A program made the position numbers and the translations under genes. The notes below the pieces were generated by a model. The model saw only the letters and a list, made by a program, of their open reading frames with translations, made no database searches and had not been told where the DNA came from. 64,000 bases of DNA from Limihaloglobus sulfuriphilus (GTDB taxonomy: Bacteria; Planctomycetota; Phycisphaerae; Sedimentisphaerales; Sedimentisphaeraceae), in contig NZ_CP019646.1 of assembly GCF_001999965.1 (NCBI RefSeq), forward strand, positions 1,116,001-1,180,000. The letters run 5' to 3'. Positions 1 to 64,000 of the stretch are shown one piece after another (the first letter of the stretch is position 1; every line of letters begins with the position of its first letter).

Positions 1-973
1 GCCTGAGCCGCCTTGACCACTCACCGGTTTCAGGATCTTTGTAAGTTTCGTAGTAGCCTTTATTCATGTTGTTTCTCTGTTTGTTTCTTTTCCTTGCCGG
101 TATGTCATCTCCAAAAAACTGATCCCAGTTTTCTGGTATAACCACTTTAGAGGGATCGACATCGTTGATAAATTCAACCGGCGGATAAAGTGTCGGATGA
201 GGTTTTTCCAACCCGACCTGCAGATACCATTTCCTGCCTTTGTTTCTCTTCATAAAATCCAGCGCACGATCTACAACAATGGTATCAAAATGAGCATGAT
301 AATCTACTCTGGAAGCTAAGTATTCTGTGTTATAAGCCTCTTTGCCCCCGCCATAACCACCGGAGCCGTTTTCGAGATATTCGGTAACTATCGCCTCGCT
401 CGTTGCTTTACGGTAATCCTCGTTATCGTATGTAAACCCGATTTCTCTTTCCTGAAAACCAAAAAGCTGCTCCTCAGTTTCACCTACTAAATGAGCCTTA
501 CCGAAATTAGCAGTATGATAACCGTGTTTATGCAAATGTTCGGGCAGCGTATATTGCTTGTCCAGTACAACCCTGTAATGCCACTTGCCCTTTCCTTCTC
601 TTTCTGTAAGTCCATATCCGGAAGGATATTTCCCCGTCAGATATGCAGGCCTTGCAGGCACACAGAGAGGACAGGCTGTATAGCCTCTGTTAAACCCTAT
701 GCCGTTTTCAGCAAGCATATCAAGGTAAGGGGTTTTCAACTGCGTCTGCCTGCCGCGATTGCCGAGAAAATCTCCTCTGTGCTGGTCGGATAGAATGAAT
801 AAAATATTCACATCCTCAGGGATATCTCTTAAGTATCCAGGATTTATAGACGTTTCATTCTTTGTTCTTTGCAGAATACCATCTATTCCTGCTAAGGCAC
901 TGCTTGCTGATGCTGTTGTTCCCGCGGCCGCTTTTATGAAATTTCGTCTTGATACAGAAGTGTTGATGCTCAC
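1..973 (-). CDS. Tat-exported sulfatase, C-terminus beyond window
   Basis: This is an open frame from a GTG at 973 down to the window edge, so only the first 324 residues are seen. The N-terminus SRRNFIKAA is a twin-arginine signal, which fits export after folding. The sulfatase signature is complete: C104-V-P-A-R108 followed by a TG five residues on, where the cysteine would become formylglycine, and the early LSDQHRG segment supplies metal ligands. The protein should remove sulfate esters from a glycan outside the cytoplasm. GTG is chosen because no in-frame ATG precedes the Tat motif and an AAGGG lies 8-9 bases upstream. It converges on nothing and lies downstream of the 1118-3379 gene, separated by a terminator. 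The substrate and sulfatase subfamily cannot be told from the sequence. Confidence 0.9.
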   Translation of the reverse strand, partial: MSINTSVSRRNFIKAAAGTTASASSALAGIDGILQRTKNETSINPGYLRDIPEDVNILFILSDQHRGDFLGNRGRQTQLKTPYLDMLAENGIGFNRGYTACPLCVPARPAYLTGKYPSGYGLTEREGKGKWHYRVVLDKQYTLPEHLHKHGYHTANFGKAHLVGETEEQLFGFQEREIGFTYDNEDYRKATSEAIVTEYLENGSGGYGGGKEAYNTEYLASRVDYHAHFDTIVVDRALDFMKRNKGRKWYLQVGLEKPHPTLYPPVEFINDVDPSKVVIPENWDQFFGDDIPARKRNKQRNNMNKGYYETYKDPETGEWSRRLR

Positions 974-1071
974 TGAAAGTTCCCTTACGAATTTTAAAAT
1001 AAACTTAATTTCTTAAAACTAAAAATCATGAACAGATTCTACTTTAAAGCTGAATCTTTCGTTGTAAAAAT

Positions 1072-1099
1072 GCAGAGCGGTTAGAAACAACCGCCCTGC
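1072..1099 (-). terminator. Rho-independent terminator after the 753-residue secreted protein
   Basis: An 11-base stem (GCAGAGCGGTT pairing with AACCGCCCTGC, one mismatch) has a 6-base loop and, on the minus strand, is followed by a run of T. It lies 19 bases past the stop of the gene at 1118. A hairpin with a nearly identical GCAGGGCG stem follows the paralogous gene at 17875, so the terminator was duplicated with the gene. Confidence 0.7.
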
Positions 1100-1117
1100 T
1101 TAATTGCTGGTTTTAAA

Positions 1118-3379
1118 TTACTGGTTCAATAAAATATCTTCAAGCCACTTTTGCGACATTGACTGCAAATCTGTAGTATCAACGACATTATCCTTGATGA
1201 TGTCATACTGAAGCCCCAGAGAGTCACTGGTCAAGACAATATTTGCCCAGCCTAAAGGAGAATGGTCGCCGCCATAATCAAGCACCTCGTGCTTTAAGCG
1301 GATATCACTCTCGCCCATGACCTTTGGTTCTGTCAATGAAGCACTAATCTCATATGACTTCCCAACACCTAAAACAATATTTACCTGGTCACCGCTGCGG
1401 GTAAATGTACAGGGTATTTCATAAGGTGTAAGGCTTGTTTTGCCGGCAAAAGCCGCACAGAGCAAATCGCCGTTTAAGTCTCTGGCCTTAACTCTTAAAT
1501 TTCTATCATAGGCCTTTTCTAAATAAATTCTATAGCCCTCGGTCACTACTGTTCCAGTTTCATCAACATCAGCCTCTACATATACCGAAGAGCGGCATGT
1601 CCGTGTGGGAGCCGGATTATCATAATCTACCAGGCTAAATGATAGGGTATAGTCTTCAAACTCCGGTACGGCAGTATAAACTGAACCTGCGCCGCTGTAC
1701 ATCACAGCGTTATAAGCGCCGGCCCTGCCGCCGAATACGGTGTTAGAGGCTCTCAATGCTGAAGTTCGCAGGCTATCGCTCTCTGCCTTCCATCTGCTGC
1801 TGCCGGTCATCTCGAGATTGGCCCAGCCGAACAAACCGTGATCTCCGCTTTCGCCGCTTACCGCATGATAGAGCCTCATTTTATTATTGTTAACATCCAG
1901 GCTGTCTGTGAGAGTTACAGAATCCTCAATTCCATCAAAGTCTTTTGCCAGGACAATTGTCACCTGATCGCCGTTTCTGCTGAACTCAAACGGAACTTCA
2001 TAGGGAACTGTCTCAGTTTCTGGTAAAGGAATTTCTTTTAACAAAACTCCCTGCGGGTCATAAGCCGCTATTTTCATAGTGCGGTCGGCATATCTTTCAA
2101 GCCTGATTTCAAAACCTGCCCTTTGAAGCTGGTTAGTTGCCTCGTCAACATCAGCTTCAACAAAAACAGAAGTTTCAGTATCTCTGCTTGACATTAAGTT
2201 GTCGTAATCTATCAAACTGCCATAGACAGAATAGACCTTGTCTTGCGGTATTTGCAGGCTGGTATAGACCGCGCCGCTTCCGCCGGCCCACTGCTCGGCC
2301 TGCGCCGCGGGAGAGCCGTTTAACAGCTCGTTATCCGCAAAAAGGCCGCCGCTGTTCATGTGCCCCGCCTCTTCGGTCCACCTGTCGCTGCTGACCAACA
2401 AGCCGTTGATCCAGTTGAAGTATGCCCTGTCAAGAACTATATCTGTGACCGGATGGTCATAGAAACCGCGGAAATTTTCTCCCCAGCCGCTGGAAGTGCC
2501 CCATTCTGAAGACAGCAGTGAAAAATCCGCAAGACTCACAAATCCGTCCTTGTTCAGGTCGGAAAAAGCGAAAAGTCCCTCGGGCAGATCTTCTATTGAA
2601 CCGTCTGAGACCCTGAAATTATCACACCATACGCGATGGCCGCTGTTAAAGTAAACGTCTCTGCCGCCGCCAAGGCCTGCAGGGCCGGCCAAGATCATAT
2701 CGGTAGTTGTGGTAAGTAGAATTTCATTTTCTAATAATATACCGGAACCGCTTGTCTTGGCGACAAATTTCACATTTGGCCCGTCAACCTGGAGAGCAAG
2801 TGTCCAGGTCTCATTGGTGCCAACATCTGAAACGTTACAGATATAGTTCGATGTCGTGGAGCCTGTTCCGCCGGTGATGGTTACTCTGGCGTAATACTGT
2901 GTGGAATCCGTATTTGTCAAAACATGCGCATAGATGTAATTGTCCTGGTTATAACACCTTGCCAGCAAACCGAAATCACGGTAAACGCCTCCTGTTGTTT
3001 CATCTTTAAATTCCGCGGTTACTGTATAATCGCTCATTGACGATGTTACGCCCAAATCCTCGGTTACATACTCGAAACCGGAAAACCAGTTGGCCTGAAC
3101 CGCCTGGTTGTCTGCCGGGCTGTTTCCCATTTGATGTACTTTAACCTGAAATTCCCTGTCATACTGTCTAAGGAAATGGTCCCACAAAGGGTCAGAATAT
3201 CTTACCAGATATTCATAATCGTATTCTGTAAGATCGTATCCGTCCTCAAACTCAAAGTTATCTTCAAAATAAACTTCAGCGAAAACGCTGCCGCACATAA
3301 AGAAGGCTACTAAAACAAAAAAGACCCTAACCAAACTTTTCAGGGGTTCGCCCCGCCATTTTAATAAATCAAAACTCAT
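1118..3379 (-). CDS. Secreted multidomain protein with ConA-like domain, two copies of a shared beta domain and dockerin-like repeats
   Basis: A 753-residue protein with a signal peptide (about 1-34, ending VFA). Residues 35-258 look like a LamG/concanavalin-A-like glycan-binding domain. A calcium-loop repeat of dockerin type (DLNKDGFVSLADF) sits at 274-286. Residues about 333-525 and 529-717 are two copies of one domain, marked by GAVYT/GSVYT, a VDYDN-like segment, VP(Y)E(V/I)P, a GDQV strand and a GDH-GWAN end. The C-terminus (724-753) is a half dockerin repeat ending in a KWL motif. No catalytic residues are recognisable, so the likely role is glycan binding or surface display. It follows the pseudopilin at 3517 on the same strand (137-base gap) and is a paralogue of 17875-20133. 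Confidence 0.75.
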   Translation of the reverse strand: MSFDLLKWRGEPLKSLVRVFFVLVAFFMCGSVFAEVYFEDNFEFEDGYDLTEYDYEYLVRYSDPLWDHFLRQYDREFQVKVHQMGNSPADNQAVQANWFSGFEYVTEDLGVTSSMSDYTVTAEFKDETTGGVYRDFGLLARCYNQDNYIYAHVLTNTDSTQYYARVTITGGTGSTTSNYICNVSDVGTNETWTLALQVDGPNVKFVAKTSGSGILLENEILLTTTTDMILAGPAGLGGGRDVYFNSGHRVWCDNFRVSDGSIEDLPEGLFAFSDLNKDGFVSLADFSLLSSEWGTSSGWGENFRGFYDHPVTDIVLDRAYFNWINGLLVSSDRWTEEAGHMNSGGLFADNELLNGSPAAQAEQWAGGSGAVYTSLQIPQDKVYSVYGSLIDYDNLMSSRDTETSVFVEADVDEATNQLQRAGFEIRLERYADRTMKIAAYDPQGVLLKEIPLPETETVPYEVPFEFSRNGDQVTIVLAKDFDGIEDSVTLTDSLDVNNNKMRLYHAVSGESGDHGLFGWANLEMTGSSRWKAESDSLRTSALRASNTVFGGRAGAYNAVMYSGAGSVYTAVPEFEDYTLSFSLVDYDNPAPTRTCRSSVYVEADVDETGTVVTEGYRIYLEKAYDRNLRVKARDLNGDLLCAAFAGKTSLTPYEIPCTFTRSGDQVNIVLGVGKSYEISASLTEPKVMGESDIRLKHEVLDYGGDHSPLGWANIVLTSDSLGLQYDIIKDNVVDTTDLQSMSQKWLEDILLNQ

Positions 3380-3516
3380 TTTGTCACCTCACTTACTAAA
3401 ACAATAACCTTTGTTTGACTTGAGAACCTTTGAATTTTTATGTTGTCCTTCAAGTCCCTTTACAATTCCCGGAACACTCAATTGTAAATTTACTTTTATT
3501 ATATGAATATCTGTTT

Positions 3517-4350
3517 TTAATATGAAGGAATCCCATTATGGCCGTGCCACTCGAATTTCTCTCTGTAGTCTCTCCATGAATCCATTTGTCTTACAGGATC
3601 AACATGGCCGTCTAAGAAAAGAAAGTTTGAACTGTTGCCGTGAACACCGGTTACGCCCTCTTCGAATCCAAACGAATAGAAATTTGTTGACTGCCCAGGC
3701 ACACACCCGGGACGTACAACCGAAGTCCTGCCTGCTATTGAGGGGTATTTGCTTTTCATCTCATTCCAGTCAAAGTAATAACAGTATATCAGCGGAGTCT
3801 GGGCATGTTGGCCAATCTTAGCCAATGTCGGCTTTTTCCAGACATACCCTCTGCCCGGCGGCGGAGATTTCACCCTGGCTGCCTGTAAATGGATGTTAGA
3901 GGAATAACCTGTACGCATACCGGCCCAATCGTTCTCATCAAGAATCTCTTCACCTATCTTCTGTACCTGGTTTCTGTTTTGAGGGCAATAAGCAACATTT
4001 CTGTCCCAGTCGCCGCTCTTATTACGTTTGTGTCCCTGTATGTACCGCATCAATATATCACTGTCATACCAGCCGGCATATTCCTTACGCTCGGCGTTAT
4101 AATAGTCGGCTATTTCCGGCTGCCACATAGCGAACAACAGGGGCATCTTGGAATTATTCTCCGAGCAGTACATGTGATAGCCCAGACCCACCTGCTTGAG
4201 ATTTGACGAACAGACAGCCCGTCTGGCAAGATCTCTTGCCTTTTGCAGTGAAGGAAGCATGATCGCCATCAGCAAAGCAATTATCGATATAACTACAAGA
4301 AGCTCGATGAGGGTGAAGCCTTTTAGTCTTCTGCTTGAGTGGATAGACAT
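3517..4350 (-). CDS. GspG/PulG-like pseudopilin (prepilin-type cleavage/methylation protein)
   Basis: A 277-residue protein whose N-terminus is a class III signal: a short basic leader, the GFTLIEL prepilin peptidase site at 11-17 and a hydrophobic helix ([17 protein letters not shown]). The body is soluble, and the tail has [11 protein letters not shown], the H/DG element common in planctomycete proteins of this kind. These proteins are thought to join type II secretion pseudopili or thin pili, but their individual roles are unknown. It is the first gene of the leftward pair with 1118-3379. A LacI-type operator lies 32 bases before the start. Apart from the first 9 residues it differs from the copy at 20189-21022 at only about four positions. 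Confidence 0.85.
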
Positions 4351-4381
4351 TTTATTTCCTTTATTATCAAATCAAACTTAA

Positions 4382-4397
4382 ATGTAAGCGATTACAT
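4382..4397. promoter_or_regulatory. LacI-type operator upstream of pseudopilin 1
   Basis: The site ATGTAAGCGATTACAT has perfect 6-base arms around a GCGA centre, the layout bound by LacI/GalR dimers. It is 32 bases before the start at 4350. Related sites stand at 6313, 9283, 21072 and 21199, all upstream of genes in this locus. The LacI regulator at 24517 is the obvious candidate to bind it (inference). The rest of 4398-4470 holds AT-rich promoter DNA; beyond 4471 the IS begins. Confidence 0.7.
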
Positions 4398-4470
4398 GTT
4401 CAAATCAAAGTCATTATATGATTTTAACTTAAAATGTCAAGTTCAAAAATAAATTTTCTAAAACTGAGAA

Positions 4471-6203
4471 ATTCCGTTTGTAAGGCTTTTCAGAAAATTT
4501 GCCACAAAATACTATTGATACCCAGTAGGTTAATGCGGATTAATCGGCGTTTCCTCGGCTTGCGGGCGTGCTTTGGGGGAGCAGTCGGGGCGAGCCTGGT
4601 GTGTGTTTCTTCTGGTCGTGTGATTTTAGGCGCACCGATAGTGTGGCAGGTAGTTTGTTGGTTTGTATTTGCGTTGTTATGCGGCTGATATTTTGATCGA
4701 CTCTGATTTAACCAGTGAGCGTATGTAGTGCGGCTGCTTGGTTTTCACGTACCCCAATGCCGTGCCTAACATCGTGATCAGTGCCAGGTCTACTCGCATC
4801 TGCATTTTTTTAAGGCCTCGAATATAGTGAGTTTCAAAACCAAAGGAGACATCGAGCCGACTGTTGACCCTCTCGACAGAAGTCCGTTTTTTGTATTCGT
4901 CTTTCCATTTATAGCTGTCCCGCGGCAAAGCCATAAAGATACGCGGGTCTTTTTCCAACCCGATCCTGATACTCTTGCCAATTGGACAACTCCCTGATGC
5001 GGGGCATGTCAGCCCTTGATGGTGTGCCGGGCAACCGAACTTGATACTGTCTCTATCCTTCTCAAAACCCCTGTTGCACATCTTGTTGAGTTCTCCCCCC
5101 TTGCAGCACTTGCAGAACACCTCACCCTGCTGGTTGTAATATATCCTGTCAAGGCCTTCAACCGGGCTATGTTCCAACTGCGTCATATTGCGAGTATCAA
5201 CAACAGCACGTATATCGTGCTCCTTCCATAACCATAGCTTGAAATCGCCGCAATCATAGCCTTTGTCTGCCGAGAGATATTCGCACTTCTCAAGAGCCTT
5301 TGAGGGACAGGCGTCAACCAGATTGTACGCCTCTAACATATCATTGTCATTACCCGGCGTTACGATACGTGCTATCGGCAGTTCATAATTGGCATCCACT
5401 GCCAGATGAACCTTGTAACCAAATATCGTTGTTTTTTTGATAATCTTACCGTTTTTATCTGTGTAAGTTTTTGTTGCCCAGCCGCCGTCAGTATCCCTTC
5501 TGCCGTCAGGCTTATTTTCTGAACCGGAGTTTGCCGCACTCTGGATGACTTTGCTGTCAATCGCTATACGCTGACCAAAGCCGGGCAGTTCCCGGGCAAG
5601 ACACTCCAGAAGATTCTGGAAAATACCGGCTACTTCTGCCGGATACTCCATAAGCGACTTGAGCAGGTTGGTATAGGCGTTTGATGATGGTACCGGGTGC
5701 TCTTTGAGAGGATCAAAACCGCAGATATCCCTGAGCTGACCGTTGCGAGAAAGCTCCCGGCGAAGAGCTTCGATGGTGTTGTGCCCAAATACGATGCCGG
5801 CAAGCATTGAGTTCCAACTGGCCCGTATCGGGTAGTCATCACGTCCATTGCCGCGGCGTTTTTCGAGTGTTTGCATTAGTTGTTCATCGTCGAGCGTCTT
5901 GAGTAACAGGTCGAGCCGCTCTAAATCTCCGAGATTTTCAACATTTTGGTAGCAAAACAAGCTGGGTTGTGGTATATTAGCCATTGGTAAATCCTTTTGT
6001 AGAATATAATATAAGTTCTTTTGGTTTAATGTCTTATATTATATCACATGCAAAATGATTTACCATTTTTCTATGGGGGCAATTTGAGGTTTTTTAATGT
6101 TTTTTTCGCTCGAATCAGGCCTGAAGCCAGAGAAAAAGGGGGAAAATCGGTTTCACTGCCGTTGCTAAATCCACCCGCTCAACAACTTACAAACAAACGG
6201 AAT
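4471..6203 (-). mobile_element. Insertion sequence of the IS4/IS1182 kind, about 1.73 kb
   Basis: The boundaries are proposed from a pair of inverted sequences: ATTCCGTTTGTAAG at 4471 and, inverted at the right, the same string with an extra TTTG (6186-6203). One transposase gene (4677-5984) lies between them. The flanking left 206 bases and right 219 bases of the element are noncoding. No convincing target duplication is seen, so the ends are tentative by a few bases. The element lies in the divergent promoter region between the pseudopilin and the GH26 gene, pushing apart two operator-bearing promoters that are 0.24 kb apart in the paralogous module. Confidence 0.55.
4677..5984 (-). CDS. 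DDE transposase, IS4/IS1182-like
   Basis: A 435-residue transposase. The DDE triad is readable: D in IAIDSKV (about 143), D in SADKGYD, and E in RTSVERVNSRLD near the C-terminus, the last being the usual Y-K-R-T-x-x-E-R context of this superfamily. A cysteine-rich stretch (CKCCKGG, then CPASGSCP) lies between the second D and the E. The frame is intact with no internal stop, so the element may still be active. Assignment to IS1182 rather than another IS4-superfamily group rests on overall look and length. Confidence 0.85.
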   Translation of the reverse strand: MANIPQPSLFCYQNVENLGDLERLDLLLKTLDDEQLMQTLEKRRGNGRDDYPIRASWNSMLAGIVFGHNTIEALRRELSRNGQLRDICGFDPLKEHPVPSSNAYTNLLKSLMEYPAEVAGIFQNLLECLARELPGFGQRIAIDSKVIQSAANSGSENKPDGRRDTDGGWATKTYTDKNGKIIKKTTIFGYKVHLAVDANYELPIARIVTPGNDNDMLEAYNLVDACPSKALEKCEYLSADKGYDCGDFKLWLWKEHDIRAVVDTRNMTQLEHSPVEGLDRIYYNQQGEVFCKCCKGGELNKMCNRGFEKDRDSIKFGCPAHHQGLTCPASGSCPIGKSIRIGLEKDPRIFMALPRDSYKWKDEYKKRTSVERVNSRLDVSFGFETHYIRGLKKMQMRVDLALITMLGTALGYVKTKQPHYIRSLVKSESIKISAA

Positions 6204-6312
6204 AGCTCAAACTGAAAATACCAAAAACGTTTGAACTAAAATTTCCGTATGAAGTACGAGCAAAAAAAGAATTATCTTGACGGTTTCGTTAAATTTCATA
6301 AAATCAAAACCA

Positions 6313-6328
6313 AAGTAAGCGCTTGCAA
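6313..6328. promoter_or_regulatory. LacI-type operator upstream of GH26 gene 1
   Basis: AAGTAAGCGCTTGCAA keeps the TAAGCGNTTGC core of the locus-wide operator and lies 33 bases before the GH26 start at 6361. The spacing resembles that at 4382 and 21199, which supports a shared repressor. The preceding stretch 6204-6312 shows no gene. Confidence 0.65.
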
Positions 6329-6360
6329 GCTATGTACAATATTAAACCAGGAATATCTAA

Positions 6361-9210
6361 ATGTCAATAAAAATAAATACAGTTCTGATGACTGTAGGGA
6401 TTTTGGCTGTTGCCGCCCAAGGCTACATTATCGAAAACTTTGAAACCTACGCAGATACCGCGGAACTGTCAGCTAACCCGCAGATTTATCTGCCGGGCCA
6501 TGGAACCAGCGGCAGCGGTGTTGCATACAACCTGCCAACAGCCGAGTTGGTAACTAATGACAGCTTTGAAGGCTCTAAATCTATAAAATTTTCCAGAACC
6601 GGCTATCCGGCTTATGCGAATTTTGGGTTTAATTTTAAATCACTTGACAGCGGCAGCCTGGATCTGGCGGCATATAATAAATTGCGTGTCTGGTTTAAAG
6701 GCGATGCTTCAAATCCCGTCGGCGACCTGATCTTGACAGTAAAAAACAGGTTTACAAGCGAGATATCAAAAACTATCATCGCAGACGGCACTACTATTAC
6801 AGAATGGACGCTCATTGAGGTAGATATAGATGAGCGATGGTCGGATGTAGGGTTTATTGTTTTTACTGCAAGAAAGAGTGACCACGGAACAGTCAATATG
6901 CTTATCGATGGGCTGGAGGCCCTCGTCTCGGAAACCAAAGTTGAGCCGACAGCTTTCCAGAAGCAGTTTATGACTTACGGAAACTTAAGTGTAGGCAAGT
7001 TTTATAAATTCAGCCATGATCCTTTGAGCGGTTTCTCTGATGAATGGCCCAATAAATGGACTGATGGATCAAAACTGACAAATGAAACTTTCAACGAGAC
7101 TACTTTTTCACAGAAAGAATGGTTGGGCTGGCAAGCAGACTCAACCCCTGTCGAGATAGTTCTCGATTTGGGTAAAAGCTACAATATAGATACAGTTAAA
7201 CTGCATTGCTGCAGCTACACTAACACGGGAATTTACTACCCCTCTACTGTGAACATCCATACAAAAACGCAGCACGACCAGCAATGGCAGCATTTTGTCC
7301 AGATAACCGGCGGCGGCGACACCGAAACCTTTTCAGATAAGTGGCTTAGGTTGGAATCCAGTTTTACCCCGGCCAGGTATATTCAGATTTCGGCGGCAGG
7401 GCCTGGAGGCACGCTGATGATCGATGAGATTGAAATATACGGAGAAATCGTCAACGAATGGAAACATGTGCCGGATTACGGCATGTATCACGGAGCTTTC
7501 GCTGTTGAAGAACATGGCTGGTGGAATTTGTCTTACTATGAGGAGCAGGCAAATAAAAAAACATCTATGGTTCTGTGGTATCACCAATTAAATCCTAACG
7601 AAAATAACAGCTCATTCTCAGAAGGATTGTCTTTTTTATGGCGTAACCCTAAATATCTGAGCAAAAACACAGTTGGAGAGAGATATCTCACCATCGGCTG
7701 GCTGCCGCGGTGGAGCACAGCACAAGACATAGCACAGGGCATTGATGGCTATGATGAACATTTTGAACAGTGGTTCTCAGAGAGCATTGATTATTCTATG
7801 AGATACGGCAATTCAGACCCAATCTGGCTGCGGCCGATGAACGAAATGAACGGAGGATGGACTTTCCCCACAGAAGACCCCGAGAATTCCAGCTGCTGGG
7901 GAGGCGACCCTCTAAATTACAGGAGAGCATGGAGAAGACTCTACAATATCGCCGAACAGGTTGGGGCGGCTGATAAGCATGTCTTTTTATGGTCGCCTAA
8001 CGGTTACACCTGGGCTGGAGAAGATCATCGCCCTGATAAATATTACCCGGGAGATCAATATGTTGACTGGGTTGGCATCAGCATGTACTCCCAGGGCGAC
8101 GAGCCGTATCCCAATAACACACTGACCGGCACCGCCGGCCCCGGATCGTTTGACTTCTACGGCACATGGCCGCACAAACCCATGATGATCTCAGAAGGCG
8201 CGTGGAAACCTGGCAAAGAAGGCGACGCAGAGCGGTGGATCAATGAATGGTTCGATATGCCGCACAATTTTCCCAGAATAAAAGCTGCCGTCTGGTTTAA
8301 CGGCACAGATATTAAAATAAGTGAAGCACTGTCTCCAAATCTGGTTGACCTGTTCAGACAAAGGCTAAGCGAGCCGTCGTTTCTGTCTTCTCCTTCAGCC
8401 GGAAGGTTAGATTTCAACTTTGACGGAAACATAAGTCTTGAAGATTTAGCCATTTGCTCCTCTAACTGGAAGCGTCTCTGGAAAGAAGATTTCCGAAACA
8501 ACCTGATAAATACGGCCTCCGGTGCTTTGATTTCCGACCTGTACTGGAGCAATACCGCCCAATGCGATGCGAGTGAGGCATGGGTGATTGACAACGAAAT
8601 CTTTGAACGCCCTTCTGTTAAAATAAGTCAGCTGCCTGCCGGCCAGACCGCCGACATGTTTACAAGGCTTCCATCCTCAGAACATTATCAGGTCAGCGGC
8701 AAAATAGTGAATCTTGATGAATTTGCAGCTCCCTACAGCAGCAGTTTTATGCGAATCTGCTTTGAATCGTTTCTGGTAAATGAAGATAACTCTGTCAGCC
8801 AGCCGGGCTGGACCATCGAAATTTACAGAAACGCCTTTGGAGAGACAATGTGGGCCGACGGTTTCAGAATTAGAGACCGTGAAGGCACAAGCCTTGCCAG
8901 CAACTATCTGGGTAAACTGGAACGTCCTTATGCGGTTCCGTTTATTTTTCAGCGCTCGGATGACAACGTGTACATATCTATAGGTGACGGTGCTCAAAAA
9001 ATAGAGCAGCATATAGTTAGCGAACTCGACCCAAGCAACTCCGCTCTAAGGTTTTATCATCAGTCAATGGGACCGCAGGCATCTGACTCCTGGGTTATAA
9101 CCGACTTAAAAGTTTTCTCTAACTTTGAAATAGATGATATTGACGGCAACAGGCACTTTGACGAATCAGATTTAATGTTTTTCTCTGAAAAATGGCTGCA
9201 GAACGAGTAA
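6361..9210 (+). CDS. Secreted GH26 glycoside hydrolase with CBM-like, discoidin-like and dockerin-like parts
   Basis: A 949-residue secreted enzyme (signal peptide about 1-20). Order of parts: a beta-rich CBM11-like region (22-190), an F5/8-type C (discoidin) domain (about 200-362), a GH26 catalytic barrel (365-665), a dockerin-like loop (DFNFDGNISLEDL, 684-696), one copy of the domain shared with the neighbouring secreted proteins (about 725-918), and a terminal half dockerin repeat ending KWLQ. The GH26 acid/base is E495 in RPMNEMNGGW and the nucleophile E612 in MISEGAW. GH26 enzymes cut beta-mannan, and some cut beta-1,3-xylan or mixed-linkage glucan; which applies here is open. The start has a weak AGGA upstream. 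The paralogue at 22127 lacks the N-terminal CBM11-like part. Confidence 0.88.
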   Translation: MSIKINTVLMTVGILAVAAQGYIIENFETYADTAELSANPQIYLPGHGTSGSGVAYNLPTAELVTNDSFEGSKSIKFSRTGYPAYANFGFNFKSLDSGSLDLAAYNKLRVWFKGDASNPVGDLILTVKNRFTSEISKTIIADGTTITEWTLIEVDIDERWSDVGFIVFTARKSDHGTVNMLIDGLEALVSETKVEPTAFQKQFMTYGNLSVGKFYKFSHDPLSGFSDEWPNKWTDGSKLTNETFNETTFSQKEWLGWQADSTPVEIVLDLGKSYNIDTVKLHCCSYTNTGIYYPSTVNIHTKTQHDQQWQHFVQITGGGDTETFSDKWLRLESSFTPARYIQISAAGPGGTLMIDEIEIYGEIVNEWKHVPDYGMYHGAFAVEEHGWWNLSYYEEQANKKTSMVLWYHQLNPNENNSSFSEGLSFLWRNPKYLSKNTVGERYLTIGWLPRWSTAQDIAQGIDGYDEHFEQWFSESIDYSMRYGNSDPIWLRPMNEMNGGWTFPTEDPENSSCWGGDPLNYRRAWRRLYNIAEQVGAADKHVFLWSPNGYTWAGEDHRPDKYYPGDQYVDWVGISMYSQGDEPYPNNTLTGTAGPGSFDFYGTWPHKPMMISEGAWKPGKEGDAERWINEWFDMPHNFPRIKAAVWFNGTDIKISEALSPNLVDLFRQRLSEPSFLSSPSAGRLDFNFDGNISLEDLAICSSNWKRLWKEDFRNNLINTASGALISDLYWSNTAQCDASEAWVIDNEIFERPSVKISQLPAGQTADMFTRLPSSEHYQVSGKIVNLDEFAAPYSSSFMRICFESFLVNEDNSVSQPGWTIEIYRNAFGETMWADGFRIRDREGTSLASNYLGKLERPYAVPFIFQRSDDNVYISIGDGAQKIEQHIVSELDPSNSALRFYHQSMGPQASDSWVITDLKVFSNFEIDDIDGNRHFDESDLMFFSEKWLQNE

Positions 9211-9282
9211 GAGATTTCGTGAGTTAATATAACTGCCGAAAATAGTTTTTGTTTACATGCATAAAATATTACCTGAAATCTC

Positions 9283-9339
9283 ATGTAATCGCTTGCGTTG
9301 ATAGCTTAAACCAGTATAGTAGATACGATACGCTTACAT
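9283..9339. promoter_or_regulatory. LacI-type operator and a degenerate second site before the sulfatase operon
   Basis: ATGTAATCGCTTGCGT (9283-9298) is the locus operator read on the other strand. A second, half-conserved site ending CGCTTACAT lies at 9324-9339. Both fall between the GH26 stop (9210) and the sulfatase start (9467), about 130-180 bases upstream of it. Two sites could allow looping or an upstream promoter; the 130 bases after them are AT-rich with no other feature seen. Confidence 0.55.
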
Positions 9340-9466
9340 ACTCTATGGGGTGTCAGCAATCAGATTGAACTCAATTTATGTTATTTTAAACAATATTTTA
9401 TAATAATTTTACGGGAACAGATTTTTCTGTTTTAAGCCTTTAAAATATCAAGAAAGGACTAACTGC

Positions 9467-10948
9467 ATGTCAGGTCAAATAAAGCAGAAACCTAATATAA
9501 TATTCATCATGAGCGATGACCACGCTTCTCATGCAATGAGCTGTTACGGCAGTTTTATCAACAAAACGCCGCAGCTTGACCGTATAGCCAATGAGGGTAT
9601 GCGTTTTGACAACTGTTTCTGCACAAATTCCATATGCACCCCCAGCCGGGCCGCAATACTCTCCGGCACTTACAACCATGTCAACGGCGTAACTACACTT
9701 GCCACCCACATGGATAACCGTCTTGAAACATTTCCTAAAATACTTAAACGAAACGGGTACCAGACCGCTGTATTCGGGAAATGGCACCTGGGCAAAGGCC
9801 CTGAACACAGCCCTTCCGGTTTTGATGACTGGGCAGTTCTTAACGGTCAGGGCAATTACCACAACCCTGAATTCTTTTTTAAAGGGCCTGAGGGCGGCAC
9901 GGCCAAAACGGTTAAAGGCTACGCAACCGATATAATCACTGACATGTCTATAGACTGGCTGGAAAAAAGAGACGAAAATCAGCCTTTCTGCCTTTTGTGC
10001 CATCATAAAGCACCTCATCGGCCGTGGTATCCGGACGAGAAACACGCCGGCATGTATTTAAACGAGGATATTCCCGAACCTGAAACACTTTACGATGACT
10101 ATTCGAACCGAGCCAAAGCCGCTGAAGCCGCCCTCATGAGGGTAGGCGTAAACATGATTGAACGGGATTTAAAATCAGAAATGCCTAAAGGGCTAACTGA
10201 AAATGAATTACGGAGCTGGGCTTATCAAAGGTACATTAAGGATTATCTGCGTGTTATTGCAAGCATTGATGACAATGTCGGCAGGTTACTGGACTATCTC
10301 GATAATAAAGGCCTGACCGAAAACACCATGATTATTTACACATCTGATCAGGGATTCTTTCTTGGCGACCACGGTTGGTATGACAAGAGATTTATGTATG
10401 AGCAGTCGCTAAGGATGCCCTTTATAGTCAGGTACCCTGAGCTGATTAAAGCCGGCACGGTAAACGAAGATATTGTTACAAACATTGATTTCGCCCCAAC
10501 CTTTCTTGATCTGGCCGGGCTGGAAAGCCCAAAAGAATTCCAGGGCTTCAGCATAAAGCCGCTTTTAGAGGGCGCCACGCCAGAGAACTGGCAGAAAGCA
10601 ATGTATTACAGGTACTGGATGAACCGTGCTCATCATAATGTCGCAGCTCATTACGGAATAAGGACAAAAAAACACAAATTGATCTACTACTATTCAGATG
10701 GCCTGGACCAACCGGGAACCGCGGACGAACTATGTTGCAACATGCCGGAAAATTTTATAGACGTCAACAGCCTTGAACCTGAATGGGAACTCTTTGACCT
10801 TGAAAAGGACCCCATGGAAATGCACAACGTCTATAATGACCCCACATACAAGCAAGTAGTTGATGAACTGAAGGACCAGCTTGCAGAGCTGCAGAAAAAA
10901 ATTGGAGACAAACCATACGAAGACAGTCAGTCTGTAACAAAACGATAA
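9467..10948 (+). CDS. Sulfatase without a signal peptide
   Basis: A 493-residue type I sulfatase. C57-T-P-S-R61 followed by a SG is the formylglycine signature, and IMSDDH (14-19) near the N-terminus provides metal-binding residues; GKWHLGKG is another family hallmark. There is no signal peptide: the protein starts MSGQIKQKPNIIFIMSDD, so it should act in the cytoplasm on imported sulfated sugars. An AAAGGA stands 7 bases before the ATG. It leads a rightward operon with the UroD-like gene (67-base gap), GH94 phosphorylase and symporter. An anaerobic-type maturase (anSME) is not in the window. Confidence 0.92.
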   Translation: MSGQIKQKPNIIFIMSDDHASHAMSCYGSFINKTPQLDRIANEGMRFDNCFCTNSICTPSRAAILSGTYNHVNGVTTLATHMDNRLETFPKILKRNGYQTAVFGKWHLGKGPEHSPSGFDDWAVLNGQGNYHNPEFFFKGPEGGTAKTVKGYATDIITDMSIDWLEKRDENQPFCLLCHHKAPHRPWYPDEKHAGMYLNEDIPEPETLYDDYSNRAKAAEAALMRVGVNMIERDLKSEMPKGLTENELRSWAYQRYIKDYLRVIASIDDNVGRLLDYLDNKGLTENTMIIYTSDQGFFLGDHGWYDKRFMYEQSLRMPFIVRYPELIKAGTVNEDIVTNIDFAPTFLDLAGLESPKEFQGFSIKPLLEGATPENWQKAMYYRYWMNRAHHNVAAHYGIRTKKHKLIYYYSDGLDQPGTADELCCNMPENFIDVNSLEPEWELFDLEKDPMEMHNVYNDPTYKQVVDELKDQLAELQKKIGDKPYEDSQSVTKR

Positions 10949-11015
10949 AGCTAAAATGAACATTACCGTGTGCCATAATCTAAAATGTTACTGAAGATTA
11001 AGTTTTTTTGATATT

Positions 11016-12131
11016 ATGAACGGCAAAAAAAGAGTATCAGATGTCCTGTCGCTGAGAGAGCCGGATAGAACCCCCGTCTGTCTCTCGCCATGGAAATCGA
11101 CTATAAAAAAGTGGACCAGCGAAGGTTTCTTGCAGCCCGGCGAAGACATCGTAAAGCACTTCGATTTAGATATTAGATTCCATGATTTTATCAACACTAA
11201 AGGCAATCTTGAAGCCGGGGAAAAGATATTAGAGCAAACCTGCGATACACAGGTGATTCTGAACGAAAATGGCGCAACAATCAAAAGGTTTACTGACCGC
11301 GAGGCTGGAGAACAGTATATCGATTATGCGGTAAAAACCAGAAAAGACTGGGAAAACCTGATTAAACCTTACCTGCTGAATATTGATCAAAGACGAATTC
11401 CATTTGAAGCGTATGAATCAAAATTTAAAACCAGTCTGGAAGATCACGTTTTTCTCTTTTGGCGCGGACCTGCACCTTTTGAGCTGATGCGAAGCCTTTG
11501 CGGACACGAGACACTGCTAATGGCCATGGCTATGGATCCCGACTGGGTAAAGGATATGGTTATTACTTACGCAGAGTTCACAGTGAAGCATTTAGAGATT
11601 CTTTTTGCTGAGTCAGGCCTTCCGGACGGTATATTTTTCTTTGAAGATATGGGTCTTAAGGAAAAACCCTTCTTTTCTCCTGAGATGTACGATAAAATAA
11701 TGAAACCGGGCCATAAGATACTTTTCGATTTTGCCCATACGGCATCCGTATCAAAGAAAGTTACAGTGCATTCCTGCGGATACGTTGAACCGCTCTTACC
11801 GGGTCTCATTGAAGCCGGCATGGACTGTCTCCAGGGCTTAGAGGTTAAGGCGGGAATGAACCTTAACAAGATTTTTAAACAATACGGAGACAAAATCGCA
11901 TTGTTTGGGGGACTTGACGCAAGAATTTTAATGAGCAATGATTTTGATAAAATTAAGGCAGCTGCCATTGAGCACATTTTTCCTGTTTTAAAACAGAAAG
12001 GTGCGTACATACTCCATTCTGATCATTCTGAGCCCCCGCAGGTCGAGTATCAGACAGCCGTATATATAGTAAATGACTTACGGAAAGCATGTTCTCAACA
12101 GTTAGATAATAATCTGAAAGAAGAAAGGTAA
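11016..12131 (+). CDS. Uroporphyrinogen decarboxylase-like (UroD/MtaA superfamily) protein
   Basis: A 371-residue protein of the UroD fold. It opens with a helix ending LREPDRTPV, typical of UroD-like proteins, and has the late motif VTVHSCGYVEPLLPGLIEAGMDCLQGLE, where H and C match the zinc-ligand region of MtaA/CmuA-type methyltransferases, and LFGGLDARILM. True HemE proteins are part of heme operons; this one is joined to the GH94 gene with a 4-base gap, so a methyl-transfer or other role in sugar catabolism is more likely. No corrinoid protein is seen nearby. Planctomycete glycan loci often carry such genes with no known reaction. Confidence 0.8.
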   Translation: MNGKKRVSDVLSLREPDRTPVCLSPWKSTIKKWTSEGFLQPGEDIVKHFDLDIRFHDFINTKGNLEAGEKILEQTCDTQVILNENGATIKRFTDREAGEQYIDYAVKTRKDWENLIKPYLLNIDQRRIPFEAYESKFKTSLEDHVFLFWRGPAPFELMRSLCGHETLLMAMAMDPDWVKDMVITYAEFTVKHLEILFAESGLPDGIFFFEDMGLKEKPFFSPEMYDKIMKPGHKILFDFAHTASVSKKVTVHSCGYVEPLLPGLIEAGMDCLQGLEVKAGMNLNKIFKQYGDKIALFGGLDARILMSNDFDKIKAAAIEHIFPVLKQKGAYILHSDHSEPPQVEYQTAVYIVNDLRKACSQQLDNNLKEER

Positions 12132-12135
12132 TACA

Positions 12136-14424
12136 ATGTACAGTTCACAATGGGGCAGTTTTACAAATGACGGCAAAGCCTATGTAATAGAAGATCCGGT
12201 AACGCCCCGACCGTGGGAAAATTATTTATATTCAAAAGACGGCAAGTTCCAAGCCGTTGTCACCCAAAGAGGCCTGGGAACAACCTTCTATGATTGTCCC
12301 CAGGTTAACAAAGTTTCAGACGGCCGCAATTTTTGCGTCTGCACAAAAGACGGCCGCTACTGGTCCATCAACGGCGGTGCCGCAAACCAGACCCCTGAAA
12401 ACTACAGATGCATACACGAGCCTGGAAAAACCTCTTTTGAGACGAGCTTTAACGGCCTTAACTGCAATCTTGAGATAAGTTTAGCACCCGAGAAACACGC
12501 GGAGATAGACAGAGTTATCATAAGTAATAATTCATCAGATGATAAAACTTTTTCACTTATTGGCTGGCATCTTGTAAAGCTCAACGGATTAGACAACAGG
12601 CTGGAATGCCAGTACAGCAGGTTTAACTCGGAAGTTAATGCGTTGGTTTGCCAGAGAAGGCACTACAGAACCCCCAGATACAAATACGCGGCGTTCTTTA
12701 CCTGTGATAAAAAGGCTGACAGTTTTTGCGGCAGTTTACAGGCATTTCTCGGACATGACAGTGACATTAGCGATGCAGAAAGCCTTAAACAGTGCTCTCT
12801 GCCGCAGATAAATGCTCATGGCACAGAACCAATAAGCGCTTTACAGCATGATATAACACTTAAACCCTCGGAAAGTATTGAACTTTATTATGCCTTTGGT
12901 GTTGCTCAAGATATGGACGAGGCAGAACAAAAGGCCGGCGAGTTTGGATCTGTTTCAGCAAATTATGCATCGCAATTTACGGCATCCAGAAAATATTTCA
13001 AGCATCTATTCAACTCTGTTGACATTGAAACTCCAGATTCGATTCTAAACATTATGCTCAGTACATGGTCCCGGATACAGCTTGACAGACAAACGGTTTC
13101 GGCTCGCGCCACTCCCTGGTTTAACTGGAGAAACCATCTTCAGGACTCATGGGCTTTCAACATGTTCGATAATTCTTACTCTCGTAAATGGATTACTGAA
13201 ACATGTAAACGGGCGTATGAGGACGGCTTCCTGCCCAGATGCTCAGCCAGAGTCAAAGAGCTCACATTTCCTGACCAAAGCCACCCCGATATAGCAACCT
13301 GGGCGGCTCTATCCGCCGAGAGATACATAGCAGAAAGCGGAGACTGGGGTTTCCTTGATGAAGTCGTATGCTATGCAGACGGCAAGGCAAAGGCCGGCAT
13401 AGCCGATATTTTAATAAACGGCCTTGACTGGCTGCTGAACCATAGAGGCAAAAACGGAATGGTGCTGATGTTAGAAGGCGACTGGAGTGACCCCCTGGAA
13501 GAAGTCGGCAGAAAAGGCATCGGTGAATCGCCGTGGACTTCTATGGCTCTGATAAATGCAATCAACGCTTTTTCTGATGTTTTAATGAGAATAGACCGGC
13601 AGCAGGAAGCCCAAAGACTATTAAAAGGCGCTGCTGAACTTACCAAAGCGGTAAATAAATCTGCATGGGACGGTGATTTCTATATCCGGGCGATAACCGA
13701 CGATGGTTTGAAAGTCTGCACCAAAGACGATCCTGACGGTAATGTAAGCCTGCTTATGCAGTCCTGGGCACTGATCAGCGGCGTGGCGTCTGCGCAACAG
13801 ATTGAATCTATCATTAAAACGGTTGATTCCAACAATAAAACAGACATAGGGCCGATCATTTATGCCCCCCCCTTCATGAAGCCTCGCCCATGGGTCGGCA
13901 GAGAAACCGCAAAACCGCCTGGAACCTGTGTGAACGGATCCTGCTACACCCATGTCGCTATGATGTGGGCAATGGCGGAAGTTCTTGTCAAACGCCCCGG
14001 CGAGGCAGTGGATATCATGAAGAGAATACTGCCTCTGCACCAGGAAGACCATACACCCATATCAACGGCAGTGCCTTTGTGGATGCCCAACTATTTTCAC
14101 GGTCCCGCTTCTATGACACCGGGCCAGAGCAGTGATGTAATGACAAGCGCTTCACCGCCGTGGCTGTTTCTGGTAGTCTGTGAGCACCTGCTTGGGATCA
14201 GGGCAACACTTGAGGGCCTTCATATAGCTCCTTGTATGCCAAATGACTGGAACAAGGCCGGATTCAGGCGGATGTGGCAAGGCTCAGAATATGATTTTAC
14301 ATTTAATCGTGTGGGCCCGGGCAACAGCATCAGCATTGAAGTTGACGGAAATAGAATCGAAGGAAACATACTGAAACCCGATTCTTCGCATAAGCAGCAC
14401 AAAATAAACATAACGCTCGGTTAA
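12136..14424 (+). CDS. GH94-family glycoside phosphorylase
   Basis: A 762-residue protein with an N-terminal beta-sandwich and a C-terminal alpha/alpha barrel. The segment EGDWSDPLEEVG followed by GESPWTS (447-467) matches the GDWND...GKGES active-site region of GH94, whose Asp is the general acid; the family Asn is Ser here. GH94 enzymes split beta-linked disaccharides with phosphate, giving a sugar 1-phosphate, which saves ATP in anaerobes. No signal peptide, so it is cytoplasmic. The length fits the family (about 800). It starts 4 bases after the UroD-like gene with an AAAGG site. The substrate could be a disaccharide released by the GH26 enzymes, but this is inference. Confidence 0.8.
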   Translation: MYSSQWGSFTNDGKAYVIEDPVTPRPWENYLYSKDGKFQAVVTQRGLGTTFYDCPQVNKVSDGRNFCVCTKDGRYWSINGGAANQTPENYRCIHEPGKTSFETSFNGLNCNLEISLAPEKHAEIDRVIISNNSSDDKTFSLIGWHLVKLNGLDNRLECQYSRFNSEVNALVCQRRHYRTPRYKYAAFFTCDKKADSFCGSLQAFLGHDSDISDAESLKQCSLPQINAHGTEPISALQHDITLKPSESIELYYAFGVAQDMDEAEQKAGEFGSVSANYASQFTASRKYFKHLFNSVDIETPDSILNIMLSTWSRIQLDRQTVSARATPWFNWRNHLQDSWAFNMFDNSYSRKWITETCKRAYEDGFLPRCSARVKELTFPDQSHPDIATWAALSAERYIAESGDWGFLDEVVCYADGKAKAGIADILINGLDWLLNHRGKNGMVLMLEGDWSDPLEEVGRKGIGESPWTSMALINAINAFSDVLMRIDRQQEAQRLLKGAAELTKAVNKSAWDGDFYIRAITDDGLKVCTKDDPDGNVSLLMQSWALISGVASAQQIESIIKTVDSNNKTDIGPIIYAPPFMKPRPWVGRETAKPPGTCVNGSCYTHVAMMWAMAEVLVKRPGEAVDIMKRILPLHQEDHTPISTAVPLWMPNYFHGPASMTPGQSSDVMTSASPPWLFLVVCEHLLGIRATLEGLHIAPCMPNDWNKAGFRRMWQGSEYDFTFNRVGPGNSISIEVDGNRIEGNILKPDSSHKQHKINITLG

Positions 14425-14445
14425 AAAAAATAAGAAAGGTACAAA

Positions 14446-16149
14446 ATGACGGAAACGATCGGACAGCAACCCATATCTTTTTGGATAGTAATGCTTTCCT
14501 ACGGCATCTTACTTGGTGCAATAAGTATTTATTTCGCAAAATATATAAAAAACACCGAAGATTTTTTCAGGGCTTCCCAGAATACTCCCTGGTGGATCGG
14601 CGGCCTGAGCTTTTTTATGACTGCATTTTCTGCATCCGTATTTGTCGGCGGAGCTTCGTTTGCCTATCAATACGGTGCGTTAAGCCTCTCTCAGGTTGCA
14701 CTTATGCTCCCCACATTTATCCTCGGGTATTTTGTCTTTTCACGCCGTTGGCACCGAACCGGACTCGAAACCGCTATCGAATTTATTGAACACCGCTACA
14801 ACGGCAAAACAGCTCATTTTTTCATTTGGACCGGGCTGCCTGTGAGAATATTAGACAATGCCAACCGACTTTATGTTACAGCGGTTCTGATTGAAGTTCT
14901 CTTCGGGATTGATTTGTGGACGGCTATCCTTTTAACTGCATTGACAGCAGTTATCTACACCGTTGCAGGCGGCTTTCTCGCCGTTGTGGTAACAGATTCG
15001 ATTCAAGCTCTGGTTATGGCTATCATAGTAATAATAATCGCTGTTACTTCATACCTGCGGGTTGGCGGTTTTTCAGGCCTGATTGAGAAACTGCCGGAGG
15101 GGTATTGGTCTTTAAATCCACCGGATACTGATTACAGCATAGCCATGATTGCCAGTCTTGCGCTGGTGGCATACTGCACATGGAACGGATACTGGTCGCT
15201 TGTTCAGCGTTATCTGACAGTTGAGACTGAATCAGATGCCAAAAAAGTATGCTTAACGGGCGGTTTTTCGTACTTCCTGTTATTCCCGCTGTTTATGCTG
15301 CCGCCAATATTTGCTGTTGTACTGGTTCCAGGATTAGAATCCGCACAGGAAGCCGAGACATCATATCTGCGTATAGCAGAACTGATACTGCCTTCGGGAC
15401 TTTTAGGTGTTATGTGCTTTGCCCTGATCGGCGCCACAATTACAGCTTTAAACTCCGACCTGAATGTAATGTCACAGATAATAATCAACGATGCATTTAA
15501 AAAGGTTCTGCGGCTAACCTCCGAAAAAAAACGTTTATTGATAAGCAGGATAACTGTAGTTGTAATAACGATACTCTGTATGCTTATTGCGGGCTCAATA
15601 AGGTCTCTTGGCGGCTCCTTCCGTTATCTGGTAACTCTTATGGGCTTAACCAGTATGCCGACATTCATACCGCTGCTGATGGGGCTCTTTTATAAAAGGA
15701 CACCTCCATGGGGAGCCATTACGGCATTTTGTGCAGGTATAACCATAGGGCTGGTAATGACATTTGGGTTTGGAGTTACTCTGACCTGGGTTATTGTAGC
15801 CAACTTCTTAACAACCTTAGGCGTAATGCTTGTTACCGGCTGGCGATGGCCTGTTACGGGCGAAAAATCCAGGCAGGTTGATGCCCTGTTCAAGAAACTC
15901 AGCACTCCCGGAGCCGGCAATGTCACTGATACCGGCGGCACTAAAGTTGTCAATGGAAGGATACTAACCCTTGTCGCTTTTGTCATGTTTGTGATGGGCA
16001 CGATTCTGCTCTTTACCGGTACTCAACTAAGCAACGCTGACATAAAAATTGTTATTTCATCCGTCTCAATCTTTTATTTTGCAGGATTCATGCTTACTGC
16101 AATTAAATACATCTTAAAGAAGAAAGCCGCTGTCATAGTAAAAGACTGA
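14446..16149 (+). CDS. Sodium:solute symporter (SSS family)
   Basis: A 567-residue membrane protein with about 13-14 hydrophobic segments and SSS features: DFFRASQNTPWWIGG near the start, FGVTLTWVI late, and a GGFLAVVVTDSIQ segment after the fifth helix. It should import sugars with sodium. It follows the phosphorylase by 21 bases with an AAAGG ribosome site, so the operon pairs import with cytoplasmic desulfation and phosphorolysis. A cytoplasmic linker of about 60 residues precedes the last two helices. Confidence 0.9.
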   Translation: MTETIGQQPISFWIVMLSYGILLGAISIYFAKYIKNTEDFFRASQNTPWWIGGLSFFMTAFSASVFVGGASFAYQYGALSLSQVALMLPTFILGYFVFSRRWHRTGLETAIEFIEHRYNGKTAHFFIWTGLPVRILDNANRLYVTAVLIEVLFGIDLWTAILLTALTAVIYTVAGGFLAVVVTDSIQALVMAIIVIIIAVTSYLRVGGFSGLIEKLPEGYWSLNPPDTDYSIAMIASLALVAYCTWNGYWSLVQRYLTVETESDAKKVCLTGGFSYFLLFPLFMLPPIFAVVLVPGLESAQEAETSYLRIAELILPSGLLGVMCFALIGATITALNSDLNVMSQIIINDAFKKVLRLTSEKKRLLISRITVVVITILCMLIAGSIRSLGGSFRYLVTLMGLTSMPTFIPLLMGLFYKRTPPWGAITAFCAGITIGLVMTFGFGVTLTWVIVANFLTTLGVMLVTGWRWPVTGEKSRQVDALFKKLSTPGAGNVTDTGGTKVVNGRILTLVAFVMFVMGTILLFTGTQLSNADIKIVISSVSIFYFAGFMLTAIKYILKKKAAVIVKD

Positions 16150-16192
16150 GAACAATCAATGAAGCATAAAATTTAATATTTCTATAACTTAC

Positions 16193-16229
16193 AATCTGCG
16201 ATTCAAGCAGAGCGCTTGAATCGCAGATT
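16193..16229. repeat. Perfect 16-base inverted repeat between symporter and AGE-fold gene
   Basis: The arms AATCTGCGATTCAAGC (16193-16208) and its exact complement (16214-16229) flank a 5-base loop, AGAGC. There is no T run after it on either strand, so it is a poor classical terminator. It could be an RNA processing or stabilising hairpin at the 3' end of the symporter message, a partial terminator, or a protein-binding palindrome for the gene at 16271. Confidence 0.75.
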
Positions 16230-16270
16230 AACTGTAAAACAGATAAAACTTAAATAGAACTACCTATAAG

Positions 16271-17692
16271 ATGGAACATAATTTTAATAAAACTGAATTG
16301 CCGTCTAATCCTTCACCGCCTGATTTGGCTGCTGTTAGAGATGACTATAAAATCATTATCAGCAGAGCCTTAGAAGCGGTGCTTGACCGTTATGAGGATA
16401 ATGATAATTATCCATGGGTTGACACAAAGCTGGACATTCTAACCGGCAGAGACTTTCCAGACGACGATATCATAAGAGGCAAACACACGGTTTACGGCTG
16501 GATACAGGGAAGAGCGCTGGAGTCAATTGCCGAACATGCCAAATGGCTGAAAAATAACACAATTTCCTGCCGGCCGCTGATAGAGAGATGCACAAAAGTT
16601 GTAAAAAAACTCTCAGACCGGCTGATCCGTACCCGTAAGCTAAATGGAGGGCACTGCTATTTCTTTATGGACGAGGCCGGCAAAGCGTGCTCATTTGATA
16701 AAGATAAACGGGTATATGTCAATTTAACACCTGATTCCCCGTATAATTACAGTGATATTTTCTGTTCAAAAGGCCTTTATGCCGCGGCCTGTTATCTTAA
16801 TGACCAGAGTGCTCAGATGCAGGCCAAAAATTATTGCATAGAAGTAATAGATGCTCTTTTGAGCGGCTGTTTCAGAAGCGACCAGCACCGATTTGAAGGC
16901 GACCTCTGCCTGCCGGTAAATGATAACGACAAAATATCACACGGACCTGTATCCATTGCAATAGGAATAGCTAATGTTCTATTTGAAGACAACAAAGACA
17001 TAGACACGGCTCGAATTGCGGTAAGTCTAATAGAGCATACCCTTTCTAATTATGTAAATTTAGGGCAGTGGAACTATCTGCAGGAATACGATTTTGTTGA
17101 ATTTATAGATGCCGATTATCAACCCTTTAATAATTGCGGGAGCATATTTTCAGATCCCGGTCATGCGCTGGAGTTTGCGGGTTTGTCTTTGAAATTCACT
17201 GAGATGGCAAGGAAAGTCGAATCTGTAAATAAAAGTTTTTATAAAAGACTAAACTATTATAGAGAGATTATGCCTGAAATCCTGTTCCGAAACTTTGAAA
17301 ACGGCTTTAATCCGGAAGCTGAGGGCATATGCAAATTATGGGATCTTACCAATTCAAGGCCGGCAAACCCCGACATGCCCTGGTGGAGCCTTCCTGAAAC
17401 AATGCGTACTGCCATATACAGTGTTTTGACATCCAGTAAAGATAATTTCCAAAACCAGGCTTTAGAAATATACAGCCTGTGTCATAACGCATTTATAAAT
17501 CACTATCTCAAACCTGAGCTAAATTTCTTCTGTCTGCAGACCAGAGGGACTGATAAAAAACCCAAAGAAGTTATTCCTGCCACACCCGACGCCGACCCCT
17601 GCTATCATACCGGACTGTGTATCCTGGACTGTATCAGATGTGTAGATAAGCTGGCAGGCCAGCGGCAATTAGCCTCCTCAGCCTGTGAATGA
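16271..17692 (+). CDS. Alpha/alpha-barrel protein, distantly AGE (N-acylglucosamine 2-epimerase)-like
   Basis: A 473-residue protein with no signal peptide. It resembles the AGE/cellobiose-epimerase fold: GKHTVYGWIQGRALESIAEHAKW early, FSDPGHALEFAGLSLKF in the middle (AGE proteins have a PGHxxEW segment) and a DMPWWSLPETMRTAIYS segment that parallels the WWxQAE stretch. A sugar epimerase or isomerase acting after import would fit the place at the end of the sulfatase-phosphorylase-symporter operon. It is separated from the symporter by 121 bases with a strong inverted repeat, so it may have its own control. The match is weak enough that an unsaturated-glycoside-hydrolase-like role cannot be excluded. 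The first ATG has a poor ribosome site. Confidence 0.55.
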   Translation: MEHNFNKTELPSNPSPPDLAAVRDDYKIIISRALEAVLDRYEDNDNYPWVDTKLDILTGRDFPDDDIIRGKHTVYGWIQGRALESIAEHAKWLKNNTISCRPLIERCTKVVKKLSDRLIRTRKLNGGHCYFFMDEAGKACSFDKDKRVYVNLTPDSPYNYSDIFCSKGLYAAACYLNDQSAQMQAKNYCIEVIDALLSGCFRSDQHRFEGDLCLPVNDNDKISHGPVSIAIGIANVLFEDNKDIDTARIAVSLIEHTLSNYVNLGQWNYLQEYDFVEFIDADYQPFNNCGSIFSDPGHALEFAGLSLKFTEMARKVESVNKSFYKRLNYYREIMPEILFRNFENGFNPEAEGICKLWDLTNSRPANPDMPWWSLPETMRTAIYSVLTSSKDNFQNQALEIYSLCHNAFINHYLKPELNFFCLQTRGTDKKPKEVIPATPDADPCYHTGLCILDCIRCVDKLAGQRQLASSACE

Positions 17693-17827
17693 TAATTTCC
17701 CCGGCTTTCTGCCATGATAAAATACCAGAAATACTGTAACCGCCGCATATAGTGCAAAGATTATCAGTATTGTTCCGGTCAAAATCATATCTGACAAAAC
17801 CGGCCTTCCAACAATAGAACAAAAAAA

Positions 17828-17856
17828 AGCAGGGCGATCAAAATAACCGCCCTGCT
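17828..17856 (-). terminator. Terminator after the 752-residue secreted protein
   Basis: AGCAGGGCG and CGCCCTGCT form a 9-base stem with a loop of about 11 bases; on the minus strand a run of eight T follows. It lies 18 bases past the stop at 17875. It also may act on rightward transcripts weakly. The stem repeats that at 1072-1099. The remaining 17693-17827 shows no gene. Confidence 0.8.
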
Positions 17857-17874
17857 TAAAAAATCCTGATAAAA

Positions 17875-20133
17875 TTACTGGCTGAGTAAATCAGTCATCA
17901 GCCATTTATCACTCATTGACTGCAGGTCAAGAACATCAATGATATTGTCTTTCATAATATCATATTGAAGCCCAAGAACATCGTTGGTTAAAACGATATT
18001 TGCCCAGCCCAACGGAGAATGGTCGCCGCCATAGCCGGCCACCTCATGCTTTAAACGTATAGCATCCCTGCCTGGCACCCTCGCCTCTGTGAAGGTGATA
18101 GTAGCCTCATAGGACTGGCCTACGCCTAATGTTACAGTAACATTGTCTCCGCTGCGAGTAAATTTGCAGGGGACTTCATAAGGAGTTGCGCTTTTCTTGC
18201 CAACATATACTGCTTTAAGTACATTGTCTTCTGAATCGCGAACCCTCACTCTCAAGTTTCTATCAGCGGCCTTCTCCAAATCCATTCTATACCCGTTGTT
18301 TACTACCGTACCGGTTTCATCAACCTCAGCCTCAACATATATTGAGGATTTACAAGTACGTGTAGGAGCAGGGTTATCGTAATCTACCAGACTCAATGAC
18401 AGGGTATAGTCTTCAAACTCAGGTACAGTAGTATAGACCGAACCAGAGGCGCTGTACATCGCAGCGTTGTAAGCTCCGGGCCTGCCGGCGAATACAGTAT
18501 TATTCGCTTTCAGGGCAGACGTACGCAGGCTGCCGCTCTCTGCCTTCCATCTGCTGTTGCCGGTCATCTCAAGATTGGCCCAGCCGAACAGACCGTGGTC
18601 TCCGCCGTAACCGTTAACTGAATGGTAAAGCCTGATCTTATTGTTACTGCTGTCTAAAGTATCGGTTACAGTAACAAAATCTTCCTGATTCAAACCTTTT
18701 GCCATTACGATAGTTACCTGGTCTCCGTCCCTGCTGAACTCAAACGGAATCGGATACGGCACCTGAGCAGTCTTGGAAATGAAAATCCCTTTTAACAGGT
18801 TGCCCTGAGGGTCATAGGCAGCCATCCTGAGATTTCGGTCCGCATACCTGTCGAGCCTGATCTCAAAGCCTGCTTCCTCAAGCTCATTTGTATCTTCGTT
18901 CACAGCAGCTTCGATAAACACAGAAGTGTTGGCGATTCGGCTTTCCATCAGGTTATCGTAATCAACCAGGCTGCCGGAAAAAGTATAAACCTCATCTTCG
19001 GGTATTTCAATGCTTGTGTAAACGGCGCCGCTTCCGCTGAACCACTGCTCGGCCTGTGCCGCGGGAGAGCCGTTGAGCAGCTCATTGTCTGCAAAAATCA
19101 GAGCGCTGCGAAGGTGTCCGGCTTCTTCTGTCCATATTGCGCTATCCACAAGCGGACCGTTAATCCAGTCAAAATACGCCCTGCCCAGAACGATGTCTGT
19201 AATTGGATGGTCATAAAAACCACGGAAATCTTCGTTCCAGCCGCCTACACTGCCCCATTCCGATGACATGAGCGCCAAATCAGCATAATCGACAAAGCCG
19301 TCTTTATTCAAATCAGAGAAATAGAAAAGCCCCTCAGGCAAATCTGCTGCTGAACCGTCTGAAACCCTGAAATTATCGCACCACACGCGATGGCCGCTGG
19401 TAAAATAGACATCTCTGCCCCCGCCAAGGCCTGCCGGGCCGGCCAAGGTCATATCGGTGGTAGATGAGAGCAGCAGCCCAGGCTCACCAGATCCGGAAGA
19501 GCCGCTTGCCTTGGCAACAAACTTTACATTACCGCCGTCAACCTGGAGTGCAAGGGTCCATATATCGTTTGGCCCGACGTCTGAGACATCGCAGATATAA
19601 TAAGAAGCCACGGATCCTGTTCCGCCGGTAACGGTTATCCTGCCGTAGTACTGTGTTCCGTTCATATTAGTCAGGACATGTGCATAGATATAATTGTCCT
19701 GGTCATAACACCTTGCCAGCAAACCGAAATCACGGTAAGTGCCGCTGGAACTTTCATCTTTAAACTCTGCGGTTACGGTATAATCGCTCATTGACGAGGT
19801 TATGCCAAGACTCTCTACAGCATACTCAAAGCCGGAGAACCAGTTAGCCTCAACGGCCTGGTTGCTCGCGGAGCTGCCGCCCATCTGGTGAACCTTAACC
19901 TGAAACTCCCTGTCAGCACCTCTGAGGAAATGGTCCCACCACGGGTCCGAATATCTTACTAAATATTCATAATCGTATTCAGTAAGGTCATAGCCGCTGG
20001 CCAATTCAAAATTGTCCTGAAAATAAACCTCGCCCAGGGCACTGCCGCCCGCAAAAACCAAAACTAACACTGAAACAACCAAAAGTGTGTCTTTGATGGA
20101 ATCAGCACATAATTTCAACATGTTAAGTCTCAT
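17875..20133 (-). CDS. Secreted multidomain protein, paralogue of 1118-3379
   Basis: A 752-residue protein with the same layout as its paralogue: signal peptide (about 1-34), ConA/LamG-like domain, dockerin-like loop (DLNKDGFVDYADL), two copies of the shared domain (each with a SVYTTVP or AVYTSIEIP start and a GDH-LGWAN end) and a half dockerin repeat (KWLMTDLLSQ). The two paralogues are clearly similar over the full length but have diverged at many residues. It follows the pseudopilin at 20189 by 55 bases and is co-transcribed with it. A glycan-binding or scaffold role next to the GH26 enzyme is inferred; no catalytic motif is visible. Confidence 0.75.
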   Translation of the reverse strand: MRLNMLKLCADSIKDTLLVVSVLVLVFAGGSALGEVYFQDNFELASGYDLTEYDYEYLVRYSDPWWDHFLRGADREFQVKVHQMGGSSASNQAVEANWFSGFEYAVESLGITSSMSDYTVTAEFKDESSSGTYRDFGLLARCYDQDNYIYAHVLTNMNGTQYYGRITVTGGTGSVASYYICDVSDVGPNDIWTLALQVDGGNVKFVAKASGSSGSGEPGLLLSSTTDMTLAGPAGLGGGRDVYFTSGHRVWCDNFRVSDGSAADLPEGLFYFSDLNKDGFVDYADLALMSSEWGSVGGWNEDFRGFYDHPITDIVLGRAYFDWINGPLVDSAIWTEEAGHLRSALIFADNELLNGSPAAQAEQWFSGSGAVYTSIEIPEDEVYTFSGSLVDYDNLMESRIANTSVFIEAAVNEDTNELEEAGFEIRLDRYADRNLRMAAYDPQGNLLKGIFISKTAQVPYPIPFEFSRDGDQVTIVMAKGLNQEDFVTVTDTLDSSNNKIRLYHSVNGYGGDHGLFGWANLEMTGNSRWKAESGSLRTSALKANNTVFAGRPGAYNAAMYSASGSVYTTVPEFEDYTLSLSLVDYDNPAPTRTCKSSIYVEAEVDETGTVVNNGYRMDLEKAADRNLRVRVRDSEDNVLKAVYVGKKSATPYEVPCKFTRSGDNVTVTLGVGQSYEATITFTEARVPGRDAIRLKHEVAGYGGDHSPLGWANIVLTNDVLGLQYDIMKDNIIDVLDLQSMSDKWLMTDLLSQ

Positions 20134-20188
20134 TTTTTTCTAACCTCATTTAAATAAAATAATTTTGTCTCAATGACCGAGCCTGTTT

Positions 20189-21022
20189 TTAATATGAAGG
20201 AATCCCATTATGGCCGTGCCACTCGAATTTCTCTCTGTAATCTCTCCATGAATCCATTTTTCTTACAGGTTCAACATGGCCGTCTAAGAAGAGAAAGTTT
20301 GAACTGTTGCCGTGAACACTGGTTACGCCCTCTTCGAATCCAAACGAATAGAAATTTGTTGACTGCCCGGGCACACACCCGGGACGTACAACCGAAGTCC
20401 TGCCTGCTATCGAGGGGTATTTGCTCTTCATTTCATTCCAGTCAAAGTAATAACAGTATATCAGCGGAGTCTGGGCATGTTGGCCAATCTTAGCCAATGT
20501 CGGCTTTTTCCAGACATACCCTCTGCCCGGCGGCGGAGATTTCACCCTGGCTGCCTGTAAATGGATGTTAGAGGAATAACCTGTACGCATACCGGCCCAA
20601 TCGTTCTCGTCAAGAATCTCTTCACCTATCTTCTGTACCTGGTTTCTGTTTTGAGGGCAATAAGCAACATTTCTGTCCCAGTCGCCGCTCTTATTACGTT
20701 TGTGTCCCTGTATGTACGGCATCAATATATCACTGTCATACCAGCCGGCATATTCCTTACGCTCGGCGTTATAATAGTCGGCTATTTCCGGCTGCCACAT
20801 AGCGAACAACAGAGGCATCTTGGAATTATTCTCCGAGCAGTACATGTGATAGCCCAGACCAACCTGCTTGAGATTTGATGAACAGACAGCACGTCTGGCA
20901 AGATCTCTTGCCTTTTGCAGCGAAGGAAGCATGATCGCCATCAGCAAAGCGATTATCGATATAACTACAAGAAGCTCAATCAAAGTGAAGCCTTTTGATT
21001 TTTTTTCAGCGGAATAAAACAT
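20189..21022 (-). CDS. GspG/PulG-like pseudopilin, near-identical second copy
   Basis: A 277-residue prepilin-type protein with the [18 protein letters not shown] helix and a [11 protein letters not shown] tail. It matches the copy at 3517-4350 at all but about four positions after residue 9, and the DNA is also nearly identical, while the partner genes downstream have diverged a lot. The first nine residues (MFYSAEKKS versus MSIHSSRRL) differ fully. This points to recent gene conversion or strong selection. An operator lies 50 bases upstream. It heads the leftward transcript of module 2. Confidence 0.85.
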
Positions 21023-21071
21023 TTTCTTCTTTCAAATATTTAATAATGTTTATTTACATGAATACGAATGA

Positions 21072-21087
21072 ACGTAAGCGATTACAT
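21072..21087. promoter_or_regulatory. LacI-type operator upstream of pseudopilin 2
   Basis: ACGTAAGCGATTACAT differs by one base from the site at 4382 and lies 50 bases before the start at 21022. Together with the site at 21199 it brackets a divergent promoter region of 237 bases that carries AT-rich DNA and no gene. Confidence 0.7.
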
Positions 21088-21198
21088 AATATCATTTAAT
21101 AGTACCACGAGTGATTACCATGTCAAGAACAAATTGATAATTTTATAAAATCAAAAATTCAACTTGACATGCTATCCAAATGATGTAAAATAATACTA

Positions 21199-21214
21199 AT
21201 GTAAGCGTTTGCAA
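21199..21214. promoter_or_regulatory. LacI-type operator upstream of the PEP-CTERM gene
   Basis: ATGTAAGCGTTTGCAA sits 46 bases before the start at 21260. A TTGACA at about 21163 and TAAAAT-like sequence at 21185-21192 suggest a promoter that the operator overlaps or directly follows, as expected for repression. Confidence 0.65.
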
Positions 21215-21259
21215 AGTTGATGTTTTAAAAAAAGTTTCATTAAATTAGGGAGAAACAAA

Positions 21260-22006
21260 ATGTTAAAAAGAAAAAACGCACTAGCTTTGATAGTAATTAC
21301 TTGCTGCATATCTTTTTCGAGCGGAGCGGTAATCTGGTCAGAGGATTTCAGCGGAATAAATGACGCGGTACAAACTGATCCTGCGTGGAACGGTGAAGCT
21401 GGCCTACTCGAATCAAGAAATGGGTTGATTAAGGCTTCTGACACAAAAGATGACGGCAGTCCGGCAGCATTCACAACTGCTTCATACAGTGTTGACGGGG
21501 CTGTTTATACCACGGTTCCGCAAACAAATAATTACACCTTAACCGGAAATGTTATTGATTATGCAAACTCAACAGATCGGAATAATCGTAATTATGTCAG
21601 GATTGAGGCAAATTATAATACTTCGACTCATGAGAAGATTTCAAACGGCTGGGGATTGAGGCTTGAAAGGTTTACGGCAGGTCACAACAGTATATATATT
21701 TACAATCCCGCAGGCGAGAGAGTAAAGGAACTATACATAGGGGTTAACTCTCAGGTACTGCATATTCCTTTTGAATTCAAAAGGACTGGCGATAACGTAG
21801 AGATAACCTATGGCGATCTCACCTATTCAGCAACTGACACGTATAATCCGGATAATGATCAGTTATCTCTATATTTTTGGGTTCAGGGTTACGGTTCAGG
21901 CTATACTGAAACAGGATGGAGCGATTTCCAGATGGTTCCCGAACCGGCAACCATGGCGATTTTCGCTCTCGGCGGCCTATTCGTTAGTTCACGCCGTAAG
22001 AAATAA
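21260..22006 (+). CDS. Secreted single-domain protein with PEP-CTERM anchor
   Basis: A 248-residue protein: signal peptide (1-23), then one copy of the domain found twice in each large secreted protein of this locus (about 25-222, with GAVYTTVP, a YTLTGNVIDYAN segment, a LRLERF strand, HIPFEFKRTGDNVEI and a TGWSDFQM end), then VPEPATM, a hydrophobic helix and SRRKK, the PEP-CTERM sorting signal that is processed by exosortase. It is the simplest form of the domain and would be shown on the cell surface or in the matrix. AGGGAG precedes the ATG. A strong terminator follows, separating it from the GH26 gene. Confidence 0.8.
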   Translation: MLKRKNALALIVITCCISFSSGAVIWSEDFSGINDAVQTDPAWNGEAGLLESRNGLIKASDTKDDGSPAAFTTASYSVDGAVYTTVPQTNNYTLTGNVIDYANSTDRNNRNYVRIEANYNTSTHEKISNGWGLRLERFTAGHNSIYIYNPAGERVKELYIGVNSQVLHIPFEFKRTGDNVEITYGDLTYSATDTYNPDNDQLSLYFWVQGYGSGYTETGWSDFQMVPEPATMAIFALGGLFVSSRRKK

Positions 22007-22045
22007 TAATCATATACAGCAAGAAACAGCTTTGTAAAGCATAAA

Positions 22046-22076
22046 GATGCCGCCCGTTACGGCGGCATCTTTTTTT
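22046..22076 (+). terminator. Strong rho-independent terminator
   Basis: GATGCCGCC and GGCGGCATC form a perfect 9-base stem with a CGTTAC loop followed by seven T. It ends the PEP-CTERM transcript 40 bases after the stop and lies only 51 bases before the next start, so the GH26 gene needs read-through or a promoter within 22077-22126. Confidence 0.92.
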
Positions 22077-22126
22077 ATAAAGTAGTATTTTTGAGTTACT
22101 TATATAAAACCGTGTTAGAGTTATCT

Positions 22127-24439
22127 ATGAATAAAACTTTACAGATTTCAGCAATACTTTTCCTGGCAAACAGTCTTGTCTTAGCCGCTCAAAAAGAGTT
22201 CACCACCTACGGAAACATCAGCGTTGGAAAGTTTTATACTTTTAATCAGGAGCCATTCTATTCGTTTCCTGATGTATGGCCCAATAAATGGACTGATGGA
22301 ACAAAGCTGACCAATGAGACGTTCAATGAGGCTGCTTTTTCGCAGGAAGAATGGTTAGGCTGGCAATCAGGATCAATCCCTGTCGAGATAGTCATAGATT
22401 TGGGCAAGAGCTATAACATAGATACAGTTAAACTGCATACCTGCAGCCAAACCGGCTTGCAAATTCATTACCCCGATTCAGTGGATATATGGACAAAGGC
22501 ACAAACAGAGCAGGACTGGCTCAAGCTCGGTCAGATACCCGGCCGGGAAGACACAGAGGCTTTCACCGAAAGCTGGTTCGAACTTAACACGGACTATACT
22601 CCGGCCAGGTATGTCATGCTGTCAATATCCGCCCCTGCCGACAAGTTGTTTCTAATTGACGAGGTCGAAATATACGGCAATATCATCAGCAAATGGAAGC
22701 ATGTACCTGATTACGGCATGTATCAGGGAGCTTTTGCTGTTGAAGAGCACGGCTGGTGGGATGTTTCTCATTACGAAGAACAGGTAAACAAAACCTGCTC
22801 GATGATTCTGTGGTATCACCAGTTAAATCCAAATGAATCAAAAAGCACCTTTTCCGGCACACTGGCCTCTTTATGGACAAATCCGTCATGGCTTGGCAAA
22901 GATATTGTTGGAGAGAAGTACCTTACCATCGGCTGGCTGCCCAGCTGGAGCACTGCGGAAGATATTGCCCGCGGCATAGACGGCTACGATGAGCATTTGG
23001 AACAATGGTTTATCGAAAGTATAGATTATTCACTTAGATACGGCAATTCAGACCCCATCTGGCTGCGGCCGATGAATGAGATGAACGGCGGCTGGACATT
23101 CCCCAACAAAGGCCATGAGGATGAATGCTGGGGCGGCGACCAGTTGAACTACAGAAGAGCATGGAGAAGGCTTTACAATATCGCTGAGCAGGTAGGCGCC
23201 GCGGATAAACATATCTTTTTGTGGTCGCCAAACGGCTACACATACGCCGGAGAAGAACACTACCCTGACAATTATTACCCGGGAGATCAATATGTTGACT
23301 GGATCGGTATCAGCCTTTACACGCCCGGAGATATACCATATCCCAACGCCATCATCAGCGGCACCGGCGGAGCAGGAACGTTTGACTTTTATGGTACATG
23401 GCCGCACAAACCAATGATGATCTCTGAAGGCGCATGGCGACCCGACAGCACCGCAGATGGGCAGCGATGGCTCAACGAATGGTTTGATATACCGCAAAAC
23501 TTCCCGCGTATAAAGTCGGCTATCTGGTTTAATGGCGACCGGAAAATCGATACATTTTCGCCGGAAATGGTTGATTTATATAGGCAAAGACTAAGCGAGC
23601 CGGAGTTTCTGGCCAACCCTGCCGCCGGCCGTATCGATCTAAATTCCGATGGCATAATAAGTTTTGACGATTTAGCACCCCTGTTTTCCGATTGGAAAGA
23701 ACCGTGGATTAAAAACTTTAGAGATAATTTGCTTAACTGCCCTGAAGGTGCTTTAATTCTAAATCCAAATTGGGTTGCCGCCGCAGATTGCGACGCAGAA
23801 GATGCCTGGACGGTTGAAACCGGCGAGTTTAACGGCCCTGCTGCCAAAATCAGCCGGCTGCCGGCAGGTCAGACTGCTGACCTGTTCACAAGGCTTCCCT
23901 CCTCAGAGCACTACAGAATCAGCGGCAAAATAGCAAATCGCGATGAGTTTGCAAACCCTTACTGCAGCAGTTTTCTGCGAATTTACTTTGGGGCTTACCT
24001 GACAAAGGACAAAACAGTGGGCCTGGACGGCTTCTGTGTCGAGATCTACAGAAATGCTTTCGGCTCTTCATCATGGGCCGACGGCTTCAGAATCCGCGAT
24101 GAGCAGGGAGTAAGTCTTGTAAGCAATTATCTGGGCAAATTAAGCCGCCCTTACGAGGTACCCTTTGTATTTGAACGTACCGGTGATAATGTCTATATTT
24201 CTATCGGAGAAGATTCACAAAAAATAGAACAGCATATAGTTAATGAATTCGATCCGAATAATTCTGCTCTGAGATTCTATCATACATCATTAGGCCCGGA
24301 GCCATCTGACAGCTGGGTTATAACCGATCTGGAAGTACTTTCAAATGCCGGATTAGCTGATATCAACGGAGACAGGATTCTTGACTATACGGATTTGGTG
24401 ATTTTTTCTGAAAAATGGCTGCAAAAAGAATGGAACTGA
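22127..24439 (+). CDS. Secreted GH26 glycoside hydrolase, paralogue of 6361-9210
   Basis: A 770-residue enzyme if the ATG at 22127 is used; an upstream in-frame TTG at 22091 would add 12 residues before a good signal peptide (MNKTLQISAILFLANSLVLA) and is rejected. Parts: discoidin-like domain (about 24-185), GH26 barrel (190-480) with acid/base E318 in RPMNEMNGGW and nucleophile E434 in MISEGAW, a dockerin-like loop (DLNSDGIISFDDL), one shared domain and a terminal half dockerin repeat (KWLQ). It matches the paralogue closely but lacks the N-terminal CBM11-like region. No operator is visible before it, so it may depend on the upstream unit. Confidence 0.88.
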   Translation: MNKTLQISAILFLANSLVLAAQKEFTTYGNISVGKFYTFNQEPFYSFPDVWPNKWTDGTKLTNETFNEAAFSQEEWLGWQSGSIPVEIVIDLGKSYNIDTVKLHTCSQTGLQIHYPDSVDIWTKAQTEQDWLKLGQIPGREDTEAFTESWFELNTDYTPARYVMLSISAPADKLFLIDEVEIYGNIISKWKHVPDYGMYQGAFAVEEHGWWDVSHYEEQVNKTCSMILWYHQLNPNESKSTFSGTLASLWTNPSWLGKDIVGEKYLTIGWLPSWSTAEDIARGIDGYDEHLEQWFIESIDYSLRYGNSDPIWLRPMNEMNGGWTFPNKGHEDECWGGDQLNYRRAWRRLYNIAEQVGAADKHIFLWSPNGYTYAGEEHYPDNYYPGDQYVDWIGISLYTPGDIPYPNAIISGTGGAGTFDFYGTWPHKPMMISEGAWRPDSTADGQRWLNEWFDIPQNFPRIKSAIWFNGDRKIDTFSPEMVDLYRQRLSEPEFLANPAAGRIDLNSDGIISFDDLAPLFSDWKEPWIKNFRDNLLNCPEGALILNPNWVAAADCDAEDAWTVETGEFNGPAAKISRLPAGQTADLFTRLPSSEHYRISGKIANRDEFANPYCSSFLRIYFGAYLTKDKTVGLDGFCVEIYRNAFGSSSWADGFRIRDEQGVSLVSNYLGKLSRPYEVPFVFERTGDNVYISIGEDSQKIEQHIVNEFDPNNSALRFYHTSLGPEPSDSWVITDLEVLSNAGLADINGDRILDYTDLVIFSEKWLQKEWN

Positions 24440-24516
24440 CCATTTTGGCATTGACATATTGCAAAATTATCTAATACTTTAATTTGTAAAGTATTAACCT
24501 TATTTTTTGTATTAAA

Positions 24517-25566
24517 ATGCCTACTCTTAATGACATCGCCAGAAAAGCAGGTGTATCTGCTCCAACTGTCTCAAGGATTCTAAGTCCAAAAGACGGAGTA
24601 ATTCCTGCGAAAATGAGTACCATTCAAAAGGTACGAAAAATTGCCGAGAGCCTCAATTACTCCCCCAACGCGGCAGCAAGATCACTGGCAATTAGAAGAA
24701 CGGATAACATTGGTGTTGTTTTAGATACTTTGAGAAACACTCCTGGCGAAAGTCCCGTATGGTCTCAAATTCTGGCAGGAGTCTTAAACGAAGTCAGGCT
24801 GCAGCATTTAAATTGCATGATGACCGTAGAGAATTATTCAGCCTCTAATAAATTCAGGCTGCCTGAAGCCGTCCGCCAGAAAAATGTGGATGGATTGATT
24901 ATAACGCATCCCTTAGGCACAACTGACTCCAATGTCTTGCAGGAATTTATTGATAACGGCGTGCCTTTTGTGGTACTTTCCGCCGCTTCCAGCGATCCAA
25001 GGGTATGGTCTGTTTGCTGCGATCCAAACCCCGGCTACATGGATGCATTTACGTATCTCTGCGAGTTAGGACATAGAAAAGTAGGCTACTGCGTTTATCC
25101 ACAATGGAACGCGGCCGAGAACAGAGAAAAAATGTTCCCCAGTAAAAACATTTTTAAAAACTATAACATGGAATTCGTTCCCGTTGAAGTTGACCTCGCC
25201 AAAAATTCACATATTCAAGAAGGACAAAGGCTTGCAGAACAGATAATTTCTGGGGGTCTAGATATTACCGCTATTGTTATGGGGGATTCAATTTCCGCTG
25301 AACTCTTAAACTCTCTTAATGAACAGGGAATCAAAGTTCCCGATGACTTCAGTATTATCGGGCTGGATGACACTTATATTTGCCAGTGTACATCACCAAA
25401 ATTGAGCAGTCTCGCCAGCCCGCTGGTGGAAATGGGACAAATTGCGGTGAGATTGCTGCAAGACGCTGTTAAGGCTAAACAGGGAGGTCTCACCGTTTCC
25501 GCCAGAAACATAATTTTGCCTAAGAAATTCGTTATTCGCAAATCCACAGGCCCACTAAAGCGGTAG
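24517..25566 (+). CDS. LacI/GalR-family transcriptional regulator
   Basis: A 349-residue regulator: helix-turn-helix (TLNDIARKAGVSAPTVSRIL) and hinge helix at 1-60, then a periplasmic-binding-protein-like effector domain ending in the usual CTSPKLSSLASPLVEMG stretch. Members sense a sugar and release operators. It closes the glycan locus and is the natural candidate for the ATGTAAGCGATTACAT-like sites at 4382, 6313, 9283, 21072 and 21199. No such site is seen directly before its own start; TTGACA at 24451 with a TAATACTTT about 15-17 bases on could be its promoter. Confidence 0.9.
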   Translation: MPTLNDIARKAGVSAPTVSRILSPKDGVIPAKMSTIQKVRKIAESLNYSPNAAARSLAIRRTDNIGVVLDTLRNTPGESPVWSQILAGVLNEVRLQHLNCMMTVENYSASNKFRLPEAVRQKNVDGLIITHPLGTTDSNVLQEFIDNGVPFVVLSAASSDPRVWSVCCDPNPGYMDAFTYLCELGHRKVGYCVYPQWNAAENREKMFPSKNIFKNYNMEFVPVEVDLAKNSHIQEGQRLAEQIISGGLDITAIVMGDSISAELLNSLNEQGIKVPDDFSIIGLDDTYICQCTSPKLSSLASPLVEMGQIAVRLLQDAVKAKQGGLTVSARNIILPKKFVIRKSTGPLKR

Positions 25567-25588
25567 ATTGGCTCCTTAAAACTATAAT

Positions 25589-25688
25589 GCAAACCCGTGC
25601 TGTCTAAAAACTCATAGCTCCGCCCATTATTACCTGTCAAGGCCGCAAAAAAAACAAGCTGTAGTTGTTAAGCAGCAATGAGACCACT
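25589..25688. repeat. Dispersed repeat, long copy
   Basis: About 100 bases after the lacI gene. The left part (25589-25655, with CATAGCTCCG, ATTATTA and TCAAGGCCGC) recurs at 31750-31817 with roughly 80 percent match. The right part (25661-25688, TAGTTGTTAAGC then ATGAGACCAC) recurs at 51506, 51536 and 53805. All copies lie at edges of mobile-looking DNA. The origin is not known. Confidence 0.6.
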
Positions 25689-25819
25689 AAAAATTCGTTT
25701 AATGACTTAAAAACGAGGATTTTATATCTTTCCAAATATTCTTTGCGTTTGACTTCGATGCCCAATTTTCACTGCCGCTCGGTCAGACACTTGGTTTTTA
25801 GCCCCAATTTCTCACTTAG

Positions 25820-27804
25820 CCCCAATTTCTCACTTAGGGGTGTAAAACAGGGTTTATGGTAGCGCCCGCGGCGTTGGTGTGTCGCCAAAGGGGGTCTTAA
25901 TCTTTGACCTGGCTGCTGTATATTTTGGGTGGCTTCTGCAGCGGCAGATCCATGTTCAGGTGGTGCAGTATCAGACGCTGATCTGCCTCGGGCTCGGTGT
26001 ACCTCTCCATCAAGAGGTACCGACCGTCAAGTGTTTCAAATGTCACATCAAGCATCTGGATACGGCTCATCGTTTCCAGGGCAGCCTGTGCGGTCAGGCC
26101 GCAGGCACTCACCCGCAGCTTATGCCGCAATGTCACCTGCAGGCAATAACTTATAAACGCCACAAAGATATGGGCATCAACACGCTCTTCTTTATGGTGA
26201 TATACAGGGCGAATGCCAAGATCACTCTTGAGTTCTCTGAAAGACTGCTCAACGTTGCACTGCAGCATATACTCATTCCAGAGTGCCTTACCATCCTTGC
26301 CCTTCTGATTGGTCCGCAAAAAGTACTTGCCGTCACGATAGATCATATCACGGTATTTCTGCCGGTTTATGTGATACCTGAATTCGCCGGCTTCAATCCG
26401 CTCCTTTTGCCCCGGAATATCGAGCTCCATACATCTATAAGCGTTACCGGCCTGCGATTGCAAAGCCCCAAGGCGTTTATAAAAACGTTCATAATTGCGA
26501 TATCCCTTGAGTTTTTCAAGTCCGTCAAGATATTTACGCAGTTTTCTTTTACGCATGGCCCTCTCCTTTTGCATACGATCCCTGCTCCTGGCAAGGACAT
26601 AGCATTCGCCCTCTTTTTCGATGTATTTCACATGAACACTGCTGTTTACCTGCTCCCAGTCCTTTTCAGAAAGTTCACTGCTATAATCATCGAGCTGTCT
26701 GCGGGGTGTGCCAACAAGATAGCTTATATTGTTCTTACGCATGAACTTGAGCGTAGCTTCCGTTGGTATGCCCCTGTCCATCAGCCAGACCCTGTTGGCC
26801 TTGCCGTACATTGTTTCTATCTTGTTGAGCAGGGGTCTTAATGTCGTCTTTTCAGATGTATTTCCCTGAAGTACTTCGTAGTCAAGAGGAAAGCCCTCCG
26901 GCGTAACAACAAGGGCTATCAGCACCTGTCTGCAATCACTGCGTCTGTCTTTGCTGTGGCCGAATTCTGACTTGGGATTCTGCTTGCATAGCCCCTCGAA
27001 ATACGTGCTGGTGATATCATAGAGCAGGATGTCGTACTCAAGGTTGAACATTCCTTGCCAGGTGTCTTTAAGGTATTTGCAAAGTTCGTCTTTGTATGGA
27101 AGGATACGGTCAAGACAACGGTAGAGCCTGTTTTTCTCGGCAATCTCAAAATCACAATCAAGGATGGCGTCCATAGCACTCTGGCTGAACCAGTGCTGAT
27201 GGACAAAGTATTCGGCAGAAGGTTTTATCAGCCTGCTCACCGTAAGCAACTTGAGGACTTTTGAGAATGCGACCGGCGATCTGTCTGTATCAATCCGCTC
27301 TGACCAGAAGCGGTCAAAACCAAGCTGATCCCACATCTCAGAAGCCAGCCAGCAATCGCCAAACCTACGCGGTCGTTCCAGTCTCATCTTTGAGATGTTA
27401 ACCGGTATCGTATCAACATCGTGACAGCTCTGGTTGTCCTGATCAAAAGCAAAAAGGGTTTTGTGTACAGGTTTGTTATCTTCGTTGATTATCTCAATTG
27501 ATCTCTGCCAGGCCTTCTTTTGAGAGCCGCTGATCTCACCAAGGTAAAGAACCACCTTCTCCACATGCCGATTACCGGAGACCTTCCGCTTCTCAGCAAT
27601 ACTGTAATAGGTGTTGCATTTACCGTTCTTTTTACGCCTGTGCTTTTTCAAATACATACCCAAATTATCGCATAGAAATTCACCTATGCAATAGGGCAGG
27701 TCTGTACCAAAGCCAAATCCAGAATCAAAACACCCCTCAAAGGCCAGAAACATCGAAAATATTTTTATTTTTACCGGTTTCGAGACCTAAGTGAGAAATT
27801 GGGG
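25820..27804 (-). mobile_element. IS1634-like element copy A, inserted in the end of copy B
   Basis: An intact 1985-base element with perfect 19-base inverted ends (CCCCAATTTCTCACTTAGG at 25820-25838 and its complement at 27786-27804). It inserted after the TTAG that is part of copy B's own left repeat; the TTAG is duplicated at 27805-27808. It differs from copy B at three bases only (26430/28401, 27337/29308, 27573/29544), so the insertion is recent. Confidence 0.93.
25897..27657 (-). CDS. IS1634-family transposase (copy A)
   Basis: A DDE transposase of the IS4 superfamily, 586 residues from the ATG at 27657 (MYLKKHRRKKNGK), which is preferred over an in-frame start at 27753 near the inverted repeat. 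Triad context: D in LLYDITSTYFEG, D in WLMDRGIP, E in VEQSFRELKSDLG. The reading frame is intact. Relative to copy B it has Asn for Tyr near the N-terminus (VSGNRH) and Met for Val (YRCMEL). Open frames on the other strand here are shadows of this gene. Confidence 0.92.
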   Translation of the reverse strand: MYLKKHRRKKNGKCNTYYSIAEKRKVSGNRHVEKVVLYLGEISGSQKKAWQRSIEIINEDNKPVHKTLFAFDQDNQSCHDVDTIPVNISKMRLERPRRFGDCWLASEMWDQLGFDRFWSERIDTDRSPVAFSKVLKLLTVSRLIKPSAEYFVHQHWFSQSAMDAILDCDFEIAEKNRLYRCLDRILPYKDELCKYLKDTWQGMFNLEYDILLYDITSTYFEGLCKQNPKSEFGHSKDRRSDCRQVLIALVVTPEGFPLDYEVLQGNTSEKTTLRPLLNKIETMYGKANRVWLMDRGIPTEATLKFMRKNNISYLVGTPRRQLDDYSSELSEKDWEQVNSSVHVKYIEKEGECYVLARSRDRMQKERAMRKRKLRKYLDGLEKLKGYRNYERFYKRLGALQSQAGNAYRCMELDIPGQKERIEAGEFRYHINRQKYRDMIYRDGKYFLRTNQKGKDGKALWNEYMLQCNVEQSFRELKSDLGIRPVYHHKEERVDAHIFVAFISYCLQVTLRHKLRVSACGLTAQAALETMSRIQMLDVTFETLDGRYLLMERYTEPEADQRLILHHLNMDLPLQKPPKIYSSQVKD

Positions 27805-27867
27805 TTAGGGGTGTAAAACAGGGTTTATGGTAGCGCCCGCGGCGTTGGTGTGTCGCCAAAGGGGGTC

Positions 27868-29628
27868 TTAATCTTTGACCTGGCTGCTGTATATTTTGGG
27901 TGGCTTCTGCAGCGGCAGATCCATGTTCAGGTGGTGCAGTATCAGACGCTGATCTGCCTCGGGCTCGGTGTACCTCTCCATCAAGAGGTACCGACCGTCA
28001 AGTGTTTCAAATGTCACATCAAGCATCTGGATACGGCTCATCGTTTCCAGGGCAGCCTGTGCGGTCAGGCCGCAGGCACTCACCCGCAGCTTATGCCGCA
28101 ATGTCACCTGCAGGCAATAACTTATAAACGCCACAAAGATATGGGCATCAACACGCTCTTCTTTATGGTGATATACAGGGCGAATGCCAAGATCACTCTT
28201 GAGTTCTCTGAAAGACTGCTCAACGTTGCACTGCAGCATATACTCATTCCAGAGTGCCTTACCATCCTTGCCCTTCTGATTGGTCCGCAAAAAGTACTTG
28301 CCGTCACGATAGATCATATCACGGTATTTCTGCCGGTTTATGTGATACCTGAATTCGCCGGCTTCAATCCGCTCCTTTTGCCCCGGAATATCGAGCTCCA
28401 CACATCTATAAGCGTTACCGGCCTGCGATTGCAAAGCCCCAAGGCGTTTATAAAAACGTTCATAATTGCGATATCCCTTGAGTTTTTCAAGTCCGTCAAG
28501 ATATTTACGCAGTTTTCTTTTACGCATGGCCCTCTCCTTTTGCATACGATCCCTGCTCCTGGCAAGGACATAGCATTCGCCCTCTTTTTCGATGTATTTC
28601 ACATGAACACTGCTGTTTACCTGCTCCCAGTCCTTTTCAGAAAGTTCACTGCTATAATCATCGAGCTGTCTGCGGGGTGTGCCAACAAGATAGCTTATAT
28701 TGTTCTTACGCATGAACTTGAGCGTAGCTTCCGTTGGTATGCCCCTGTCCATCAGCCAGACCCTGTTGGCCTTGCCGTACATTGTTTCTATCTTGTTGAG
28801 CAGGGGTCTTAATGTCGTCTTTTCAGATGTATTTCCCTGAAGTACTTCGTAGTCAAGAGGAAAGCCCTCCGGCGTAACAACAAGGGCTATCAGCACCTGT
28901 CTGCAATCACTGCGTCTGTCTTTGCTGTGGCCGAATTCTGACTTGGGATTCTGCTTGCATAGCCCCTCGAAATACGTGCTGGTGATATCATAGAGCAGGA
29001 TGTCGTACTCAAGGTTGAACATTCCTTGCCAGGTGTCTTTAAGGTATTTGCAAAGTTCGTCTTTGTATGGAAGGATACGGTCAAGACAACGGTAGAGCCT
29101 GTTTTTCTCGGCAATCTCAAAATCACAATCAAGGATGGCGTCCATAGCACTCTGGCTGAACCAGTGCTGATGGACAAAGTATTCGGCAGAAGGTTTTATC
29201 AGCCTGCTCACCGTAAGCAACTTGAGGACTTTTGAGAATGCGACCGGCGATCTGTCTGTATCAATCCGCTCTGACCAGAAGCGGTCAAAACCAAGCTGAT
29301 CCCACATTTCAGAAGCCAGCCAGCAATCGCCAAACCTACGCGGTCGTTCCAGTCTCATCTTTGAGATGTTAACCGGTATCGTATCAACATCGTGACAGCT
29401 CTGGTTGTCCTGATCAAAAGCAAAAAGGGTTTTGTGTACAGGTTTGTTATCTTCGTTGATTATCTCAATTGATCTCTGCCAGGCCTTCTTTTGAGAGCCG
29501 CTGATCTCACCAAGGTAAAGAACCACCTTCTCCACATGCCGATAACCGGAGACCTTCCGCTTCTCAGCAATACTGTAATAGGTGTTGCATTTACCGTTCT
29601 TTTTACGCCTGTGCTTTTTCAAATACAT
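27868..29628 (-). CDS. IS1634-family transposase (copy B)
   Basis: The same 586-residue transposase as in copy A, with the two amino-acid differences VSGYRH and YRCVEL and one silent change. The frame is intact, although the left end of this element is interrupted, so it could only move with the interrupted end or act on other copies in trans. It is transcribed away from the AbiE genes. Confidence 0.92.
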   Translation of the reverse strand: MYLKKHRRKKNGKCNTYYSIAEKRKVSGYRHVEKVVLYLGEISGSQKKAWQRSIEIINEDNKPVHKTLFAFDQDNQSCHDVDTIPVNISKMRLERPRRFGDCWLASEMWDQLGFDRFWSERIDTDRSPVAFSKVLKLLTVSRLIKPSAEYFVHQHWFSQSAMDAILDCDFEIAEKNRLYRCLDRILPYKDELCKYLKDTWQGMFNLEYDILLYDITSTYFEGLCKQNPKSEFGHSKDRRSDCRQVLIALVVTPEGFPLDYEVLQGNTSEKTTLRPLLNKIETMYGKANRVWLMDRGIPTEATLKFMRKNNISYLVGTPRRQLDDYSSELSEKDWEQVNSSVHVKYIEKEGECYVLARSRDRMQKERAMRKRKLRKYLDGLEKLKGYRNYERFYKRLGALQSQAGNAYRCVELDIPGQKERIEAGEFRYHINRQKYRDMIYRDGKYFLRTNQKGKDGKALWNEYMLQCNVEQSFRELKSDLGIRPVYHHKEERVDAHIFVAFISYCLQVTLRHKLRVSACGLTAQAALETMSRIQMLDVTFETLDGRYLLMERYTEPEADQRLILHHLNMDLPLQKPPKIYSSQVKD

Positions 29629-29775
29629 ACCCAAATTATCGCATAGAAATTCACCTATGCAATAGGGCAGGTCTGTACCAAAGCCAAATCCAGAATCAAA
29701 ACACCCCTCAAAGGCCAGAAACATCGAAAATATTTTTATTTTTACCGGTTTCGAGACCTAAGTGAGAAATTGGGG

Positions 29776-29987
29776 TTAGGACAGTTAAAATCACTTGTAA
29801 AGCTAAACCAAGCCAATGTAACTCTAAGCTGGCTCCCAAGACATTGAGCAGCCTTATCACGAGTCTGCAAAGTTACAGATTCACAATTGGGGTCAAGCAG
29901 GCGATTGCTAATAGTTCGTATCACCCTGGACAGAAATGATGTATTTTGGAGCTGCAACTTTTCTATGGCTTCCTGGCAACTACGCAT
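29776..29987 (-). pseudogene. Small ORF of unknown function cut by the IS insertion
   Basis: A frame starts with ATG at 29987, overlapping the last bases of the abiEii gene (AATGCGTAG), and runs 70 residues (MRSCQEAIEKLQ...) into the end of IS copy B. If both IS copies and one TTAG are removed, the frame continues at 25797 and downward for about 30 codons to a stop near 25725. The overlap suggests translational coupling, but the protein matches nothing I recognise and it may be chance. Confidence 0.25.
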
Positions 29988-30786
29988 TTAGCAGCTTAAT
30001 AAGATTTGATACCGTGAGTATATCAAGATCGCCAGCCTTTTCAATGAATGGCCGTACATCTGCTATTACTCTCTCCCAATCGAATTCTGACAATCTCTGG
30101 GCAATGTGTAATCGCCAGTTTTCGTTTGTTAATACCGGACCTTCCCACCCTGTCTGTTTCAAGGCATTATTGAGCAATTTAATATTCGGTTCCGGCCATG
30201 TTCTGTCGGAAAGATACCACATCAAATCATACACATCACGCCCCTTAGTGTATTTACGAGACGATAACGCATGTAGTTTACCGGCCAGTAGAGAGCTTTT
30301 GTCATAATGCTGCAGATTCAGCAAAATATATTTTCTAATAATACTCGTCTCTAATCCTGCACCAGCAGGAGGATTGGTATCAATTTCCACCTTGATTGAA
30401 ATTGTCTCAGATATCAACGGAGACAACCCCAGATAATACAGAAGACCTGGAAATTTGACGAAAGCAGACTTCACGGTCTTTACAGTTTTGGCCTTCACTG
30501 TTATTTCATAATCTTCTGCAACAAACCGGCTTTTGATCTTTAACATGTGATTAATAAAGTTATCCTCCACCCCGGGTTTTATCGTAGAAAAGTCAAGGTC
30601 CTCTGAAAACCTGGGCAGCGAATATAGGAAACGCAATGCAGTACCGCCAACAAAAGCCCAGTTGACAAAAGCTCCATTTTCCTGAAGGAATTCAAGAGTC
30701 CGTGCCTGGAGATATTCACGCACAATGGATCTGGCAAGATTGGTATCCTGAACATTCTCAACCTGCTGTTTTAAAAAATCTCTCAT
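29980..30786 (-). CDS. abiEii: AbiEii-family nucleotidyltransferase toxin
   Basis: A 268-residue nucleotidyltransferase-fold protein. The signature GGTALRFLYSLPRFSEDLDFS (about 47-67) is the G-x-x-A-x-R plus D-x-D metal site of AbiEii toxins, and LAGKLHALSSRKYTKGRDVYDLMWYL is the conserved C-terminal K and RDxxDL region. AbiEii toxins transfer nucleotides, in studied cases to tRNA, and give phage abortive infection as part of a type IV toxin-antitoxin pair. It overlaps the antitoxin gene by 4 bases (ATGA type). All visible motifs are intact. IS copy B lies 204 bases downstream. Confidence 0.85.
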   Translation of the reverse strand: MRDFLKQQVENVQDTNLARSIVREYLQARTLEFLQENGAFVNWAFVGGTALRFLYSLPRFSEDLDFSTIKPGVEDNFINHMLKIKSRFVAEDYEITVKAKTVKTVKSAFVKFPGLLYYLGLSPLISETISIKVEIDTNPPAGAGLETSIIRKYILLNLQHYDKSSLLAGKLHALSSRKYTKGRDVYDLMWYLSDRTWPEPNIKLLNNALKQTGWEGPVLTNENWRLHIAQRLSEFDWERVIADVRPFIEKAGDLDILTVSNLIKLLNA

Positions 30787-31415
30787 AATTCTATTCCCTC
30801 ACTCTCATTGATGATAATTTTAATATTTTTGAGTGCTTTCTTAAGTTTTGGACTGTTAAATCTTTCAGCAAACTCATCAAGTCTTTCCTGATTGATCTGC
30901 TCAAAATTCTGGAACCTCAATTCCTTTAAAAAACCGATATCTTCTCCGCAGGGGCTCATGTATACAAGGTCAAGCAATGCTTTTTCTGGATATGCAATAA
31001 AAGCGGCATTGCCGGCAGCAATTTCAACCTGCCGGTAGCCCCAAAAGTACTTTTTACTGATATGGCGAAACTCAAACCTGCCTGCAGGTGTATCAATTGT
31101 CTGTGGTCTGCCGGTTGTGATGCTTGTGACAACCGGCACAAACTCCGGAATAAGGCCATACCAAGCCAAGGCAGAATGAAGGCTTACATAGGATGCCTGC
31201 TTAAGCATGTTAGCTACAGAGAATGACTCGCAGGCGACCTTGCGGTAGGGATCTGCAAGGGTATACAGCCCCTTGTGAAGCCTGATAACCCGCCCATCCT
31301 TGACCCACCTGCTGATCTGCAAACGAATCTGAGCCAGATTCTCCCCGGCAGCCAAAAACTTCACAGTAAAGGCCGGCAGATTAGAGACCTTATTTAATAA
31401 ATCTGCAAATTTCAT
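30783..31415 (-). CDS. abiEi: AbiEi-family antitoxin
   Basis: A 210-residue protein with an N-terminal winged helix (ISRWVKDGRVIRLHKGLYTL) and the AbiEi body including SYVSLHSALAWYGLIPE and AYPEKALLDLVY. In studied systems AbiEi represses its own operon by binding inverted repeats in the promoter and blocks the toxin. It is directly upstream of abiEii and overlaps it, as usual. The 418 bases upstream hold a tRNA fragment and repeats, not a gene. Confidence 0.85.
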   Translation of the reverse strand: MKFADLLNKVSNLPAFTVKFLAAGENLAQIRLQISRWVKDGRVIRLHKGLYTLADPYRKVACESFSVANMLKQASYVSLHSALAWYGLIPEFVPVVTSITTGRPQTIDTPAGRFEFRHISKKYFWGYRQVEIAAGNAAFIAYPEKALLDLVYMSPCGEDIGFLKELRFQNFEQINQERLDEFAERFNSPKLKKALKNIKIIINESEGIEL

Positions 31416-31612
31416 TGCACCAATATATCGTATAAGATAATATTATGCAATAATAATAAAACTATAGTTGTCCTTTTGTGTCCAATTTCTGTCAGTTGCT
31501 ACTGGCTGGTTAGTAGTTAGTCTTTATTGGGTTCACTTGTCAACTACATGTAAACCCCGTTTAAAGCCCTAAAAGGCCATAAATAACTTTTAAAAAAAGA
31601 CTTACAAAGCCA

Positions 31613-31662
31613 CACCCGTATTCCTAATCCGAAGGTCGCAGTTTCGAATCCTGCCAGGCGTG
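31613..31662 (+). other. 3' half of tRNA-Arg(CCT), probable attachment-site scar
   Basis: The sequence has an anticodon loop-like TTCCTAAT (anticodon CCT), a variable part GAAGGTC, a T arm GCAGTTTCGAATCCTGC and an acceptor end CAGGCGTG, the order of the 3' half of tRNA-Arg(CCT). No 5' half precedes it. Tyrosine integrases use such 3' halves as att sites. Read on the minus strand it gives ...GRIRNCDLRIRN, a phrase common at the tails of integrase frames that overlap a tRNA. Only 50 bases remain; no intact integrase adjoins. Confidence 0.7.
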
Positions 31663-31749
31663 TTCCGTAAAACCCTGCAAATCAACAACTTGCAACATTT
31701 CGCTTTTTCTGCAATCCGCTGCTGAAGTGCCTGTGTGCCAAATGTGTGC

Positions 31750-31817
31750 CAAAACCCATGTGGTACAAAAACACATAGCTCCGGTCATTATTATCTTTCA
31801 AGGCCGCAAAAAAATCA
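31750..31817. repeat. Dispersed repeat, second copy
   Basis: This 68-base stretch matches 25589-25655 with about 80 percent identity (shared CATAGCTCCG, CATTATTA, TCAAGGCCGC and an A run). With the copy after lacI it brackets the IS pair and the first AbiE module, so the two could be element boundaries or scars of one type of integration. Confidence 0.55.
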
Positions 31818-31834
31818 TGCGGAACAGTATTTTG

Positions 31835-32748
31835 TTATACCCATCTCTCGCCGGGGTACCATGTACAATCAAAAGTCTCTGATTTGTTGATGGCTGAAAA
31901 AACAGGTTGAATGAATGTCTTGATTTTTTCGACTACAGATGAAAAATCAACAAGTTCGAGACAGTTCTTGTTTATAAATGCATTCCATTGAATTTGTTTT
32001 ACAGGGTCATCATAAAACCGCTGCGTAAAAGCTATGGGCAATTCTGTTGGAATGAGAGTCTTACGTTTTTCAAAAGTTAATCTTATAGCATCTTTTATTA
32101 CAGTTCCTTCAAAAGTAAATTCTTGGGCTAACTGGTGTACATCGTAAAAATCTTTCATGCGGCTGTTGGCAATCCCCAGACTACCATTGCCTCGACTTTT
32201 TCTGCTATCACGGTTTCGGGTCGGTAAGCCCTGAAATCAGGAGCTGGCATGTCGAGTATTGCCGGATACTGCACCATTGAAGCGGGCGGATTAACGGAAT
32301 CTCCAAAGCCAATATCTATTTGCATACACTACCCGGTTTTTCCAATTCTGAATTCAAGTTTTATTCTTACTCCATCATATTGATTGTCTTCGCGGATTGA
32401 CTGAGCATGGACTGTTTCTGGCAAAAAAGCGATACCGTCTTCAAAGTCTAACTTGATAATGCATATGTCCTGAAATATTTTCGTTAACTCAGAAATATCA
32501 GGACTGCCAAAACGAAGCAGATCGAGATCTCTTGTAGGCCGATACTGGTTATTAGTCCAAATTCTGAATAACTGAGCGCCTTTTAAAATAAATTGATCTT
32601 GATATTCAGAAATACTCAATCGATACAGAAATCTTTCTATTGCATAGCATACAAGCGTTAGGCCGTGGTCTTGTTTTCTGGTTTGAGAGTAATTTTTTAA
32701 CCTTTGCTGGATAGAGGCTGTAATGTTTTTCTTTTGATTTTTACTCAT
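31835..32748 (-). pseudogene. abiEii: Broken AbiEii toxin gene
   Basis: The N-terminal part (32329-32748) has the toxin core KGAQLFRIW...PTRDLDLLRFG and ends at a TAG. The next frame continues with QIDIGFGDSVNPP...YPAILDMPAPDFRAYRPETVIAEKVEAMV, and after a one-base shift near 32195 the rest follows as GIANSRMKDFYDV to 31835. Joined, the parts give a full AbiEii of the other subgroup (with DIGFGD). The gene thus has a stop and at least one frameshift. It overlaps its antitoxin gene by 4 bases. The intact antitoxin next to a dead toxin is a common decay stage. Confidence 0.85.
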
Positions 32749-33353
32749 AATAAAACCATGCTTTCAAGATATGGGCGCATAATGTTCTCAACTCTGCATA
32801 TTATTGCGTATTTCCAGAGTTCATCCATAGTAAAGAGTTTGTTTTTCCATCCCTCTCTAAGGGCTTCGAGTGCAACATCAAGACCTGTCTTGTTACGGTA
32901 TTTGAAGCAATCAGCAACTGTTTTTGCCGCAGAGTAAACTTTTACCTCGATACCGCCAATATTTTTAACCTCAACACCAGATGTAAAAGCCTGGCCAGAA
33001 AAACGCACATAACGTACTTGTGTGTTACTTTTGGTTTGAGGTTTCCAGGCTCTTCGTTCTATTGCAATCCATACCTGGAATGGGTTCTGGGTTGTAAAAT
33101 TGTGTATACGCAGTGCTGAGAGGAGACAGAAAACCCCCTTAGGTACTTGTTTTGAGACTTCGACTATGCTTTGCATTTCTGAAAATTCTTGATCAGGAAG
33201 CATATAGAAGCCTCTGGCTATTCTCTCAATCCTGCCATTGGCATTGAGATTCCTGATGTATTGCCGGGAAACACCAAGTTTCTGGATCTCACGAGTTGCC
33301 ATTATTCCTCGCTTCTTGAGACTTTCAATTACTATTTCAGCTTTGTCTTTCAT
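32745..33353 (-). CDS. abiEi: AbiEi-family antitoxin of the second module
   Basis: A 202-residue protein with an N-terminal winged helix (ATREIQKLGVSRQYIRNL, then GRIERIARGFYML), a CLLSALRIHNFTTQNPF segment and the VYSAAKTVADCFKYRNKTGLDVALEAL region, all typical of the AbiEi/type IV antitoxin family. The frame is intact. It is only distantly related to the antitoxin at 30783, so the two modules were acquired separately rather than duplicated. Its toxin partner is a pseudogene. Confidence 0.82.
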   Translation of the reverse strand: MKDKAEIVIESLKKRGIMATREIQKLGVSRQYIRNLNANGRIERIARGFYMLPDQEFSEMQSIVEVSKQVPKGVFCLLSALRIHNFTTQNPFQVWIAIERRAWKPQTKSNTQVRYVRFSGQAFTSGVEVKNIGGIEVKVYSAAKTVADCFKYRNKTGLDVALEALREGWKNKLFTMDELWKYAIICRVENIMRPYLESMVLL

Positions 33354-33565
33354 TTGAATTTCATAAAACTAATCCTTGACATATATAAACAAATAACAAG
33401 TATTAGTCAAGTGTAATTTAGGATGAAATAATTTTCCAGACGATATAATATCATAGAAAATTATCCTTAATTCTAAGGGTTTGCTATTTTTGAAGTGCCA
33501 TTTCATTGAGCGCAGGATTTTTTGAGGTCTGAAAATATTGATATAAATTCCTGTCCGATATTGTT

Positions 33566-34171
33566 TTATGAGTTGGCTTGGTGACAGTGGTGGTGAGAAT
33601 AGGGATGTTGGGAAGTTGACAGGATCAAAGTGGAGGTTTTTGAGGTGTCAATTCTGGTGACAGTGGCGATTTTTAATATTTGTAAGTCGTTGTTATTAAA
33701 GCACTTAATTTTTTCAGGAATCGGTTTGCAAAACCGATATTCATGGGTTCGAATCCCATCGCCGCCTGTTTGTAAAATCGCTGTTTTTGGCTCAAAATCG
33801 GCGTTTTTGGTACCTTTAAGCGGGTTCCCTGCCTCAGCCTTAACATCGGTCAAAAGTCCAGATTTGTTTTTATTTGTACACGTCTGGCGCTCTGTATAGT
33901 CATAATTATGGTCATAATTTCCAGTGTCATTTGTACCGGTCTTTTTCTGGCTCTGTTTATAGCTGGTAATATCCGGTAAACGGTCTGCCGCTGTGCGTAA
34001 ATCATCAACATATAAATGCGTGTAGTAGTTTGCTGTAAGCTCTGTCTTTGAGTGCCTCATCAACTTTTGAGATACGATAAGATCAGCCCCCGATTTTGCA
34101 AGCAAGGTACAGTAACTATGCCGCAATGCGTGAAAATCTGCGTCTCCATCGCGTAGGGTGCATTTATTCAT
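33566..34171 (-). pseudogene. C-terminal remnant of a tyrosine recombinase (integrase)
   Basis: The frame keeps only the last part of the catalytic domain: ADFHALRHSYCTLLAKSGAD (the H-x-x-R block), the second histidine in QKLMRHSK, and the tyrosine nucleophile in ANYYTH. The N-terminal DNA-binding parts and the first arginine are missing because an IS end joins at about 34160. After the catalytic part the frame runs through the tRNA-Cys fragment, giving GGDGIRTHEYRFCKP. This is the classical arrangement of an integrase whose gene ends at its own att site. It cannot be functional. Confidence 0.85.
33720..33767 (+). other. 3' half of tRNA-Cys(GCA), probable attachment site
   Basis: The anticodon arm TCGGT-TTGCAAA-ACCGA (anticodon GCA), the T arm ATGGG-TTCGAAT-CCCAT and the acceptor end CGCCGCC are all present and paired where expected. 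The D arm and 5' acceptor strand (expected GGCGGC) are absent. It lies inside the 3' end of the truncated integrase frame, as expected for an att site of a tRNA-targeting element. Confidence 0.8.
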
Positions 34172-35533
34172 CCACGACTAAATCTCTGTTGTGAAATGGG
34201 TTAAAGTTCATTATTTGGATCGAAATTATCTGAACATCACACTCATTTATAAGCAACCTTACGAAAAGACGCATCAATTCTTAGCCGTTTTCCGTGGTAT
34301 GGACGAACCGGTGCTGCAAGTCATAAATGAGTTGTTGAATGTTAAGCTGCCAGTCGATGGTATGATTTCAGAAGACCACCGAGTCTTTCAATGCATTGAA
34401 TCTCAGCATTATCATCGATTTTGTGTTTCGGCTCGATGAAACCGCCCAATGATTGATGAATGCGTTCGTGGTGATAATACTGGCCGAATTCTTTGAGAAC
34501 GTATTCAAGCTGTTCTACTGATGTTAAAATAAGCTGGTTCAAACATTCAAATTTTACTGTTTTCACATAGCGTTCTGCGACGGAATTCAAATCTGGGCTT
34601 CGTGGTGGAAGCTTTATGGGTTCTACGCCTGAGCTTTTTAGAATTTGATGAAATCCGTGCGACTTAAACAATGGGTCCCTATCATGGATCAGGTAGCGTT
34701 TGCCGTTCAGGAAGCCATCCTCAAAGTCTGTGAGGATACATGCAGCCTGCCTCATATACTTGCCGTCCGGCTGAAGCTTGATGGGTGTATAGAAGACCTT
34801 TCTGGTTGATAGATCAATCACAAAAAAGACCATACACCTGACCAACCGCCCTCTCAAAAGCAATTCTACCGTGAAGAAATCACATGCAGCTATGACATCC
34901 CAGTGGCTCTTGAGGAACTCATGCCAGGTCGATTTGACTGTCAGGTCCGGCTCAGGATCAAGTCCATTTCTAATGAGTATATTCTTGACCGAGGTTTCGC
35001 TAATCTCAAATCCAAGGTAGTTGATCTGGTCAGCTATTTTCTGATAACCCCAACGTAGATTCTCTTTCTTAAACTTGACTACGAGCGCTTCTATCTCTGG
35101 CGTTATAGGTGGTCTACCGGCCTTCTTAGGATTTTTGAATCCATCATACTTCTCAGCAATTAACTTTCTGTACCAGCGGAGTACCGTATCCGGCGTAAAC
35201 AGCACAGTGCACTCCTCAAACATTTTACGTGTGAGCTGTTTTGCTTTAGCTGCAATCTTGATACGCTGCCTGTCATTGAGCATAATACGTTTATTCTGCT
35301 TCTTCTGCTTTTCAAGCAATACTTCAACCTGAGCCTTGAGGTAGTCAATGGCACGATATAGTTCCTTGTTGATGCAATAAGCAATACAGGCTGCTACTGT
35401 AATCCATATTTTCTGTTTCATAGCGGAAAAGAATACAAAAACTCATTCTTTTTGCAAGGGATTTCATACGAAAAACCTATAAATAGTTTATTTGCAATAT
35501 TTTACAACTGTTTAATTTATGTACCCCGCGTGG
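34158..35533 (-). mobile_element. rve-type insertion sequence, about 1.38 kb, inside the integrase remnant
   Basis: The left end is set by GGTGCATTTATTCATCC (34158), a string that recurs at 51577 and 52388 beside a second IS copy. The right end is proposed at about 35533, where the inverse GGGTACATAAATTAAAC gives a loose inverted match. One transposase gene fills most of the element; the 150 bases downstream of the gene are noncoding. The integrase gene is cut at the left end, and no rest of it is seen at the right, so a deletion accompanied or followed the insertion. Confidence 0.6.
34342..35421 (-). CDS. Integrase-core (rve) transposase, IS481/IS3-like
   Basis: A 359-residue transposase. 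N-terminal helices include a helix-turn-helix with TPDTVLRWYRKLIAEKYD and GRPPITPEIEALVV; the rve catalytic domain has D in VIAACDFFTVEL, D in YLIHDRDPLF and E in DLNSVAERYVKTVK, then a YYHHERIHQSLGG tail. The frame is intact. The last 60 bases or so of the gene and the downstream part differ from the second copy at 51764, whereas the rest is nearly identical. Confidence 0.88.
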   Translation of the reverse strand: MKQKIWITVAACIAYCINKELYRAIDYLKAQVEVLLEKQKKQNKRIMLNDRQRIKIAAKAKQLTRKMFEECTVLFTPDTVLRWYRKLIAEKYDGFKNPKKAGRPPITPEIEALVVKFKKENLRWGYQKIADQINYLGFEISETSVKNILIRNGLDPEPDLTVKSTWHEFLKSHWDVIAACDFFTVELLLRGRLVRCMVFFVIDLSTRKVFYTPIKLQPDGKYMRQAACILTDFEDGFLNGKRYLIHDRDPLFKSHGFHQILKSSGVEPIKLPPRSPDLNSVAERYVKTVKFECLNQLILTSVEQLEYVLKEFGQYYHHERIHQSLGGFIEPKHKIDDNAEIQCIERLGGLLKSYHRLAA

Positions 35534-35552
35534 TGTGTAATTTTCAAGCACC

Positions 35553-37178
35553 TCATTGCGGATAATTTGATTGGAGCCACTTTGACGACATTTCTATAAA
35601 GTCGCTGAAGTGGTATCCGCCCTGCTGCATGAGCCAGTCATCTGCCAGTATTATTAAGTCCAGAACATCGACCACACAATCTTCATTCAAATCGGCGGCC
35701 ATCCCATCGCCTGATTTGAAGATTTGCAGGCAGCTGTTGATATTATCAATACCGCCGGCAAGGTTGTGAGATATTGCATCAATATAAAACCTGGCATCAG
35801 TGTCAGGGCCGAATATCTGTATGCTGTCAAGGGTAAAGCTATTGCCGTCAAGTCTTCCATCACCGTCTATCCAACCCTGCCACTGCGAATCGTGATCAAG
35901 TGACCAACTGTAACAATGCCAGTAACCATCTGGCGTAACTGCTCTTGAGAGGCCCCGTTCCATCTGGCCATCGTTATCAATACATAACGAAACCTCAAGG
36001 GACTGTGTTTGAGTTTTCAACCAAAATCCAACGTATCCTCTAAGCGGTCTGAAAACATTCTGAAACGGACTTGCAGAGGAGCCTGAAACCCACCGGATAA
36101 ACCAGCCGCCCCCGGGGTTCTCTGTAACGTTGGTTGTCAGCGAATCATCTTTTATGATAAACTTTTCAGACCATTGCCCTGTCCAGGAAATTCCCTGGAG
36201 CGGTTTTGAACTCGAAAGGGATGCATCTATCCCCTGTGTCGATCCAGAATATCCCGGTGAAAATGCAAAAGTGCCCTCGTAGCCATTTTCAAAATCATTG
36301 AACACATAATAATCTTCTGCTTCTCCGCTATAGTTTGCATAAACACCAAGGTGGTTCGGCACTGCCCTCTGTGAGCCTCCTGATGGAGAATTGACAACAC
36401 GTGGTTCCGGGTCAGCGAAGGCTAACGTAGTTGAACCGCCACCGTCAAACGCTATGCCCTGGTACACACCAAGGCTAACCAGCAATTCGGCAGCCTCGGT
36501 CATTGTCATACCTAGGCTAAAGCCAGTCTGACGGCCGTCGATTGTTGCCAGCACCAGCTCGCTTCCATTTTCCCTGTAGCCTGCAACGGTACGCGGTGCC
36601 AGCGAAGGATTAGGAGCAAAAAGGTTGTCAACCACTACTACTCCATCCCGGACAATCCATTCACTACCGGGCACAGCATTCCAGCACTGCTGGATAGGTG
36701 TGGTAAGACAGCTGGGCAACTCGCCCGCAGGGAAAATCATCGAAGGGGTGTTCCAATATGACAGGTGCAGCGAGACATATGGCAGGGGCCAATGTTCCCA
36801 TAAGTTGTAATCAACAAAACAGGAGTAGTTATTGCCCTCCGAAGCAACATAGCCCAAAACATCATAGGTTGACATGTTAAAAAAACCACAATTGATGGCA
36901 ATCTGTGCACCAGAATTGGCAAGAAAAGAAGTTGTCGTAACGGGGTTGGCATCGCCGGATGAGGCTCCGTTATCGGGTGTAATCACAAAACCTATGCCAT
37001 CGGCATATAAGTCTATCACAACAATGTTAATATTTAAACGTCTTGGAGTTGTCAAGCTGCGGTGAATATGCGTTACGCCATTAAAGGGATGAGTTACCAC
37101 ATCTGTCGCCATGACGGAAGTTGCTGTAAAAAAAACAATAGAACAGATCACAGACAAAAAAACAATATAACGAGTCAT
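35553..37178 (-). CDS. Secreted phosphodiester glycosidase-domain protein with dockerin-like C-terminus
   Basis: A 541-residue protein with signal peptide (1-24, ending VMA). Residues about 50-282 form an NAGPA/DUF2233-type phosphodiester glycosidase domain: INCGFFN (95-101) and IAFDGGGSTTLAF (242-254) are its hallmarks. The human relative removes GlcNAc from phosphodiester-linked sugars. Residues about 290-470 look like a beta-sandwich carbohydrate-binding region, and 492-541 carry dockerin-like repeats (DLNEDCVVDVLDL) ending KWLQ. It would act outside the cell on phosphodiester-linked glycans. It lies last in the leftward locus 2, 20 bases from the IS end. Confidence 0.8.
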   Translation of the reverse strand: MTRYIVFLSVICSIVFFTATSVMATDVVTHPFNGVTHIHRSLTTPRRLNINIVVIDLYADGIGFVITPDNGASSGDANPVTTTSFLANSGAQIAINCGFFNMSTYDVLGYVASEGNNYSCFVDYNLWEHWPLPYVSLHLSYWNTPSMIFPAGELPSCLTTPIQQCWNAVPGSEWIVRDGVVVVDNLFAPNPSLAPRTVAGYRENGSELVLATIDGRQTGFSLGMTMTEAAELLVSLGVYQGIAFDGGGSTTLAFADPEPRVVNSPSGGSQRAVPNHLGVYANYSGEAEDYYVFNDFENGYEGTFAFSPGYSGSTQGIDASLSSSKPLQGISWTGQWSEKFIIKDDSLTTNVTENPGGGWFIRWVSGSSASPFQNVFRPLRGYVGFWLKTQTQSLEVSLCIDNDGQMERGLSRAVTPDGYWHCYSWSLDHDSQWQGWIDGDGRLDGNSFTLDSIQIFGPDTDARFYIDAISHNLAGGIDNINSCLQIFKSGDGMAADLNEDCVVDVLDLIILADDWLMQQGGYHFSDFIEMSSKWLQSNYPQ

Positions 37179-37286
37179 TGTATTTACCTTTCAATAGTTT
37201 CTGTACAAGCCCAGGGCTTGTTTTTCAAATCTTTTGAGCACTGAAGATATTTTAAACTTATTCTTTCCAATCAGGTATGAGTTTAT

Positions 37287-37879
37287 TCAATTGTTAAAAG
37301 GTTCACTCCAATGGCTTGAGATGCCATCTTTACCGACTATGGCACCAACAATGCTGCCGGCAGTCGCGGCGGTATAATCGTTGTCCAGGGCCATAGAAAC
37401 GTTTTGAGGAATGACCTTTGAAAAAACTGTCCCACCTATCGCAAGACCGAATACCACCATAACAGCGTTATCTTTTGTATAGTCTGTGGATGGAAAATTC
37501 TGATCCCAGTACCTTGCATGCTCCTGCATTTTTTGATAGACCAGAATTCTACGGATGCACCCAGGCTACAGCCGATTAATCTGCGGAGAATTGCCTCTTC
37601 GAGCTTATCGCGATAACTACCGACCTCAAGGCTACCCCATATCCTGCGAGGTCCGCTCGACTTCAATTTCAGAATTGCGGCATAGTCACTCGGTTCGTCG
37701 TCGCAAAGCTTTTTGTCAATTAGCAGAGACTGCAAATCTTTTATCACTTGTTTGAGCTGCCGCTCCACTTTGGATAGGATAGACTTGACGTTTTTTGTGC
37801 AAAATTCCTGTTTCAGAGAGGCCCAGCGAGACATCTCCACAATAAAGCGGTTGTAATCTGGCTGTTTTAAATACTTCAT
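37287..37879 (-). pseudogene. ADP-ribosylglycohydrolase (DraG)-like pseudogene
   Basis: Two overlapping frames encode parts of a DraG-like protein. The first (37436-37879) holds the N-terminal region and LIGCSLGASVEFWSI; the second (37287-37529) continues with MQEHARYWDQNFPSTDYTKD and then NAVMVVFGL...DNDYTAATAGSIVGAIVG, the C-terminal family motif. The shift is one base in an A run (about 37529). The long middle of the family is missing between TDYTKD and NAV, so there is also an internal deletion. Planctomycete glycan loci often hold secreted or cytoplasmic DraG-like proteins; this one is dead unless the deletion defines a new form. Confidence 0.75.
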
Positions 37880-37880
37880 T

Positions 37881-40811
37881 TTAATCTTCCTGCTTAACGG
37901 CGGTTATTGCGTAAAGAATTATTGAACTATCGGTCTTTTCACCTTGAATGTCAATGGAAACCAGCGTTTTGTCCGGATTTAAATTTTTCCAGCTGTATTC
38001 ATGAACACATACCGGCTGGTCTTTGTTATTTTTGCCGACCCAGGCGATCTGAGTATCAGGCCCCACACGAATATCATTAAATGCGAATATATTTCTCCCG
38101 TATTTCAAGTTTACAATTTGCTCTGTTTTGTCGCTGTATTTGAAGCTGATAAGGCCAATATTCTGGTTAAACTTATTGCTGAAAGCAGAACTGAAGAGAA
38201 ATTTAACCTCGCCTGCCTTGACCCCCTCGAAACTAAGCATAATAGATGAAGGAAAATCACCCTTTGGATTCAGGTTTCCGCTCATCAGCACGACATTTTC
38301 TCCAACGGAATTCGGCTTTATCAAGTATCTGGTATTATTAAAAAACTGTTTTTCAGCTGGAAAAGAGGACATATCAAAATTTTTACCGTATCCAAGCCAG
38401 CCCGAACCCTTGTCGTCGTCTTTGAGCTGACGGTTGTAGAGCCCGCTTAGGTCAAAACAATACCCTTGGCGGTCTGCTATCGCCGGCGAGTTGCGGTACC
38501 ACTCCCTGTGAAAGAGCTGGGGTGCGCAAAAGGCAAGCTCGTGATCAGCGAAGGCATCACCTGTCCATGAATAATAAGCTGCCAGCAGATAAGCCCAATA
38601 CTGGTGCCAGCTTTTGACATTGCCATCGATTGCAAAATTGAAACCTGCCCATGTCGTCTGCACAAGCCCATGAAGGTCATTATCGATAACGGCCTTATTC
38701 AAGTTTTTAATATTTTCCGGTTCATACCATGATGCCCCGACCGTCTTGAAGCCATCCTCCTTGAACAATTCAAGAGAGGTGTATTTCTCCGAAGGATTTA
38801 CTTCATAGTGCCAGTCGCAGATGAGAACGTCTTTTGGCAGTGAATCTCTGCGAATTTTAGACTCTTTTGGATTAGGCGCGTGTGCTGAGCTGCTCGCTTC
38901 ACTGCCGGAGATCAGCATATCACCCCAGATAGCGATTTTTATATCCTTCTTTGCAAACCATTTATGAACCTTGAGCGTATCCTCAAAAAACAGCTCTGAA
39001 GCAGTCTTGCCAAATTTGGCACTTCTGTAGGGGAAACGCCCTATAATCGTTACCTCATCATGGCCAATATGAAAATAACGAGGCTTCTTTACACAGGCCT
39101 CAAGTACCTCTTCGTAGAGGCTGAACATAAACTCATACGTTCTTGGATTAGTTGGACAATATGCATATGGTAAATCCGGATCTTCGGCCAGGTCAAGATT
39201 CTTGCCGTTTACAAACATCCATTCCGAATGGCCTAGACTTGATATAAACGGTATCATCTCAACATTGTTTTTATCGACGCTCTCAAACACCTTGAGAGCC
39301 TCCCTTTTATCCATGCCGTAGAGGGGATGTTCGGCTCCTTTTTTGGTATCCCAGTTCACATATTCACATTCCCACAACAGGGTATTTATCTTATACTTTG
39401 CCAGCAGGTTTCGTGTTGCGTTGGTGATCTGCGAGCCGGAATTTTTGCCAGAGAAAAAATGCACACCACGAAGCTCAAGCGATGGATAGTCCTTAATACG
39501 AACTCCTTTTAATCTCAACTGACCATCTTGAAAGTCAGTCAACTGCAGCAGTGTTGTAATGCCATAAAAACAGCCCTGATCAGTATTGGCGGCAATATAC
39601 ATATTTCCATCAGCCGAGAGAATACAATACCCCTCATCATTATCGGGCAGCTCCAGAGCCTTGCGACTGCAAACTTCTGCTGCAAGCGGGTAACGATGCT
39701 TCTGACCGATGACAATGGCATTTTTTACGTCAGCCGGTGCTTTTTCTCGAATTATCTGCGGATGTATATGGTAATAATAATCAAGGTCATCGAGCAGAAA
39801 TTCAACCGCATTATCAAGCACTTCTGAGTTGCCAGGGCCAATATATATTCGTGTGCTGTCTGTAACTTCAAGCGATGTATCGATATATTCGAGGCTCTTT
39901 GGTCTTGGCATTATATAGTCCTGCTGCCACCGTGAAGCTACCGCATCGGGCACCGATGCGAGGGGTACCTGAAAATCAGAGGTGGTTTTTTTAGAAGGCT
40001 CAATCTCGCTGCGCATATGAAATTTAATTGTTGTCTTATACTTTACCCCATCTTCCTTGAATGGCCGCTCGAGGTAGCCCAACCAGAATATAGGCGAGAG
40101 TTGACTGGCCCAGACATTTTTTCTATAGTCAAAAAGTATCATATCATCACCGGCTTGCGACTGAATTTCGACAGCTCCCAGCCGAGTGTCAATGATCAAA
40201 CTGTCAAAGCCCCTCGCTATGGTTGATTTATTTAAATCTGCACTGATAGCCTCCAGCGGTATGGCAGCCCTTGATGTATCTTGGCCGGTTTTAACTTCAT
40301 ATTCCTGACCAGCCAGAAGCATCGCATTGATACCGCCTATCTTGGCTTCAAATAATGCAGGCGTCTGACCCTTATAGTCCAGATCGAATTCTATTGAGAA
40401 GATGTTTTGCGGCAGCATTATATAGGTTTCCATGCCGGTAACCAACTGCTCAGGGTCAGTTGTGCACACGTGGTGAAGCACAATTTTTTTGCCGCCTTTA
40501 TACGGGACAAACTCGACCTTTTCAACATATGTCTGTGTCATAGTTGTAAAGTATTTTTCGTTCCAGCCATGTGAAACAACTGCCAGGCTCGAATTTGGAC
40601 CCGACCCAGCAAAATCGGTAAATATTGAAGTTCCGGCCACACTGAGATTCATTCCGTCGCGGCTGCTGTAATGAAGAGTCATATCACCAACAGTCTCTGT
40701 GAAAGAGACTACCTTGCCCTCGGCGTTCCTCCTGACCTGCTGAGCATTTAAAGAAACACAAAACGTAAAAATCGTAAAAAAAATACAAGCTGTAACCGTT
40801 ATAATTCTCAT
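37881..40811 (-). CDS. Secreted GH20 beta-N-acetylhexosaminidase
   Basis: A 976-residue enzyme from the ATG at 40811, which begins a signal peptide (MRIITVTACIFFTIFTFCVS); an in-frame start at 40877 would put 22 residues before it. Residues 1-290 are a family-unknown beta-rich domain, about 295-440 the GH20b-like alpha/beta domain, and 445-740 the GH20 barrel. LELRGVHFFSG opens the barrel and D585-E586 in YFHIGHDEV is the catalytic pair of substrate-assisted hexosaminidases. It releases terminal GlcNAc or GalNAc. The C-terminus is beta-rich. The stop is one base before the DraG-like frame. It is the only clear degradative enzyme in locus 2 together with the phosphodiester glycosidase. Confidence 0.87.
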   Translation of the reverse strand: MRIITVTACIFFTIFTFCVSLNAQQVRRNAEGKVVSFTETVGDMTLHYSSRDGMNLSVAGTSIFTDFAGSGPNSSLAVVSHGWNEKYFTTMTQTYVEKVEFVPYKGGKKIVLHHVCTTDPEQLVTGMETYIMLPQNIFSIEFDLDYKGQTPALFEAKIGGINAMLLAGQEYEVKTGQDTSRAAIPLEAISADLNKSTIARGFDSLIIDTRLGAVEIQSQAGDDMILFDYRKNVWASQLSPIFWLGYLERPFKEDGVKYKTTIKFHMRSEIEPSKKTTSDFQVPLASVPDAVASRWQQDYIMPRPKSLEYIDTSLEVTDSTRIYIGPGNSEVLDNAVEFLLDDLDYYYHIHPQIIREKAPADVKNAIVIGQKHRYPLAAEVCSRKALELPDNDEGYCILSADGNMYIAANTDQGCFYGITTLLQLTDFQDGQLRLKGVRIKDYPSLELRGVHFFSGKNSGSQITNATRNLLAKYKINTLLWECEYVNWDTKKGAEHPLYGMDKREALKVFESVDKNNVEMIPFISSLGHSEWMFVNGKNLDLAEDPDLPYAYCPTNPRTYEFMFSLYEEVLEACVKKPRYFHIGHDEVTIIGRFPYRSAKFGKTASELFFEDTLKVHKWFAKKDIKIAIWGDMLISGSEASSSAHAPNPKESKIRRDSLPKDVLICDWHYEVNPSEKYTSLELFKEDGFKTVGASWYEPENIKNLNKAVIDNDLHGLVQTTWAGFNFAIDGNVKSWHQYWAYLLAAYYSWTGDAFADHELAFCAPQLFHREWYRNSPAIADRQGYCFDLSGLYNRQLKDDDKGSGWLGYGKNFDMSSFPAEKQFFNNTRYLIKPNSVGENVVLMSGNLNPKGDFPSSIMLSFEGVKAGEVKFLFSSAFSNKFNQNIGLISFKYSDKTEQIVNLKYGRNIFAFNDIRVGPDTQIAWVGKNNKDQPVCVHEYSWKNLNPDKTLVSIDIQGEKTDSSIILYAITAVKQED

Positions 40812-40947
40812 TTTGAAACCTTCTGATTCTTTCATATTAAGTAAAAATCTGCCGGATGGTTGGCCTTGCAGCCGCACAATATTACCGTCAGCAATGATAA
40901 AATAATAAATATTTTTTAATAATCTATCCTCTTTATAAATTTTATTG

Positions 40948-43167
40948 CTAATTATCCGACAAAGATTTGAGTTGTTTGATAAAATCCTTCATATCCCTGA
41001 TGCCGCCAAAAGTCAACCAGACGGTTATTATCAAGCCGAGTATATACATACCCCACATCCAGTAATACCAGAACTCAAACCAGAGCTGATCGCTAATACG
41101 TTTTCTATAAACAGCGCCCAATATGAACACCGCCAGCCAGACAAAAGGCCATATCAATGACACTGTAGCTATAATATAGTCGCCTTTTGTAAAACTGCGT
41201 GAAAAACCAAGCCGTGTCAAGACGGTATCCTTTGCCAGAAAGCTCTCGCTCTGGTCGCCCTCTACCGCATAGCGGCCCCTGTGGAGCAGCTTGTCCATAT
41301 TGAAATTTGTTCTGCATGTAAGCAGCGATGTAACAATATAAATCAGAATACATACACAGCAGGTCATGAATAAAAATTGCTGAGAATTGAGACTATAAAT
41401 AAACCTGATAAGACCCCAGAACGCTTCGTTACAGTTAATCTTAGCAAGAAAACTGCTCAGACCCTGCCAGAAGGGCATTTGCACCGCACTGTCAATTGCA
41501 GAAAGCCCCGACTGAGTTGTTATAATTCCAAAAATCGAAAGTAACAGGCCGCAAGCCATTGCAAGCCAGGCCGCCTTGTTAGTGCCCTTCTTCCAATATA
41601 AACCGCCAATAATTACCGTCCCGGCACCTCCAAAGAATATCGAAGCTGTAATCTGGCAATACATCATGATCCGCTGAGAATGCGTAAAACTCAGGCTGAA
41701 GACAAACACATAAACCGACACGCCAATTATCGCAAGCCGAAGCAGCTTTAAATGCTGTTTCTGGTTGACTTTTTTCTTTTTGAAAGGCAGTACAACATCC
41801 TGCATGAACATAGCACCCCAGGAATGAAGATAAGTATTGTGAGTGCTTATAAACGCCGCCAGCATGGCAGCACAAAAGAGCCCTCTCAGCCAGAATGGTA
41901 TGATCTTGCCAATCACAAGCGGCAAGCGTATCTGGCTTGTTATCTCATCGGTCTTATCGTGATATAACTGTGCCAGCTGGCCGACCTGCTCGGTGGTCTT
42001 CTCTGCTAAAGCCGGTACGGAAGAATAGTCCTGCTCGACAAATCCATCTTCCATCTTTCTGTACAGGCCGGTGAGAACATCAGACTCTGCGACATCGAGC
42101 GTGCTTAACAGTTCATAATCCTCCCAGCGGGTGTTCCTGTCTAAAGCATATTCCTTGAGTTTTGTCTGCACCCGATGGGTTGTAACTCCCTTGACCTCCA
42201 TGGCCTCGGAAGAATAATTGTCGTGTTCGGTATATACGTGAACGGCTATCGGCAAAAACACTAACAGCACCGGCAGTATCGCCCGAAGCTTCCACGGCTC
42301 AAGGACCTTTGCCATCTTTGCTTCGTGCGGGTTCTTTGCACAGCAGTTATAGCCAGCAGAGCCCTGCCATGCCAACAACAGATAAAAATCCATAAAGATC
42401 GCTATAAAGTAAAAGCTCGGGTTAAAATTGGCGTCCTTGCCAATATCAAACGGATTTACCAATGAATGACCGGCAGGGGCTGCAAGCAGAGTTTCGGCTA
42501 TCTCGGTCTTTGAAAAGGCGTAGAACAAATAACCTATAACAACAGCAAACACAAGCGTTGTAAAAACTCCCTGGACAAAATCAGTAAACATGACAGCTAT
42601 CTGGCCGCCGATAAAGGTAAAGAACACCGATATAGCCAGCAAGGCAACCATCAGAAAGGCGTATGTCGATATCTCCCAGTCAATGCCCGGGATACTGAAC
42701 GAAAACGGCAGATCACAGAAAAAAATAAAGAACCTTGACCCAATCGAAGGAAAGATACCAAAGTTTAAAATCCCGGATGTAAACGCAACAAGACCTGCAA
42801 AAACCCTGAATGAGCGGCTGTATCTCATCTCAAAAAACTCTGGAAGTGTCATTGCCCTGGTCTGCCTATATCGGTATATAACCCAACCTGAGAGTGCAAG
42901 CAAAACCGCTACCGGGCCATACAGACCGGAAACCATAAGCCACCAGTTACTTGCAAAGCCGGTGTCATAGTTAATCTGAAAAAAGTACATCAAAGATATA
43001 ACGCCAAGCCCGGCCATACCATTTGAAACTGAAATCATATATCGACCGCCGCACCGCTCTGCAGCAAGAAAACTTTCTACTGTTTTAGAAAACCTTTTGG
43101 TGTAAACAGCACAGGCTGTCAAAAAAGCGAGGAATAAAGCAACTATCGACCAGTTAAATAAAGACAA
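40948..43167 (-). CDS. Sodium:solute symporter with a large soluble insertion
   Basis: A 739-residue SSS-type transporter with about 14 membrane segments (VESFLAAERCGGRYM early, IGGQIAVMFTDFVQGVF, then WQGSAGYNCCAKNPHEAKMAK). It is longer than the usual 500-600 because residues about 313-416 form a hydrophilic, charged, helical insertion between two membrane helices (from TEHDNYSS to SQIRLPL). Import of a sugar from GH20 action is the likely role. It lies 136 bases before the GH20 gene and 48 bases after the oxidoreductase gene on the same strand. Confidence 0.85.
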   Translation of the reverse strand: MSLFNWSIVALFLAFLTACAVYTKRFSKTVESFLAAERCGGRYMISVSNGMAGLGVISLMYFFQINYDTGFASNWWLMVSGLYGPVAVLLALSGWVIYRYRQTRAMTLPEFFEMRYSRSFRVFAGLVAFTSGILNFGIFPSIGSRFFIFFCDLPFSFSIPGIDWEISTYAFLMVALLAISVFFTFIGGQIAVMFTDFVQGVFTTLVFAVVIGYLFYAFSKTEIAETLLAAPAGHSLVNPFDIGKDANFNPSFYFIAIFMDFYLLLAWQGSAGYNCCAKNPHEAKMAKVLEPWKLRAILPVLLVFLPIAVHVYTEHDNYSSEAMEVKGVTTHRVQTKLKEYALDRNTRWEDYELLSTLDVAESDVLTGLYRKMEDGFVEQDYSSVPALAEKTTEQVGQLAQLYHDKTDEITSQIRLPLVIGKIIPFWLRGLFCAAMLAAFISTHNTYLHSWGAMFMQDVVLPFKKKKVNQKQHLKLLRLAIIGVSVYVFVFSLSFTHSQRIMMYCQITASIFFGGAGTVIIGGLYWKKGTNKAAWLAMACGLLLSIFGIITTQSGLSAIDSAVQMPFWQGLSSFLAKINCNEAFWGLIRFIYSLNSQQFLFMTCCVCILIYIVTSLLTCRTNFNMDKLLHRGRYAVEGDQSESFLAKDTVLTRLGFSRSFTKGDYIIATVSLIWPFVWLAVFILGAVYRKRISDQLWFEFWYYWMWGMYILGLIITVWLTFGGIRDMKDFIKQLKSLSDN

Positions 43168-43215
43168 ATCAAATCTCCATAATGACTTTCAAAAGTTAGA
43201 GAACTAACGCTGATT

Positions 43216-44370
43216 TCATTCAGCTTGATTGAGCACCCTGTCAACCTTTTGCCATACAGGGTTCATATCGTAAACAACACCATCATCCATGGCCTTGTCA
43301 ACACCAAAGCAGGTGGCCGCCGAGATCAACGCATCTGACATGCCTGTAGGCGACTCTTTTAAATTCAGTACAGCTTCCGAGAGGCTCTTACAGAGGAAAT
43401 CATCGCCGCCGGCGTGACTGCCCTTAACCGATGTGCTTATATCTTTGAATTGCTCATCAAAGCCTATTCTACGCACTTCAATCTTGCCGGTGATTGCGTC
43501 AGCCCTAATTGCCCCCTCCTCGCCGAGGATATAAATCCTCCGCTCGGGTATTGCCGAAGAGCAGTTTGTGTGAAAAGTGCTGCGAACACCATTTTCAAAT
43601 TCCATTATTGTGACCTGATTATCTATGATATCCTTTTCATTTAAGAATGGATTGTTGGGCTGGCCCCAGGCGTAAAAAGCTTTTTTGCCCTCGGTGTTTA
43701 CTCCGAGCTTCTCAATCCAATGCTCATTGCAGGGCTTGAATATGTTAAGCCCGCCAAAGCTTGCAACCCTTGCGGGCCTTGAATTACTCAGCCAGTTGGC
43801 AATATCAATATCATGACAGCATTTTTCAAGCAGGTGAGTACCCGAATTTTTTATCAGGCTCCTCCAACCGCCCATAATATAGCCGCCATGGTTGAAATCC
43901 AGCGTCTCGTTGAACTCAAAACTCACAATCGAGCCAATCAGACCCGAATCCAGAGTTTCTTTAATCCTCATGTAGTGAGGCGAATATCGTAGGGTAAAGC
44001 CTATCATAAACTGCTTGTCAGTGGTTCTCCAGGCCTGATAGATTTTTATACAGCCCTCAAGATCGGTGGCGAGGGGCTTTTCGCAAAAAACATTTTTATT
44101 GTTTTCAAATGCCGAAAGTACATGCTCGAGGTGAAAACTATTCCACGAACCAACCAGCACCCAGTCTATCTCAGGATTGCTTACCAGCTTTTCATAGCTG
44201 GCATAAACTTTGGGTTTTATATCTAGATATTCGCATGTCTGCTCGATTGACTGCTCTGAAATATCGTTAAGCGCAACTACCTCAACCCTGTTGGTGTGCT
44301 TCATCAGTCCATGGGCAACCTGACGTATTCGCAGACCACAACCAATAATGCCAATTTTGATATTGTTCAT
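43216..44370 (-). CDS. Gfo/Idh/MocA-family oxidoreductase
   Basis: A 384-residue protein with an N-terminal Rossmann site (KIGIIGCGLRIRQVAHGL), the family motif VFCEKPLA with the catalytic-region lysine, and a C-terminal alpha/beta substrate domain with GTHLLEKCCHDIDIANWL. Such enzymes oxidise or reduce sugars or cyclitols with NAD(P). The GC-G-x-R variant of the dinucleotide loop is common in planctomycetes. It is upstream of the symporter gene in the leftward locus; 173 bases separate it from the DUF4434 gene. Confidence 0.9.
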   Translation of the reverse strand: MNNIKIGIIGCGLRIRQVAHGLMKHTNRVEVVALNDISEQSIEQTCEYLDIKPKVYASYEKLVSNPEIDWVLVGSWNSFHLEHVLSAFENNKNVFCEKPLATDLEGCIKIYQAWRTTDKQFMIGFTLRYSPHYMRIKETLDSGLIGSIVSFEFNETLDFNHGGYIMGGWRSLIKNSGTHLLEKCCHDIDIANWLSNSRPARVASFGGLNIFKPCNEHWIEKLGVNTEGKKAFYAWGQPNNPFLNEKDIIDNQVTIMEFENGVRSTFHTNCSSAIPERRIYILGEEGAIRADAITGKIEVRRIGFDEQFKDISTSVKGSHAGGDDFLCKSLSEAVLNLKESPTGMSDALISAATCFGVDKAMDDGVVYDMNPVWQKVDRVLNQAE

Positions 44371-44543
44371 TAAATCACCTGTTGGATATATTATCCATAA
44401 TATCTTATCATGGGTATCTTTATGTATTTATAATTAATATTTTCGATATTTGAAAGGTATTTGAATGCTCCTGCCTAACAAGGCAGCAGATTTAACCCGG
44501 GTGAGTTGCTACAAAATCGATGTATTTTTACACCAAATGCAGT

Positions 44544-45545
44544 TTAGCCTGTAACCCTGGAGCTTGCCAGAGTTTTATCCACAAAATCATTGCCAAATTT
44601 ACCACTGGCAGAATATTTGTCCGCATTCATCTGGTCGAGATCGCCTTTTTTTTCGAGCCAGTTGCAGTACCTGCTGTAGAGGTTTCTGGCCGCTAGGTAT
44701 GTAGAATTCGGACTCATGAAGTGAGAAAATTCAAACGTTATCAACTTATCAACTCCAGCCTCTGTAGCCGCCTCCATCTTACGATGCAGAACGGGCCAGC
44801 TTACAGGCGGAAACTTAATCGGCTTATCACGGTCAAAAGTCTCAACGTTAGTCCAGCTCTTGAGGCCATATTTTCTTGCAAGAGAAGCATTTACATGTAG
44901 ATAATCAAGCAATTCAGAAAAATCAACATTGCCATCCTGAAACGCTACAACATCTACGCAGTCTTTTATTTCAGCAAAAACTCTATCCCATGACTTCTCG
45001 TGTTCTGCCAGGGTGATGGGGTTTTCTGCAAATTGTTTCTTCCCATGGATATATGGTGATATGAGAATGGGCATATCCTTTAAGTCCTTGAGGTGGCGTC
45101 CAAGCTGACGATAAACCTTCATTACAGCGGGGTTATAGGTATCAATCTCATGGCTGATATACCAGCCCTTAAATGACTCATGGTGGCCATATTTGTCGAC
45201 AACTTCTTCTGTAAATGCCTTATTTATATCAACTTCGAGCTGGTATTGGCCCTCCATCCAGTATTTGCCACTGTCATAGGTGCCAAAAAAGAGACTCATC
45301 GAATATTTATCGGCAAGGCCAAGAAAAAGACCCAGCAAATCATCAGGTGCACAGACATAGCTGTTATGTTTTTGAATAACAGAGGACTTAAAAGTCGCAA
45401 AATCCTTATATCCGTTACGTATTACAATAACAGTATCTATGCCAATCATTTTCATTGCACGAAAATCTGCCTCCCATTCTAATGGCCCCCAGTTGGAAGA
45501 GGGTATATCGTGGGTAATCTCGTCAATAAATGTTCCGGTGATCAT
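44544..45545 (-). CDS. DUF4434-like TIM-barrel protein, probable glycosidase-like
   Basis: A 333-residue protein that begins ITGTFIDEITHDIPSSNWGPLEWEADFRAMKMIGIDTVIVIRNG, the pattern of DUF4434 proteins, and continues as a barrel with GWYISHEIDTYN and WTNVETFDRD, where acidic residues at strand ends could be catalytic. No signal peptide is evident. Members are annotated as putative glycoside hydrolases of unknown substrate. It stands between the pseudopilin and the oxidoreductase gene in locus 2. Confidence 0.65.
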   Translation of the reverse strand: MITGTFIDEITHDIPSSNWGPLEWEADFRAMKMIGIDTVIVIRNGYKDFATFKSSVIQKHNSYVCAPDDLLGLFLGLADKYSMSLFFGTYDSGKYWMEGQYQLEVDINKAFTEEVVDKYGHHESFKGWYISHEIDTYNPAVMKVYRQLGRHLKDLKDMPILISPYIHGKKQFAENPITLAEHEKSWDRVFAEIKDCVDVVAFQDGNVDFSELLDYLHVNASLARKYGLKSWTNVETFDRDKPIKFPPVSWPVLHRKMEAATEAGVDKLITFEFSHFMSPNSTYLAARNLYSRYCNWLEKKGDLDQMNADKYSASGKFGNDFVDKTLASSRVTG

Positions 45546-45649
45546 AATGTTGTTTTTCCAGCGTGTTAAGTTTTTATGTTATGTACAGGCTTTTTATGGT
45601 TATCCAGCTCGAAACCTGCAGCACCGCGGGGAATTATTATAGAGGACAA

Positions 45650-46528
45650 TCAGCCCCTCGGTACTCCATTATCGATCAAGCGAGTACCAACTTTATCTCT
45701 GGTAGGAACTCTCGAAGCATCTGGATCGCTGACCGACTTTTCAAGCTCTTTTCTATTGTAATCGCCGACATGGCCATCAACAAAGAGGCAGTTGAACTTA
45801 CCGTCCATTGATTCTTCGCCCTGTCTTCCGCCTGTTTTACCGTGCCTGCCGGGGATTACATATATCTTTTTGTCAGTCGGGTTCATGGTTCCATATGGTA
45901 CGTAGGCATAACGCTGTCCATCCCATATACCTGTGTTGGTACTGGTTACCTTGAACCAGCTTTCCTGTATAACATCATAGCCAAAATTATACCAACTGGC
46001 ATCAGCAAACAATATTTTATCACCAGGTCTTTTTATTGACGAAACCCTCCAGAGACTGAACTCATGGTTCATGCCGTATGCGTTACCTGCCGGGAAAACT
46101 TCTGGGCGATCTTTTTTTGCCAGACTGGGGCAGTGCAGAATCGAGCCTTCGCCGGCTGTCCAAGTGTTAGATTCCTGGCTGAATTCTGCGGCTACATTAA
46201 CATACTGACCAATTCCAGGCAGGCTGTAAGACCTGCTGCCGGCCCTTATTGCCAGACGGGGATCATCTGGATGCCACCAGGCGCCTGTAATCTCAGGATG
46301 CCAGTCTTTTTCTGCATCAGAATAGGGTATAGCCGATGGCATTTTGCCCTTGTAGTCATGCTGATAGAGAGTCACACCCATAGCTATCTGCCGCAGGTTT
46401 GACTTACAGACAGACGACTTACTCAATTCCCGAACCCTGCTCAAGGCAGGCATCATAATTGCCATAAGCAATGCTATGATAGAGATTACGACCAGCAATT
46501 CTATTAAGGTAAATCCGCGTTTTTTCAT
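45650..46528 (-). CDS. GspG/PulG-like pseudopilin of locus 2
   Basis: A 292-residue prepilin-type protein from the ATG at 46528 ([21 protein letters not shown]); the longer frame to 46618 would put 30 residues before the leader and overlap the upstream gene, so it is rejected. The body has RQIAMGVTLYQHDYKGKMP and a NCLFVDGHVGDYN tail. It is related to but distinct from the two copies in locus 1. It starts 35 bases after the LamG/FnIII gene, repeating the pairing of a pseudopilin with a large secreted binding protein. Confidence 0.85.
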   Translation of the reverse strand: MKKRGFTLIELLVVISIIALLMAIMMPALSRVRELSKSSVCKSNLRQIAMGVTLYQHDYKGKMPSAIPYSDAEKDWHPEITGAWWHPDDPRLAIRAGSRSYSLPGIGQYVNVAAEFSQESNTWTAGEGSILHCPSLAKKDRPEVFPAGNAYGMNHEFSLWRVSSIKRPGDKILFADASWYNFGYDVIQESWFKVTSTNTGIWDGQRYAYVPYGTMNPTDKKIYVIPGRHGKTGGRQGEESMDGKFNCLFVDGHVGDYNRKELEKSVSDPDASRVPTRDKVGTRLIDNGVPRG

Positions 46529-46563
46529 GTCTATGCCTTTATTTATAATTATATTGTTATCTA

Positions 46564-49275
46564 TTATTGTAACCAATTTGAAACTATTACAATCAAATCC
46601 TGGAAATCTACAACACAATCTCCGTTAATATCACCTTCAACCGGTCCGGTACACTCGGGAACAAAGATGAATTTGATATTATCAAAATCTATAGTTCCGC
46701 TGTCAAAATCTACAGCTGCAAACGGAGCAGAAGAACAACCGATCTCAAATCCATAAATATCAGTTAAATCACTGTACTGGCTCAGGTCGGCAGTTATAAC
46801 CTTCCAACCTGTTGCCTGGTCTGTAGTTAAGGCTGGATCAGCAACAATATACGCAGCCGGATCCATTCTATGCTCGCCGGTAACACCACCGCAGCCAACA
46901 CCGCCCTGGAAGAGCTTGATCGTGAAGTACTGTTCATGGCTGTTGCCCTGTGCAAAGTTTACCATAACTTCGAGTTCGTCATACTGGGACAAGTCTTTCG
47001 GAGTATCAAATACGTACATAAATTCAGCAAGGCCCCACTCATCGCCAAAACCTAACAGGTCATAGCTGTAACGCAGGAAGTTGCCCTCGGCATTGTTCTG
47101 CAGATCAAGGGTTACATCACCGTCTTTATATACAGAATAGTAATTTGCCGGCACTACTTCCCATTCAGTCTGCATAGCCTGTGATGTCGCATAGCTCTCA
47201 AAATCATCAACAATCCAGTCGCTGCCTTCTGTCAGGTTGCTGTTTTGCCAATAACCCGAGAACATGGCAATATCTTCATTGTTGACAAAGGTGTCTTTAT
47301 TTATATCACCAACAAGATACTCTGGAGTAAAACTCCATACAATACCCTTGTTTACATTTGCACCATCAAGCACATCAACTCTCCAGAAGTAGGTTGTATC
47401 TACCTCTATTTGTGCTGGCACAACTACACTTGTAGAGGCTAGATCGCTTTCGATCAGCTCGGATGCACCTGGATCAGAGGTGGTGCCAAAATATACATTA
47501 TATCTCGGCGAAGCAACATTTACCGGCGCCTGCCAATTGAGTTCACCAAGGGTTTCAGACATTGTTACTGTACCAACCTGTGGAGATGGATCCGTTGCCA
47601 GCATTCCAGCTGATGTGCTTGCAACCAATGATGCAACCTGTTCAGCGTTCAATGCCGAATCAAAGACATACACCTCGTCCATATCGCCCTGCCATTTTGC
47701 ATGACCAAGGCTCAAACCGCCGCCACCTATCCGGATAACAGAATCCATAGATGTAAATGCGCTGTTATCCTTGGAAGCAACTAATGAGCCGTCAACATAT
47801 AAAGCTATATCTGCTGTCCCGTTGCCCTTGTCATTCCAGCTGAAGGCATAGTGGAACCAGGTTTCCTTAGTCACTGCCGGCGTGGTCAAAACCTTCCATG
47901 CATCATTAGCGACACGGGTTGTTACTGTGTATGGCTCTACTACGCCATTATTATCGAAGAATGCATAGGATTTCCACGCCTGATTATAACCCTCTGGAGC
48001 AGAATCCCAAAGCAATGGGTAATACTGATGCACAGCATCAACATCCAATCTTGCCCACATGGCTACAGTTCCGGTTGCTCCCGGATTTGCAACCGCAAGC
48101 GAGTCTCCGCCTCTGAGCCACCAACCGTTATTGACAAATTCACCATAGCTGCCTGCAATACCGCCCTCAATGATATTAATCTCTCCTGCAACCGGTTTTG
48201 TTATAGTACCATCTGCCGATGTTGCCAGTTGATCATCAATATAGGTCGCACCGCCAAATGACGTATCACTGAAGGGTATATGCGAAACAGCTACCAGCCG
48301 GTCGCCGGCGACAGCTGTCTTGAATGACCAGACAACGGCTTCATAACTCGAAGCACCATCGATAACCTCGACTTTCCAGTAGTAATTTTTGCCGCTTTCT
48401 ACGGTTATCTCTGTACTTGGAGCAGATGTTGTGATCGGCGCAACTCCAGTAAAATCAGCACTCTCAGTAGCAACATAAACCTTGTACTCAGGTGAGGCTA
48501 TCCCTGTTGGAGCCGTCCAGCTGAGCGTTATATTTCCTTCTTCAACTTCACAACCTACGTACGGAAGCGGCTCTGTCGCAACGCTGCCGCTCTCAACATT
48601 GGCGATAAGTCCTGCAATATCAGTCTCGCTGAGAACACCGTCAAAGATATACAATTCATCCATCTGCCCATTAAACTTATACTGGCCGGACAGGCCGCCG
48701 CCCGCGTTAAATTTACTGCCCGGGGCTGTCCATTGCTGAGCAGTACCGGTCTGTGAATCAACTAGAACACCGTCAACATATACATAGCAATCAACGTAAT
48801 CGCCATTTCTTTTCCAGGTAAATGTATAATGGAACCAGGAACCAAGTTCAAAATCCTGACCAATAAGTAATGCGCAACCCGGCCAGCTGCCAACCTTGCT
48901 GTAAAATTTGCCCGCATTCGAGTCGTTGTACATTTCCCACATCCATCCGCCTGTACCTGCATCCCAGACATTCTGATAATCGTAATTATGATCAATATTG
49001 AGATACATTGAAAGGCTGCCCTCTTGAGCCATTGAGTGGCTCAATTCAAGGTGGTCGCCCTGACTTGCGGCTGTGGGATTAGTGAATTCGGCGGCTTTGC
49101 CTACCGGGCCATTAATAAAGTCGATAGAACCAACGCCGCCCCCCGCATCATCTACAAGACTGGCGTTTCCAAAATTGTCTTCAAAGGATAAATATTGAAG
49201 CGCAACAGGGCTGGTTGCGGCGGACATACCGCAAATACATAACGAAATAACTATAATATGTATCGTCTTGATCAT
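46564..49275 (-). CDS. Large secreted protein with LamG, FnIII-like and dockerin-like parts
   Basis: A 903-residue protein with signal peptide (1-20). Order: LamG domain (about 25-225), FnIII-like domain (237-320), second LamG (330-560), second FnIII-like domain (565-650), a dockerin-like loop (VGDINKDTFVNNEDIAMF), a CBM-like beta domain (about 680-865) and a terminal half dockerin repeat (GDINGDCVVDFQDL...NWLQ). No enzyme domain is seen; glycan binding or adhesion is likely. The second LamG is very close, even in DNA, to that of the neighbouring PEP-CTERM protein. Confidence 0.82.
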   Translation of the reverse strand: MIKTIHIIVISLCICGMSAATSPVALQYLSFEDNFGNASLVDDAGGGVGSIDFINGPVGKAAEFTNPTAASQGDHLELSHSMAQEGSLSMYLNIDHNYDYQNVWDAGTGGWMWEMYNDSNAGKFYSKVGSWPGCALLIGQDFELGSWFHYTFTWKRNGDYVDCYVYVDGVLVDSQTGTAQQWTAPGSKFNAGGGLSGQYKFNGQMDELYIFDGVLSETDIAGLIANVESGSVATEPLPYVGCEVEEGNITLSWTAPTGIASPEYKVYVATESADFTGVAPITTSAPSTEITVESGKNYYWKVEVIDGASSYEAVVWSFKTAVAGDRLVAVSHIPFSDTSFGGATYIDDQLATSADGTITKPVAGEINIIEGGIAGSYGEFVNNGWWLRGGDSLAVANPGATGTVAMWARLDVDAVHQYYPLLWDSAPEGYNQAWKSYAFFDNNGVVEPYTVTTRVANDAWKVLTTPAVTKETWFHYAFSWNDKGNGTADIALYVDGSLVASKDNSAFTSMDSVIRIGGGGLSLGHAKWQGDMDEVYVFDSALNAEQVASLVASTSAGMLATDPSPQVGTVTMSETLGELNWQAPVNVASPRYNVYFGTTSDPGASELIESDLASTSVVVPAQIEVDTTYFWRVDVLDGANVNKGIVWSFTPEYLVGDINKDTFVNNEDIAMFSGYWQNSNLTEGSDWIVDDFESYATSQAMQTEWEVVPANYYSVYKDGDVTLDLQNNAEGNFLRYSYDLLGFGDEWGLAEFMYVFDTPKDLSQYDELEVMVNFAQGNSHEQYFTIKLFQGGVGCGGVTGEHRMDPAAYIVADPALTTDQATGWKVITADLSQYSDLTDIYGFEIGCSSAPFAAVDFDSGTIDFDNIKFIFVPECTGPVEGDINGDCVVDFQDLIVIVSNWLQ

Positions 49276-49316
49276 AATTTATAAATCCTTTAAAAACAAA
49301 TTACCTTATTAAATCT

Positions 49317-49346
49317 GGCAGGAACGGGCCGGTACCCGCTCCTGCC
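49317..49346 (-). terminator. Hairpin between the two LamG genes
   Basis: GGCAGGAACGGG and CCCGCTCCTGCC form a long stem (one mismatch) with a CCGGTA loop. On the minus strand it is followed by a T-poor AGATTTAATAAGG, so it is a weak terminator or an attenuator that lowers expression of the large gene relative to the PEP-CTERM gene. Confidence 0.55.
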
Positions 49347-49368
49347 GTTTGTTATATTCTTTTAATAT

Positions 49369-50178
49369 TTAAACTTTCCTGCGAATACGAAGTGCAAGTG
49401 TACCAATGCCCAACAGAACCATTGTTGCCGGCTCGGGAACAAGCTCGCCAAGCTCGGCTCCTGAAAGTGCCTGGTCAAATACATATACCTCGTCCATATC
49501 GCCCTGCCATTTTGCATGACCAAGGCTCAAACCACCGCCGCCTATCCGGATAACAGAATCCATAGATGTAAATGCGCTGTTATCCTTGGAATCAACTAAT
49601 GAGCCGTTAACGAACAGGGAACAATCCATTGTTCCGTCGCTATTATCACTCCAGGTAAAAGCATAGTGGAGCCAGCTTTCTTTAGCCTGTGAAGTCGCGG
49701 TCAATACTACCCAAGAATCTTGGTTGACACGGTTACGAATGGAATATGGGTCTTCCAGACTATTGTTAACTGAAAACTCAGCATAAGATTTCCATGCCTG
49801 TGTTGCACCTGCCGGGGCCGAATCCCAGAGAAGCGGATAATTTTGCCATACGGCATTGACATCCAGCCTTGCCCACATAGCGACGGTACCGGTTGTACCT
49901 GGATTAGCAACTTCGAGTGAGTCTCCACCACGCAGCCACCATCCATTGTTCACAAATTCGCCGTATTTACCGACAACGCCGCCCTCTACCAGGTTGATTT
50001 CACCTGCGACCGGCTTGATTGTCGTACCGTCCATCGATGTTGCCGTCTGGTCATCGATATAGGTTGCACCGCCAAATGACGTATCTTCAAAAGAGATATA
50101 CGAGGTGGGAGCCGGAAGGGCAAAGACGCTGGCACTAACTAACATTACTGCCACTAACATTGTTCTTGTACTTAACAT
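49369..50178 (-). CDS. Secreted LamG-domain protein with PEP-CTERM anchor
   Basis: A 269-residue protein from the ATG at 50178; AGGAGAA stands 8 bases upstream, and the in-frame TTG at 50196 would include this ribosome site in the gene. Signal peptide (1-20), one LamG domain, then VPEPATM, a hydrophobic stretch and RIRRKV, the PEP-CTERM signal. The protein should be displayed on the surface through exosortase. It is the first gene of the leftward locus 2 transcript, with a LacI-type palindrome 61 bases upstream. Confidence 0.85.
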   Translation of the reverse strand: MLSTRTMLVAVMLVSASVFALPAPTSYISFEDTSFGGATYIDDQTATSMDGTTIKPVAGEINLVEGGVVGKYGEFVNNGWWLRGGDSLEVANPGTTGTVAMWARLDVNAVWQNYPLLWDSAPAGATQAWKSYAEFSVNNSLEDPYSIRNRVNQDSWVVLTATSQAKESWLHYAFTWSDNSDGTMDCSLFVNGSLVDSKDNSAFTSMDSVIRIGGGGLSLGHAKWQGDMDEVYVFDQALSGAELGELVPEPATMVLLGIGTLALRIRRKV

Positions 50179-50238
50179 AAGTATTTCTCCTAACAATTAC
50201 CAATAACTTATTTCACAAAAGTAACACACTTCTGTTTT

Positions 50239-50253
50239 GGGAAAACGTTTACC
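50239..50253. promoter_or_regulatory. LacI-type operator of a second type, upstream of the LamG/PEP-CTERM gene
   Basis: GGGAAAACGTTTACC is a palindrome around a central CG with AAACGTTT core, the general LacI/CcpA-like form but different from the TAAGCG sites of locus 1. It lies in the 284-base divergent region between the LamG gene (50178) and the LacI gene (50463). The rest of this region is AT-rich with T and A runs and no gene. Confidence 0.6.
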
Positions 50254-50462
50254 TTGTACAAATTACCATCTTATGGCTTTTATTCAACCTTTTTTTCATT
50301 TTTTTTACGTCTTTTTCAAGAAAAATATATAACATTCAGCAATAAAAGAGTTTAAAAGAGAGATACACTTAAAAAAACAAGGCACACGTTTTACTTTTTT
50401 CTTTGTTTTTTCGTTTCGTGCCTTATAATCCAAATATAAATCAAAGTTCTTGAAAGTATAAC

Positions 50463-51527
50463 ATGAGCAAAGAAAAAAGACCTACAATAGTCGATATAGC
50501 AAATAGCCTGCAAATTTCGCCGGCTTCTGTCTCACGCGCCCTGAGAAATGCAGGAAAGGTAGGTGTAGATTTAAGAAAGAAAATCCTCATCGAAGCCAAA
50601 CGTATCAACTATCAACCCAACTTTGCAGCCAAAGCCCTGCGAAACCAGTCATCACAGCTAATCGGGTTGATTATACCAAACTTTTTTTCCTTTCAAATCG
50701 ATGAGCTTGTGCGAAAAATACAATATTATGTACAAAAAAAACACTACGGCATAATACTGGGCGTTACTGAGTGGGAAACCGAAAACGAAATCGAACAGCT
50801 CGAATTTATGGCCGAAAAACGGGTTGAGGGAATCATAGTCAAATCCAAGGGAATGCACCAGACAATTGACAAGATACAAGAGCTCTCAATGGACGGGATG
50901 AGAGTGGTAAGCCTGCTGGACAAAGTAGATATACCCAACGTCAGCTCTGTTCTTGTTAACAATGCTATGGGCGGCTACCTTGCAACAAAACACCTGCTTG
51001 AAAAAGGACACCGAAGAATTCTATACGTAACATACCAGCAAACACAGTCGAACGAAGGAAACGATTCACACTTCTCCAGAGAAAGATACTTCGGCATGCT
51101 CAGGGCATATGCAGAGATGAATATTAAACGCCCCGACAACCTGGTATTCTATGACAAAAGCACCAACCAGAACCATGATACTGAAGCGCATTTTAAGGAG
51201 TACATCTCCAGGCACACAGACTTTACAGCCATTTTCGCCTACGACGACCAGATCGCTGCCGGCGTATCCAGAGCAATAAGGTCCCATGGATACAGCATAC
51301 CAGAAGATTTTTCGCTCGTGGGTTTCGACGACAGCATATTTGTAAACAAATGGAGCAACCCACCCATCACTGTAATAAAACAGCCTGATGATGAAATAGC
51401 TTGCGAAGCAGTCAGGCTACTGGTCAACGACAATAACAATGAGCTACCCCCAGCGCATTCAGTTGTAATTAATCCCGAACTGATAAAACGAGAGTCTGTA
51501 GCAAGTATAGTTGTCAAGCAGCCATGA
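50463..51527 (+). CDS. LacI/GalR-family regulator of locus 2
   Basis: A 354-residue regulator with helix-turn-helix TIVDIANSLQISPASVSRAL and hinge helix (INYQPNFAAKALR) at the N-terminus and a sugar-sensing domain after it (VSSVLVNNAMGGYLATKHLLEKGHRRI, FSLVGFDDS). It is divergent from the LamG/PEP-CTERM gene and probably controls the leftward locus through the palindrome at 50239. The stop codon lies inside a dispersed repeat (51506-51535), so the C-terminal residues VVKQP may be altered relative to relatives. Confidence 0.9.
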   Translation: MSKEKRPTIVDIANSLQISPASVSRALRNAGKVGVDLRKKILIEAKRINYQPNFAAKALRNQSSQLIGLIIPNFFSFQIDELVRKIQYYVQKKHYGIILGVTEWETENEIEQLEFMAEKRVEGIIVKSKGMHQTIDKIQELSMDGMRVVSLLDKVDIPNVSSVLVNNAMGGYLATKHLLEKGHRRILYVTYQQTQSNEGNDSHFSRERYFGMLRAYAEMNIKRPDNLVFYDKSTNQNHDTEAHFKEYISRHTDFTAIFAYDDQIAAGVSRAIRSHGYSIPEDFSLVGFDDSIFVNKWSNPPITVIKQPDDEIACEAVRLLVNDNNNELPPAHSVVINPELIKRESVASIVVKQP

Positions 51528-51562
51528 GGCCACTTGTACTTGTCAAGCGTTCACGAGACCAT
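51506..51562. repeat. Two adjacent copies of the short dispersed repeat
   Basis: TATAGTTGTCAAGCAGCCATGAGGCCACTT (split: 51506-51535) and GTACTTGTCAAGC...CGAGACC (51536-51562) match each other and the right part of the repeat at 25661. The first overlaps the end of the lacI gene. With the copy at 53805 they bracket the IS remnant and ATPase gene. Confidence 0.55.
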
Positions 51563-51575
51563 AACAAAACGGCCG

Positions 51576-52428
51576 TACGGTGCATTTATTCATCCAGGAT
51601 TAAATCTATGCTTTTAAATGAGTTAAATTCAACATGCTTGGTTGGAAATGATTGATAACCACTCACGGTTACAAGCAAAATGGGGAGAAATTTGCTTCAT
51701 TTGTAGCTGTTTCTCATGATACGGACGCACCGATGCTGTAACTCAGACTTGATTTATTAGGAATTAGGCTGCCAGGCGGTGGTAGGACTTCAGCAGCCCG
51801 CCGAGGCGTTCGATGCACTGGATTTCAGCATTGTCATCGATTTTGTGTTTCGGCTCGATGAAACCGCCCAATGATTGATGAATGCGTTCGTGGTGATAAT
51901 ACTGGCCGAATTCTTTGAGAACGTATTCAAGCTGTTCTACTGATGTTAAAATAAGCTGGTTCAAACATTCAAATTTTACTGTTTTCACATAGCGTTCTGC
52001 GACGGAATTCAAATCTGGGCTTCGTGGTGGAAGCTTTATGGGTTCTACGCCTGAGCTTTTTAGAATTTGATGAAAACCGTGCGACTTAAAAAATGAGTCC
52101 CTATCATGGATCAGGTAGCGTTTGCCGTTCAGGAAGCCATCCTCAAAGTCTGTGAGGATACATGCAGCCTGACTCATATACTTGCCGTCCGGCTGAAGCT
52201 TGACGGGTGTATAGAAGACCTTTCTGATTGATAGATCAATCAGAAAAAAGACCATACACCTGACCAACCGCCCTCTCACAAGCAATTCTACCGTGAAGAA
52301 ATCACACGCAGCTATGACATCCCAGTGGCTCTTGAGGAACTCATACCAGGTCGATTTGACTGTCAGGTCCGGCTCAGGATCACGTACGGTGCATTTATTC
52401 ATCCAGGATTAAATCTATGCTTTTTAAT
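51576..52428 (-). mobile_element. Truncated second copy of the rve-type IS, bounded by copies of its own end
   Basis: The left terminus GGTGCATTTATTCATCC (from 51577) and the following 190 bases belong to the noncoding tail of the IS; the transposase part ends abruptly at 52382. There a second copy of the same terminus (GGTGCATTTATTCATCC and about 25 more bases, to 52428) is joined, in the same orientation and with the same CGTAC before it. So one IS end replaced the missing half, or a new insertion deleted it. Confidence 0.7.
51764..52385 (-). pseudogene. C-terminal half of an rve-type transposase
   Basis: The frame matches the last 205 or so residues of the transposase at 34342 (from DPEPDLTVKSTW on) with a handful of changes, and has no N-terminal helix-turn-helix. 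The catalytic residues D (ACDFFTVEL), D (HDRDSFF) and E (SVAERYVK) remain, but the DNA-binding part is gone. An apparent start in the joined IS end is accidental. Confidence 0.85.
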
Positions 52429-52493
52429 GAGAGAGAGCTATGAATATTTTTACACTACGGTTTTTTGCACTGCTTTAACTGTGAGATAAATTT

Positions 52494-53693
52494 TTATCCA
52501 ACCCATTTTTCGATTGGACTCGAAAGAAATTCTTCTATCCTAATCCCCTGTCCACCGACAAGAAGCTGCCGTTTTACATTAAATTCTTTGGAGAATTCCT
52601 CCATCCCCGGCAAGCTGTATTCTTTCTTGCCACTTTTGACCTCGATAGCGACTACTGTTTTGCCGGATTCAAGGACAAAATCGACCTCTTTGTTTCGATT
52701 TAGCCAATAATAAACTTCTATGCCTTTTCCTTTAGAACTATTGATTAAATGAGCACCAACTGCTGATTCTGTTAGCCTGCCCCAGTATTGGCGATCATGT
52801 ATAGCTTCCGTGTAGGAGAGGCCTGACATCGCGGACATTAGAACGGTGTTTAATACAAGTAATTTTGGGCTTGAACCCCTTTTGCGATGAGTTTTTCCTG
52901 AAAACTTTTCCAAGCCGGCCAGCAGACCTGCACCGCTAAGCAAATCAAGGTAATGTGCCAGTGTAGTTGTATTTCCTGCATCCTGTAATTGTCCTACCAT
53001 TTTCTGATAAGAAAGGATCTGTCCGGAATATTCGCATCCCAAATGAAACATCCTTCTAAGTAACGCCGGCTTGTCAACCCTTGTCATCAATAGGATGTCT
53101 CTCGATATAGTGGTTTCGATAAGTGAATCAGCTATATATTGTTGCCATCGCTGTTTGTTATTTGTTAGCTCAGCAGCACCAGGGTAACCGCCGTGATAAA
53201 TGTAATCTTCAAGAGTCATACCAAAGCATTCGTACATTTCAGCAAAGGACCAATGCGCCACATATATGGTTTCAAATCTGCCGGCAAGGCTTTCAGTCAA
53301 ACCTTTTTGCATGAGAAGAGGAGATGAACCAGAAAGAATAACTTTTAGATTGATGTCATTCGCAGTGTCTTCATCCCACAGCCTTTTTACAGTTTCTGAC
53401 CAGCCTGAAACTTTTTGAACTTCATCAATCACAAGCATGGCAGATGAGTTTTTATCTTCTGAAATTTTGAGTCTGGCTATATCCCACTGCTGGCTGAGCC
53501 ATGACCGGTCTTGAAGGGTGGGCTCATCTGCAGAAGCGTAATGAAAGGCTAATCCGCAGTCTTTGAGTAACTGTCTTGCAAGGGTTGTTTTACCAACCTG
53601 ACGGGGTCCAGTCAAGACTTGAATAAATTTCCGTTTTTCCTTTATCCGACTTAAGATTTCTTTATAAATAGGTCTTTTGTATTCTTTAAACAT
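52494..53693 (-). CDS. AAA-family ATPase with DUF4143 domain
   Basis: A 399-residue protein: Walker A GPRQVGKTT (29-37), Walker B AMLVIDEVQKV, sensor SGSSPLLM, then the DUF4143 region with YWLNRNKEVDFVLESGKTVVAIEVKSG, a PD-(D/E)xK nuclease-like motif with D, E and K in the right order. Proteins of this type (AAA_14) are widespread, often horizontally transferred, and of unclear function. It stands alone between mobile remnants, with its own AT-rich upstream region (53694-53804) and no partner gene. Confidence 0.88.
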   Translation of the reverse strand: MFKEYKRPIYKEILSRIKEKRKFIQVLTGPRQVGKTTLARQLLKDCGLAFHYASADEPTLQDRSWLSQQWDIARLKISEDKNSSAMLVIDEVQKVSGWSETVKRLWDEDTANDINLKVILSGSSPLLMQKGLTESLAGRFETIYVAHWSFAEMYECFGMTLEDYIYHGGYPGAAELTNNKQRWQQYIADSLIETTISRDILLMTRVDKPALLRRMFHLGCEYSGQILSYQKMVGQLQDAGNTTTLAHYLDLLSGAGLLAGLEKFSGKTHRKRGSSPKLLVLNTVLMSAMSGLSYTEAIHDRQYWGRLTESAVGAHLINSSKGKGIEVYYWLNRNKEVDFVLESGKTVVAIEVKSGKKEYSLPGMEEFSKEFNVKRQLLVGGQGIRIEEFLSSPIEKWVG

Positions 53694-53804
53694 TCGAAAA
53701 TCCTTTACAAATTACTCAATACAATGAGTAATATTACACGATACTTATGTCCATTTCAAGCAAAATATTGAAAACACACTAAATTGTTCTTATTGAGATA
53801 GTAT

Positions 53805-53831
53805 GTAGTTGTTAAGCCGTTATAGGACCAC
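53805..53831. repeat. Short dispersed repeat at the right side of the ATPase gene
   Basis: GTAGTTGTTAAGC followed by TATAGGACCAC matches the repeats at 25661 and 51506. Position just before the AGE gene's 3' end suggests that it marks the boundary of inserted DNA. Confidence 0.5.
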
Positions 53832-53865
53832 CCATGCTTGACTGCAGCACGTGACTGCAATTCGG

Positions 53866-55095
53866 CTATCTCCTTGAGATTTTATTAATCTCTAGAAGAT
53901 TTAACATTAAATGCCGAGGATGATGGTAATTTTCAATTCGCTTGATGTTAAATTGAAACACTCCGTCACGTGGAGCCCACGGATTCCAAAGTGGCAGACC
54001 GTATCTCTCTAAAGAGACTTTTTCTTTCACATAAGAAAGTGTCCTGTGAAACCATTTTTGAGCCCATTGTGATTTTTTTTCAGACATTAACAAGAGCGTA
54101 CCGATGAGCACCTCTTCCTGCAGCCAGCCGGCCTTGTCAAGAATCCAGTCGTTACATTCGGCATCTTTCAAACAGCGAAAAAAACCGCCGTATTCTTCGT
54201 CCCATGCGGTTTCAAGGTGAAATTTAAAACACCTTTCTGCCCTTTCAAAGAGTTGATCATCTCTTATTCTCTTTGCCTCGTCCATTATCATCCAAAGGAT
54301 TTCGATAGCATGGCCGGTATAAAACATATTCCTGTATTCATTTTGAGGCAGGGAAAAATCATGGTTAAGGACTTCATTGAACAGCTGGTACCGAGGATTG
54401 TAATGATGATCAAAAACAGCGTTAAGACATCTCTCACATATATTTTGTAACTGGTGGTCATGTTTAATTCTAAGCATCTGGGTGCATACACGCAGCAGAA
54501 CCATCCAAACTCCTAACAGCCGTGCGCCTGGAACGTCACTTTTAGAATTCATATAGACTCTCGGTGCAGACGGAGCGTAATCCGGACGATCATAGATTCG
54601 TACACATTTACAGACAATACTTTTTGCTACATCCCATAACTCTTGATTATCCGCTGCTTTGGAACATTCAGCAAACCCTTCGGCAATAAACAAATCACCG
54701 TAAACCTGGCCGGCGACATCAACATACTCGCCGCCGATTAGAACCCCTTTTTCGCAACTTATAGGCTCACCATCCCGTGTAAACTCCGCAGACCAGAGGT
54801 TGCTATCTGAAGGTTTTCTGCGAAGCAGGAAATCAGCTGCCATCTGAGCTGTTTTCAAATGCCTGCCGTCTTGTGTTAAATTGTTATACAGGAATGAATA
54901 GACCCATATACCTCTGCCGTTGTACCAACTGTTTTTGTTTGTTGAGAGCAGATTTCCACTCTGATCAGCTTCACACATAAAGCCGCCTTTTTCATGGTCT
55001 ATGATATGGGCGTCCATGAAAGGAAGAAAATCGTCAAACAGCCATTTCTCATACTGTTTCTTCAGGTTGGATACATCGATTTTATAATCAGACAT
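53866..55095 (-). CDS. AGE-family (N-acylglucosamine 2-epimerase / cellobiose epimerase-like) enzyme
   Basis: A 409-residue cytoplasmic protein from the ATG at 55095 (an in-frame TTG two codons earlier is not needed). The alpha/alpha-barrel motifs are clear: NSWYNGRGIWVYSFLYN, AGQVYGDLFIAEGFAE, FYTGHAIEILWMIMDEAKR and AGWLQEEVLIGTLLL, with the histidines and Glu used for epimerisation at C2. It should interconvert an aldose, such as ManNAc/GlcNAc or glucose/mannose units. It is the last gene of the leftward operon, 13 bases after the previous stop. Confidence 0.85.
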   Translation of the reverse strand: MSDYKIDVSNLKKQYEKWLFDDFLPFMDAHIIDHEKGGFMCEADQSGNLLSTNKNSWYNGRGIWVYSFLYNNLTQDGRHLKTAQMAADFLLRRKPSDSNLWSAEFTRDGEPISCEKGVLIGGEYVDVAGQVYGDLFIAEGFAECSKAADNQELWDVAKSIVCKCVRIYDRPDYAPSAPRVYMNSKSDVPGARLLGVWMVLLRVCTQMLRIKHDHQLQNICERCLNAVFDHHYNPRYQLFNEVLNHDFSLPQNEYRNMFYTGHAIEILWMIMDEAKRIRDDQLFERAERCFKFHLETAWDEEYGGFFRCLKDAECNDWILDKAGWLQEEVLIGTLLLMSEKKSQWAQKWFHRTLSYVKEKVSLERYGLPLWNPWAPRDGVFQFNIKRIENYHHPRHLMLNLLEINKISRR

Positions 55096-55108
55096 AAGCA
55101 AATGCCTA

Positions 55109-56305
55109 TCAAAAGGTTGAATCCGGCTTTAGTATTTCTGAAACCGTCAGGCCGAGAAAACCTGTAGTCCTTACAAGCTCTTTTATTCCGTAAGCCTCAC
55201 TGTTTTCTGGGACAAGCATGTAAGCAAAAAATCGCTTTACAGCTTCCTTTACGTCTGCATCCTGCTGAATGTGAACGTAATACCAGTTAAGCAGTGAAAC
55301 AACCCCGGGGCTTCTCTGCTGATCAGGGCTTCTCAACTGTCCCCATGTGCCGTCATCGTTTTGGTTTCTGAGAATCCAGTCTATTGTCGGGCGTATATCT
55401 TTTGCAAACTCGGCCCTCTCTATGTCGTTCATAAAACGATATACTCCAAGGAAAGCCTCCGAACAATATGTCAAGGTATCGAGCGGCCAGGTGTCGAGTT
55501 CTTTGCCGTCAAGCATATAGGGTATCTCACCGTCAGCCTCTCTTACCTTTAAAAGCCAGTTGACGGCGTCTGTTGAAATATTCCTGTATTTTGGCTCATT
55601 TGTGAGTTCATACATCTGACTCATGAAAGCACCTGCCGTTGTAGCAGTTGATATGGTATATGGCTCCATGCTCAGGTGCCCTCGGTAATAACCGCAGCCC
55701 AGAGCACCTTTATGTTCACCTGATTTTATAATAAAGCTGCCGGTTGTATCTCTGCCCAAAAACTGAGGGTCTCTTATGCTGCCCTCTGTGACGAATAATG
55801 CCATTCTTTTAAGGCAATCAAGGTATATTGGCTGTCTTTTAGAATCCGCGTGTTTATATATTACCGATAAAGCGGTTGCCGCTGTTCCCATATCTCCAAA
55901 ATATATATTTGAATAAAGAACGATTTCACGCCTGGGAAAATCAGCCCAGAATCCGCCCTGATTTATCTGTGATGTAATAGTCAGCTGCTGCTGATTACAA
56001 AAGCCATCCGCCCATTTTACAGCCTCATTTTTGTACTTCTCTTCACCTGTAAGCCTGTATGCGGAAACCAGAACCCGTGCGAAATTCCCGTTTATAAATA
56101 TTGACTGGTCAGTATCTTCAGTATTTTTCAGTTGTCCGCTGCCAAGGTCAAGGCTCATTATCCAGTCTGCAATATCTCTAAGGTAATCAGTGAGTAACAC
56201 CTCTTCTTCCGCGGTGAATATTTCAGGCGGCAGTTTTGCCTGCGTTTGAAAGGAACCGAACAGACATATACAAACAATAACGCTGATACATAAATGGTTT
56301 TTCAT
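55109..56305 (-). CDS. Secreted alpha/alpha-barrel protein of unknown activity
   Basis: A 398-residue protein from the ATG at 56305, which begins a signal peptide (MKNHLCISVIVCICLFGSFQTQA); the longer frame to 56350 overlaps the symporter gene. Repeated helical pairs (IADWIMSL, AVKWADGF, AVNWLLKV, TIDWILRNQNDDGTWGQL) indicate a helical toroid as in pectate-lyase-like, glycosidase-like or terpene-cyclase-like barrels. Conserved-looking acidic residues (GEIPYMLDG, NDDGTWGQ) could be catalytic. I do not recognise the family. Placement between transporter and epimerase suggests a lyase or hydrolase for the same glycan. Confidence 0.6.
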   Translation of the reverse strand: MKNHLCISVIVCICLFGSFQTQAKLPPEIFTAEEEVLLTDYLRDIADWIMSLDLGSGQLKNTEDTDQSIFINGNFARVLVSAYRLTGEEKYKNEAVKWADGFCNQQQLTITSQINQGGFWADFPRREIVLYSNIYFGDMGTAATALSVIYKHADSKRQPIYLDCLKRMALFVTEGSIRDPQFLGRDTTGSFIIKSGEHKGALGCGYYRGHLSMEPYTISTATTAGAFMSQMYELTNEPKYRNISTDAVNWLLKVREADGEIPYMLDGKELDTWPLDTLTYCSEAFLGVYRFMNDIERAEFAKDIRPTIDWILRNQNDDGTWGQLRSPDQQRSPGVVSLLNWYYVHIQQDADVKEAVKRFFAYMLVPENSEAYGIKELVRTTGFLGLTVSEILKPDSTF

Positions 56306-56318
56306 GAGGACTCCTGAA

Positions 56319-58004
56319 TTAAGTGTTATGCGATTTAGTTTTTTTTGCAATCAGCAGAAATACGCAGCCTACTGCCATCATAGCGGCGCCAACAGCTATA
56401 CTAAGCTTGCCTTCAGATATATTGGTAAAAAGAACAGATACCGCCAAAACAAGGCCGATGGCGAATGTTCCTATTGATATTATTGGAAAAAGCGCTTTGA
56501 CCGAATCGTTTTTCTCAGTTACTGTTGCGACATCAGTTTTTGATGCCGCATTGCTTACGAAACGGTCAACTTCTTCACTCCTTTGAGCCGAATCCGGTTT
56601 TAAAAATGTACCCGCTATAAGACCGGCAACAGTCGTTAAAGAGGTAATAGAAGTTATAACCTGTTCCTCTCGAAGATATGGATACCATCCGCCAATCGCG
56701 AATGCCGTTAATCCTGTTATTATCCCTGCAGAAAATCCAAGCAGCCCGCCAAAATTGGAGATTCGTCTGGAAAACATACCGACCAGCATAGGAATCGCAA
56801 CCGGCGGCAGAAACAGGCCGAATATCTTGACCATCACCCTGAACAGGTCATCAGAACCCTGAATCTTTCTGATCATTATAGTTATGCCGATAACTACCAG
56901 GCCGACAATAAGAGTATTTACTCTGGCAAAGAGCATAAGTTTCCTGGCTGAAGCCTCTTTGCTGACCATCCTCTTATAGATATCATTTGTAAGTACAGAA
57001 GCAATAGCATTGAAATCACCGGCGAGCATGGACATTGTTGCCGAAAACATGGCTGCTATAACCATCCCTATCATACCAACAGGCAAAACAGACTTGCAGA
57101 CTATAGCATAAACCTCGTTGCTGTTTTCAATCTCCGGCAGGAAGACCCTTGCTGTCATCGCGGGAATATAGAATATCGGCGGGCCCACAAAGTTCAATAT
57201 CGCGACCAGATAACCGACCTTGCGTGCGTTTTTATCGCTGCTTGTTGAGTAATACCTTTGAACGAGTGCCCAGGAAGTTGTATAGTTAAGCAGAATTATG
57301 AAAAAGAACACAAGCAGGTAACCCCAGGTGTATTTTGTGTTTATAAGACTGAAGAAACCTTCCGGAGCCGCCTCTATAAACCCCTGAAAGCCGCCGGCCC
57401 TCTTGAGCGTCAAGAACGGCAAGACCAAAACCGCTGCAAGCAGCACGACAAACTGTATAAAGTCTGCTACAAGAGCCGCCCAGAGGCCTCCCATGAATGT
57501 ATAGCTTATCATTATCAGCCCTGATACAATGATTGCCGGAGCCAAAGGAAATCCCATGCCGGCAGCCACGACAGTGCCTATCGCAAGAAGTTTAAGGGCA
57601 TCATCGAGTATTCTTGTTGGTATTCCAACCCAGACCAATCCCTGCCGCATCTTATTTCCATATCGAGACTCGATATATTCAAGCGGGCTTGTCTGGGCGA
57701 TCCGCCTCCACCTGGAAGCCATGAATTTGGCCCCTATCAGCATTGCCGGCACAGTCAGCCAGTATATAGTAACAGCGACGAACCCGTACTGATAGGCCAG
57801 GGCAGAATAAACAACAAATCCCAAAGCGCTGAAACTGCACATATAGAAAGAGATTCCGGCAAGCCACCATGGAACCTGTTTGCCGCCGCCGAAAAAGTCT
57901 CCCATGTTTTTTACTCTTCCCTGAAAGTATATCCCGATTCCAACCATGACGGCAAAAAAACCGGTTATAACTGCGTAATCAGCGAAGTAAAGGCCGTTAT
58001 CCAT
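56319..58004 (-). CDS. Sodium:solute symporter (SSS family)
   Basis: A 561-residue membrane protein with the family layout (GGGKQVPWWLAGISFYMCSFSA, YTFMGGLWAALVADFIQFVV, MIGMVIAAMFSATMSMLAGDFN). The ATG at 58004 is used; GGAG lies in the codon stretch before it, so the in-frame TTG at 58016 is rejected. The gap to the amidohydrolase is 22 bases and to the next gene 13 bases, so it is co-transcribed. It should import the product of extracellular cleavage. Confidence 0.9.
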   Translation of the reverse strand: MDNGLYFADYAVITGFFAVMVGIGIYFQGRVKNMGDFFGGGKQVPWWLAGISFYMCSFSALGFVVYSALAYQYGFVAVTIYWLTVPAMLIGAKFMASRWRRIAQTSPLEYIESRYGNKMRQGLVWVGIPTRILDDALKLLAIGTVVAAGMGFPLAPAIIVSGLIMISYTFMGGLWAALVADFIQFVVLLAAVLVLPFLTLKRAGGFQGFIEAAPEGFFSLINTKYTWGYLLVFFFIILLNYTTSWALVQRYYSTSSDKNARKVGYLVAILNFVGPPIFYIPAMTARVFLPEIENSNEVYAIVCKSVLPVGMIGMVIAAMFSATMSMLAGDFNAIASVLTNDIYKRMVSKEASARKLMLFARVNTLIVGLVVIGITIMIRKIQGSDDLFRVMVKIFGLFLPPVAIPMLVGMFSRRISNFGGLLGFSAGIITGLTAFAIGGWYPYLREEQVITSITSLTTVAGLIAGTFLKPDSAQRSEEVDRFVSNAASKTDVATVTEKNDSVKALFPIISIGTFAIGLVLAVSVLFTNISEGKLSIAVGAAMMAVGCVFLLIAKKTKSHNT

Positions 58005-58026
58005 TAAAAACTCCAATATTTTATAA

Positions 58027-58920
58027 CTAAATTTCTATATTCAGGATTCCGGCAATATTCCGGTACATAATCTTATCATAAGCCTGAGAACTGATTTTCG
58101 ATTCATCCCTTGCAGCCTGGAGCCAGGGGATGTGTTTTCTCTCGTTATCGGGCGAGCAGTAATCCAGACCGAACAGAAGTCTGTCCTGAAACCTTTCTAT
58201 AAATCTGTATGCGAATTCAGTATCCCGCAGGAACGCATTGAGCCCGCTGTTGGCAGAAATATCTCCGTAGAGATTTGGATAGTCTTCCATAAGCCGAACT
58301 ACAGCACCGCCTTCAGCGACAGGGCCTTTGGGGTAGCCGGCCTTTTCTTCTTTGGTAACTTCCCCGCTGATCTCTGCCCAAAAGCCCTGTGAATGGCCGA
58401 AGAACTTCAATTTCGGAAACATCTTTAAAACCTTCTCAAAGCGGGGGAATCCTACATCATCCATCAAACCATAGTCATTTGAAGCCTCGATTGAAGTATG
58501 AAATGTGACAGGAAATCCAACCCTTTGGCACGCCTCAAATAAATTGAGGATACGCGGGTCATCCCACCATATCTTTGCGGAAATCTCACCAAGGCCCATA
58601 CAGCCGGCAGCTTTGTACTGGTTAAGGATAAACTCAAAGTGGTCTGCAGTCACATTGAGCAGAGAACCTGTAAGCCGCGGATCTACATTGCAAAAAGGAA
58701 TGAATCTGCCGGGATATTTTCTACATATTTCAAGCACTTCGTAAAGCCCCTGATACTCCGGCAGTATTTCCGGATTGCTCATCGGCAGTATAACGGCCTT
58801 GTCAATGCCGAATTTATCCATTACGGCAATCTGCTGCTCAGCCGACATAAAGGTTGTCGCCTCCGGAGTGTAGCGGATTCTGGGGTTCATTAAAACATGC
58901 GAGTGTGCGTCAATAATCAT
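58027..58920 (-). CDS. Amidohydrolase-superfamily (TIM-barrel metal hydrolase) protein
   Basis: A 297-residue protein with the metal site DAHSH at residues 4-8, the histidine strand FPVTFHTS, FFGHSQG, and D in LLFGLDYCSPDNE. This is the amidohydrolase_2 pattern (aminocarboxymuconate decarboxylase, lactonase and uronate isomerase relatives). With a Gfo/Idh/MocA dehydrogenase next to it, a sugar lactone hydrolase is plausible but unproven. Gaps of 20 and 22 bases tie it to the operon. Confidence 0.85.
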   Translation of the reverse strand: MIIDAHSHVLMNPRIRYTPEATTFMSAEQQIAVMDKFGIDKAVILPMSNPEILPEYQGLYEVLEICRKYPGRFIPFCNVDPRLTGSLLNVTADHFEFILNQYKAAGCMGLGEISAKIWWDDPRILNLFEACQRVGFPVTFHTSIEASNDYGLMDDVGFPRFEKVLKMFPKLKFFGHSQGFWAEISGEVTKEEKAGYPKGPVAEGGAVVRLMEDYPNLYGDISANSGLNAFLRDTEFAYRFIERFQDRLLFGLDYCSPDNERKHIPWLQAARDESKISSQAYDKIMYRNIAGILNIEI

Positions 58921-58940
58921 TGTAAACTTTCCTGAGCTTT

Positions 58941-59978
58941 TTAGAGACTGACTGTTCGTCCTTCTCTGGCTGACTTATAAATCGACTCTATGAGCTTAAC
59001 GGATTTGGAGGCCTCAGGGCCGCTGATCTTGAATTCGGTTCCAGTCCGTATAGATTCTATGAAATCCTCAAAACATTTTGTATGGAGAGTATGGGCTATC
59101 GCCTTTGGGTCTGAAAACCCGCTTTTATAGTCCATATTTGCGTACTTTTCAAGAACCTGCTGGTCTCCCGGCTCGCTGTTTTTAAATTCAAATACTGTGT
59201 AGCTGTCTTCAAGATAGACGGCCGTTCCCTCTGTGCCCATGATTTCCAGACGTTTGGGCTGACCGGGGTAACAGGCGGTTGAACCGTGAATTACACCCAG
59301 CGCACCATTTTTGAATTTCAGTGCCGCCGCGGCAGAATCCTCTGCCTCGATATCTGGATGGCCTACCCTGGCGGTAAACGCATTGACGGATTCAATGTCC
59401 GGCATAAGTTCGCAAAGTGTATCTATCATATGAATAGCCTGATTCATCAAGGCACCGCCGCCGTCGAGCTTCCATGTGCCGTGCCAGGAATCTTTATAAT
59501 AATCGTCAGACCTCCACCATGGAACATAAACTCCCGCAAAGGTTATCCTGCCGAAGCGCTGACGTTTGATAGCGTCTCTGAGCGGATCAAGCGACTCTGA
59601 ATATCTTGTCTGAAATATGCAGCCCAGCTTTGTTCCGGCTTTGTTATGAGCATCAATTATCTCATTTATCCTCTCAACAGTAACTTCCAGGGGCTTCTCA
59701 ATAATAGTATGTATCCCATATTGAGCTGCCGTAATTGCAGGATCCCTGTGCAGACCGGAAGGTGTTGCGATGGTTAAGATATCTACATCAACGCTTTTGA
59801 GCATGTTTTCAAGACCATCAAAAGCGGCGCAGCCGTACTGGGATGCTAATTTATCCGCTTTTTCCGAATCAATATCGCATATTGCAGCAAGCTGTGCATC
59901 CGGTATGTCCTTGACGGCTTTTGCATGAAACTCAGCTATTACGCCGGCTCCGACTATGGCTATTTGTAGTTTGCTCAT
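58941..59978 (-). CDS. Gfo/Idh/MocA-family oxidoreductase
   Basis: A 345-residue protein: Rossmann motif IAIVGAGVIAEFHAKAV, the EKP lysine in TIIEKPLEV and the substrate domain with GGALMNQAIHMIDTLCELM, whose H and D are typical catalytic residues. It probably oxidises a sugar or reduces a keto sugar with NAD(P). The gene follows DegT by 15 bases; DegT and Gfo/Idh pairs are known from amino-sugar or inositol-type pathways. Confidence 0.9.
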   Translation of the reverse strand: MSKLQIAIVGAGVIAEFHAKAVKDIPDAQLAAICDIDSEKADKLASQYGCAAFDGLENMLKSVDVDILTIATPSGLHRDPAITAAQYGIHTIIEKPLEVTVERINEIIDAHNKAGTKLGCIFQTRYSESLDPLRDAIKRQRFGRITFAGVYVPWWRSDDYYKDSWHGTWKLDGGGALMNQAIHMIDTLCELMPDIESVNAFTARVGHPDIEAEDSAAAALKFKNGALGVIHGSTACYPGQPKRLEIMGTEGTAVYLEDSYTVFEFKNSEPGDQQVLEKYANMDYKSGFSDPKAIAHTLHTKCFEDFIESIRTGTEFKISGPEASKSVKLIESIYKSAREGRTVSL

Positions 59979-59993
59979 TTCATTATCCCCTAA

Positions 59994-61358
59994 CTATTTG
60001 CTGTTTGCGTTACTTTTGAAAAAACTGCTGTACCCGCCGTACTCTGTCTGCGAATCGTTGTCTCCATCTGCAAGCAAGTCAATATTCTCTACGACTTTCC
60101 TGTATGCATTTACATGCTGATCGATTATATCTTTACGGAAATGCTTGAACCATGGCACCTCAAAAACCTGTTTGACTATTGACTCGGCTGCAGGCAGCGA
60201 TTGAACCATCTCTACACTGTCGGGTTCGGGATGGTTTGCAATCTTTGTCGGGCGGCCCTCGTTAAATACATCCATTTCGGTAAACAGAGGATGCAGGTGT
60301 AAGGGCTTATTACAGCCCGGATTACAGACTGTCCCCTCAGCCTCAAGCGCTGCGGAGAACCTTTTGAGCGAAACCCCGCCAAGCTGATCTTTATCGTATT
60401 TGAAATGGGGATAATACCAGCCTCCTTTTGTAATCGAACCATAAGGGACTTTTCGCATAGTGGATATTCCGGGCAAATCTTCAAGCTGCTCGCAGAAGTA
60501 ATTCATAGCTTTGTCAATTTCCTGCATTTGCTTTGAAAACATTTTCAGCTGAACAAGACCAAAGGCCGAGGTCAACTGATGCATACGGTTTTTGGCACCG
60601 CCGCATGGCAGCCCTGCATATTTTTTCAGATGACTGCTCGTTATCTCATTATGCCTTACATAATGGCCCCACAACAGAGACCGCTGATAAATTTCACTGT
60701 CATTTGTTATGAGTATGCCGCCCTCGCCAATAGCAAATGCCTTGCCGGTCATAAGTGAAAAGGCAGCAACATCACCGAAAGTCCCTGCCATCTTGCCGTT
60801 GTACAATGCCCCGTGCGCATGTGAGCAGTCTTCGAGCACTTTCAGGCCGTGCTTTTTTGCTATTGCCATGATGGAATCCATATCGGCAGGGATACCCGCA
60901 TAATGAACAACTACAATTGCTTTGGTACGTGGAGTAATTTTGCGTTCAATATCTGCCGGGTCAATATTAAGAGTTTCAGGGTCTATATCGGCAAAAACCG
61001 GAGTTGCCCTAAGCAGAAAAGCCTGAATGATTGACGCCCAGAATGTGATTGTGGGGCATATAACCTCATCGCCGCTGCCTATCCCCAGAGCATACATTGA
61101 CTCGAGTATGGCTGATGTGCCGTTAGGGCAGGCAAGGGCATAATCTACACCGTGCCATTTGGCGAACTGTTTTTCAAATTCTCTTGTCTTGTCCAAACCT
61201 GACATATTTCCGGCACGAAGCACCTCGAGCACCGCCTGTTCATGTTCGGGTGTAACTATAGGCCAGGTAAACATATCGGCCTGTTCGGCTGTAACTTCTT
61301 TGTCTCCGCCTAAAACAGCGAGAGAACCGGAAGTATTTGTTTTTTTCTGTGTGTACAT
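59994..61358 (-). CDS. DegT/DnrJ/EryC1/StrS-family aminotransferase
   Basis: A 454-residue PLP enzyme. K206 in SLMTGKAFAIGEGGILITND is the Schiff-base lysine, D177 in VLEDCSHAHGA pairs with the pyridine nitrogen, and FWASIIQAF marks the substrate loop. Family members aminate keto sugars at C3, C4 or similar. In planctomycete catabolic loci they may run in the other direction to deaminate amino sugars (inference). It is 28 bases after the secreted barrel protein gene. Confidence 0.9.
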   Translation of the reverse strand: MYTQKKTNTSGSLAVLGGDKEVTAEQADMFTWPIVTPEHEQAVLEVLRAGNMSGLDKTREFEKQFAKWHGVDYALACPNGTSAILESMYALGIGSGDEVICPTITFWASIIQAFLLRATPVFADIDPETLNIDPADIERKITPRTKAIVVVHYAGIPADMDSIMAIAKKHGLKVLEDCSHAHGALYNGKMAGTFGDVAAFSLMTGKAFAIGEGGILITNDSEIYQRSLLWGHYVRHNEITSSHLKKYAGLPCGGAKNRMHQLTSAFGLVQLKMFSKQMQEIDKAMNYFCEQLEDLPGISTMRKVPYGSITKGGWYYPHFKYDKDQLGGVSLKRFSAALEAEGTVCNPGCNKPLHLHPLFTEMDVFNEGRPTKIANHPEPDSVEMVQSLPAAESIVKQVFEVPWFKHFRKDIIDQHVNAYRKVVENIDLLADGDNDSQTEYGGYSSFFKSNANSK

Positions 61359-61386
61359 GTAATAGAACCTCTTATTTGATTTTCGT

Positions 61387-63474
61387 TTAATTTCTGTCTA
61401 TAATACGCTCTTTAATACCCCAGCTCTGAATCTTATCAAAACTCAACAATGCTTTTATATTATTACATTCAAAACTAATTTCAACATTTCGGGCGGCAGT
61501 ATCAGATATATTTGCAGCTATTACCAGAATCCTGCCGTCAGTGAACTTATAACCTATTACTGAAATACTGCTATTGTTACATTTAAATACTCTGCGGGCA
61601 TCTGAGGGTGAATTCAGTATTTCTGCATTGTCCCAATCGTATTTGCTCAGAATCTCCCAGTACGGCCAGACCCACTGGTTGTTGGAGGCATCCGCTCTTC
61701 TTGAGAAAAGCTCTGTGCCGTCAGAAGAATTAAAACCCATAAGAATCTGCGGAAAGAATCCCCAGCCGGCCATTTTGGCCGCGCCCATAGGGCTCCTGAA
61801 ATCCGCGGACTCTTCCGGCCATGGAGTTACAACATTGCCCGCAAGAAAACCGTCATAAACAGCTTCATGGACATCGCCGCTGAACATATCACGAGTCGGC
61901 CCCGCTTCTCCCGGCGTGTCCGCATCCCAACCCAGATTTGACAGAACACCTGTGTTCATACTGCCCTGGTGGCCGATTAGAAAGCCTTTGTCGCCTACGA
62001 TATTTCTGAGCTTCCTTGTAAACTGCATATACTGCTTTGCCGGCAGGTATGTTCCATCAGGCGAATAGTGCATATCATGGACCTCAACCTCGACAGGCTG
62101 GAGATATTCATGAACCGCCCGTCCGGTAAAACCATGCCAGTCAGCATAAATGCCGTCATAATCTTTCGTAAGGTATTTTTCAAAGAACATGGTGCTTAAG
62201 GCGTAATCCTCGACACCTCTCATATATAAACCAACCTTAATGCCCCTGCTGTGAGCATGTTTAATCATCCTTACAAGCTCTTTTTCGTCGCGAGGAATTG
62301 AATAGTCGGCATGAGGATTGCCGTTCGAGCCGCGATTCTGCATCCATTCGTGATGAAGCAGCAGGATACTTCCGTAATTTTGAGCCATAAGATCGATCTC
62401 TTTGTTGGATGGATACCAGCTTTCCTGATCAGTTATCGCATTAAGAATGGCAAGAGCCTTAATCCGGTCGCAGTCTTTGGCGTTCTCCTGAATCGCGTCG
62501 AGAACCTCATTCATTTTATCTGGATCGTTACTGACCCAGTATTTTGCTCCCTTCCCTGATAATTCCTTGAGCAGATCAAGTGCTTCGCCTCGAGTCATCT
62601 CCGGCATACGCTCTTCAACTGCACGCATTATAGCACCGGGCTGTGAGGCAAAATTGATCCAGTGATAAATCCTCTGGCCGATAACACTGCTTTTCTGTGT
62701 TGATTTAATACCCGCTCCAAGTCCCATTGCCGCAGTATTATGATACACGCCTGGGGATACCAGCCGCGTTTTGCTCTGGGATAAAATCCATTTATATGAG
62801 CCGCCCTTGTTTATAAAACCGGGCTCTCCGGCGATATTTCTCCCGTCCTGGACAACAACCTCTACTTCGTTTGTAAAACTGATTGCCGGAGATTGTCCGA
62901 AAGCGATCCTTGCAGACGGTCTTGCCATGATGAGTTTCTCTTTGGCAATGTTTTCATTTCTGAAATAATCTGCATTTACTACCTTTTCTGTGACCTCAAA
63001 ACATATTGAAGCCTTGTCAAAACTGAAAGTCTCTTCAAGACACTCAACATAGAAATCGACAAACACGGCTCCTTCGGGACAAAACTGGTAAACCAGCCTG
63101 CATTTAAGCGGCCCGAACATCTTGTGCTGATCTGCAAAACGAGAAATCAATGTAACGAAAACATCGCCGTCATGTTTATTTATATCGAGCAGCTCGGCAT
63201 CACTTAGAGCATAGCTTTTGTCTTCAGCAGTAAAGCTCAGATACGGAAAGGCTTTAACCGAATCATCAATAACCGGATTCCATTTAAGCCCGTCAAACAT
63301 TCCCAGACTGCTGATCAGACCACCCTTTTCAAGATCAATTACGGCCCTGAAATGCGCGCCGCTTAACTGAATTTCATTTTCATCGTTTGCAACTGACACA
63401 CCAACTGGTGCATAATTAACCGCGTGAACGGCAGATAAAAAAAACGTAACTGCTAATAATATAATTTTATTCAC
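61387..63474 (-). CDS. Secreted TIM-barrel-like protein, possible new glycoside hydrolase
   Basis: A 695-residue protein from the GTG at 63474: AAAGG, which overlaps the stop of the upstream gene, is 7-8 bases before it and a signal peptide (MNKIILLAVTFFLSAVHA) follows; the ATG at 63510 would overlap that gene. The first 260 residues are a beta-sandwich, then a barrel with HSRGIKVGLYMRGVEDYALS, YDGIYADWHGFTG, GFLIGHQGSMN and DTPGEAGP, and a short beta C-terminus. The layout recalls clan GH-D/GH36-like enzymes, with acidic residues in YADW and WDADTPGE as candidate catalysts, but I cannot name a family. It is secreted and acts before the transporter. Confidence 0.6.
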   Translation of the reverse strand: MNKIILLAVTFFLSAVHAVNYAPVGVSVANDENEIQLSGAHFRAVIDLEKGGLISSLGMFDGLKWNPVIDDSVKAFPYLSFTAEDKSYALSDAELLDINKHDGDVFVTLISRFADQHKMFGPLKCRLVYQFCPEGAVFVDFYVECLEETFSFDKASICFEVTEKVVNADYFRNENIAKEKLIMARPSARIAFGQSPAISFTNEVEVVVQDGRNIAGEPGFINKGGSYKWILSQSKTRLVSPGVYHNTAAMGLGAGIKSTQKSSVIGQRIYHWINFASQPGAIMRAVEERMPEMTRGEALDLLKELSGKGAKYWVSNDPDKMNEVLDAIQENAKDCDRIKALAILNAITDQESWYPSNKEIDLMAQNYGSILLLHHEWMQNRGSNGNPHADYSIPRDEKELVRMIKHAHSRGIKVGLYMRGVEDYALSTMFFEKYLTKDYDGIYADWHGFTGRAVHEYLQPVEVEVHDMHYSPDGTYLPAKQYMQFTRKLRNIVGDKGFLIGHQGSMNTGVLSNLGWDADTPGEAGPTRDMFSGDVHEAVYDGFLAGNVVTPWPEESADFRSPMGAAKMAGWGFFPQILMGFNSSDGTELFSRRADASNNQWVWPYWEILSKYDWDNAEILNSPSDARRVFKCNNSSISVIGYKFTDGRILVIAANISDTAARNVEISFECNNIKALLSFDKIQSWGIKERIIDRN

Positions 63475-63484
63475 TGCAAAACCT

Positions 63485-64000
63485 TTATTTAGACAATTTA
63501 ATAACTGCATAGAACTTTACTCCCGGTATATTGGACAATCTGCCCGAATCCGCGCTCAATTCCAACTCTTCTTTTGTTTCAGGGCTGAAGAATTCGCATT
63601 TTTTTATATTACTGAGATATTTTTTCGGAACCTCAAAACTCCAGCCGTCCTTGATCGGCTTTTGAGAGTGGTTTACCAGATGCAGCACAAATCCATTTCT
63701 GCATTCATATGGACGTATCTCTACAGGAGAGCCGGAAAACACATCTTCGTCTGCAAACCTCAGTATCAGTCTTCCCATTTCTGCCGCATCATCGACAACA
63801 TGTATATTTCCCGCCGTGCTTTTCATTTTATCGAGAAGTGAGACACTTCTGGCCCTGCCGATCTCGTCATAGACAGCAAAATCACTTGTGGCAATCAAAA
63901 CACCGCCTTCTGAGAGCCAGTCGCTAATTATATCGGCATGATGAGAGCTTAAACACGTAACATTCTGCGCAGCCAGGACTCTGTATCTTCCCAACCGGCT
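63485..64000 (-). CDS. C-terminal part of a beta-galactosidase-like protein (cut by window edge)
   Basis: An open frame enters from the right edge and gives 171 residues. SHHADIISDWLSEGGVLIATSDFA resembles the trimerisation-type (GATase-like) domain of GH42/related enzymes, and the tail (NGFVLHLVNHSQKPI and a beta domain) fits the C-terminal domain of the same group. The catalytic barrel would lie outside. It ends 10 bases before the start of the next gene, so it is the operon's upstream member. Confidence 0.6.
   Translation of the reverse strand, partial: SRLGRYRVLAAQNVTCLSSHHADIISDWLSEGGVLIATSDFAVYDEIGRARSVSLLDKMKSTAGNIHVVDDAAEMGRLILRFADEDVFSGSPVEIRPYECRNGFVLHLVNHSQKPIKDGWSFEVPKKYLSNIKKCEFFSPETKEELELSADSGRLSNIPGVKFYAVIKLSK

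Follow-up and report, generated by a model that had tools for sequence, protein, structure and literature searches.

Algal and plant glycans contain O-methylated sugars. In the literature searched no corrinoid-dependent sugar demethylase was found, and the sugar demethylation found there is that of an oxygen-dependent cytochrome P450. This enzyme demethylates 6-O-methyl-galactose oxidatively (PMC10033563). The P450 route resembles the one considered here, since a methyl group of an algal sugar is removed for catabolism, and differs in its need for oxygen, which the putative route proposed below would not have.

The O-demethylase and dehalogenase systems of the OdmB, VdmB, MtvB, MtoB and CdmB type are comprised of an MTI, a corrinoid protein and an MTII (PMC13222342). 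They share with the present case the UroD superfamily and the presence, in this genome, of corrinoid proteins and activases, whereas the UroD genes described here are dispersed, have sulfatase and glycosidase neighbours and come with no THF MTII that could be found. The mlp gene clusters also show multiple UroD-family methyltransferase homologues per anaerobe together with a corrinoid protein and RACE, and they too lack a THF methylase (PMC10418091). These clusters are compact and have been proposed to serve methyl-sulfur or methyl-selenide metabolism (PMC10418091), whereas the present genome has 35 dispersed copies, many of them near glycan genes.

Gene layout and carbohydrate enzymes of the locus

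The window, the whole 64-kb stretch of DNA that was analysed, contains the following features:

6361-9210, + strand: secreted GH26-like glycanase with an F5/8 discoidin-like region (PF02156, 34.3 bits; RPMNEMNG motif; N-terminal signal by reading)
9467-10948, + strand: S1 sulfatase without signal peptide, CTPSR (PF00884/SGSH_C)
11016-12131, + strand: UroD-superfamily protein, putative zinc corrinoid methyltransferase (PF01208; D211, H252-S-C254-G, H337)
12136-14424, + strand: GH94 phosphorylase with altered donor motifs (PF17167/PF06165; N333, V599, R589/K593, predicted catalytic D452)
14446-16149, + strand: SSS-family sodium:solute symporter (PF00474, 136.8 bits; TIGR00813, 188.7 bits)
16271-17692, + strand: GlcNAc-2-epimerase-like (alpha/alpha)6 protein (PF07221, 22.0 bits, below the cut-off of 23.4)
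22091-24439, + strand: second GH26-like secreted protein (PF02156)

The five genes from the sulfatase to the epimerase-like gene are consecutive on the + strand among the open reading frames of the window. The sulfatase and UroD-like genes are separated by 67 bases, within which no + strand terminator was called; the gap between the UroD-like and GH94 genes is exactly 4 bases (TAA ends at 12131, ATG at 12136), and gaps of 21 and 121 bases precede the symporter and the epimerase-like gene respectively. The layout given in the earlier note, with the UroD-like and GH94 genes 4 bases apart and the symporter next, is confirmed with agreeing coordinates, and the common strand and close spacing suggest that the five genes form a single operon. 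Secreted GH26 proteins lie on both sides of this set. The two are 67% identical to each other, and the one at 6361-9210, likely an extracellular depolymerase, is 33% identical to the GH26 protein of a gut Lentisphaeria contig (L069).

The sulfatase start reads MSGQIKQKPNIIFIMSDDH (9467) and is preceded by the ribosome-binding site AAGAAAGGA. The closest in-frame stop 5' of it is at 9404 and no other start codon lies between them; because this check leaves no alternative start, the protein is considered to be without a signal peptide, as had been claimed. The CTPSR active-site motif and a PF00884 score of 205 bits place it among the S1 sulfatases, and its top PDB match is the GlcNAc-6-sulfatase 5g2v (480 bits). 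The signal-less sulfatase, the phosphorylase and the symporter support the idea, also put forward in the earlier note, that sulfated oligosaccharides are imported and handled within the cell.

The phosphorylase contains both GH94 domains (PF17167, 178 bits; PF06165, 115 bits), and its D452 aligns with D492 of 1v7v, which we take to be the catalytic acid. The usual GH94 motifs G[FY]RD, ENG and DWND read WRN, VNG and DWSD in this protein; WRN and VNG are common to the window enzyme and its relatives in L069 and in a second contig, L070, and the donor-site signature of CBP, ChBP and CBAP is absent. The top PDB match is 4zle, the cellobionic acid phosphorylase SdCBAP (PMC8950772), with which it shares the GH94 domains and an R/K pair (R589/K593, aligned with R609/K613 of SdCBAP) and from which it differs in WRN, VNG and DWSD. 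The altered donor motifs therefore make a different donor sugar likely, and taken with the CBAP-like pair they suggest that the substrate of this clade is probably neither cellobiose nor chitobiose. Close relatives in the scanned GTDB contigs number only two, L069 and L070, both of Lentisphaeria; GH94s in 294 planctomycete genomes reach no more than about 31% identity, and a plasmid search returned GH94s of only about 25% identity.

For the epimerase-like protein a sequence search for solved relatives gave no credible match. A 41% identical paralogue at another locus (L093) shares its neighbourhood with a UroD gene and with an SSS symporter.

The UroD-like protein and its candidate metal site

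The UroD-like protein belongs to the UroD superfamily (PF01208, 63.3 bits against a cut-off of 23.9), and its predicted structure (pLDDT 93.9) has the UroD fold. In whole-fold comparison the model gives Z of 26-29 to UroD and MtaA structures, with HemE structures scoring as high as MtaA. A single-sequence search of the PDB returned nothing at 0.001; the matches came from a profile search, with MtaA, methylcobamide:coenzyme M methyltransferase (4ay7, 1.3e-7), at the top and CdmB (9rui, 1.6e-6) second. These nearest solved relatives are both corrinoid methyltransferases, which supports a methyltransferase-like reading.

H252-x-C254 and H337 align with the H-x-C...C zinc motif of MtaA, the third ligand being His instead of Cys. 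Among 20 homologues H252 and C254 are conserved in at least 90% and H337 is invariant, and the H-x-C...H set is a candidate zinc site at the position of that of MtaA. The likeness to MtaA thus extends to fold, H-x-C position and profile match, whereas the third ligand differs, no evidence for coenzyme M was found here and the NCBIfam MtaA/CmuA scores (49.3, 43.2 and 36.3 bits) do not reach their cut-offs (244, 400 and 235). HemE identity was rejected, as the protein lacks the RQAGR signature (its N-terminus reads SPWKSTIKKW) and has no TIGR01464 match; HemE activity, which the earlier note had named as counting against its reading, is hence unlikely.

Corrinoid components and their co-occurrence

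The closed genome encodes 35 PF01208 proteins, the operon protein included, and no recognisable HemE is found among them. Two 210-residue PF02607 proteins, one of which matches the methyltransferase corrinoid protein family TIGR02370, and two RACo/AcsV-like corrinoid reductive activases (2801 and 3088 kb) are also encoded, so that the corrinoid protein and the reductive activase that a three-component corrinoid O-demethylase would need are both present. One corrinoid protein gene is followed, 338 bases downstream, by two sulfatase genes of like orientation, and neither a corrinoid protein nor a second methyltransferase (MTII) is found among the operon genes.

Across a sample of 294 planctomycete genomes (homologue cut-off E<=1e-50), the activase occurs in 13 of the 14 genomes with a homologue of the UroD-like protein versus 76/280 others (p=1e-6), and in 30 of the 34 UroD-rich genomes versus 59/260 (p=9e-14). 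The same is seen within family f15 alone (6/7 UroD-rich genomes, 2/12 others; p=0.006). One genome with 52 UroD candidates (G061) has no detected activase. The H-x-C site, the MtaA and CdmB profile matches, the corrinoid proteins and activases of the genome and this co-occurrence bear out a methyltransferase-like rather than HemE-like protein, most likely a zinc-dependent methyltransferase.

THF, named in the earlier note as a possible methyl acceptor, found no support. Neither MtrH nor a canonical THF methyltransferase is found in the genome, where FolP is the sole pterin-binding protein, and methyl transfer to THF by MtrH or a pterin-binding MTII has been rejected.

Proposed pathway and alternative roles

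We give an even chance to the locus serving the catabolism of a glycan that is sulfated, in part acidic and perhaps also O-methylated. The polymer would be cut by the secreted GH26 enzymes, short products taken up by the SSS symporter, sulfate removed by the cytoplasmic sulfatase and the disaccharide split with phosphate by the GH94 enzyme. The UroD-like protein, as a zinc-dependent methyltransferase, would take the methyl group from a methyl ether derived from the substrate and place it on the cobalt of a corrinoid protein whose gene lies outside the operon, the candidates being those at 508.6 kb and 1344 kb. The RACo-type activases would hold this corrinoid protein as Co(I), and an MtaA-like UroD paralogue, for example that at 854 kb, could hand the methyl group to a thiol.

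The gene neighbourhoods bear on the nature of the donor. Sulfatase genes are enriched near UroD genes in this genome (21/306 vs 1/175, p=0.001), borderline when immediate neighbours alone are counted (p=0.05), and enrichment of SSS genes is not significant. The order GH26-UroD-GH94 recurs in L069, the L070 locus being cut at the contig end. Most UroD orthologues in other planctomycetes have no adjacent sugar genes, and a tight phylum-wide UroD-GH94 partnership was rejected, no GH94 being found beside an orthologous UroD gene in the 294-genome sample. The association with sugar genes raised in the earlier note therefore stands for the sulfatases of this genome and for L069 but not for most orthologous planctomycete loci, and the UroD-GH94 pair is conserved in L069 but not in that sample. 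The protein could instead be a corrinoid methyltransferase whose methyl donor is no sugar but, for instance, a methoxyaromatic compound or a methylated osmolyte freed along with the glycan, and its adjacency to GH94 would then reflect shared induction; we regard this as rather unlikely. The characterised UroD-superfamily O-demethylases OdmB, VdmB, MtvB and MtoB do act on methoxyaromatics (PMC13222342), and the orthologues are often isolated, two lone ones adjoining an AraC-type regulator by reading; the paralogues near sulfatase and glycan genes in this genome and the order kept in L069 speak against this reading.

Less probable still is that the protein depends on a metal but on no corrinoid and serves as a lyase, decarboxylase or isomerase of an acidic sugar. 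UroD-fold TIM barrels host more than one known chemistry, the R/K pair of the GH94 enzyme is of the acid-binding kind, and a UroD paralogue without the H-x-C motif occurs, by reading, in an apparent sugar-acid (KDG/KDPG) cluster (L081), whereas the co-occurrence with corrinoid activase would be unexpected for such an enzyme. A thiol-directed, MtaA-type second methyltransferase delivering methyl to homocysteine or another thiol is improbable, for although the H-x-C site is present and the genome lacks MetE and MetH (no PF01717 match; pterin-binding domains in FolP only), the two MtaA-like paralogues with H-x-C...C, at 854 kb and 2663 kb, are better suited and the occurrence of 30-odd copies within glycan clusters would go unexplained.

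With a sugar methyl ether as the donor, O-demethylation of sugars by these bacteria may proceed anaerobically. If so, most of the 35 unexplained UroD paralogues of one genome would be accounted for, many 'uroporphyrinogen decarboxylase' annotations in the phylum would become testable and glycan breakdown in anoxic settings and in the gut would be tied to C1 metabolism. More tentatively, and with considerable doubt, Planctomycetes and Lentisphaeria may possess an expanded set of corrinoid-dependent UroD-type sugar O-demethylases, dispersed in sulfatase and glycosidase clusters and sharing corrinoid proteins and activases, as an anaerobic counterpart of the P450 route, the GH94 enzyme acting on a matching undescribed disaccharide. 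In Lentisphaeria the activase is likewise present in each of the two genomes that encode a GH94 relative.

The putative operon and its phosphorylase

The best reading of the cluster is that it is catabolic, for a sulfated, acidic and possibly O-methylated glycan. It lies in a closed genome (3.87 Mb, completeness 99.97%), assigned to the planctomycetes on gene content and on the relatives detected, and the five ORFs are:

9467-10948, + strand, S1 sulfatase without signal peptide
11016-12131, + strand, UroD-like protein
12136-14424, + strand, GH94 phosphorylase
14446-16149, + strand, SSS symporter
16271-17692, + strand, GlcNAc-2-epimerase-like protein (weak match)

The features described in the earlier note, namely the signal-less sulfatase, the 4 bases between the UroD-like and GH94 genes and the symporter following next, are borne out. 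A missed signal peptide is unlikely since a ribosome-binding site is found at the start and an in-frame stop at 9404 leaves no alternative start.

The GH94 protein has R589 and K593 aligned with R609 and K613 of its top PDB match, 4zle, residues that presumably bind the gluconate carboxylate. The 4zle structure is that of the cellobionic acid phosphorylase of Saccharophagus (PMC8950772). The closest GH94 relatives outside this genome are two in number (52%), both from Lentisphaeria (contigs L069 and L070), and this clade of three has WRN, VNG and DWSD in place of the [FY]RD, ENG and DWND of most GH94 sequences compared. Because strong conservation of donor-site residues across the family is reported (PMC5309861, PMC6484121), it is reasonable to infer from these sequences an unusual donor, with an acidic or sulfated acceptor.

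GH26-like secreted proteins are encoded on both sides of the five ORFs. Two alike gene pairs (1118-4350 and 17875-21022), each comprising a secreted protein of about 752 residues and a 277-residue pilin-like protein that is nearly identical between pairs, also flank the operon and suggest that a segment was duplicated. The window further contains a tandem pair of almost identical 618-residue transposase-like ORFs (25879-29724), other transposase-like ORFs (4677-5984, 34342-35421, 51764-52402) and, by reading only, a gene pair like AbiEi/AbiEii-type toxin-antitoxin systems (29980-31415).

The UroD-like protein and its putative chemistry

HemE, an identity that would have told against the demethylation proposed in the earlier note, was rejected for the UroD-like protein, which on sequence reading lacks the RQAGR signature and has no match to TIGR01464. 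Its top NCBIfam matches are MtaA/CmuA models, every one well under cut-off, and in a PDB profile search the corrinoid methyltransferases MtaA (4ay7, 1.3e-7) and CdmB (9rui, 1.6e-6) rank above HemE structures. The AlphaFold model (pLDDT 93.9) has the UroD fold, which by itself is uninformative on function since HemE (Z 29) and MtaA (Z 27) are not separated by their overall fold similarity to it. H252-x-C254-G and H337 are kept in alignments covering the paralogues and also homologues found in other genomes, H337 being invariant in all 20 sequences aligned. Two of these positions coincide with the zinc motif of MtaA, whereas the third is Cys in MtaA and His here. Most likely the protein would act as a zinc methyltransferase passing a methyl group to a shared corrinoid protein; this class of chemistry is moderately supported by sequence, and the sugar as putative methyl donor rests on genomic context. 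The literature searched holds no description of such UroD-based sugar demethylation, a limited search that does not prove novelty.

The genome encodes 35 PF01208 proteins with a top score of 218 bits, against about 360-454 bits for the top listed proteins elsewhere in the phylum, so that a recognisable HemE is absent. Comparable expansions occur in about 34 of the 294 planctomycetes sampled. One UroD protein has fused C-terminal thioredoxin-like domains, with a CobW GTPase gene after it (L080 8111-9820), and another UroD gene adjoins, by reading only, a Cas12a-like ORF of 1295 residues followed by Cas4- and Cas1-like ORFs (L087 214-6404).

Corrinoid machinery and methyl acceptor

Two short PF02607 proteins are encoded in the genome. 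The one at 508.6 kb, which resembles PDB entry 1y80, also has PF02310 and scores slightly below the cut-offs of TIGR02370 and the MtgC/MtbC models. Two proteins have the complete architecture of the RACo-type reductive activase. THF, an acceptor allowed for in the earlier note, is unlikely to serve through known enzymes, given that searches of this genome revealed no MtrH, no MetE-type domain and a single pterin-binding protein, which reads as FolP. MetH domains were likewise not detected in it, and methionine may be taken up or made by a methylcorrinoid:homocysteine route.

Among 294 planctomycete genomes, the activase (E<1e-20) is found in 13 of the 14 that encode a homologue of the UroD-like protein (E<=1e-50) and in 76 of 280 others (p=1e-6). 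It is present in 30/34 genomes with at least 10 UroD candidates, a proxy count with at most six scored per genome, and in 59/260 of the remainder (p=9e-14); within one family the figures are 6/7 UroD-rich genomes and 2/12 (p=0.006). These tallies were made by hand from tables on genomes that share kinship. As the activase has a further role in the Wood-Ljungdahl pathway, the co-occurrence is partly a marker of anaerobes.

Genomic context of UroD genes

With genes called by a simple longest-ORF rule, sulfatases make up 21/306 genes near UroD genes of this genome and 1/175 in 15 control regions whose positions were chosen arbitrarily (p=0.001). The Pfam families of immediate UroD neighbours include sulfatase, SSS, AraC and BNR. 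Several UroD genes have a codirectional sulfatase gene directly before or after them; at L086 at least, this sulfatase likewise reads as lacking a signal peptide. At 854 kb, the paralogue resembling MtaA/CmuA is preceded on its own strand by genes for a sulfatase and a sugar MFS transporter. Two sulfatase genes lie 338 bases downstream of a methyltransferase-type corrinoid protein gene and run in the same direction as it (L099 4969-8846). A hydantoinase-A-like gene is divergent from the latter set.

The conserved association of UroD and sugar genes held only in part. L069 encodes, in order, GH26 (33% to the window GH26), an alpha/beta hydrolase, UroD, a second UroD (38%), a pilin-like ORF and GH94, which together with the own-genome sulfatases favours it; the L070 contig starts at GH94, its upstream region falling outside, and both Lentisphaeria genomes encode the activase. 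In the tree, a nine-member clade (100/100) holds the window UroD together with a paralogue from its own genome (52%), the second UroD of L069 and homologues from planctomycetes. Most of the genomes represented show, by reading, no sugar-catabolic neighbours of the gene, which argues that this type is recruited into glycan clusters and not bound to them. An own-genome locus (L093 5707-12978) with SSS symporter, UroD and an epimerase-like protein, 41% identical to that of the window, echoes the operon without GH94.
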